A stretch of DNA of 30,578 nucleotides. Source: a virus. This document shows positions 1-30,578 of the stretch, one piece after another (within the stretch, counting starts at the first letter, position 1; each line of letters starts with the position of its first letter). Where the stretch lies: positions 1 through 30,578 of IMG/VR virus record IMGVR_UViG_3300005613_002608; one strand, given 5' to 3'. The notes beneath the pieces are model-generated. The model saw only the letters and a program-made list of their open reading frames with translations, searched no databases and had not been told where the DNA came from. A program made the position numbers and the translations under genes.

Positions 1-195
1 TACATCAGAAGCTGAAGAAGCTGCCGGGATCTCTGTTACGCGTGTCATATTTTCTTCTACATTCGTGGTAGAGTTCTTCCGTATAGCCTTAATATCCCCA
101 GGAGCCGATACCAGCGCCCTGAATGTAAAAGCATAATTGACTACATTCGCGGTCATAGTAGCTGTCATTTTTCGTGCGGTAGTTTCAACTGTCAT
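1..195 (-). CDS. Probable tail fibre protein, N-terminal part (cut by window edge)
   Basis: The first 65 codons of a gene that runs off the left edge. The ATG at 193-195 follows a strong SD (AAGGAGAG) and starts 2 bases after the stop of the giant virion gene, so it is the next gene of the late operon. The visible protein begins MTVETTARKMTATM and contains NYAFTFRALVSAPGDIKAI. That resembles the short N-terminal region of T7-type tail fibre proteins, where a 'Y-x-F-x-F-x-ALxxxDIKV'-like segment binds the tail. Position supports this: in T7 the fibre gene (gp17) directly follows the large internal virion protein (gp16). The receptor-binding part lies outside the window. The identity is inference from position and a short pattern. 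Confidence 0.55.
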   Translation of the reverse strand, partial: MTVETTARKMTATMTANVVNYAFTFRALVSAPGDIKAIRKNSTTNVEENMTRVTEIPAASSASDV

Positions 196-197
196 CG

Positions 198-3100
198 TTA
201 CTCTCCTTTAATATTAGGCTCTATCTGTTGTCCGCCCGGAGTTGCAGATAGTAATGCTTTAAACCATTTTAATCCCTTATCTTCATCAGCCTTTATAGCT
301 GCGCCAAACTTTTTAAGGATCTTTGTTGTCATGCTTACAGAAGGTACAGGGAAATCTCCGTATATAGTAGAGTAGAAAAGAGATCCCGCAAATGGTACAT
401 TAGAAAGCACTTGACCTACGGTCTTATAAAAAGCCCTATCTTCATCATCTTCTGGAAGCTCTTGACCAAACATGCCAGCTATAAGTTCTTTGCTAAATCT
501 GCGAATCCCCATCTCCATATAGTTAGCAGCTATTAGCCACATGGCTATATTTATAGCTTGTTTCTTATTCTTACCCCTTATCCCAGCTCTCCAAAGATCA
601 TGCCGGACTATTGACCATCTATTAAGCATAAAAGATTGAAACTGTAAGATGGCCTTATCTACTGATACATTCCCGGTAAGCTTACCTTTAGTTATCGCCA
701 TCGGCAGATCCTTAAACTGTGAAGAAGATTGAGTCCGCCTGGTCATTTTCTCTGCATACTCTAATCCTTCTATATTAGGGTTTTCAAGGTCTACAGCGAC
801 ATCATTATCTTTACACCACTTTATGTATGCTCCGGCAGCCACTCCTGTAGCCGCAAATCTATCAAGAGTCTTTAATGGCATATAGGCCATGTCACCCAGC
901 TTCCTGGCAAAAGCATCTTTCCCAAAATCCTGGAAGGCTATATCGTCACCTATTCTCTCCCGGACTTCCGGCATATTATCAAGCACAAAAGATCTCCATG
1001 CAGATGACTTTATTATCTTACTAAACCCATCAAATGCATGAGTACCTATTAATGCAGCTCCATCCATAAGAGCTGTTATCTGTACCAAAGTAGATCCTAA
1101 CTTAAAACCAAGAGCTACAAGGCCGGTATATTTCCTGGCCATGTCTACAGCCGCCAATCTATTACCCTGGCTTACACCTTTACGCGCTAAGAGATCTACC
1201 CATTCCCGGACTACTTCCTGGCCTACATCTCCTACGGCGGCAGCATATTCTTCTGTCTTAGCAATCTCTCCCAGATATTTAGTTTCCCGGCCTACTGTGA
1301 TAAGGTATATAGCATTATCTATGTGCTGGCCGAATACTTCAGCAGCGTTTATCTTTATCTTATTTTTCCCGCCTACCCTGGCCATAGTGAAGCCCATTTC
1401 TACATTCTTTTTAAGAAAGGTCTGATCCAGAGTTATGGTATCACCGCCAAATCTATCCCGGACTTCCGCATCGCTCATAGCATCAAAATCTGTAAGGAAC
1501 GGAAAATAATTAGCTACATTACCCAGCGGTTTATTATATACTTCGCGCATAACTTGTTCTATCTTGGGCCGGAGATCATCAAGCTCTTTGCGCATAGCAT
1601 TGTAAAATTCCATTTCTTTATCTGTAAGCACTACGCTGTCTATCTCTTTCTGGGTAAAAAATGTTAATAGTTTTTCGTTACCACCTTCCTGCATCTTGGC
1701 CGCATACACTCCTATCTTTTCCATGCTATCTACATCTAAGCCCAGATCCTGGGCCTTCTTGTCTATGCGATTCTGTATATCAAACTTCATAGTAAGATAC
1801 GCTGTAAAGGCCTGGTCTACCCTTCTTTTAAATATCCTGTAATTTGCGCCGGTATATTCCTTGCCGCCATCTAAAAGATCAAAGATAGCATCCATAGGAT
1901 GAAGCATAAGATCTTTCATCTGCGCTACATTCATTGCCTTTTTTAATCCATTAGCCAGCTTCTCTACCCCGCTAAGCCTTCCAGATATAGCATTGTCCTG
2001 CTTGACTTTCTTAGCTGTTATAGACTTAGAATCTTTCTGAAGCGCCAGGAGATCTCTCTGCTTTAATAGCTCTGTAGCTGCTTTACGCGATCTTAATTTT
2101 GTCTTACCCAAATCAGCTATTACCCGGAGCTTCTCATTAATGTCTATTAAATCTGCTAATTGCAAGTCCTTTAATGGCTTACGGTTAAGTATGTCAAGAG
2201 CGTTGATAACCTTCATAGGTATGTCAGTAGTTCTACCATCTGCCATCTCGCGCGCTATAAAATCCTTCGTAGCCTGGAGTCTTGCAAGAGTTTTTGCTGT
2301 AGGCTTAGTTTCGTTATATTCACTCATCATATCCTGCATCTTCTGGACATAATCTACAGCTATTGACTTTGATGCTTTCATCCTTTTAACTTGCTGTTTG
2401 ATCCTTTTTATCATCTGTCTTTTAGCGCTCATCTCGGCTATTTCTTCTACTTTTTTCATAGCCTTATCTAACTGTGCTTCTGTCTTTACCCTGGCGATAG
2501 CAGTTATCATCTTACCGCGATCTTCGCCTTTTAGATTCTCGTATGCATAAGCCCGGAGCTTTTCCCGGAACGCTTCCAGGCGCTTCTCTCTATCTTTAGC
2601 TTGTTTCTGAAGCCTTTCCTTATCGGCCTTATTTTTCTGTCTGGCCTTTTCAAGCTTCTTGCCATAATGAATATCGTCAGCTAACTTCTGGCCAGCTTCC
2701 TTCCATTTAAGATCTTCCTTTTTTTGCTTTGTAGCTTCCTTCTGAACGCGCTTTGTTTCCTGTTCTATTCTCTGAAATAAGCGCTTCAGGTTCATGTAGT
2801 CTTTCTTTATATCTTCGGTCTTAGTCTGTCCGGTAGTTTCCCGGATAATTTTCTTGGCCTGTTTTGTATACATATCGGTACTTACTTTTCTTACTGAATG
2901 CTGGATCTTCTCCATGAAGTTGGTATCCCGGATATCCTGCTGCATGGCTTCAGCGCCGCCTTTCTGCGCAGATCCATGCTGTTTAAATAGCATAGATGTT
3001 TCCCTGGTACACATACTACACTTTATGCCTTTACCTTTATAGCTATCGCTGGTACAAAATACTTTAGTACCTTTCTTTGCTACTGATGCCGGACAGATCT

Positions 3101-5705
3101 TTATCCCCAGCTCTTTAGATTTTTTAGTTACATAATCTATATCGCCATAGTTCTTTTCGCCTGTAGGTAATACAGAGTTTACGCGATTAAAGTTTTCGTT
3201 TTGATCTATACCAGAATAATCCAGATCGCCTATCTTAGTATATGTATAAAATGTTTTATTGGGATTATCCCTTATAATCTCATTCAGAAAGTTAAGGTAC
3301 TTCTGGCTAAATATATCGCCGGATGTATGGATCCTGACTATAGGTCGCTTATTCCCAGCAAGTTCGGAATTAATCTTATTTTTAAATGTTTCCCTATGAT
3401 TCATAAACATATAGAGATTAGCAAACCTTCCCAGCTTAGTTCCAGGCCATTGTACCTGAGCGCCTACAGCATAACATGTAGGAGCGCATGAAGCGCAGTT
3501 CTTACAGGTATATACAGCCGGCATGTCAAGCAAATACGCCTTTACCTTTATGTTGTCTACTAACAATGCTCCACGATATTTATATGCCGGAAGGCCTGGA
3601 GAAGTAAAATAGTAATCTCCGTTCTCATCCAGAGTAACTTCTACATTACCTTCGCGCATACGCTTAGACATCTCATCTGCATACCAGGCTAAATATGTCT
3701 TTCCTTCTTTGTTCCGGCCCTTTCCATCCTTGTCCTGTGTCCAGCCTTCTACGCCTTCCATAGAATATACAGCGCCAAGATCTACTACATCCCCTGGCGT
3801 TTTCTTTACATTGATCTCTTTGTTCACCCTATTTGGATCTCTGTCAAGTAATTTATCAAACAAAGATGATGGCTCAACAATCTCTGTTCCTTCACCGGCT
3901 TCTACTACTACCGGGCCATTAGCCAGGCGTACTGATTGATGTACAGTACCCAGAATACTCTTTACATCCCGGTCTATACGCCGGCCATCTTCCGTTAACT
4001 CAATGATCTTGCCTTCTTCACCCCGCGCTATTATCCCTTCAAGGTAGGCGGCGTGTTCTTCTGGCGTTCCTGACCACCCTGGGAGTCCGCCTTGATCTTC
4101 GAGTCCATGAACGACAATTTCGTGGTAGGCATCTTGGTCGGTTGCGCCACGAAAGAATCTAACACTTGTCCGTCTTTGCTCACTCGTTTCACCTTCAGTT
4201 TTATATTCCCCTGTGATGATAAACCGTTCACCATTCTTGATAGCATCTTCTACCCCCTGTTCTGTGTATCCATGCTCAAATAATATCTGCATGTCCATAG
4301 GATCACTTGGATCCAAAATCATTTCTTCATCAACATATTCTATATTATCTATTTTTACGCCCAGCTTTTCAGCCAGTTCGGTAGCTCTGTCTATAGCATT
4401 CTGAAATTCTTCTGAAGGCAATCCGGCTTCCTTTTCAGCGGCCAGTTTCTTAATGGTCTTTTCTTCTTCCATAGCATCCCTGGAAGCATTCCATATTGCT
4501 TCAGTAAAAGTAGCTCTATTATCAAATCCGAAACTATTGGCAAACTTATCATCTATCTTCTCATCCAGACTTTCCATATACTCTGCATAAGTTTTGTACT
4601 GTGTAGCTTCCAATATAAGGTTACCCAGATCCTGCTCCAATGCCTTAGCTGCACGATCTGTTATAACTCTCTTTACGGCTCTTTCCCGGCCGTATGATTG
4701 CATTGTAGTATGTACCGATCCCGGTAAGCCTAACAGCGGAAATGCCATTAAGGAATTAATAAGAGTATCCATATTCCTTTTCTTTATTTCTTCATTCGTT
4801 GGGCCTGAATACCCTTCATGCTGCGCTTCTTCATCGTTTATAGCAGCGCCCATCTCAGCTATTATACTTATATTCTCCTGTATAACTTCTTCAGGGATCT
4901 CAGTTGCCATAAACGCGCCCATGTTCTTCCCAAGTCTTAAAGCAAATACACCCATACGCTTAAATAGATTACCGCTTTTCTTCTTTGCTGCTGACTTTAT
5001 GATCTCTGTTAATCCTTTTCTTCCCATCTTTCCAAAACCAGGTATAAGGGTTTTTATCTGCATCATCTCAACTGCGCCTATTAAGTACCCGGCCGGTATC
5101 GCCCAATTCTTAGCTATTTCCGGATCTACACCATTATCAAGTAACTCTTTAAATACCATACCGCCTTCTACCTGTGCAGCATTCATCCAGGATCCATATG
5201 CCTGTCCTACAGCTTTACCCATAAAATAAGCCGTAGGTACTGTTATAAGTTCTTCTGGTAGCGCAGCCTGTGGCCCAGCTTGACCACCTATCAATGCAGC
5301 AGTAGCTGCGGCAGCTCCAAAAGTTTCACCATACTTTGCGCCTTCCATAGCTGAGTCTAACATATAAGGAGCCAGCTCAGTAGTAGCTCCTATAAGCTTT
5401 TCACCAAAAAACCGGGCTGCATACTTTTCATCATTTTCTTCTGTAAATTCTTTTGTAGATTCATCGTATATGCTATATGCTTGTTCCTTAGAAAGCTCAC
5501 CATTCATAAATTTCCACATAGCTTTCCCGCCATCTACGGTAGACCGGCCCTTCCTGGCCCTATAAGATTCCCTTTCGGCAAAGGAAGTAGATCCATACAG
5601 CTCATCCGGAGTATAGTAAGATTTTGCGATCTTTTCCATCTCCTGCGGAGAAGTACCATCAGGGATCTCTATAGTTTTATTTTTGCCTTCTAAAAATACT
5701 TGCAT
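198..5705 (-). CDS. Giant virion protein (1835 aa) with GP88-like Cys domain and HExxxH motif
   Basis: A very large, mostly helical protein in the position of T7 gp16, between another internal-virion-type protein and the tail fibre; it is probably packaged and ejected with the DNA. Residues 105-345 are Ala/Gly-rich with hydrophobic stretches. A zincin-like HEIVVH motif followed by GL sits at about 528-535. Residues about 730-910 form a separate module with CxxCxxCxxxC (C734, C737, C740, C744), the phrase RIHTSGDIFS (791-800), FYTYTK (819-824) and a second cysteine set (C871, C884, C896, C899); this matches the GP88 family first seen in mycobacteriophage L5. About 935-1260 is a Lys/Glu-rich coiled-coil region. 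About 1290-1830 resembles the C-terminal region of large phage polyvalent proteins. No lytic transglycosylase motif was recognised. The start overlaps the previous stop as TAATG, so translation is probably coupled. Confidence 0.8.
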   Translation of the reverse strand: MQVFLEGKNKTIEIPDGTSPQEMEKIAKSYYTPDELYGSTSFAERESYRARKGRSTVDGGKAMWKFMNGELSKEQAYSIYDESTKEFTEENDEKYAARFFGEKLIGATTELAPYMLDSAMEGAKYGETFGAAAATAALIGGQAGPQAALPEELITVPTAYFMGKAVGQAYGSWMNAAQVEGGMVFKELLDNGVDPEIAKNWAIPAGYLIGAVEMMQIKTLIPGFGKMGRKGLTEIIKSAAKKKSGNLFKRMGVFALRLGKNMGAFMATEIPEEVIQENISIIAEMGAAINDEEAQHEGYSGPTNEEIKKRNMDTLINSLMAFPLLGLPGSVHTTMQSYGRERAVKRVITDRAAKALEQDLGNLILEATQYKTYAEYMESLDEKIDDKFANSFGFDNRATFTEAIWNASRDAMEEEKTIKKLAAEKEAGLPSEEFQNAIDRATELAEKLGVKIDNIEYVDEEMILDPSDPMDMQILFEHGYTEQGVEDAIKNGERFIITGEYKTEGETSEQRRTSVRFFRGATDQDAYHEIVVHGLEDQGGLPGWSGTPEEHAAYLEGIIARGEEGKIIELTEDGRRIDRDVKSILGTVHQSVRLANGPVVVEAGEGTEIVEPSSLFDKLLDRDPNRVNKEINVKKTPGDVVDLGAVYSMEGVEGWTQDKDGKGRNKEGKTYLAWYADEMSKRMREGNVEVTLDENGDYYFTSPGLPAYKYRGALLVDNIKVKAYLLDMPAVYTCKNCASCAPTCYAVGAQVQWPGTKLGRFANLYMFMNHRETFKNKINSELAGNKRPIVRIHTSGDIFSQKYLNFLNEIIRDNPNKTFYTYTKIGDLDYSGIDQNENFNRVNSVLPTGEKNYGDIDYVTKKSKELGIKICPASVAKKGTKVFCTSDSYKGKGIKCSMCTRETSMLFKQHGSAQKGGAEAMQQDIRDTNFMEKIQHSVRKVSTDMYTKQAKKIIRETTGQTKTEDIKKDYMNLKRLFQRIEQETKRVQKEATKQKKEDLKWKEAGQKLADDIHYGKKLEKARQKNKADKERLQKQAKDREKRLEAFREKLRAYAYENLKGEDRGKMITAIARVKTEAQLDKAMKKVEEIAEMSAKRQMIKRIKQQVKRMKASKSIAVDYVQKMQDMMSEYNETKPTAKTLARLQATKDFIAREMADGRTTDIPMKVINALDILNRKPLKDLQLADLIDINEKLRVIADLGKTKLRSRKAATELLKQRDLLALQKDSKSITAKKVKQDNAISGRLSGVEKLANGLKKAMNVAQMKDLMLHPMDAIFDLLDGGKEYTGANYRIFKRRVDQAFTAYLTMKFDIQNRIDKKAQDLGLDVDSMEKIGVYAAKMQEGGNEKLLTFFTQKEIDSVVLTDKEMEFYNAMRKELDDLRPKIEQVMREVYNKPLGNVANYFPFLTDFDAMSDAEVRDRFGGDTITLDQTFLKKNVEMGFTMARVGGKNKIKINAAEVFGQHIDNAIYLITVGRETKYLGEIAKTEEYAAAVGDVGQEVVREWVDLLARKGVSQGNRLAAVDMARKYTGLVALGFKLGSTLVQITALMDGAALIGTHAFDGFSKIIKSSAWRSFVLDNMPEVRERIGDDIAFQDFGKDAFARKLGDMAYMPLKTLDRFAATGVAAGAYIKWCKDNDVAVDLENPNIEGLEYAEKMTRRTQSSSQFKDLPMAITKGKLTGNVSVDKAILQFQSFMLNRWSIVRHDLWRAGIRGKNKKQAINIAMWLIAANYMEMGIRRFSKELIAGMFGQELPEDDEDRAFYKTVGQVLSNVPFAGSLFYSTIYGDFPVPSVSMTTKILKKFGAAIKADEDKGLKWFKALLSATPGGQQIEPNIKGE

Positions 5706-7057
5706 TATTTTTTACCTTTTTCTGGCTTAGGAGTTACTGACCTAAATCCTTTTGTCGGTGAAAATGTTGCATCTAAATTCTCATTTACTACCAATGCCGG
5801 ATGCTCCTTCTTTAACTCATCAATGACTACTTCTTTCCCAGCTTGTTCGGGATCCATGCCACTAACTATCTTCCTTCCATAATTAAGGACAGCTTCTGTC
5901 CGGCGTTCAAGATCCTTATCAGGTGACCAGCCTGCCATATCAAAAAACATTTCTACCAAGTTATGGCCTATACCGTTCTTCGCGCGCCATGCTTTATCTT
6001 TTTTTAAGCGCGTGATTTCATTAAGCATCTTACTATCATCTGCATCCAAACCATCTGCATAAGCAGCCAGTACAGATTCATACATCTTTATCTTGTTATA
6101 TTCAGAATCAGAAAATACAAAGTCTATAGCTTTCTTAGTTTTCTTATACTGTTCTGCTCCTATCCTGCTCTTAACATCTCGGTATAATGCTTTCTTTAAT
6201 TGTTTGCCATGCGCCAGGGTTATCCCTTCATTTGGGTTTCTTTCGTTCATTGCCATCTGTTGATCTATAGTATCTTCAGAAAGCGTACCGGTCATTATGT
6301 CCAGGCCCATGTTCTGATATCTGTCATTTTCAGCTTCCCTATACAATCTCTTTAATTCTTTTAGCTTTGAGAAAGCCTTTTCCCTGGTAGTTATAGTCAT
6401 AGCATATTCTTTAGAATTAAATTTCTTCTCAGCGGCTACTGGATCTTCCCGGTATTCCATAAGGAACCGGTTAAAACGCACATCGTCTGTAGCATCTGCT
6501 ATTAACTTGTATGCTTCTTTTTCATTGATAAGATCTTCTTTTACCATTCTTTCAGCGCGCTTTGCTATAAGCTTTTCACTTTCTGGAGTAGGGTTATTAA
6601 CTTGAAATTGTATATCAGCCGTTCCTATAGCTATCCCGGCATAAATCTCTTTTGTCCTGAATTCATGCTCTACGCCTAAAGTTGTCATATTAGAATAATA
6701 GTCAAGTTCAGGAGTCATAGAATTTACTACGCCAGCCGGAAGGCCTTTAGTTACTTCTTTTTTCAAGTTCTCTATCCGTTTGAAGTATTCACCCCGCTTA
6801 GATAGATCCTGATTAAGTACAGCTTCGTTAGATATCTCCTGTGCGCCTACCTTGTAATTATACAGAGCGGTATCTTTTTGGAGCTTATCTATATGCTGCT
6901 GCCATTTCTGTGTAGCTGCGGTCATATCGCTTAAAGCATCAGTTGCTACCTTAGTACGATCTGCCGCATCAGTTCTTATATCAGCTTTCTGATCTAAAGC
7001 TCTGGGCTGCTTAGTCGTTAAAGCTCTATCTGAATGTGCGCGTGGAAATACTGGCAT
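5705..7057 (-). CDS. Internal virion protein-like, coiled-coil (450 aa)
   Basis: A soluble, highly charged, largely helical protein with no signal peptide or membrane segment. Long Lys/Glu heptad-like stretches occupy about residues 20-110 and 190-330. It lies between a gp14-like small protein and the giant protein, the place of T7 gp15, so an ejection or inner-core role is likely. The final residues are basic (TPKPEKGKK). Both ends overlap neighbours by one base, tying its translation to theirs. No conserved catalytic motif was recognised, and the name rests on position, length and helical composition. Few GATC sites are seen here compared with genes to the right. Confidence 0.6.
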   Translation of the reverse strand: MPVFPRAHSDRALTTKQPRALDQKADIRTDAADRTKVATDALSDMTAATQKWQQHIDKLQKDTALYNYKVGAQEISNEAVLNQDLSKRGEYFKRIENLKKEVTKGLPAGVVNSMTPELDYYSNMTTLGVEHEFRTKEIYAGIAIGTADIQFQVNNPTPESEKLIAKRAERMVKEDLINEKEAYKLIADATDDVRFNRFLMEYREDPVAAEKKFNSKEYAMTITTREKAFSKLKELKRLYREAENDRYQNMGLDIMTGTLSEDTIDQQMAMNERNPNEGITLAHGKQLKKALYRDVKSRIGAEQYKKTKKAIDFVFSDSEYNKIKMYESVLAAYADGLDADDSKMLNEITRLKKDKAWRAKNGIGHNLVEMFFDMAGWSPDKDLERRTEAVLNYGRKIVSGMDPEQAGKEVVIDELKKEHPALVVNENLDATFSPTKGFRSVTPKPEKGKK

Positions 7058-7629
7058 TATGGTTTCCCCCCTGTTTTAGCTCCACCAGAAGTATCTATAA
7101 CTTTCTTGCCGGCAGGCGTATAGTTACGCGCTCCCAAATAAGCTGCTGTACCATACAATGTAGAAAGACCACCTACTATACCTGAATACATGGCAGTATT
7201 TCCTTTTCTCCTATATGCATTAGCTTCTATGGTTCCGCCCCTTAATGTCATCTCAGCCTGTGAAAGTACGCCATACTTCTCCATGTCATAATTATATTGT
7301 GTAATAGCTTTGTCCATTTGCATCTGTGTCATAGTATCATTCAAAACAGCAAGAGCTGATCCTGAAAATTGTAATCCTTTAGCACTTGTTATGGCTGTAT
7401 GTTTGCCAGCAGCAAAGCGCATGGCCCTATCATCCTGCGCAGCTTTTAATTGCTTTTGTTGTTCTATCATGCCAGCCTGTTCACGATATACACCAGCATT
7501 ATATGCAGATTGAGTTTCTATAGCTTTGGCATTAGCTTCAGCTTCTTTCTTCTGCTGAAATCCGCCATAGATCTGTGTACCGGCTTGTACCGCGCCTAAT
7601 CCTACCATCATTGCTGTCATTGCGCCCAT
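7057..7629 (-). CDS. Internal virion protein B-like (T7 gp14-like, 190 aa)
   Basis: The protein has an N-terminal hydrophobic Ala/Gly segment (MTAMMVGLGAVQAGTQIYGG), a long helical middle rich in Gln/Ala/Glu (KEAEANAKAIETQ), and a second Gly-rich hydrophobic patch at about 148-170. This layout is typical of small internal core or ejection proteins of podoviruses, such as T7 gp14, that enter the host envelope. The phrase SAKGLQFSGSALAVLND recurs in many such phage proteins as I remember them. The SD is AAGGGG about 6 bases before the first ATG. A second ATG at codon 4 is possible but less well spaced. It lies directly after tail tubular protein B, as expected for this family. Confidence 0.65.
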   Translation of the reverse strand: MGAMTAMMVGLGAVQAGTQIYGGFQQKKEAEANAKAIETQSAYNAGVYREQAGMIEQQKQLKAAQDDRAMRFAAGKHTAITSAKGLQFSGSALAVLNDTMTQMQMDKAITQYNYDMEKYGVLSQAEMTLRGGTIEANAYRRKGNTAMYSGIVGGLSTLYGTAAYLGARNYTPAGKKVIDTSGGAKTGGKP

Positions 7630-7632
7630 ATT

Positions 7633-9945
7633 TTACCCCTTATCCTGTGTATCAAGCATAGCCATTACGCTTAATATTTCTATCGGTAACGGCTCATCGT
7701 TGATCACCCAAACTTGCGATCCGTACTGATAGTCTGCTGGAAAGTTTATATTTGATAATATCCCGGTCAGTAAGGCTTCTGGAGTTCCTAACAAAGTTGA
7801 AGGATCCCGGAAACTCTCCCTACTTGCCAGGGCTTCTGTGCCGCCCATCTTGAATCCCCTGAAGGATTTATTGAGCTTGAACATGATCTGATTGATCCGC
7901 TGGATCTTACCCTGAGCCGTTCCACGCGCTGATCCTGCTTCAAACGGCAGTAGCTGGAGCTTCTGATCATACCCCAGGCCGCATTGTACTACGAAATAGT
8001 TATATGCCAGGCTCACCGTACCGTTAGAATCTACTGTCTTATCCGGCTTATCCAGGCCACCATCTGCCAGGACTTTCACCGTAGATCCGGATAAATGCCC
8101 CATCCCGGATACAGCTTCTACGCTCTTACCCCAAGATCCTGCTGCGATACTTGAATCTGAGAAGGTATAATGTATATCTCCATATACTACCTTAGCGCTT
8201 GAATAGCTGGTTATGTAAAACTCCCCGATCGTGGATCCTGAAGCATTGATCGCTCTTACCCTAAGCGTTTCATCGCTTGCTGTGAAGTAATCACTTGAAC
8301 ATGATAGGATCACCGATGTGCCGGCAGTTGCTGATAGATTGATCGTACAGTTAGAATTACTGGATCCGGTTAGATCATAAGCATCAAACTCCAGGGAGCT
8401 ATGCAGATATACCAGCTTATCCTGTCTGTCCGGCGGATCTATATTCTCAAAGTATTCTATAAACCGTACCGTAGATCCAGATACTACGCGCGATACTACT
8501 GTCCATACTTCATCTAATTTGTAACTTTGTGATGGTATAACAGCTATTGACTCGTAGCGATCGCCTGCCCTGGTTTTCTGTAAAGTCCATCCCTGGACTT
8601 CCTGATCTACTTCCCTGGTCATAGTAGCTATCGTACCATCTGTCGTAACACACCATAAAATCGTGTCAGGCACTTCCTGGTACGCGATCTCTATTATCCC
8701 ACCCCCTGCTATCTCCGGACTCAGGATCGTCTTGTCAGTTGACTTAAACGCGTTATTTTCCCATAAATAGAACAGCTCCCGGACTTTCTTACGGAATCTC
8801 TGGACATAATAGAAGAAAGATCCGATCCTTTTAGGCTGGATCGCTTCTGTACCAAAGCTCACTTCCTGTTTAGCTGTTATGTTCGTAGGCGTGATCGTAG
8901 CATCCGCCCCACCATTGATTACAAAGGCTCCGCCATAAGTACCCGCCAGTAAAGAGTTTCCACTTGCCAGCCATTGTATCTCATTACTCTGGTTACTCGC
9001 CAGCTTGATGTTGATCCCTTCATCATCTGCCTGCTCGTCAAGCGCGTACTGGTCATATATGTAGTTATGTGATCCCCATACCCCCTGCGGTTCTGTATCT
9101 GTCCTGGCCCAATACAAGCGGCTCTCATGGAATTGTACCCTGGCAGGCCATCCTTTTATATCGCTCCAGGCTCCTTCTGCAAATGTTGAAGTCGTAGCTA
9201 CCGTTGAAAGCGTACTCATTACTGTAGCCAGGGCTACCGTATCGCTTGATACACTTGTGATCTTGACATACCCTTGCAGCGCTGTAGTAGCTGTAGTATG
9301 TATCCCGCCAATCTTCCAATAGGTATTGCGATGGCCCATCGTAGATCCGGAAGCCACAAAGGAGATGCTGCTGGATGTCGCGCTGAGAGTGATCGTAACA
9401 AGGGTTCCAGCAGTTGCTGATGCTTGTATCGTTATATCTTCCGTATTATCATCTAAGAATGGGCCACCTAAAAAGTCATAATCTTCTATTGTCCAGTTAT
9501 TTGAAGCCAGCCTGGTAAGTAACTGCGGCGGATGATCCGGATGCGCCATCCATACAAGATCGTTCAGCTGGCAGTATTGTACTTCTTTGATCTCTGTTTC
9601 TGAGTAGATATGCGCTAATTCATATACGGTAGAATTGCTGGTTACTACTCCCCGGCTGGTATAAAACCTGAAATAATATGCGCCCATCTCTATTACATAG
9701 GCATCTGTCTGGTTAAAAACAAACTCTAATAGCCGTACCTGGGAATCTGTACCCAGGGCTGAAAACTTACATTCGTTGACATACCGGGTTCCCGGCGTAC
9801 TGATAGCCGGGCCGTAAGGTCTTACCAGCATATTCTCGGCAAGCTGTACAGCGTTCTCATACTGCGCGATGTCTGTCCGGCCAAATAGATTAGGGCCGAA
9901 TACACCGCCAGTAAATGATGTCTTGATTACATCTACCTTAGCCAT
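7633..9945 (-). CDS. Tail tubular protein B (T7 gp12-like nozzle), 770 aa
   Basis: Main component of the short-tail nozzle, attached below the gatekeeper ring made by tail tubular protein A. The N-terminus is diagnostic: residues about 8-60 include SFTGGVFGPNLFGRTDIAQY and a PGTRYV phrase (about 50-55), which recur in gp12-like proteins of podoviruses (pattern: gG.lsp.l.gR.Dl..Y..g......PqGg...rpGtryv). The rest is beta-rich with many Ser/Thr stretches and a YVQRFRKKVREL phrase at about 370-380. Length is near the T7 protein (794 aa). The SD AAGGAG sits 5-6 bases before the ATG. It follows tail tubular protein A after 9 bases. Confidence 0.88.
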   Translation of the reverse strand: MAKVDVIKTSFTGGVFGPNLFGRTDIAQYENAVQLAENMLVRPYGPAISTPGTRYVNECKFSALGTDSQVRLLEFVFNQTDAYVIEMGAYYFRFYTSRGVVTSNSTVYELAHIYSETEIKEVQYCQLNDLVWMAHPDHPPQLLTRLASNNWTIEDYDFLGGPFLDDNTEDITIQASATAGTLVTITLSATSSSISFVASGSTMGHRNTYWKIGGIHTTATTALQGYVKITSVSSDTVALATVMSTLSTVATTSTFAEGAWSDIKGWPARVQFHESRLYWARTDTEPQGVWGSHNYIYDQYALDEQADDEGINIKLASNQSNEIQWLASGNSLLAGTYGGAFVINGGADATITPTNITAKQEVSFGTEAIQPKRIGSFFYYVQRFRKKVRELFYLWENNAFKSTDKTILSPEIAGGGIIEIAYQEVPDTILWCVTTDGTIATMTREVDQEVQGWTLQKTRAGDRYESIAVIPSQSYKLDEVWTVVSRVVSGSTVRFIEYFENIDPPDRQDKLVYLHSSLEFDAYDLTGSSNSNCTINLSATAGTSVILSCSSDYFTASDETLRVRAINASGSTIGEFYITSYSSAKVVYGDIHYTFSDSSIAAGSWGKSVEAVSGMGHLSGSTVKVLADGGLDKPDKTVDSNGTVSLAYNYFVVQCGLGYDQKLQLLPFEAGSARGTAQGKIQRINQIMFKLNKSFRGFKMGGTEALASRESFRDPSTLLGTPEALLTGILSNINFPADYQYGSQVWVINDEPLPIEILSVMAMLDTQDKG

Positions 9946-9954
9946 GTGTTCTCC

Positions 9955-10566
9955 TTAATCGTAGCTCAGATCTGATCTGCCATCAAAGGTTCCGCATATC
10001 TTCGCCCGATCCCAGGCATTATCTTTCATCTGATGCGGCGTACCTATCTGAGCGTTCTCAGCCAGCGCCTTAGCTAAAGATACTTTCTCATACTTCTCCA
10101 GGAAGTTCTCCGCTACTGTCTTTGAGTTAAGTACCATGAAAGCTATATCGCTACATAGTTTATCTACAAATGCTTCTACAAAGCTCGTTGTATATTTACT
10201 CGGTACATCCAGGTAATATGTATATTCTAACCCCAGATCCGTTGTATCCGATACGATATAATCTCCCAGCTCCCGCCAGGTAGCATCAGAATCACTCGCT
10301 CTGAAGGCCCTTATCATCTCATTCGGCTTAACATATAGATAGTTTTCACCGGTATCTGTCCATTCCAGAGCATCACCGCTTAGCGCTAAATTCGTTCTCC
10401 TGAGCGCAAATACCCAGGGAGCTTCTGATAGTATGCTCTTTAGCGCCAGCTCATATACCCTGTTCAGGATCCTGGCGTTCTGGCTGTCATCCGTTATGCT
10501 TACGATCGGATTCGCGCCTACCAAAGTTAGAGCTTTGTTGCATATTTCTGTCTTTGATATTGCCAT
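9955..10566 (-). CDS. Tail tubular protein A (T7 gp11-like gatekeeper), 203 aa
   Basis: Adaptor ring between portal and nozzle in short-tailed phages. The N-terminal half carries the family's features: ICNKALTLVGANPI, then helices with NARILNRVYELAL, then SEAPWVFALRRTNLAL, which matches the usual 'hPWnFA..Ra.La' segment. Length (203 aa) is close to T7 gp11 (196 aa). The SD is AAGGAG with normal spacing. Immediately upstream (10581-10612) is a strong mRNA hairpin that separates this gene from the heavily expressed capsid genes. Gene order capsid, decoration, TTP-A, TTP-B supports the call. Confidence 0.88.
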   Translation of the reverse strand: MAISKTEICNKALTLVGANPIVSITDDSQNARILNRVYELALKSILSEAPWVFALRRTNLALSGDALEWTDTGENYLYVKPNEMIRAFRASDSDATWRELGDYIVSDTTDLGLEYTYYLDVPSKYTTSFVEAFVDKLCSDIAFMVLNSKTVAENFLEKYEKVSLAKALAENAQIGTPHQMKDNAWDRAKICGTFDGRSDLSYD

Positions 10567-10580
10567 GTTTGCTCCTTAGT

Positions 10581-10612
10581 AAAGGGCCAGGGTTTTTAGG
10601 CCCCGGCCCCTT
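10581..10612 (-). promoter_or_regulatory. mRNA hairpin between decoration gene and tail tubular A
   Basis: Inverted repeat with 12-base arms at 10581-10592 and 10601-10612 and an 8-base loop; all 12 pairs form if two G-U wobbles are allowed. On the minus strand only TTTACT follows the stem, too short for an efficient intrinsic terminator. A role as a partial terminator, RNA-processing site or stability element that lowers expression after the capsid genes is inference. Confidence 0.5.
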
Positions 10613-10621
10613 ATTTACCGT

Positions 10622-11110
10622 TTAGGTATATCTTACGATAGAGTTAATCGTTCCACCGGTATTGATACAATCTGCTCCACCTGTGTTGACTATCTTCAGA
10701 TAAAGAGATACTTCCTTATCCGTTACTGTTCCCATCTTGCCGGGAAGCAGTACCATCGTACCAGCAGTACCACTTGCGAAAGTACCAGTCTGCGATCCTA
10801 CCGGTATCATTGATCCCAGATAACAGTTTGCGCTTGTCATCAGGAATGTCGCGGCGCTACCGATGAAGATCGTAGCCAGAGTGGATGTCGGGTTTAACGC
10901 CGGCAGCTGTACTTCTATACTTGTGATCTTCTTGTTCGCCGGTATCACAGCTATCTTGATGGAATCATCGCTGCCTATAGCTATAGCTGTAGCTGTGTAG
11001 CTGTCAAGCCATACCTTTTCTACGGTTTTGATGTATCCATCAGCGATATAGTTATCACCGCTTCCGCCTGCATCGTACTTTGTTACTTGAGTTGCTTTTA
11101 GTTCAGCCAT
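10622..11110 (-). CDS. Putative capsid decoration or minor head protein (162 aa)
   Basis: A Thr/Ala/Ile-rich, probably beta-structured protein without Cys-rich, membrane or catalytic motifs. It lies directly after the major capsid gene, where many podoviruses encode a head decoration or head-fibre protein; that is the only basis for the name. The reading frame opens at a GTG at 11117-11119, but the ATG at 11108-11110 is preferred: an extended SD (AAGGAAGGTGAT) ends about 4-6 bases before it and would overlap the GTG. The near-identical SD before the capsid gene suggests high expression and equal stoichiometry needs. C-terminus: GGTINSIVRYT. Confidence 0.5.
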   Translation of the reverse strand: MAELKATQVTKYDAGGSGDNYIADGYIKTVEKVWLDSYTATAIAIGSDDSIKIAVIPANKKITSIEVQLPALNPTSTLATIFIGSAATFLMTSANCYLGSMIPVGSQTGTFASGTAGTMVLLPGKMGTVTDKEVSLYLKIVNTGGADCINTGGTINSIVRYT

Positions 11111-11127
11111 CTCAATCACCTTCCTTT

Positions 11128-11182
11128 CCGCCTATAGCGGTATTTCAATATGATAGACTCAGGGGCCGCCTATAGCCGCCCC
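11128..11182 (-). repeat. Capsid-decoration spacer: 11-base direct repeat and hairpin
   Basis: The sequence CCGCCTATAGC occurs twice on the plus strand, at 11128-11138 and 11166-11176. The second copy sits inside a GC-rich near-palindrome at 11162-11182 (arms GGGGC and GCCCC). The first copy can form a small CCGC/GCGG hairpin just before the decoration gene's SD. The element may stabilise the capsid messenger's 3' end or tune translation; function is inference. Confidence 0.5.
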
Positions 11183-11197
11183 TTATCTATCGGTTGT

Positions 11198-12049
11198 TTA
11201 GCCTTCTATGATCTTCCTGATCCTATCTTCTTCCAGCCTTGTCGCTCCGATGTTCAGCTCATAGTATATCTGCCATGAGTAAGATAGATCAGCTCTCTCA
11301 TCTGTCTTAACTGTTGGCTGCTGAAGCATACCTAAGCATAGCGCATACTTCTGATATACAAGCGCTATCATACCGCTTAACGCAGTTGAAAGCCTGGTTG
11401 AAGTGATACATTTGAATCCGGCATAGGTCTGGAGATCACCAGCTGCCAGAGCCTTAACGGTGTTATAATCGCTTGATCCTATCTGCTCTACACCAAGCAT
11501 AGTGTTTACTACTTCTGTGTCCATTACGCAGTAGCGATCTTCCATCTCTACATCGTTATCATCCAGCGCTTTCTTCCACGAAAGAAGATCTGTGATCGCC
11601 ACGCTAGCTGCTGATGCAAGGATAGTTGCCGTTGTCGGCGCAGTAGTTGAGCCAGTTTCACCGGACTCAATACTGGTTGATACAGCCGCTGCAAGAATAA
11701 CATCATCTATCTTACGGCCTATAGATCTGGCTGCTGCGATAGTGTATGCGGACTTTGGATCTGAGATCGCTCTCAGCTCATCGCCCTTATCTAACATACG
11801 GTTGTCATGGTAGTCAATGGGAGTTCCCCATCTCCTTGCCAAGTTCGGATCATTGTTCGGTGTCTGGACATTCCTTCCACCTTTGGTCTGCATAGCCCAT
11901 TCACCGATCTGATCCTGGGAAAACTTCTTCCCGGATATGTTCGGCTTGATGTATACAGTATTTATGAGCTTACTGTATTTCTGCTGAGCTAACTGCATGA
12001 TGTTCTGGCTATATGCTTGTGCATATATTTCATTTTGTGTATCAGCCAT
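11198..12049 (-). CDS. Major capsid protein (283 aa)
   Basis: Shell protein. The sequence begins MADTQNEIYAQAYSQNIMQL and contains phrases common in short podovirus coat proteins of presumed HK97 fold: QDQIGEWAMQ near 48-55, PIDYHDNRMLDKGD near 77-90, and IAAARSIGRKIDDVILAAA near 104-122, corresponding to the long spine helix region. The C-terminal part ends GATRLEEDRIRKIIEG, again typical. It lies between scaffold and decoration/tail genes. The leader is 144 bases long with a 6-bp hairpin at 12173-12197 and a strong extended SD (AAGGAAGGTGAT) before the ATG, consistent with the phage's most abundant protein. Confidence 0.88.
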   Translation of the reverse strand: MADTQNEIYAQAYSQNIMQLAQQKYSKLINTVYIKPNISGKKFSQDQIGEWAMQTKGGRNVQTPNNDPNLARRWGTPIDYHDNRMLDKGDELRAISDPKSAYTIAAARSIGRKIDDVILAAAVSTSIESGETGSTTAPTTATILASAASVAITDLLSWKKALDDNDVEMEDRYCVMDTEVVNTMLGVEQIGSSDYNTVKALAAGDLQTYAGFKCITSTRLSTALSGMIALVYQKYALCLGMLQQPTVKTDERADLSYSWQIYYELNIGATRLEEDRIRKIIEG

Positions 12050-12172
12050 GATTCATCACCTTCCTTTTTGTTTTGGGTTAATCTTTTCCTTGCTGATTGC
12101 CCCCGGAAGGATCATGCAAGTTCGCTACACTTGTTGCGGGCCATCTCAGGTTATCCGCCGTACTAAATAGCT

Positions 12173-12197
12173 GTAAGGGCCTTGCGGTTGTCCTTAC
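12173..12197 (-). promoter_or_regulatory. Hairpin at scaffold stop / start of capsid leader
   Basis: Arms GTAAGG and CCTTAC (12173-12178 and 12192-12197) flank a 13-base loop that overlaps the scaffold stop codon. No T-tract follows on either strand, so it is not an intrinsic terminator. The remaining capsid leader (12050-12172) shows no sigma70-like promoter that I could find. It could be a processing site that sets capsid messenger level. Confidence 0.35.
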
Positions 12198-13105
12198 AAA
12201 CTCTTACCCAATGATTTCGCCAGCAGCCTGTTCACATGATCTATAGCAGCATCACGATCTTTCTGCGGAGCGTTCTCATTGTTATACGGATGATCCGGAT
12301 TGTTTCGGATAGATGCCATCTCTTTCTGCGCTTCTTCCGGTGTTAATCCGTATCTCTTATATTGGAAATCCCCGATCTTGTTCTCAGCAAAAGTGTTGCC
12401 TACCTTAGCCAGAAACTTCATGCCATAGGGATTCTTGCTTAATGTCGCGGTCAGCCAATCGCCCATCTCCTGAGAGTCAGCCAGCTTAGCGATCGCCAGA
12501 TCACCCAGCTCTATATTGCCAGGATATGCATCGCCCCACTCTTTCCGGAGCGCGTTGATGTTCTTATCAAGATCCTGCTTATACTGCTCCATGTGCTGTC
12601 CGTATAGATCTCCACTCATCTTAGTGTATTCTGTCCATAACCCCTGTGCCTGGCCTGGAGTCAATCCGTACTTATGTACGATCTCCTGGAATGATCCTTT
12701 ATCAAATGTCATTCCTTGTGCTGCTTCCGGTAACTCAGCATCCGGGAGATTATACTCATTCGGTGTAGCCGGTACGCCTATAGCCTTATTGAAAGCTGCG
12801 CGCCCTTCTGCATCTTCCGGGCCTTTAGGTAACGGCACTTTCTCATGCCCTAAGAGCTTCTCCAGGTTGACATAGCTCTTACCCAGCTCTGCCAGCCCTT
12901 CTTCAGTATCCGCAAACTTCTCCATAGCCGGAGCCTTACTGAGATCTGCACCAGCCTTCCCTTTCCAGCTGAAACCTGGGGCCTGCTCTGTCGTAGTTTC
13001 CGTTGCCGGCGTAGGATTAGTAGTCTGGGTTCCTTGCTGTTCATTTTCGTTCACTTCCGTTGTCTGGTCTTGATTGCCAGTTGTCTGATCAAGATTATCA
13101 GCCAT
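12194..13105 (-). CDS. Capsid scaffolding protein (about 303 aa)
   Basis: Internal assembly scaffold of the procapsid. The first 50 residues are a disordered Gln/Thr/Asn/Glu-rich tail, followed by SWKGKAGADLSKAPAMEKF, DTEEGLAELGKSYVNLEKLLG and GVPATPNEYNLPD. This order (W-x-KFxxxEDLAKSYxxLEKxxG, then PxxPxxY) is the usual signature of podovirus scaffold/capsid-assembly proteins. The acidic helical middle is followed by a basic helical end (DHVNRLLAKSLGKSL), typical of the coat-binding helix. The frame opens at GTG 13112-13114, but that codon is almost inside the SD; the ATG at 13103-13105 has AAGGAG about 10 bases upstream and lies 1 base after the previous stop. Confidence 0.8.
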   Translation of the reverse strand: MADNLDQTTGNQDQTTEVNENEQQGTQTTNPTPATETTTEQAPGFSWKGKAGADLSKAPAMEKFADTEEGLAELGKSYVNLEKLLGHEKVPLPKGPEDAEGRAAFNKAIGVPATPNEYNLPDAELPEAAQGMTFDKGSFQEIVHKYGLTPGQAQGLWTEYTKMSGDLYGQHMEQYKQDLDKNINALRKEWGDAYPGNIELGDLAIAKLADSQEMGDWLTATLSKNPYGMKFLAKVGNTFAENKIGDFQYKRYGLTPEEAQKEMASIRNNPDHPYNNENAPQKDRDAAIDHVNRLLAKSLGKSL

Positions 13106-13106
13106 T

Positions 13107-13364
13107 TTACTCACTCTCCTTTTGTGCCAGAGTCTGTATGATCTCCGGCGGTTGTTCCAGGAAGGTCTTGATAGTAGCTACTACTTCACGCCTTCCCGCG
13201 TTAATAAGTGTACGCTCCGTACTCATCGGATCCCATACACTCTCATACCAGCCGCATGTCTGTTCCAGGAAGCGTAATACTTCCTTCCCAGCTGGCGTTT
13301 CAAATACCTGTATCATGTTCTGCTTCAGGCCTTTTACGGCTCTCTTATCATTATAATCTATCAT
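13107..13364 (-). CDS. Bbp19-like small phage protein (85 aa)
   Basis: A small soluble protein between portal and scaffold. The middle reads FETPAGKEVLRFLEQTCGWY and later TLINAGRREVVATIKTFL. This matches, by memory, the Bbp19-like pattern (.TP.Gr.vL..lle.cGv....f....t.fneGrR.vg..ll), a family of unknown function usually found exactly here, before or after the portal gene. Its start overlaps the portal stop as ATGA with SD AAGGGG, so it is coupled to portal translation. It is probably a head-completion or assembly factor, but no function is established as far as I know. Confidence 0.6.
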   Translation of the reverse strand: MIDYNDKRAVKGLKQNMIQVFETPAGKEVLRFLEQTCGWYESVWDPMSTERTLINAGRREVVATIKTFLEQPPEIIQTLAQKESE

Positions 13365-15010
13365 GCTTTACCCCTTGTCGGATCAGTTGCTGCGGCCAGA
13401 TCTTTCTCTCCGGCTGCTACATCCCTACCAGTTTTAGCGGCTGCCTGCATCATCATCATTTCCTGTTCCTTAGCGGCCATCTGCGCTCTGTTCTCCCGGA
13501 TCTCAGCCACTTCAGCATCATCCCTGAGTACCTTTACCGGCGCACCTAATATATCCCAGGCTTCGTCTATCGCCGTATCTGTATCTACTTTATCCAGCGT
13601 ATCTGGTACAAACTGCGCCATCTGTCCTACGATCTGCATCCCACTCATCAAGGATCCCAGCTCACTACGCTTCTGTGCCTGTGCCAGCTGTGATACATAG
13701 TCTATCTCAAAGGATGGATTATCTCTTAATGCATCAGGTATAGGCGGCAGCTTGCCTGCTCTCTCCAGGATCCCGATCGTTCTGATTACTACCGGGTTCA
13801 GGATCTCACCCATGTATCTACCTACTGCCGGCCCTAAGAGAGTCATCTTCTCATTGATCCGTTCCTGGATCTCCGGGTTATTCATCTGCTTAGTGATCTG
13901 ATTGAACGCCAGGAAGGTATCATTGAACATCAAGCTCTTGATCTCCCTGGTATAATACTCTATCGCTGTCAGCCCGGTCTTAGGATCACCAAAGTTCGCA
14001 AAGCTGAATATGTCCTTAGCGCCATCCATGCTGGACTTCTTGTAATAGTTTACACTTCGCGGGTTAGCGTTGAACGGCATGATAAAAGCATTATGCGGTA
14101 CTGCTACCGGCGGATCTGTCATCTTCATCATAGCCCTAAGATTAGTCTTGGCTATCGCATTAAGTAGTCTGGCAAACGGCAGCGCTTTCATGGCAGGGCT
14201 GAAGCCCCAGGGGATAAACGGCCGCTTGTCAAACCTGTGAGTAAAACATGGAAATTCATAGTATCCGCCTTCTTCCATGACCTTTTCATTCTCCATGTCC
14301 ACCCAGGTAGCCCCTATAGGCATGTTCTTTTTGTCTGATTTCGTAACATCCCGGACTTCCCGATTGACTATATGCAGTATATACTTGTGTTTCTTATCTG
14401 ATTCCTGGCCATTGATTTCTTCACGCTGTACCTGAGTCAATGCTTCCATGCCCCATCTGGTAGCTGCCTGCTGGCTGGTATATTCAAACTCTATGAAATA
14501 CTCCATTACCCGGCCCCTGGCATCTTCCCGGATACATACCTGGACTAATGGCAGCGAATAGAATCGCGCTGTATCTTCCAGATCATCTTCTTCAAGGAGT
14601 ATTGATGTACCGTACACGCCGCTACTCTTATAGTTAGGAAAGCTCTGATCATAAAAGTTAGATTTGTTCAGGGTATGATATACTTCATCGGCTACATCAT
14701 CCAGGAAGTCGGTTACTTCTTTGTTGTCCAGTAGGCGCTGATCCTTAGATCTCAGCCTGAACCATTTAGCTGTAGGCGGAGTCAGGTAGTTCATAAACCC
14801 GGAAGCTAATACATCCGGAGCTTCCAGCGTAGTAGAATCGTATAGCTTATTAGTATTCAGCTCTGATCCCGGCGCTTCTGTCTGATTCAGGTTAGGGCTT
14901 TCTACATAGAAATAGTCATGGAGATTCTGCCAGTAGCTCTCAAAGTTCTGGCGCGTACCCTTCGCCTGCTTGTACATCCGGATGATCTCTTTTGCTGTCG
15001 TTTCACTCAT
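13361..15010 (-). CDS. Portal / head-to-tail connector (T7 gp8-like), 549 aa
   Basis: Dodecameric ring through which DNA is packaged and ejected. The sequence has the features of the short-tailed phage connector family: YWQNLHDYFYVESP near 27-40, KLYDSTTLEAPDVLASGFMN near 55-75, LTPPTAKWFRL near 75-86, PFIPWGFSPAMKALP near 263-278 and a Gln/Met/Ala-rich C-terminus. Length agrees with T7 gp8 (536 aa). The start overlaps the GNAT stop by one base (TAATG), with SD GGGAG. It lies between terminase and scaffold genes as expected. Confidence 0.9.
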   Translation of the reverse strand: MSETTAKEIIRMYKQAKGTRQNFESYWQNLHDYFYVESPNLNQTEAPGSELNTNKLYDSTTLEAPDVLASGFMNYLTPPTAKWFRLRSKDQRLLDNKEVTDFLDDVADEVYHTLNKSNFYDQSFPNYKSSGVYGTSILLEEDDLEDTARFYSLPLVQVCIREDARGRVMEYFIEFEYTSQQAATRWGMEALTQVQREEINGQESDKKHKYILHIVNREVRDVTKSDKKNMPIGATWVDMENEKVMEEGGYYEFPCFTHRFDKRPFIPWGFSPAMKALPFARLLNAIAKTNLRAMMKMTDPPVAVPHNAFIMPFNANPRSVNYYKKSSMDGAKDIFSFANFGDPKTGLTAIEYYTREIKSLMFNDTFLAFNQITKQMNNPEIQERINEKMTLLGPAVGRYMGEILNPVVIRTIGILERAGKLPPIPDALRDNPSFEIDYVSQLAQAQKRSELGSLMSGMQIVGQMAQFVPDTLDKVDTDTAIDEAWDILGAPVKVLRDDAEVAEIRENRAQMAAKEQEMMMMQAAAKTGRDVAAGEKDLAAATDPTRGKA

Positions 15011-15444
15011 TATAATCTCCCTATGTAATTAGTTTCCATCGGCCGCATGCCTAAGCGCGTATAGAGCCTGGCCAGCTTGTCGCTCTTGCTATTGTGCATA
15101 TATACCATAACCAGGGATGTGAACCCTTCAGCTTTCAGGATCCCCCTGGCTGCATCCAATAACCTGATCCCATACTTCCGGTGATCTTCATCTACATACC
15201 AGATCACTTCATGCCATACTTTATCGCCGCCTGTAGGTGTATAGACTTCTTTCCCGGCTAAGATCCCCTGGCATTTACCATCTATCACCAGTACAAACGC
15301 CTGGCCTTTCAATAGATCTATCTGCTTCTGTAGCGCGCCTTCTGAGAATGTCAATCCATACTCATCCAATGATTCAGCCATGAACGCCTGAACCAGCCGC
15401 CTTACATCATCCGCATATTGATCTGTGTATCGTTCAATCTTCAT
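15010..15444 (-). CDS. GNAT-family N-acetyltransferase (144 aa)
   Basis: Predicted acetyl-CoA-dependent acyltransferase. The fold's motif A is visible as VWHEVIWYVDEDHRKYGIRL (76-95), corresponding to the acetyl-CoA pyrophosphate loop (R/Q-x-x-G-x-G/A), here R89-K-Y-G-I-R. Motif B follows as LYTRLGMRPMETNY near 128-140. The N-terminal DDVRRLVQAFM helix is also typical. It sits between the small LLG-tail proteins and the portal with one-base overlaps on both sides, so it is translated with virion genes. Similar orphan GNATs occur in structural modules of other podoviruses; the substrate is unknown and may be a virion or host protein. Confidence 0.75.
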   Translation of the reverse strand: MKIERYTDQYADDVRRLVQAFMAESLDEYGLTFSEGALQKQIDLLKGQAFVLVIDGKCQGILAGKEVYTPTGGDKVWHEVIWYVDEDHRKYGIRLLDAARGILKAEGFTSLVMVYMHNSKSDKLARLYTRLGMRPMETNYIGRL

Positions 15445-15656
15445 TATTGTCCTAATAGTGTTTTCTTCGCTGTATCAGCCTGGAGCGCTGTCATGTTCGC
15501 CCCGGCATACTTTGTCTGAGTCTTACGCTTAGCCAGAGTTTCAGTATTCTGATTCATAGTAGGCTGCGCTGTTTTCTTAGGCTGCCCCTGCGGAGCTACT
15601 GTACCTGATCCATCACTATTACTCGGAGTAAACATCCTTGCTATAAACTGTGCCAT
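15444..15656 (-). CDS. Small LLG-tail protein, copy 2 of a tandem pair (70 aa)
   Basis: Paralogue of the preceding gene (15656-15874). Both begin MAxFIxRxFTPSNSDGSGxV, have a Pro/Lys/Gln-rich disordered middle, then a KxKTQTKY/RFGG segment and an AKKxLLG end. The last residues here are KKTLLGQ. No enzymatic motif is visible. The family's place next to terminase and portal suggests a minor virion or ejection protein, like T7 gp6.7/gp7.3, but that is inference. The stop overlaps the GNAT start (TAATG), and the codons for its LLG tail supply the AGGA of the next gene's SD. Confidence 0.6.
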   Translation of the reverse strand: MAQFIARMFTPSNSDGSGTVAPQGQPKKTAQPTMNQNTETLAKRKTQTKYAGANMTALQADTAKKTLLGQ

Positions 15657-15874
15657 TATCCCCCCAATAGTTTTTTCTTAGCTGCTGCTGCTTCATCTTC
15701 TACCAGCTTACGCTTACCTACACCGCCAAACCTTGTCTGAGTCTTAGCCTTAGCTACCCCGGATTGATCTGCTTCCGGTTTCTTAGGCTTAGGCGCTGGA
15801 GTCGGTTGCGGGCTTACCATACCTGATCCATCTGAGTTACTCGGTGTAAACCATCTCTGAATGAAATTCGCCAT
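15656..15874 (-). CDS. Small LLG-tail protein, copy 1 of a tandem pair (72 aa)
   Basis: Shares its first 20 residues and its C-terminal AKKKLLGG with the next gene, so the two probably arose by tandem duplication. The middle is Pro/Lys-rich (QPTPAPKPKKPEAD) and likely disordered. The GGGGGG run encoding the final Gly-Gly is also the SD of the next gene, whose ATG overlaps the stop as TAATG. Function is unknown; a small structural or ejection role is inferred from position. Confidence 0.6.
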   Translation of the reverse strand: MANFIQRWFTPSNSDGSGMVSPQPTPAPKPKKPEADQSGVAKAKTQTRFGGVGKRKLVEDEAAAAKKKLLGG

Positions 15875-15875
15875 C

Positions 15876-16226
15876 TTATCCCCCTAATAGTTTCTTGCGC
15901 GCTACTACCGCTTCATCCTTGATCCCTAACGGATTAGTCTTTACGCTTGTACTCCGGGCCGCTGCCCGCCTTTGATCTTCTGCCTGCTTCTGTGCCTTTT
16001 TGTTTGCATCTTCCATCTTTGGAGCTTCCGGGGCCTTAATATCACTCTTAGGCATCTCAGGAGTTGAAGGCTGTTGCATCATACCGGATACCCCATAGGC
16101 TGCCCCTGCACCCGCTGCCAATGCTGTAGCCCCGCCTATTGTCGTAGCCAATGATGTACCAAATAATCCTGTACCGGCTACTGTTGATGCTCCTAATGTT
16201 GCTGCTAATGATGAGAATATCGCCAT
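15876..16226 (-). CDS. LLG-tail protein with hydrophobic N-terminus (116 aa)
   Basis: Residues 1-50 are an Ala/Gly/Thr-rich hydrophobic stretch (LAAGAGAAYGVSGMM) that could enter a membrane; residues 52-85 are Pro/Lys-rich; the end reads TSVKTNPLGIKDEAVVARKK then LLGG. Many podoviruses encode, next to the terminase gene, a small protein with the pattern 'ST.LTSPLG....AxVARKTLLG', which this matches from memory. The role is not established; a small tail or ejection protein such as T7 gp7.3 is a reasonable guess. It begins at the TAATG overlap with the terminase stop. Confidence 0.6.
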   Translation of the reverse strand: MAIFSSLAATLGASTVAGTGLFGTSLATTIGGATALAAGAGAAYGVSGMMQQPSTPEMPKSDIKAPEAPKMEDANKKAQKQAEDQRRAAARSTSVKTNPLGIKDEAVVARKKLLGG

Positions 16227-17572
16227 TATATTACCCCCGCTGTATTGAATAAGTTATCTTCTTTGTAGTACGCCGGCTGTCTTGTCTGGTATATTGTTTC
16301 CTGATCGTACCGGATATTGCCTATCTGATCTACTGCCATGATCAAAGCATCTGCCATGTTCGGACTCTTTATATTAAACTTAGAGCGCATCACATCCTTA
16401 CTGATCAGGATCTTGCGCTGGTAATGATCGTACTTATACTTCAGGGTACATAGCTCCCGGATCGTATCTTCATCGGTGATCACCATATGGCCATTCGTTA
16501 CCATCTCTTTGAGCTTGTAAACGGCTCTTGTCCGGCAGTTACCGTACTGCTTATCTTTATCATAGCCCAGCGATAAGTTCTTGAACCCTACAAAGTTATC
16601 CAGGCCGCGCCCATGTCTAAGCGTATCTAAGTTCCCGGCTCCCATACCATCTTCATCTATCACATTGCGATCAGCATGCTGCTGTACAGATGTAGTCAGT
16701 ATCCGCCCTGATGTATAATTGAGATCGGTATGATCCCAGGTATCTACATAGATCATTTCCCAATGGAGCGCGCCACGCTGCTGTAATACTACTGCTGCGC
16801 ATTGATCATCTCCATAACGCGCTATATCAAACCCTGCTATCCGGTATCCGTAAGCATCTTTGAGATCATGCCGCTTAGTTACAGTATCCTTCAGCTCCCG
16901 GTATGTGAATACAGCATCTTCAAGCTGGAGTAACGGCTCACCCAGCCAGATATGCCTGTAATCCTTATCGCTCTTAGCCTTACATACTTCAGCTTCATCT
17001 TTCAGCGCCTGGGTACAGAATGGGTTATCGTAATAGTTGAGATGTACATGGCAGCAATCTTCCCTGCCGTACAGAAATTCATACACCGGATCATGTTCTT
17101 CATGCCGGTTCATAGTGAAGAATAGTTTAGCATCATCGCGCCTGATCGTAGGTATCAATCTCTGGAGCGTAGTAGTAGTCAAAGCCTGGGCTTCATCCAC
17201 CCAAACAATACTGCAATTTTCCATACCCTGAATATTGAATGAGCCAACTTCCCGGAAACCCCTGAAGTTGATTACTGTGCCTGATTCTTTATGTCTGATC
17301 TTTGTAGATAAGATGTCGTAAGGGAGATTGTACTCTCTGATGATGTCGCACATTAAACTGTAAACTGATTCAGCGATACTGTTCTGGGTTTCTCTACCGC
17401 ATACGATCCTGAGCTTTCTCTGATCTCCCAGATATAGAATGATCCTGGCAAGCGCTTGACTCTTACCGCCGCCCCTGCCACCTTCTGCCATGAAATACCG
17501 ATACTTATTGATGTCCGTAATGAACGGCCGCATCTTATCAGCCATCTGCAACACCTTCGGCATTTCTATCAT
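16226..17572 (-). CDS. terL: Terminase large subunit (448 aa)
   Basis: DNA-packaging motor ATPase and nuclease that binds the portal. Walker A is GGRGGGKS (31-38), Walker B IVWVDEAQ (122-129), followed by a coupling segment (FFTMNRHEEHDP, 151-162). The RNase H-like nuclease domain has its first acidic residue in GFDIARYGDD (D249), a second acidic group in IDEDGMGAG (D306, D308) and a third in SPNMADALIM (D408). The arrangement fits the PBSX/Terminase_3 type rather than the T7 gp19 type, although the virion genes are T7-like. Start ATG 17570-17572 overlaps the preceding stop as ATGA; SD AAGGATGGG. Confidence 0.95.
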   Translation of the reverse strand: MIEMPKVLQMADKMRPFITDINKYRYFMAEGGRGGGKSQALARIILYLGDQRKLRIVCGRETQNSIAESVYSLMCDIIREYNLPYDILSTKIRHKESGTVINFRGFREVGSFNIQGMENCSIVWVDEAQALTTTTLQRLIPTIRRDDAKLFFTMNRHEEHDPVYEFLYGREDCCHVHLNYYDNPFCTQALKDEAEVCKAKSDKDYRHIWLGEPLLQLEDAVFTYRELKDTVTKRHDLKDAYGYRIAGFDIARYGDDQCAAVVLQQRGALHWEMIYVDTWDHTDLNYTSGRILTTSVQQHADRNVIDEDGMGAGNLDTLRHGRGLDNFVGFKNLSLGYDKDKQYGNCRTRAVYKLKEMVTNGHMVITDEDTIRELCTLKYKYDHYQRKILISKDVMRSKFNIKSPNMADALIMAVDQIGNIRYDQETIYQTRQPAYYKEDNLFNTAGVI

Positions 17573-17841
17573 CCGCCCATCCTTTTCTTGATGTTATCCG
17601 GGATCTCACCGATCTGAAGGTCTAAGCGCTTATCATCTATCTTAATCACGCTCATAGCTGTGTACTTGACTTCCCCTTCATACACCTGGGGAATATCTTT
17701 TTTACAAAGCTCAAGAGCGATCTTTATCTTATTTGCTTGATTAAACTTATGGAAGTTGTCGTGGAGATACTGCCAGCTCTTATGAACCATCAGTTTCTTT
17801 ATGGATTGTTCGCTATGTTTACCGCATTTAGTTGCACTCAT
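17569..17841 (-). CDS. Candidate small terminase subunit (90 aa)
   Basis: Small basic helical protein directly before the large terminase and overlapping it by 4 bases. The middle NFHKFNQANKIKIALELCKK followed by DIPQ resembles the 'f..l....K.kiAl.i..K.iPq' segment of many small terminase-like proteins, which is followed as here by a beta-rich tail (EVKYTAMSVIKID). No clear helix-turn-helix is visible. In phages of this type the small subunit recognises DNA and controls the large subunit. The call depends on position and this segment. The start (17839-17841) lies inside the previous gene's end, with a weak SD (GGAGATC). Confidence 0.55.
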   Translation of the reverse strand: MSATKCGKHSEQSIKKLMVHKSWQYLHDNFHKFNQANKIKIALELCKKDIPQVYEGEVKYTAMSVIKIDDKRLDLQIGEIPDNIKKRMGG

Positions 17842-18010
17842 CTTTTTTGATCTCCAATGTTAGCGCTTCATACAAGTATGTATGTAAGCTATTCACATCC
17901 GGGTTATTCCCTGCATGCAGATTAACATCAAATATCAGGCGCAAACTCTTATCCCCGGATACCAGGGCCTTGATCTCAGCTTTCTTCAATTCTACTTCGC
18001 GTATCTTCAT
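17828..18010 (-). CDS. Small unknown protein, first gene of the late operon (60 aa)
   Basis: Unrecognised small soluble protein beginning MKIREVELKKAEIKAL. The ATG at 18008-18010 has SD GGAG 5 bases upstream, whereas an ATG 9 bases earlier (18017-18019) has only the terminator's T-tract before it, so the shorter form is preferred. It is the first gene after the leader that contains the intrinsic terminator 18022-18062, so its messenger must come from read-through or antitermination. It overlaps the next gene by 14 bases. No family suggested. Confidence 0.55.
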   Translation of the reverse strand: MKIREVELKKAEIKALVSGDKSLRLIFDVNLHAGNNPDVNSLHTYLYEALTLEIKKDECN

Positions 18011-18021
18011 AAGCTCCATAT

Positions 18022-18062
18022 AAAAAAAAAGAACGCCAGTTCCTTTTACAGAACCGGCGCTC
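18022..18062 (-). terminator. Strong intrinsic terminator/attenuator before the late operon
   Basis: On the minus strand a 12-bp stem (arms 18051-18062 and 18031-18042, two G-U wobbles, 8-base loop) is followed by nine T residues (18030 to 18022). It would end transcription from the accessory operon and also from the promoter at 18110-18138, which lies upstream of it. The first late gene starts only about 12 bases beyond it, with no promoter in between, so it looks like an attenuator of the late operon. Confidence 0.85.
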
Positions 18063-18066
18063 TCCG

Positions 18067-18082
18067 ATCCAAGAGATTAAGA
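18067..18082. repeat. 16-base inverted-repeat partner of 30158-30173
   Basis: ATCCAAGAGATTAAGA on the plus strand here is identical to the minus strand at 30158-30173. Both genes sets are read from the minus strand, so the two leader RNAs would carry perfectly complementary 16-base segments. Flanking bases do not extend the exact match, but the neighbourhoods share weaker similarity (GCTTA, ATATAC and CACTATAT in the same order). Confidence 0.8.
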
Positions 18083-18109
18083 GTGGGAGTTACCCAGCTT
18101 AATACCTAA

Positions 18110-18138
18110 AATATACACTATATAGTATTAATTGTCAA
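18110..18138 (-). promoter_or_regulatory. Consensus sigma70-type promoter (late leader)
   Basis: Minus-strand -35 box TTGACA at 18133-18138, 17-base spacer, -10 box TATATT at 18110-18115. Expected start near 18103, giving a leader of about 80 bases that ends at the terminator 18022-18062. The -35 box overlaps the stop codon of the last accessory gene. It belongs to the host polymerase type. Confidence 0.8.
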
Positions 18139-18290
18139 GTCCACCACAATATTTTACGCCACCAGGGTTTCTTAACTGGCTTTTTGATACTCTCAACCCC
18201 AGGAATATAGGCTGTTTTACGCTTTTTGCTTTTTGGTTTCTTTACAGCAGGATGTCTGCCGAAAGCGCCCTTCGTTGCCTTTCTATTCAT
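18135..18290 (-). CDS. Small very basic protein (51 aa), last accessory gene
   Basis: Unrecognised protein beginning MNRKATKGAFGRHPAVKKPK with about one third Lys/Arg and a Trp-rich end (KKPWWRKILWWT). The ATG (18288-18290) overlaps the stop of the membrane protein as ATGA, so this start is chosen over an upstream in-frame ATG with no SD. Its stop codon lies within the -35 box of the late promoter. The charge suggests nucleic-acid or membrane-surface binding; nothing firmer can be said. Confidence 0.55.
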   Translation of the reverse strand: MNRKATKGAFGRHPAVKKPKSKKRKTAYIPGVESIKKPVKKPWWRKILWWT

Positions 18291-18808
18291 ATTATACTCA
18301 CCGCCCCTAAGATTATACCGTATAACCAGCAAGCCCACCACCAGGTATCTTTAGGACACCATACTTTAACATCTCCGATTCGGGTACAACCATTCCATCC
18401 CCACTTCAAGCCATTGCTTAGCCATGAGATCAAACAGAAGCCCAAACCGGATCCTATCAGGGCTACTCCAGCCATGATCCATTTACATTGAAATAGTTGT
18501 ATAGCCATTGGATATAAACCGCAGATCAAACCATTACAGAATAAGATCAGCCATCCCAGGATCTTATTTCTTTCCTGCTGAGTATTCGGATCCGGCCAGA
18601 TTAGCTTGATCCCCATATCATAGAATAACGCTTGATAGATATAGAACATACTGGCCAGGATTAGCAATCCCCACCAGGGTACACCGATCACAAGCCCAAT
18701 CAATACAGATACTATAGAAATTAGAACACCCCTTCTCCATCTACCGAAATACTTTTCTCCGCCGATCGCCCAGGCAAAGCCCATTAGTACCATTAGTATA
18801 TACTTCAT
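18287..18808 (-). CDS. Multispan membrane protein (173 aa)
   Basis: An N-terminal hydrophobic segment (MKYILMVLMGFAWAIGG) is followed by FGRWRRG and about four more hydrophobic helices, near residues 28-62, 83-108, 112-132 and 152-173, with several Trp and Gly. No catalytic motif is evident. It follows the GT-C-like enzyme and the Cys-rich protein in one translationally coupled string (ATGA at both ends; SD AAGGAG). It could be a carrier or flippase for a lipid-linked sugar, by analogy to GtrA, or a holin-like protein; neither is shown by the sequence. Confidence 0.6.
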   Translation of the reverse strand: MKYILMVLMGFAWAIGGEKYFGRWRRGVLISIVSVLIGLVIGVPWWGLLILASMFYIYQALFYDMGIKLIWPDPNTQQERNKILGWLILFCNGLICGLYPMAIQLFQCKWIMAGVALIGSGLGFCLISWLSNGLKWGWNGCTRIGDVKVWCPKDTWWWACWLYGIILGAVSII

Positions 18809-19008
18809 TTTGGCTCCTTCAGGTTACTAAACTTAAAACAAGTATCGCACTTCTTATCTTTATTCAGGCAGTTCTTGATACAGATCCCTACCCGGAAATT
18901 CCCCCTACTCTTAGGGCCACCGGAAGGCTTCAGATCATATTCTTCCCGCATACCTTCAATAAAATCTTTACCGCCAAACTTGATCTTTTCTTTCTTTATC
19001 TCAGTAAT
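18805..19008 (-). CDS. Small Cys-rich protein, possible AUU start (67 aa)
   Basis: An open frame of 67 codons fills the gap between the GT-C-like gene and the membrane protein, ending in an ATGA overlap with the latter. It has no ATG, GTG or TTG near its beginning; the SD AAGGGAG lies 6 bases before an ATT (19006-19008) in the right frame, giving the start ...TEIKKEKIKFGG. The first in-frame ATG is about 18 codons later and has no SD. The C-terminal half has C-x3-C-x6-C-x2-C (CIKNCLNKDKKCDTC), a probable metal-binding knuckle. It overlaps the previous gene by 13 bases. Reality of the gene is supported by the perfect coupling downstream; the start is uncertain. Confidence 0.55.
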   Translation of the reverse strand: MTEIKKEKIKFGGKDFIEGMREEYDLKPSGGPKSRGNFRVGICIKNCLNKDKKCDTCFKFSNLKEPK

Positions 19009-20321
19009 TGGTATCTCCCTTGCTTATATTCTTTCAAAAGATGTTCGGACAATTTCTCCTGGCCCTTGATCACATTCTCATTCGCTTCTTTCATGTACTT
19101 AACTGATTCATCATTCTGTTTCAGATGTCTAAGGACTACAGCGATATTATACAAGATCTTGTACTCTTTAGGGCTGAGCATCTTAGCCATTACCCAGCAG
19201 TTAAGCGCTTCCCGGATAGCCTGCTGCTGCCATCTCTTATGCGCCCGGACAAACCAGCAATACCAGGCTGCTGAATCTTCATTAACAGATCGCTCTATAA
19301 GCCAGTAATCATCGGTATATGCGGGTAAGTATGTCTGAAGCCGGCCTACATAATATCCAAAGAACATAGCCAGGATCGGCAGCGGGAATATATTAGCTAA
19401 GGCATACATGATCCCTATGTTAGCTGTATATACATATCTCTCAGCGATCTCTTGCTGCATCCTGAATAAATTTAGATACGGCGCGATACTACATGAGTAC
19501 CAGAAGATCCCCCAGGATACCGGAGTCCAGTTCCATATAGCTGAATAGATCAAGTATCCTATCAGAGCCAAACCTACATAGAAAAATACATCTTTCTTCC
19601 TGGCGCGTTTAGCCATAATTTCATTACCAGCCCCCGCCCCGGATTGCATAAAACTATGATACCAGGTAACAGCCCAGGGTACAATCGCTATACAGAAATA
19701 CCAGCCGTAGATCTTTATCGCTACAATGATCTTCGCCCAGGATAGCTTCCTATCAAAATCTACTACTTCATTACCCCGGCGGGTTTTTACTTCTTGCTTC
19801 AAATGCTTCCAATGCAGCGCCCATACAATCGGAAGGAATAGTACCAGATACCATTGCCCTGATCCTACGAATCCTATCGGGGCAAATAGAGCCGTAGGAT
19901 GTACTGTTGCGGCTATCATAGCAGGAAGCCCAAAGTATCCGCTTGTCTTTGCCATCATTAGAAACAGCGCACACCACGCGTAATGTCTGCCGCTTATCCA
20001 TACTGCCCCCTGATTGTTTATTGGATTTACAACAAATAAGAGAGATGCTGCAAAGCTGATATTATTAGCCCCAAGACCGAGATATATAAATACACAACAA
20101 ATGCCATGCACAGCAATGCTAATGCCATGATCAAGTTTAGGATTACCAGAAGTACTTGATTGCCAGATCCTTTCATCTTTACCTACCTTTTTTTCGTTCC
20201 GCCGGCCTTCCGAAAGCAGATCATCAGATACATATCCATATTTTAATGTCCTGGCATAGAACAGGATCGTAGTAAATATGATTATCGCTATATTCCAAAA
20301 CTGCTCTTGATACCCTTCCAT
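18996..20321 (-). CDS. GT-C/TMTC-like membrane glycosyltransferase with TPR-like tail (441 aa)
   Basis: Predicted polytopic membrane glycosyltransferase that would transfer a sugar from a polyprenyl-phosphate donor on the outer face of the membrane. The first helix (9-24) is followed by YGYVSDDL (28-35), whose DD is the usual catalytic position of GT-C enzymes in the first outer loop. LLFVVNPINNQGAVWISGRH (94-113) closely follows the TMTC/PMT-like pattern 'LLFavHP..tE.vaWisGR'. QEIAERYVYT (290-299) matches the conserved 'q.iaeRYlYlp' segment. About eight to ten hydrophobic segments lie between 9 and 325. Residues about 350-415 are soluble and TPR-like (ALNCWVMAKML, ILYNIAVVLRHLKQND). The gene overlaps the previous one by 34 bases and has a weak SD. 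Confidence 0.7.
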   Translation of the reverse strand: MEGYQEQFWNIAIIIFTTILFYARTLKYGYVSDDLLSEGRRNEKKVGKDERIWQSSTSGNPKLDHGISIAVHGICCVFIYLGLGANNISFAASLLFVVNPINNQGAVWISGRHYAWCALFLMMAKTSGYFGLPAMIAATVHPTALFAPIGFVGSGQWYLVLFLPIVWALHWKHLKQEVKTRRGNEVVDFDRKLSWAKIIVAIKIYGWYFCIAIVPWAVTWYHSFMQSGAGAGNEIMAKRARKKDVFFYVGLALIGYLIYSAIWNWTPVSWGIFWYSCSIAPYLNLFRMQQEIAERYVYTANIGIMYALANIFPLPILAMFFGYYVGRLQTYLPAYTDDYWLIERSVNEDSAAWYCWFVRAHKRWQQQAIREALNCWVMAKMLSPKEYKILYNIAVVLRHLKQNDESVKYMKEANENVIKGQEKLSEHLLKEYKQGRYQLLR

Positions 20322-21256
20322 ATATAGATCACATCTTCCTTTGTCTTTATGTCGCGTAATTTATTTATCCAGAAATCCGGGTAATATGCTGCATGATATA
20401 TCCTGGGTACAAAATCTTTCGCCCTACTACATGGAAGCTCATCCGGTACTGTATATACTGATGCCTGAGCTGTCTTACATATCCCCTTGCGCAGCAAATG
20501 ATGTACTAACTCCAGAGTCCGGATACTATCATCTTCACGCTCCCAGGGATACCCAAACATTACAGCTACATGCGGCTCCAGGCCTGCTGCTTCTGCTTCT
20601 ATCAGCTCATCTACCGCCTTATGAATATCCGTACCCTTATTGATCCTATCCAAAGTATCCTGGCTGGCACTCTCCAGGCCATATAATAACATACGACATC
20701 CGGCTTCTTTCATCTTCTCGTAGTCCGGATCCGTACCAAAGCGCATATTACAGCTAAACTTAATATCTATCTGCTGGAGCTGCCATAAAAAACTATCACG
20801 CCATTGGCCTGTAGGTAAACTTGCAGCATCATCAAAGATCTCCCTATACCCCAGGCGCTTGCAATGTCGGATCTCTGCGATCACATCATGTACAGTACGC
20901 TCAGTATATTTACCGCCGCACTCCTTGCAGAATGTACACTTACCCCACCAGCATCCACCGGCTGATTGGATATAAGTACCGGGATTATATTTATAGTTAC
21001 CGTTAGCCTGATACTTAGGATCATCTGCCTTAGTTAAGATCCTATCCGGAGCCGGCAAGCTCTCAAACGGTATCCCTTCAATCTCCGTTACTACTTTATC
21101 AAAAGCATCTTCGTAGCAGGCTTCATCCCAGGTGATCTCATGGCCCAGCATCTTATTCCAGGTAGCTTCCATCGCCAGATGTACCGGCCAGATCCATCGT
21201 TTCTTCTCACGCTGGCGCTGCTGGCTATATGGATGCGGCTTATATAAGATCTTCAT
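20288..21256 (-). CDS. Radical SAM enzyme, B12-type-like catalytic domain (322 aa)
   Basis: Predicted iron-sulfur radical SAM enzyme. The cluster motif GGCWWGKCTFCKEC (C102, C107, C110) has spacing CX4CX2C rather than the usual CX3CX2C, as also seen in some BchE-like and RiPP-maturase relatives. It is followed by EIFDDAASLPTG (139-150), RMLLYGLESASQDTLDRINK (188-207) and FGYPWE (234-239), which are typical of the HpnJ/BchE-type B12-dependent subgroup. The N-terminus (about 95 residues) is too short for a full cobalamin-binding domain. Start ATG 21254-21256 overlaps the methyltransferase stop (ATGA) and has SD AAGGGG; an upstream in-frame start lacks one. Substrate unknown. Confidence 0.8.
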   Translation of the reverse strand: MKILYKPHPYSQQRQREKKRWIWPVHLAMEATWNKMLGHEITWDEACYEDAFDKVVTEIEGIPFESLPAPDRILTKADDPKYQANGNYKYNPGTYIQSAGGCWWGKCTFCKECGGKYTERTVHDVIAEIRHCKRLGYREIFDDAASLPTGQWRDSFLWQLQQIDIKFSCNMRFGTDPDYEKMKEAGCRMLLYGLESASQDTLDRINKGTDIHKAVDELIEAEAAGLEPHVAVMFGYPWEREDDSIRTLELVHHLLRKGICKTAQASVYTVPDELPCSRAKDFVPRIYHAAYYPDFWINKLRDIKTKEDVIYIWKGIKSSFGI

Positions 21257-21807
21257 AGCTTGATCCCCTTCCAGATCACTTCCCGGCATTGGATCGGGCT
21301 GATATTCTCCCATAAGCGCGGGTTAATACTTATCAACATATTCACAAACTTATCCACAATCTTAATAATCGGGATCGCCCACTTAGGCAGATTCCCTTCT
21401 GCATCCGGATCTTCATACCACCATCTGAGCTGCTGCTCTACTGTCTTGAACATAGGATCTCTGAACATATACCAGGGCTTAGCAAGGTAATCGTCAAAGG
21501 TGCTGTATGAATATGTCCGGTAATGCCCCAGGCATCCTACGCTGGTAATATGTGAAGCATGCGGAGCTGAGATCCTAAGAAATCCACCCGGCTTCAGGAT
21601 CCTGTAACATTCAGCTATAAACTTCTCCTGATCCGGGAAATGTTCCATAATATGCGATGCATAGATGCCATCTATCGTTTCAGATCTCCAAAACCAGGGA
21701 TGCTTTGCCAGATCCGTAACAATATCTATGCCTGGATACCTTGTAATATCTACATTTACAGCATCAGGCCTTAACTTTTTGCCTGCGCCCAGATTTAATA
21801 TGGTCAT
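21253..21807 (-). CDS. SAM-dependent methyltransferase, class I (184 aa)
   Basis: Methyltransferase-11-like protein. Motif I is LNLGAGKKLRP (4-14); a second acidic position follows in VNVDITRYPGIDIV; IYASHIMEHF (48-57) and ILKPGGFLRISAPH (69-82) are motifs typical of the family. Short class I enzymes of this kind are common in glycan clusters, methylating sugars or regulating chain length. The start (21805-21807, SD AGGAG) lies 44 bases inside the preceding epimerase gene, and the end overlaps the next gene as ATGA. Acceptor unknown. Confidence 0.85.
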   Translation of the reverse strand: MTILNLGAGKKLRPDAVNVDITRYPGIDIVTDLAKHPWFWRSETIDGIYASHIMEHFPDQEKFIAECYRILKPGGFLRISAPHASHITSVGCLGHYRTYSYSTFDDYLAKPWYMFRDPMFKTVEQQLRWWYEDPDAEGNLPKWAIPIIKIVDKFVNMLISINPRLWENISPIQCREVIWKGIKL

Positions 21808-22267
21808 ATATCTCCTTGCATAGATCTTTAATATTGCCCTTGTTGATCTTGCCAGGCCTTATATACTTAGCATTTAATTGATATTTATCTATATGTTTTT
21901 CTGCCATGCGCTTATATCTTCCGTAGGTAGTATCCAATCTTTCCGCTGCATCACTTGATACAAAGAGCGCCGGTATCCCCTGATCATCCAAATAGTTCAA
22001 CAGCTCAATAGTTCTATGTACATTCAACCAATATGATTCCAGCTTCTCATCTTCACAAAATTGGATCTTAGCATAAGCTGATAATATAACTACATAATCA
22101 AAAGACTTCCAGATCTTAGGAGAATTTTCCCGGAGATCAAAATGGAAGTAGCCATCTTCAAAGCATTTATTATTACACCAGGATCCCATAACTTTCTCGC
22201 CCTTTTTATCCAGATACTTAAATAACGCCCGGCCGATATACCCTGAAGCTCCACATATACCTATCAT
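21764..22267 (-). CDS. Short NAD-dependent epimerase/dehydratase, RmlD-like (167 aa)
   Basis: Rossmann-fold sugar-nucleotide enzyme. GASGYIG (6-12) is the dinucleotide loop, VSSD (104-107) and YGRYK (115-119) are the catalytic Ser and YxxxK of extended SDR enzymes, and YIRPGK (about 135-140) follows as usual. At 167 residues it lacks most of the C-terminal substrate domain of normal family members (about 280-320 aa), yet the frame is intact, so this may be a natural minimal form. The ATG at 22265-22267 (SD GGGGAG) is preferred over the TTG two codons upstream and overlaps the previous stop as TGATG. Confidence 0.75.
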   Translation of the reverse strand: MIGICGASGYIGRALFKYLDKKGEKVMGSWCNNKCFEDGYFHFDLRENSPKIWKSFDYVVILSAYAKIQFCEDEKLESYWLNVHRTIELLNYLDDQGIPALFVSSDAAERLDTTYGRYKRMAEKHIDKYQLNAKYIRPGKINKGNIKDLCKEIYDHIKSGRRQKVKA

Positions 22268-23307
22268 CAGCAAAACTCCCCATGTTCTATCATAAGATAT
22301 TCTAAGATCATTCTATTCGTACAATCAGTTATACAATGATGGTTACAATCCCTGGAAGGATCTATCTTATAGAATTTACTATCGCCATCATACCAAAACT
22401 TCCGGAAGCTCTGATCCTTGATGGATCCCAGGAGTCCGGTATCTTTATTATAAGCCTTATCATGACAAGCGTACACATTCTGATCTGCGCCTATGATCGG
22501 CAGGATCTGTATATATGGACACCAGTTATAATGCTTCTCGAACCCGGAAAGCTGCGCATGATATGAATCATATACCTTGATCCCTTCATCGTATAACTTA
22601 TCCATCTGTTCCTGGACTAAGGGCCTAAGCGCAAAGTGTATATCATTATTAGTCTGCGAATCGTTACTTACTATACATGGAGAGATCTTAATAGACTTAA
22701 CTCCCAGATCATGTACCATCTTCACCAGGTCGTATATATGAGTCGCGTTATCGCCATCTACTATAATGTTTACTCCCAGGACACAATTCCCCGGATTAGC
22801 CGCAGCAAACTCTATGTTCTTCATAAGCTGATCAAAATCTTCCGGCTTACACTTCCGATACTTAGAATAACTATCCCGATCCCATCCATCCATACTGATC
22901 CGTACCCAGCTGCATGTATCCATAGCTATCCGGAGCAGCGCATCTTTTAATAGTACACCATTAGTCAGGATCGCTGTAGAGATCCCCAGAGAGCTACATT
23001 TTTCCAGTATGTCCATCAAGCCCTTATATAGCAATGGTTCCCCACCACCAGAGAATGTAAGAGCCTTAACTCCCATAGCTCCGCAATCATCTATGATCTC
23101 ATGCATCTTCTCCAGCGGAATCTCATCCTGGACTTGCATATCCTTACCCAGCTGGCCATAACTATTCTGGTATGAACAGTATGAGCAGTTATGATTACAC
23201 CGGTTAGTCGGCTTTATCCGTATATGGATCGGTTCGGTGATCTCGCCATCGGCAAAACTATCTAATTTACGCGGATGATGTAGCGCCTTCAGTTTAGAAT
23301 AATACAT
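22267..23307 (-). CDS. Radical SAM/SPASM-type enzyme (346 aa)
   Basis: Cluster motif RCNHNCSYC (C37, C41, C44) and SAM-binding SGGGEPLL (86-93), followed by TNGVLL and WVRISMDG, are standard for the MoaA/PqqE-like branch. The last 85 residues hold many cysteines (WCPY, YACHDKAYN, RDCNHHCITDC), consistent with a SPASM-like auxiliary cluster domain. Such enzymes modify peptides or sugars (for example aminoglycoside or anaerobic sulfatase maturation). Next to sugar enzymes, radical oxidation or epimerisation of a sugar is one possibility. SD AGGAGAG; 9 bases after the previous gene. Confidence 0.85.
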   Translation of the reverse strand: MYYSKLKALHHPRKLDSFADGEITEPIHIRIKPTNRCNHNCSYCSYQNSYGQLGKDMQVQDEIPLEKMHEIIDDCGAMGVKALTFSGGGEPLLYKGLMDILEKCSSLGISTAILTNGVLLKDALLRIAMDTCSWVRISMDGWDRDSYSKYRKCKPEDFDQLMKNIEFAAANPGNCVLGVNIIVDGDNATHIYDLVKMVHDLGVKSIKISPCIVSNDSQTNNDIHFALRPLVQEQMDKLYDEGIKVYDSYHAQLSGFEKHYNWCPYIQILPIIGADQNVYACHDKAYNKDTGLLGSIKDQSFRKFWYDGDSKFYKIDPSRDCNHHCITDCTNRMILEYLMIEHGEFC

Positions 23308-23316
23308 CGCTCTCCT

Positions 23317-23937
23317 TTATTTGAAAAACAAAAATTCCCAATCGCCTTTATAGCCCCATTCTTCAAACAGAAATTCCCATTCCTTCGGCTGGAAAAACTG
23401 TTCACATGTCAATGTCCAGCATTGTAGATTGAATAACTCCCGGATATTCCGGTACGAATCTACGGTTATATAACTATTCTTCGCTCCATTCTGGAAATAT
23501 CGTAGCATAACCTTCAATTCCGGCAGCTTCAAGTTATGCAGCGTACCCAGGGAAAGTATCAAGTCAAAGCTATCATGCGGATCCGGCCGCTTAATAGGGA
23601 TGACCGCATTGTCCAGCGCATACTTGGATACATCATATCCATAGACTTCACACCCGCATAGATCCTTTAGCTCCTTTAATAGAAAGCCCTTAGCACATCC
23701 GAAATCCATCACCCGGCTTTTATCTGTCAGATCATACCGATCTATCAGATCCTTAGCTACAGATTTATACCGGCCATCGTAATGATACCCACCGTATCCA
23801 TACCTACGATCACCATCAAAGAAGGCTTCATCAAACTGCCGGGCTATCTTCATACACTTAACTTTATCATCTACCATGCGCGGCAAATACGCCCTATTAG
23901 TTTTAGAATGTAGCTTATTTATTATGTTTACTCTCAT
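23317..23937 (-). CDS. SAM-dependent methyltransferase, class I (206 aa)
   Basis: Motif I is RVMDFGCAKGFLLKEL (75-90), with acidic motif II in VYGYDVSKYAL (about 96-106) and FDLILSLGTLHNLKLPEL as the later conserved strand. The N-terminal 60 residues are Arg/Tyr/Gly-rich (FFDGDRRYGYGGYHYDGR). This layout is common among methyltransferases of O-antigen and phage glycan clusters. The ATG 23935-23937 has SD AAGGA; an in-frame TTG 36 bases upstream lacks one. The 60 bases before it hold a possible GGGGCT/GGCCCC hairpin. Substrate unknown. Confidence 0.82.
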   Translation of the reverse strand: MRVNIINKLHSKTNRAYLPRMVDDKVKCMKIARQFDEAFFDGDRRYGYGGYHYDGRYKSVAKDLIDRYDLTDKSRVMDFGCAKGFLLKELKDLCGCEVYGYDVSKYALDNAVIPIKRPDPHDSFDLILSLGTLHNLKLPELKVMLRYFQNGAKNSYITVDSYRNIRELFNLQCWTLTCEQFFQPKEWEFLFEEWGYKGDWEFLFFK

Positions 23938-23998
23938 AGTTTCCTTCTGGGGCCAGGCAGGATCCTTCCACAAACCCCTTTCATTTTAGGCCCAGCCC

Positions 23999-24967
23999 CT
24001 ATAATTTTTCTATCGCCTGATCATAAGAATAGAACCAGTTATAGAACCGGCGGCGGATCCAATATGGCAGCTTCATTATCCCCCAAAGCGCGATCTGAGC
24101 CTTCCATCTGGCTTTTACGCTCCATATACCGCTTTCTAAGGCCCTTTGATACGCGAAATTGCCTGTAGTTTCGCCTTTATTCGTTAAGATCCCCTTATAA
24201 AACTCCTTATGGACATCGCATGCCTGCTTAACTTTCTGATTATTACTGACTGCGCCAAAGCTATTAGGATAAGATCTGTATGTAGCCAGATGTTCACCCA
24301 GGTTCACAAAGCCCTTAGCAAAAACTTGAGTAAAAGAATATAGGCAATCAAAGCAGGCTTCAGTATATTTACCAGCGCCTTCCCAGCATGTAAGTACCCA
24401 TTCGCGCTTAATCACTATACCACATTGATTTATATTCTTAGCAAAGCCGGCCTTAAAGATCTTGACCGCGTAATCCGGAGAGATATAAGAAGTGAATGGA
24501 AAGAGAGTACGCTCATAGACTTCACCTTCCCGGATCACCTGAGCATTACATGTAAATACTTCTACCAGGCTATACTTCTGGATCGCATCTCGCATACGCC
24601 ACATATAGTCTGTGCGCGGGTAATCATCAGCGCTAAAGCAGGCCACATATTCGCTCTTAGCCTTCTGGCATCCAGCTACAAAGGCCCCGAATGGACTCTG
24701 CTGGCCCTGATTTATGATGATCTCAAAGTCGTACTGCTTCTTCAGATCCGTTAAAAGCGCCAGGCTCTCATCAGTAGATCTATCATCTACTACGATAAAC
24801 TCATCCGGCTTCTGCTTAGCGATCCTTCTAACCGCATCTATCAGGAACCGGCTATCATTATAGTTACAGAGTACCGCTGCTATTTTCTTAGGTATATTAT
24901 CGCCCTTATGAATATCAGCATGTACAGCTTGATCGACATTATCGGATGTTTTATTAGCTGTTTCCAT
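23999..24967 (-). CDS. Family-2 glycosyltransferase (322 aa)
   Basis: GT-A fold inverting transferase. The fold starts at KKIAAVLCNYND (27-38) with FIVVDDRSTDES (57-68) binding the nucleotide and FSADDYPRTD (111-120) supplying the metal-binding DD. The C-terminal half has aromatic helices (MKLPYWIRRRFYNWFYSYD), perhaps membrane-associated. The first 26 residues lie outside the fold and overlap the preceding glycosyltransferase gene by 88 bases, so a later non-ATG start cannot be excluded, although METANKTSDN has a good SD (GGAG). Donor and acceptor unknown. Confidence 0.85.
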   Translation of the reverse strand: METANKTSDNVDQAVHADIHKGDNIPKKIAAVLCNYNDSRFLIDAVRRIAKQKPDEFIVVDDRSTDESLALLTDLKKQYDFEIIINQGQQSPFGAFVAGCQKAKSEYVACFSADDYPRTDYMWRMRDAIQKYSLVEVFTCNAQVIREGEVYERTLFPFTSYISPDYAVKIFKAGFAKNINQCGIVIKREWVLTCWEGAGKYTEACFDCLYSFTQVFAKGFVNLGEHLATYRSYPNSFGAVSNNQKVKQACDVHKEFYKGILTNKGETTGNFAYQRALESGIWSVKARWKAQIALWGIMKLPYWIRRRFYNWFYSYDQAIEKL

Positions 24968-25578
24968 TTTCCATTCTCCATAAATACGCCAAACACTCTG
25001 TACCAAAACTTCAGTACCTTAGCATCCGGGTTATTTTCGTGAAATTTAGCCATACTGCGCGTATAGTATGCTTTCTTTTTGATATAGTCCAGGAACCGGA
25101 TCTGATCATCATGGTAGAGTACATTCTTAGTCTGGAGCTTAACCGGCGGGATCCTGAGATCCCATTCGGCATCTTCTGGCCCCGATAATTCTTCATTAAA
25201 GAATCCACAATATTTCTTCCGGACAAACCTTACACAATCTATAGGCGTAGCCGTATAGAATTGCCTTTCAAAATTCCGGAGCTTCGTGAACCAATCATCT
25301 CCCCGGATGATCTCCGGGATATACAAGCTGCTTACCCCTGGCTGGCGCTCCATTATGGAGATGCACTCATAAACCAAAGGTTTAGTAATACGCTGATCAG
25401 AGTCAAGAACCAGAATATAATCCGCATCCGATGAAGCAATACCAATATTACGCTGCGCAGATCGTTCAAGCCCAAGATCCACTTCCAATAGTTCTACTTC
25501 TGGTATAGAATTGCATACTTCTTCAATCTCCTTTATGTCGCGCCCATGATTAGGCACTACTACAGATACCTTTATCAT
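24880..25578 (-). CDS. Family-2 glycosyltransferase (232 aa)
   Basis: GT-A fold transferase: VSVVVPNHGRD (4-14), ERSAQRNIGIASSDADYILV (39-58) and the metal-binding LDSD (58-61). A later acidic patch (LSGPEDAEWDLRI, about 132-144) corresponds to the catalytic base region ('GEDxDL'). The C-terminus ends in a hydrophobic helix (LYMLIFIRAIIYL), suggesting membrane contact. It starts at the ATGA overlap with the preceding GT; a GTG three codons earlier is less likely. Donor and acceptor unknown. Confidence 0.85.
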   Translation of the reverse strand: MIKVSVVVPNHGRDIKEIEEVCNSIPEVELLEVDLGLERSAQRNIGIASSDADYILVLDSDQRITKPLVYECISIMERQPGVSSLYIPEIIRGDDWFTKLRNFERQFYTATPIDCVRFVRKKYCGFFNEELSGPEDAEWDLRIPPVKLQTKNVLYHDDQIRFLDYIKKKAYYTRSMAKFHENNPDAKVLKFWYRVFGVFMENGKWKQLIKHPIMSIKLYMLIFIRAIIYLRK

Positions 25579-26153
25579 ATCCCCCACCTTAGTTTTATGG
25601 TATCCCTGAAAGCAGAAAACACATCCTTCCAGGATTTACCAGATGAAACAACAGCATGAATAGGTATCTCCAGCATCTTCTTGCCAGCTTTCTTAGCTTC
25701 CCATAGGATCTCTATATCAAACGCCCAGCCTTCCAGGAACCAGGTAGGCGCATAACTAAACGCCTTGATCCCTGTCTGAGTATCTACGCCCAGGCCAAAC
25801 AACAATTTTACCCATATCCTTGATAAATAAGTTAGCACTCTCCTGTCAAGTCTGCCAGGTAATTCTTTTTTCCCTACTACTACATCATATCCCTGGCCTA
25901 AAAAGAACAGAAACGGCTGGATCTGAGCCGGGTTAATATCTCCATCCCCATCTATAAATATATAATAATCTGGCTTATATACCTGAGCAGCCTTCAGAGC
26001 CTGTCTAAGAGCATATCCCTTCCCCCTACTACCGTAGTCGTTATAGGAGCAGATATGAGCATCAGGCCCTACTGCATCGTAAATTTGAGCCATTACACGC
26101 TGAAGCATCAAGGGATTCTCATTATGAGTCGGTACACATACGGCTATTTTCAT
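25575..26153 (-). CDS. Family-2 glycosyltransferase, DPM1/polyprenyl-P-sugar synthase-like (192 aa)
   Basis: The start MKIAVCVPTHNE is followed by YGSRGKGYALRQALK (40-54), resembling the 'nrGkG.A...G' element of dolichyl-phosphate mannose synthase-like enzymes, then FIDGDGD (66-72) with the metal-binding aspartates, and DTQTGIKAFS, which parallels the 'D..sGfra' segment. Members load a sugar onto polyprenyl phosphate for a GT-C enzyme, and such an enzyme is encoded later in the same operon. It lacks the two C-terminal membrane helices of GtrB. The ATG 26151-26153 has SD GGGAGAG and overlaps the HNH stop (ATGA). Confidence 0.8.
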   Translation of the reverse strand: MKIAVCVPTHNENPLMLQRVMAQIYDAVGPDAHICSYNDYGSRGKGYALRQALKAAQVYKPDYYIFIDGDGDINPAQIQPFLFFLGQGYDVVVGKKELPGRLDRRVLTYLSRIWVKLLFGLGVDTQTGIKAFSYAPTWFLEGWAFDIEILWEAKKAGKKMLEIPIHAVVSSGKSWKDVFSAFRDTIKLRWGI

Positions 26154-26578
26154 ACTCTCTCCCAGCGATAACCACCTGTTGTTTTCATTCCATGTCTTTT
26201 GACCTTGTTTACTACCGCACACAACCTTCCCCGGTTTAAACCCAACTCATTACAAGCAGCAGCCATATTGGGCCAAACCTTAATTAGCTTGCCTTCTCTC
26301 GTTAATTGTTTTATGGGCTTTATATTCAAATGTTCCGATTTTTCTTCATAAAAGCAGTTGCTTAATTCATAGTGCTTGTTGTGGTCTTTCCGGCTAATGG
26401 TCGGGCATTCCATCTGCGCCGCCCCATCTCTATCCCATAAATATTTTAGCTCTTTTAGAGAAATTAGATTTTTTATTCCCCGGCTATAATGCGAATGGCC
26501 CCTTTGGCTACACCGCACCTGAATATAGCCCCAGGTTTTAGCCCAGGGGTGTGTCTTGTAATATTTAGCCTTACACAC
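26150..26578 (-). CDS. HNH / NUMOD1 homing-type endonuclease (about 142 aa)
   Basis: Predicted site-specific DNA endonuclease and mobile gene. The N-terminal part (HPWAKTWGYIQVRC, then YSRGIKNL) and CPTISRKDHNKHYELSNC (58-75) follow the phage HNH pattern 'W....RC...YgGRGI....', 'PsiDRiDndgnYt.eNC'; the usual Asp before Arg is Ser here, so activity is uncertain. A C-terminal NUMOD1 DNA-binding element is clear: IKQLTREGKLIKVWPNMAAA (89-108), then RGRLCAVVNK and TGGYRWERV. The start is probably GTG 26576-26578 (SD GGGG), two bases from the transketolase stop. It contains no GATC over 26161-26580 although flanking genes are GATC-rich, pointing to recent arrival. Confidence 0.75.
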   Translation of the reverse strand: MCKAKYYKTHPWAKTWGYIQVRCSQRGHSHYSRGIKNLISLKELKYLWDRDGAAQMECPTISRKDHNKHYELSNCFYEEKSEHLNIKPIKQLTREGKLIKVWPNMAAACNELGLNRGRLCAVVNKVKRHGMKTTGGYRWERV

Positions 26579-27035
26579 GAATATACCCCGCTTCTTTTGA
26601 ATTGATCCAACTAATAAAATCTGCCCCTTCATATACCGGCATATCTATTACATCCAGGGCTGCCTTATCATCATCCCAGGTACAATGGCACTCGCCCAGG
26701 CCCTTGAAGAAATCCCCGGCTCCGTTACCTATGATCTTAACATTCCGCTTCATCTGTACCAGATCTATCCGGATCTGCTCATACGCCCGGAACACTATGA
26801 AGGATGCTATACTGTAGATGATAGGCTTCATACCCGCTGCGGCCATGCCTGATGCAATCCCTACTGTACTCTGCTCAGCGATCCCGCAGTTAAGTACGCG
26901 ATCCGGGAACATCGCCCGGAGCTTGTCCACCTTCGCGAATCCGCAATCGCATATCAGTAGATAATATTTCTTATCTGCTGCGAAATATGGGATCAGTTCT
27001 TCTATTATTGTATCTCTGGACACCTGAAATGCCAT
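26571..27035 (-). CDS. Transketolase C-subunit, pyrimidine domain only (154 aa)
   Basis: Second half of a two-subunit thiamine-diphosphate enzyme. LNCGIAEQSTVGIASGMAAA (48-67) contains the catalytic Glu (E54) that activates the cofactor, and IGNGAGDFFKGLGECHCTWD (102-121) matches the conserved loop contributing to the active site. It ends at AGYIRV, exactly where the pyrimidine domain ends; the third (transketolase C-terminal) domain, normally another 120-130 residues, is absent and is not found downstream of the HNH gene that begins at this point. The start overlaps the N-subunit by 31 bases with SD AAGG. Confidence 0.82.
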   Translation of the reverse strand: MAFQVSRDTIIEELIPYFAADKKYYLLICDCGFAKVDKLRAMFPDRVLNCGIAEQSTVGIASGMAAAGMKPIIYSIASFIVFRAYEQIRIDLVQMKRNVKIIGNGAGDFFKGLGECHCTWDDDKAALDVIDMPVYEGADFISWINSKEAGYIRV

Positions 27036-27688
27036 TCTGCCTTATTCTCCATTATTGGTACACCTTTACCCTTAACGGACTTCGCTAAGAGTACCAGCGG
27101 CATAGTTTCCAACCACCGGATCAGATCGTGATGATCATGCGCATCACATTCATACGGCTTAAACCCCCATCCATAGAAGCGGCCCTTCAAACTCTGATAT
27201 AATATATGATCTATCTTATCCATCGCCTGTAATCCATTGCAATCTACGATCACCGATATATTAGTAAGACTATGATGAAACATAAACGCCAGGGCTTCCC
27301 AGCAAGATCCTTCCTGAAGCTCACCATCACCTACGATCACCCAGGTATGCTTATCATTTTCTAACTGTTTATTCGCATAAGCCCTGCCTACTGCTACCGG
27401 AAGGCCATGCCCCAGGGATCCGTACCCTTCCAGGCAGCCATCCAGCTCAAAGTTCTCCCACTTCTCGCGCGGCAATAACCCAAGATCCGCCCAGATCGCA
27501 TAGAGTCCATAGCAGCCATGCCCTTTACTGAGTATAACGGTATCCCGGTCTTGTATGATCTTATAATATAATACGGTAAGTATATCCAGGCAGGAAAGGC
27601 TGGGAGCTATATGCCCCTGCTTATTCTTTGTCGCTACTTCTAAGATCTCTTTCCGGAGATCATCAGCCTTTTGTATAGTATTTATCAT
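27005..27688 (-). CDS. Transketolase N-subunit, ThDP-binding (227 aa)
   Basis: Thiamine-diphosphate-binding half of a split transketolase. KQGHIAPSLSCLDILTVLYY (23-42), LSKGHG (53-58) and the ThDP/Mg motif GDGELQEGSCWEA (120-132) ending at DCNGLQ (149-154) are all present. Split transketolases with sugar genes can transfer two-carbon units to make branched or long-chain sugars; cyanophages also carry transketolase-like genes. Slightly short (usual 260-290 aa). ATG 27686-27688 has SD GGAAG and lies 26 bases inside the previous gene. Substrate unknown. Confidence 0.88.
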   Translation of the reverse strand: MINTIQKADDLRKEILEVATKNKQGHIAPSLSCLDILTVLYYKIIQDRDTVILSKGHGCYGLYAIWADLGLLPREKWENFELDGCLEGYGSLGHGLPVAVGRAYANKQLENDKHTWVIVGDGELQEGSCWEALAFMFHHSLTNISVIVDCNGLQAMDKIDHILYQSLKGRFYGWGFKPYECDAHDHHDLIRWLETMPLVLLAKSVKGKGVPIMENKAEWHFRCPEIQ

Positions 27689-28082
27689 AGATTTCTTCCG
27701 ATAGATGCCGGATCTTCTCCTGTACCTGGCTATCACCTACAGCTTTTGATAGTTCGTTCATGTACCGGACTCTTGTCTTGTTATGTTCCCGGACTTGCTC
27801 CGCTGCTTTCCCTACTACGGATAGCGGCATCTCACCGAATGAAGCGTTCCGGATCTCATGTTCTTTATTCCATATATCTGCATTGGCCTGGGTAATCCTG
27901 ATGATCGCCAGGAGTATATAGGCATCTATCCCTATATCGTTCAGCCAGCCCATGATCAGATCCAGCTCTTTACGCGCCCCTTCCAGGCCGTAGATCTCTT
28001 TCCGGGATACGATTGATAGCTTATCTATAAGTTCTGCGAATGAATATTGAAACGCGCCGCGTTGCACTTTTTTCTTCTTCAC
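27663..28082 (-). CDS. Small helical protein of unknown function (139 aa)
   Basis: A soluble, charged, all-helical protein with FSFAELIDKLSIVSRKEIYG (about 13-33) and ITQANADIWNKEHEIRNA (about 62-80). The pattern 'ELiDKLsI...K', then 'l...N..lW..E.eiR' is one I associate with small proteins seen in phage and LPS clusters (DUF4254-like), but the match is loose. No catalytic motif. Start overlaps the previous gene by 4 bases (ATGA). It may assist one of the neighbouring enzymes. Confidence 0.55.
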   Translation of the reverse strand: MKKKKVQRGAFQYSFAELIDKLSIVSRKEIYGLEGARKELDLIMGWLNDIGIDAYILLAIIRITQANADIWNKEHEIRNASFGEMPLSVVGKAAEQVREHNKTRVRYMNELSKAVGDSQVQEKIRHLSEEIYDKYYTKG

Positions 28083-28909
28083 TTTATCTCCTTAATAGTT
28101 ACGGAGCAATGACCTGTGCGCTGAAAACGATCATACTTTATTTTCAGATCACATGGATTGCAAAGTCCAAAATTATCGCAAGGCAGGAAGCTGGTAGGGA
28201 GTTCAACATCTCTGTCAAGGATATGACCGTAGGAATGGACTCCATGATACAGATCGTGATGACATCTGAATAGTCTGCCATCTGGAGCTATCAGGAGTTC
28301 TGAAGGTTTACACTTACACTTCCTGCGCTTGCCGTTTACTGCTTCCGGATACCGGTAGTTACCATGCTCAGCATCCAGAAATTCTTTAGTCCTGAAATCC
28401 AGCCCCATATCTTCAGCAGCCTGGCGGATGATCTGGATCACTTCATCCCCGGTATCTACCGCCCAGATCCCTACAAAATAACCGCGATCCTGTAAGGTCT
28501 TTACATCCCATATTAACTTCTGTATATCCGTATAGCCGGGATGATAGCTGAAGCGTATAGAAGCATACTTCGCCCGGCGCTTAATTCGCTCCGGCGGGAT
28601 CACGCTCATAAATTCTTCCACATGAAAATCACCATTGGTTAATAGATCTATAGGTATTTTCTCATCCACCCCAGGGATCAACTTGTAGAAGTTTTTATGC
28701 AGCGTAGGTTCACCGCCGGTAATAGTTATAGGGAGATCGCCCCTTGTCTGGATCCGGTTCAGGCCCTTGATCCAATCCTTTGCAGGCATTGTCTTGTATT
28801 TATGAAGGCCGTTATATTTGTTAATACAGTAATGACATTGGAAGGTACACGCGAAAGTAAGGAAGGCGCTTATATAATTATATTCTTTAGGTATAATAAT
28901 CTTTTTCAT
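28079..28909 (-). CDS. Radical SAM enzyme (276 aa)
   Basis: Iron-sulfur motif ACTFQCHYC (C21, C25, C28), SAM-binding TITGGEPTL (62-70) and LLTNGD (89-94). The C-terminal part holds C198, C200, C216, C244, C250, C253 and C268, with CDNFGLCNPC resembling an auxiliary-cluster site. The phrase IAPDGRLFRCHHDLY also occurs in SPASM-like enzymes. It overlaps the upstream radical SAM gene by 4 bases (ATGA), so the two are co-translated and may act in sequence on one substrate. Substrate unknown. Confidence 0.85.
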   Translation of the reverse strand: MKKIIIPKEYNYISAFLTFACTFQCHYCINKYNGLHKYKTMPAKDWIKGLNRIQTRGDLPITITGGEPTLHKNFYKLIPGVDEKIPIDLLTNGDFHVEEFMSVIPPERIKRRAKYASIRFSYHPGYTDIQKLIWDVKTLQDRGYFVGIWAVDTGDEVIQIIRQAAEDMGLDFRTKEFLDAEHGNYRYPEAVNGKRRKCKCKPSELLIAPDGRLFRCHHDLYHGVHSYGHILDRDVELPTSFLPCDNFGLCNPCDLKIKYDRFQRTGHCSVTIKEIK

Positions 28910-30072
28910 ATAAAACTTAAATGTTCTGGCGGATTCGCTAAAAGCCTTTCATACTGCGCCTTTGAACCACATAGCTTAGCTAAAGTTTCTTTAGCATCAC
29001 CTTTATATTCTTTCATAAACTTATACATAAATTTGTTACTGCATGAATGGCGGCATTGTCCATCACATAGTTCCGGTAGCGGAGTCTTTGCTACCTTATC
29101 TATTACTTTCCAGTACCGTTCCGATTCCAGGATAGTTTCCAGCCGATCTTCCTGGAGATCTCCATAACAGTATTCATCTTTATTGAACATGTACCCGCAG
29201 GGATAACATTTACCGTTCCCGGATACCTGGAATAGAAACGGTAGATCTACACACCAATCAAATTCCCATTTCCTTTCCATAGTGATCTTCTTAGATTCTT
29301 CTATAGCATGCCACTTTATGATCACCTTCGTGGTATCATTACTAAGAGCTTCCGCCTTCCGTAAGTTTTCTTCTATCTGATCATATAAGTTCATATCAAA
29401 ATGCATCGGCATACCTGTGCCGGCATCAGAAAACTGCTTCACCTGGACATAATCTACACCCAATTCTACGCCCAATTTAGCTAAGGGTACTACTTGATCA
29501 AAACATTCCGGGATCAGTACCATCTGAAGCCCTATAGTACAGTTACCTTTATGCTTTACTGCATGATCTATGATCCCCCGGATCTTCTCAAAGGATCCTT
29601 CCGGTACGCCCCGATGGATCTTGTCGTACTTCTCGCCTACTGCTGAGATATTAAACCGTAGCCAGGTACAGTTCTCTGTAAGGATCTCCGTTTTATGATC
29701 ATCCAGAAGCAGCCCATTAGTAGCTACCGCGCTCTCTACGCCATTAGCTGTTAGGGCCTTTACAAACTGATATAGCCCATGATTCAATGTAGGTTCACCA
29801 TCACCTATGATCGCGATCCCTTTGATCCCCAGCTTCCCGGCATCTGTAGCGATCCCCAGGAGCTTGTCTGTAGGTATGTAGTCGTTAGAAGGTTTCTGGT
29901 AGGTTCCATAACAGAAGATACAGCGCATGTTGCAGCCTTTGTGTATCCCCATGTCAATCGTTGTCGGATAGATCCGTTTCCCATCCATGAAAGCCTGGAG
30001 CTGCTCTTGATACCAGGCCATTTTACATCCATCAAAAATATACTGCTTCGGCTCACCTTTCAAATAATCCAT
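28906..30072 (-). CDS. Radical SAM/SPASM enzyme, first accessory gene (388 aa)
   Basis: Cluster motif GCNMRCIFC (C47, C51, C54), IIGDGEPTLN (88-97; GDGEP replaces the usual GGEP), VATNGLLL (116-123) and a C-terminal SPASM-like set (C274, C289, C292, C302, C336, C340, C344). Such enzymes carry out oxidations or C-C/C-S chemistry on peptides or sugars. ATG 30070-30072 has SD AAAAGGG 5 bases upstream; an in-frame ATG at 30112-30114 has none and is rejected. It is the first gene after the long leader 30073-30497. Confidence 0.85.
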   Translation of the reverse strand: MDYLKGEPKQYIFDGCKMAWYQEQLQAFMDGKRIYPTTIDMGIHKGCNMRCIFCYGTYQKPSNDYIPTDKLLGIATDAGKLGIKGIAIIGDGEPTLNHGLYQFVKALTANGVESAVATNGLLLDDHKTEILTENCTWLRFNISAVGEKYDKIHRGVPEGSFEKIRGIIDHAVKHKGNCTIGLQMVLIPECFDQVVPLAKLGVELGVDYVQVKQFSDAGTGMPMHFDMNLYDQIEENLRKAEALSNDTTKVIIKWHAIEESKKITMERKWEFDWCVDLPFLFQVSGNGKCYPCGYMFNKDEYCYGDLQEDRLETILESERYWKVIDKVAKTPLPELCDGQCRHSCSNKFMYKFMKEYKGDAKETLAKLCGSKAQYERLLANPPEHLSFI

Positions 30073-30111
30073 TTTTTCCCTTTTCTTTTTCTCATTTAGA
30101 TAAAGCTCCCC

Positions 30112-30135
30112 CATATAGTGGGTATTAGTATATAT
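30112..30135 (-). promoter_or_regulatory. Sequence resembling a T7-type promoter (weak)
   Basis: Minus strand reads TAATACC CACTATAT GGGGGAG. T7's own promoter is TAATACGACT CACTATA GGGAG, so the flanks match but the spacing differs. I found no second copy of CACTATA followed by G on the minus strand, and no phage RNA polymerase gene is in the window. Chance similarity is quite possible. Confidence 0.2.
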
Positions 30136-30157
30136 AAATACTATAAGCCAGCTCTTA

Positions 30158-30173
30158 TCTTAATCTCTTGGAT
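30158..30173. repeat. 16-base inverted-repeat partner of 18067-18082
   Basis: The minus strand here is identical over 16 bases to plus 18067-18082, within the leader of the accessory operon. A 9-base GATAAGAGC also occurs twice on the minus strand around it, about 28 bases apart, which could be an operator or part of the same RNA element. Confidence 0.8.
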
Positions 30174-30200
30174 ACTGCTCTTATCAGGATCTATATTTTG

Positions 30201-30229
30201 ATTATACCCACTTAATCCGGATCTTTACA
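30201..30229 (-). promoter_or_regulatory. Weak promoter candidate for the accessory operon
   Basis: Perfect -10 box TATAAT at 30201-30206, preceded 17 bases upstream by TGTAAA (30224-30229), a poor -35 match. It lies downstream of both leader terminators and could supply terminator-independent transcription of the accessory genes. Confidence 0.3.
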
Positions 30230-30256
30230 GTTCTGTTACCATCAGCATTGTCCTGT

Positions 30257-30301
30257 TATTAGATGGGGCTGGGAGTGTAGCCCTTAGTGGTATATCTAAT
30301 A
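30257..30301 (-). ncRNA. Nested stem-loop in the leader
   Basis: An outer perfect 8-bp stem (30257-30264 with 30294-30301; TATTAGAT/ATCTAATA) encloses an inner 5-bp GGGCT/AGCCC stem (30266-30270 with 30279-30283). No T-tract follows. It could be a structured regulatory RNA domain or an operator; it matches no riboswitch class I know. Confidence 0.4.
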
Positions 30302-30370
30302 CCCAGGATAACTAATTACATAAACGGCGTTTGAGATTATAGAGTCTAACCGGAGAAAACACTCTTTAAT

Positions 30371-30407
30371 AAAAACTGGCCAGCTGAGATTGCAGGGTAC
30401 TGGCCAG
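30371..30407 (-). terminator. Second terminator-like hairpin in the leader
   Basis: The self-complementary octamer CTGGCCAG occurs at 30376-30383 and 30400-30407. Paired with each other they form an 8-bp stem with a 16-base loop, followed on the minus strand by TTTTTATT (30375 downward). It lies immediately after the first terminator, making a tandem stop. Confidence 0.55.
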
Positions 30408-30452
30408 AAAAAAAGACACCAAGCCCGAAAGCCTGATGTCTTTATTTTTTTT
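30408..30452. terminator. Bidirectional intrinsic terminator
   Basis: Outer arms AAAGACA (30412-30418) and TGTCTTT (30437-30443) with inner pairing around a TTTCGG loop make a 13-bp stem on the minus strand, followed by about seven T residues (to 30408). On the plus strand the same hairpin, with two mismatches, is followed by an 8-T run (30445-30452). It is about 80 bases after the predicted start of the promoter 30498-30525. Confidence 0.85.
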
Positions 30453-30496
30453 GTTTTTAACAATCTCATTGAAACCCCTTTGGTCGCGTTAAAAAC
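30453..30496 (-). repeat. 9-bp inverted repeat just after the promoter start
   Basis: GTTTTTAAC (minus, 30496-30488) and GTTAAAAAC (30461-30453) are exact complements separated by 26 bases. They lie at the very beginning of the predicted transcript and could form a 5' stem or bind a dimeric protein. The second arm partly overlaps the terminator's flanking T-tract on the plus strand. Confidence 0.5.
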
Positions 30497-30497
30497 A

Positions 30498-30525
30498 ATT
30501 ATAATGATTTTTCCTGAGATGTCAA
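30498..30525 (-). promoter_or_regulatory. Consensus sigma70-type promoter (accessory leader)
   Basis: Minus-strand -35 box TTGACA (30520-30525), 16-base spacer, -10 box TATAAT (30498-30503). Both boxes are perfect. Start expected near 30491, about 50 bases before the bidirectional terminator and about 420 bases before the first accessory gene. The host polymerase would use it without phage factors. Confidence 0.85.
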
Positions 30526-30578
30526 ATTTTATTATAGAAACTTAGCCGCAGTACATGGGAGGCTATGAAACTTCTCAT

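Follow-up and report, generated by a model that had tools for sequence, protein, structure and literature searches.

The minus strand of the window, that is, of the whole stretch of viral DNA analyzed here (30,578 nucleotides), carries between positions 18135 and 30114 a cassette of 18 ORFs that mostly overlap one another by a few bases and pack the entire interval (Table 1). The cassette includes four radical SAM proteins, a split transketolase, three GT2 glycosyltransferases, two methyltransferases, a short SDR and a GT-C-like membrane protein, and the Pfam totals are four Radical_SAM, one Transketolase_N, one Transket_pyr, three Glycos_transf_2, two methyltransferase matches and one short NAD-epimerase. 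It lies upstream of a T7-like terminase-portal-capsid module, and the virion genes between 198 and 17572 match T7-like tail tube, portal, capsid and terminase families. An earlier, sequence-only reading of about 18 genes beside T7-like virion genes, with this same number of radical SAM proteins, methyltransferases and GT2s, is borne out by these results. Some corrections apply to it: one of the 18 genes encodes an HNH-like endonuclease, and the three small genes nearest the packaging genes have no relatives among the other contigs compared. The epimerase that it listed does match the Epimerase family but is half-length.

Table 1. Features of the cassette and its flanks, in the order of transcription
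Feature	Positions	Strand	Evidence or remark
Sigma-70 consensus promoter	30498..30525	-	TTGACA-16-TATAAT; upstream of rSAM1
rSAM1, radical SAM/SPASM, 402 aa	28906..30114	-	Pfam Radical_SAM 5.5e-19, SPASM 6.1e-7; first gene of cassette
rSAM2, radical SAM with SPASM/Twitch-like C-terminal cysteines, 276 aa	28079..28909	-	Pfam 9.3e-10
139-aa protein	27663..28082	-	No Pfam match; accompanies transketolase module
TKN, thiamine-diphosphate-binding half of split transketolase, 227 aa	27005..27688	-	Transketolase_N 1.9e-13
TKpyr, pyrimidine-domain-only partner of TKN, 154 aa	26571..27035	-	Transket_pyr 7.1e-11
HNH/NUMOD-like free-standing endonuclease	26150..26632	-	Between TKpyr and GT2a
GT2a, short DPM-like GT2, proposed polyprenyl-phosphate sugar synthase	25575..26153	-	Glycos_transf_2
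GT2b glycosyltransferase	24880..25587	-	Pfam GT2 1.7e-6
GT2c glycosyltransferase	23999..25006	-	Pfam GT2 9.2e-17
MT1, SAM-dependent methyltransferase	23317..23973	-	Methyltransf_23 1e-10; 69% identity in G001
rSAM3, radical SAM	22267..23307	-	Pfam 2.2e-21
Half-length epimerase-like SDR, 169 aa	21764..22273	-	Epimerase 3.9e-10 over profile 3-117 of 240
MT2, SAM-dependent methyltransferase	21253..21807	-	Methyltransf_11 1.5e-9
rSAM4, radical SAM	20288..21313	-	Pfam 1.1e-10; usually the gene before GT-C
GT-C-like membrane glycosyltransferase with C-terminal TPRs	18996..20321	-	Model pTM 0.70
Three small genes: 68 aa; 173-aa multispan membrane protein; 48 aa	18135..18951	-	
Terminator-like stem	18028..18065	-	16 pairs and T run; between cassette and packaging genes
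TerL, large terminase subunit	16226..17572	-	Terminase_3 4.5e-23, phrog_2; anchor next to which the locus occurs

A second terminator-like stem (30443-30412) follows the consensus promoter. The combination was considered as a conserved promoter-terminator leader and rejected, being present twice in the window and absent from the relatives. The endonuclease gene has start/stop overlaps on both sides and probably begins at a GTG that overlaps the stop of TKpyr; its Pfam match is weak (I-HmuI NUMOD-like, E 0.076). It is 37% identical to a gene found at a different junction in G001, an independent phage contig, and the TKpyr/GT2a junction has no such gene in either G001 or G005. Two other starts need adjustment: that of rSAM1 is likely an ATG inside the ORF, to judge from the G001 homologue (68% identity), which starts 12 residues further in, and that of GT2c probably lies inside its ORF because the ORF overlaps GT2b.

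Radical SAM enzymes and a two-domain transketolase

Membership of the SPASM/Twitch branch, with its CxxxCxxC motif and auxiliary-cluster cysteines, is indicated for rSAM1 by the Pfam SPASM match and for rSAM2 by its cysteine pattern and fold. The CxxxCxxC and further Cys of rSAM2 are invariant across 11 homologues, and its AlphaFold model (pLDDT 90.5) is nearest to SuiB, DesII, SkfB and MoaA, which places it equally near to peptide-acting and sugar-acting enzymes; the radical SAM fold itself is silent on the substrate. The closest solved sequence to rSAM3 is BlsE, a nucleoside-sugar decarboxylase (9.1e-11), and the solved relatives of rSAM4 are 9ccb and AprD4. Matches of rSAM4 to the B12-type families HpnJ and PhpK are confined to the radical SAM core, and no Pfam match to an N-terminal B12-binding domain was found. 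BlsE, AprD4 and DesII are relatives that act on sugars or nucleosides. The idea that the rSAM2 family is confined to viruses was rejected, since at least 4 of 279 genomes of one archaeal phylum encode a strong relative.

An enzyme set of this kind could in principle mature a RiPP-like peptide or make some other diffusible, secreted molecule that the glycosyltransferases then decorate, and the radical SAM cores of rSAM1-3 do match many peptide-maturase models, with the rSAM2 model lying near SuiB and SkfB. All of the family scores fall far under the curated cut-offs, however, a transketolase and a GT-C would be unexpected in such a pathway, and relatives hold sugar enzymes at the same locus. 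A RiPP precursor was rejected, the only small ORF common to the three cassettes being a packaging-side gene (17828-18019). We consider the peptide or secreted-molecule alternative improbable.

The split transketolase named in the sequence-only reading is recovered as a thiamine-diphosphate domain and a pyrimidine domain with its catalytic Glu; what had been taken for the C half is a pyrimidine domain alone. The best solved relative of TKN is the N-terminal chain of a split transketolase (6yak, 3.9e-46), and its GDG...N motif is conserved. TKpyr aligns with the first half of the C-terminal chain of the same type of enzyme (6yaj), and its catalytic residue, E54, is invariant in 11 homologues. 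The Carboxydothermus enzyme (6yaj/6yak) likewise has its thiamine-binding and pyrimidine domains on separate chains, but the phage pair is shorter and lacks the third domain, Transketolase_C: TKpyr stops after the pyrimidine domain in the window and in G001, G005, G006, G007 and G008. The phage transketolase is an enzyme reduced to two domains. Homologues of the 139-aa protein, two of which match DUF4254 weakly and below the cut-off, adjoin TKN in G001, G005, G006 and G008. In L037 and L047, distant relatives of rSAM3 adjoin a transketolase pair. Phages with unrelated virion genes also share the transketolase/radical SAM module, a more distant form of which is present in a nanoarchaeal MAG. 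A literature search returned no related report of a phage transketolase combined with radical SAM enzymes.

Cyanophage genes of the transaldolase type have been proposed to feed the pentose phosphate pathway, and the transketolase fold, together with transketolase-like sequences in other phage records, might suggest a similar auxiliary role in carbon metabolism here, with the remaining genes unrelated to it. Against this, several unrelated viral contigs have the reduced split pair next to radical SAM enzymes, and the pair is placed in one operon with glycosyltransferases; such a role seems very unlikely.

The transfer end and its relatives in other phages

GT2a, which has no membrane helices, weakly matches AglJ (2.8e-5) and, by a likewise weak profile match to a solved structure, the Dol-P-Man synthase 5mlz (3.1e-4). 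GT2c matches the GtrB-like phrog_841, and GT2b is 57%, 50% and 46% identical to its counterparts in G001, G004 and G010. The short SDR is missing from G001; G003 and G005 encode homologues about as long. The GT-C-like call of the sequence-only reading receives support from the structural model, of which residues 1-366 align best, among solved structures, with ALG12 (Z 14.8), PglB, AglB and ArnT; these Z scores of about 14-15 come from a second aligner and are only slightly above the chance reach of helical models, while Foldseek alone gave TPR and helical noise. The TPRs were found by profile, and no curated family matches the protein outside them. An SDD near the N-terminus is invariant in 10 homologues and further motifs are conserved; we take these motifs to resemble those of TMTC-like O-mannosyltransferases, in which a TMTC domain is followed by TPRs, although none of the 10 homologues gives a TMTC Pfam match at E 0.1. 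Scans detected no GT-C in a collection of deposited phage records and no rSAM2 in plasmids, absences that are weak because these scans rely on short peptide patterns; a scan of 296 genomes of one bacterial phylum, which had no positive control, was also without a GT-C.

Thirteen cassette genes are present in G001 in the same place, at 35-73% amino-acid identity, and G005 carries the cassette there as well. For the 13 gene pairs dN/dS does not exceed about 0.16, apart from a value near 0.3 for the 139-aa protein; these values are like those of portal, MCP and TerL, and the cassette genes are under strong purifying selection. The GT-C gene lies just upstream of the terminase in about 20 viral contigs, and the divergence of GT-C and rSAM4 tracks that of TerL (Spearman 0.79 and 0.72, from pairs that are not independent). 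The junction around 18.0-18.3 kb, which the sequence-only reading had named as one that reads might fail to span, recurs in many independent contigs, and an assembly chimera is ruled out by these contigs and by closed genomes.

These comparisons of gene content show the locus to be bipartite: rSAM4 and GT-C, often accompanied by two GT2s, form a transfer end that is kept with the phage, and the sugar-making end is exchanged. GT2a and GT2b belong to the conserved end in many contigs. The sugar-making end consists of the transketolase and radical SAM genes in the window and two relatives, and of different sugar enzymes elsewhere: GMD-like SDR, amine-oxidase-like and GT2 genes in G004, another set in G010, and, by reading of the sequences, DegT-like, GT4-like and SDR genes in L088 and L089. 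Such ordinary surface-sugar genes at the same locus independently point to a glycan, in support of the sugar cassette proposed earlier.

G004 and G005 look closed (36.8 and 40.5 kb, as judged from near-identical, not identical, ends), and the locus makes up 21-28% of them. No phage integrase was found in 13 related records, these two included, by a search that was confined to phage integrases and positive in 14 of 14 controls. DNA_pol_A was absent in nine records, with a working control. The search for a single-subunit RNA polymerase was empty, but its positive control was also silent; the gene lists of G004 and G005 hold no candidate for a phage RNA or DNA polymerase, both of which the Autographiviridae, the true T7-like phages, encode. 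These viruses are a group of small uncultured tailed phages (podoviruses) that carry the operon at one fixed place beside the packaging genes.

Several known systems resemble parts of this locus. The three-gene gtrABC O-antigen-conversion cassettes of temperate phages such as P22 (PMC3688519) are likewise phage-borne, combine GT2 loading of a sugar on polyprenyl phosphate with a polytopic transferase, and change a surface glycan, as is proposed here. In contrast to them, the present cassette has about 15 genes, would make its own sugar and includes a radical SAM enzyme in its transfer end; its closed relatives have no detected integrase, no conserved flippase was found in the locus, and no cassette protein, including the 173-aa membrane protein, matches the GtrA family in Pfam or PHROGs. 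Pelagimyophages carry LPS and radical SAM gene cassettes in a host-recognition cluster (PMC7029224), and these glycan genes also vary between close relatives. They are large myophages, however, with the cassette by the tail fibres and no mention of a transketolase (PMC7029224), whereas here a podovirus has a terminase-adjacent locus with a conserved rSAM4-GT-C block. The small podovirus ctQWt234 (Manatee Spring, MW202801) has radical SAM, glycosyltransferase, methyltransferase and NodB-like genes among its virion genes, but its cassette follows the capsid gene, an integrase and no transketolase is annotated, and its radical SAM protein is just 21% identical. Pelagiphages of the HTVC010P type (e.g. 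Skadi, HTVC100P; PMC10504331) share the podovirus virion set, with portal and capsid just 33-36% identical, and HTVC100P lacks a cassette of this kind upstream of TerL; for Skadi, reliance on the RNA and DNA polymerases of the host has been reported (PMC10504331).

Proposed function of the locus

We regard it as probable that the cassette makes an unusual sugar, which is loaded on polyprenyl phosphate and joined to its acceptor beyond the inner membrane, whereby the host surface would be altered; the sugar, the acceptor and the benefit are inferred. TKN and TKpyr might assemble into a thiamine-diphosphate enzyme that transfers a two-carbon unit, with a sugar or sugar phosphate as donor or recipient; rSAM1, rSAM2, rSAM3, the methyltransferases and the short SDR could reshape this sugar by radical chemistry, methylation and redox steps. 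The miniature transketolase and the several radical enzymes of the sugar end point to what is probably an unusual surface sugar; that it is branched, as had been suggested, is a guess. GT2a would load the sugar onto polyprenyl phosphate, GT2b and GT2c might extend it with further residues, and GT-C would act outside the inner membrane, joining the product to a glycan, lipid or protein of the host surface. That the locus assembles a glycan is very probable, and transfer outside the cytoplasm, as the earlier reading had it, is likely, a DPM-like GT2 together with a GT-C membrane enzyme being what such a route would use.

Two other acceptors have to be weighed. Phages glycosylate DNA, and the methyltransferases and glycosyltransferases, with weak matches to phage QueE-like radical SAM families, might be read as an operon for a glycosylated, modified base that shields the phage genome. 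We give this little credence: a GT-C membrane enzyme and a DPM-like GT2 are unsuited to a DNA acceptor, and the cassette matches include no thymidylate-synthase-like, kinase or DNA-glucosyltransferase family. The capsids or tails of some phages are glycosylated, the locus adjoins virion genes, and the soluble GT2s could still act on virions. The active site of GT-C enzymes, as is established for the class, faces away from the cytoplasm, the site of virion assembly, so that the virion alteration entertained in the sequence-only reading is unlikely to come about through GT-C, and the placing of the sugar on virion proteins seems distinctly unlikely overall.

Under the preferred reading, attachment to the host, the surface of the infected cell would change, most likely in a way that blocks a second phage or keeps progeny off debris and already infected cells. 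Such a role in superinfection or receptor change is conceivable, though we would not favor it over its negation, and the benefit is a guess. Because no integrase was found in the two closed genomes, there is no indication of classical lysogenic conversion. More tentatively still, TKN/TKpyr, rSAM1, rSAM2 and the 139-aa protein might constitute a mobile pathway common to unrelated phages, in which a miniature transketolase and radical chemistry make an undescribed sugar that is displayed on infected cells via the conserved rSAM4/GT-C end, the phages keeping the transferase and exchanging the sugar.

If the proposed function is correct, a surface sugar takes up a fifth to over a quarter of the genomes of small phages for which searches for an integrase and a family A DNA polymerase were negative, and the locus combines a part passed on with the phage and a part that phages trade with one another. 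They would offer a system for asking why a phage without recognized lysogeny genes remodels the surface of its host and would point to a compact family of transketolases whose sugar chemistry may be new, and the rSAM4-GT-C-TerL block would serve as a marker by which further loci of this kind might be found.

Gene content of the cassette and of a second contig

The window is a viral contig of 30,578 bases in which the minus strand carries all of the main genes, and 18 genes, overlapping for the most part, fill the cassette upstream of the terminase genes. Family scans confirmed the four radical SAM proteins, split transketolase, three GT2s and two methyltransferases of the sequence-only reading; its epimerase is indeed present as an SDR, albeit in a short form, and the transketolase "C half" proved to be a pyrimidine domain only. 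One further gene encodes an HNH-like endonuclease whose start and stop codons overlap the neighbours on either side, so that coupling was kept upon insertion. Endonuclease-like genes (HNH-like, GIY-YIG and HNH) occupy differing junctions of the locus from phage to phage, and may help to swap the cassette among phages. Two consensus promoters each have a strong terminator-like stem no more than ~60 bases downstream, an arrangement that could provide antitermination control and that is not conserved in the relatives compared. The GNAT acetyltransferase gene that lies between the terminase and portal genes has been duplicated in several relatives (L012, L013, L015, L022), and the single gene after the capsid gene is represented by two diverged tandem copies in the related contigs G001 and G002.

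Coordinates of features in the window and related sequences
Feature	Sequence	Positions	Strand
T7-like internal virion proteins, tail tube A and B, capsid, portal, terminase	window	198-17572	-
Terminase large subunit (TerL)	window	16226-17572	-
Cassette	window	18135-30114	-
Membrane glycosyltransferase-like protein (GT-C)	window	18996-20321	-
Radical SAM proteins rSAM1; rSAM2; rSAM3; rSAM4	window	28906-30114; 28079-28909; 22267-23307; 20288-21313	-
Split transketolase TKN; TKpyr	window	27005-27688; 26571-27035	-
DPM-like GT2 (GT2a)	window	25575-26153	-
HNH-like gene	window	26150-26632	-
Promoter and terminator-like stem, cassette start	window	30412-30525	-
Promoter and terminator-like stem, before packaging genes	window	18028-18138	-
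GNAT acetyltransferase	window	15010-15444	
Single gene after capsid gene	window	10622-11119	
Tandem copies of that gene	L050 (G002); L006 (G001)	7474-8517; 1-1020	
Endonuclease-like genes	L003	10840-11223; 16274-16567	
Endonuclease-like gene	L021	717-1154	
Second transketolase pair	L003 (G001)	7918-10044	
Radical SAM/transketolase gene group	L067 (nanoarchaeal MAG)	1010-16866	
Reversed contig end	L064-L066 (G010)	35981-39799 of record	

The same cassette occupies the same position in G001 (IMGVR_UViG_3300028920_000722), whose portal is 75% and terminase 67% identical to those of the window. Thirteen cassette genes pair between the two (35-73% identity); synonymous sites are at or near saturation, and dN/dS is at most ~0.16 for the cassette genes (~0.3 for a 139-aa protein), resembling the virion genes. 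The cassette is real and under selection. G001 lacks the short SDR of the window and has in addition a B12-type radical SAM enzyme, another radical SAM enzyme, a short-chain dehydrogenase and a second transketolase pair; this pair is full-length, includes the third domain, adjoins rSAM1 and has a methyltransferase gene between its halves.

A retained core and a swapped module

Gene content and conservation across related viral contigs, gathered by scans with portal, TKN, GT-C, rSAM3, rSAM2 and rSAM4, reveal a retained core and a swapped module. GT-C lies directly upstream of TerL in ~20 of these contigs (some near-duplicates), usually immediately preceded by rSAM4, which was not detected in the divergent pair L034/L035 though GT-C is present. 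Divergence of both tracks that of TerL (Spearman 0.79 for GT-C and 0.72 for rSAM4, the pairs not being independent). The genes farther upstream differ by phage. The window, G001 and G005 have the transketolase/radical SAM module there; G004 and the related contig G010 have genes for amine-oxidase-like and GT2 proteins and for a GMD-like SDR; and L088/L089 have GT2s, an SDR, a GT4-like protein and a DegT-like aminotransferase, these last labelled by motif reading except for a 29% match of the SDR to that of G004. The module also occurs in G006, G007 and G008, whose terminase, portal and capsid have no similarity to those of the window, and more distant relatives of it occur in a nanoarchaeal MAG, with TKN, rSAM2 and a gene resembling TKpyr side by side. 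Since GT-C and rSAM4 track TerL, the upstream genes differ and the module is found elsewhere, the transfer end stays with the phage and the sugar-making end moves.

A contig of a nanoarchaeal MAG has a dense group of genes encoding several radical SAM proteins, a methyltransferase and a transketolase pair, which may represent a cellular relative of the pathway. One end of the G010 contig, with the portal and a partial capsid gene, is reversed relative to the rest, probably as an assembly artefact.

The ends of G004 and G005 are near-identical (254 bases with 1 mismatch and 257 bases with 5), so these are probably closed genomes of ~36.8 and 40.5 kb, of which the cassette takes ~7.8 kb (21%) and 11.4 kb (28%). 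Among the group's early genes are those for an O-like initiator, a VRR nuclease and a member of a phage exonuclease family; neither an integrase nor a family A DNA polymerase was found in the related records searched, with positive controls. Judged by portal and capsid, the nearest phages among deposited records are Pelagibacter phages (33-36%); among known phages, Skadi is reported to rely on host polymerases (PMC10504331), and HTVC100P differs from the window phage in being without such a cassette upstream of TerL.

Enzymes, proposed pathway and purpose

Phage-borne surface-sugar genes are known from gtr cassettes (PMC3688519) and from clusters of LPS and radical SAM genes in pelagimyophages (PMC7029224). 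In an open-access literature library we found no description of a conserved rSAM4/GT-C block beside terminase, a swapped sugar end of a terminase-adjacent locus, or radical SAM enzymes accompanied by a miniature transketolase. Among solved structures, TKN is closest to a split transketolase, specifically its N-terminal chain; TKpyr spans ~125 residues of the partner chain, ending short of the third domain, and has a catalytic Glu that does not vary among 11 homologues. By sequence, rSAM3 is nearest BlsE and rSAM4 nearest 9ccb and AprD4; the rSAM2 model has a confident fold of the SPASM/Twitch type, similarly near peptide-acting and sugar-acting enzymes. GT-C ends in TPRs; for the model of its membrane part, the best alignments are to ALG12, PglB, AglB and ArnT at Z ~14-15, slightly above the chance level attainable by helical models; among the matches listed that span this part, nearly all are GT-C enzymes.

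In GT-C enzymes the active site points away from the cytoplasm. The transketolase and radical enzymes would build a sugar, GT2a would load it onto polyprenyl phosphate and GT-C would attach it outside. The sequence-only reading had left the target as either host surface or virion; because of the active-site orientation, a host surface acceptor is the likelier. The purpose, the least certain step of the mechanism, is probably an altered receptor or a block to superinfection.
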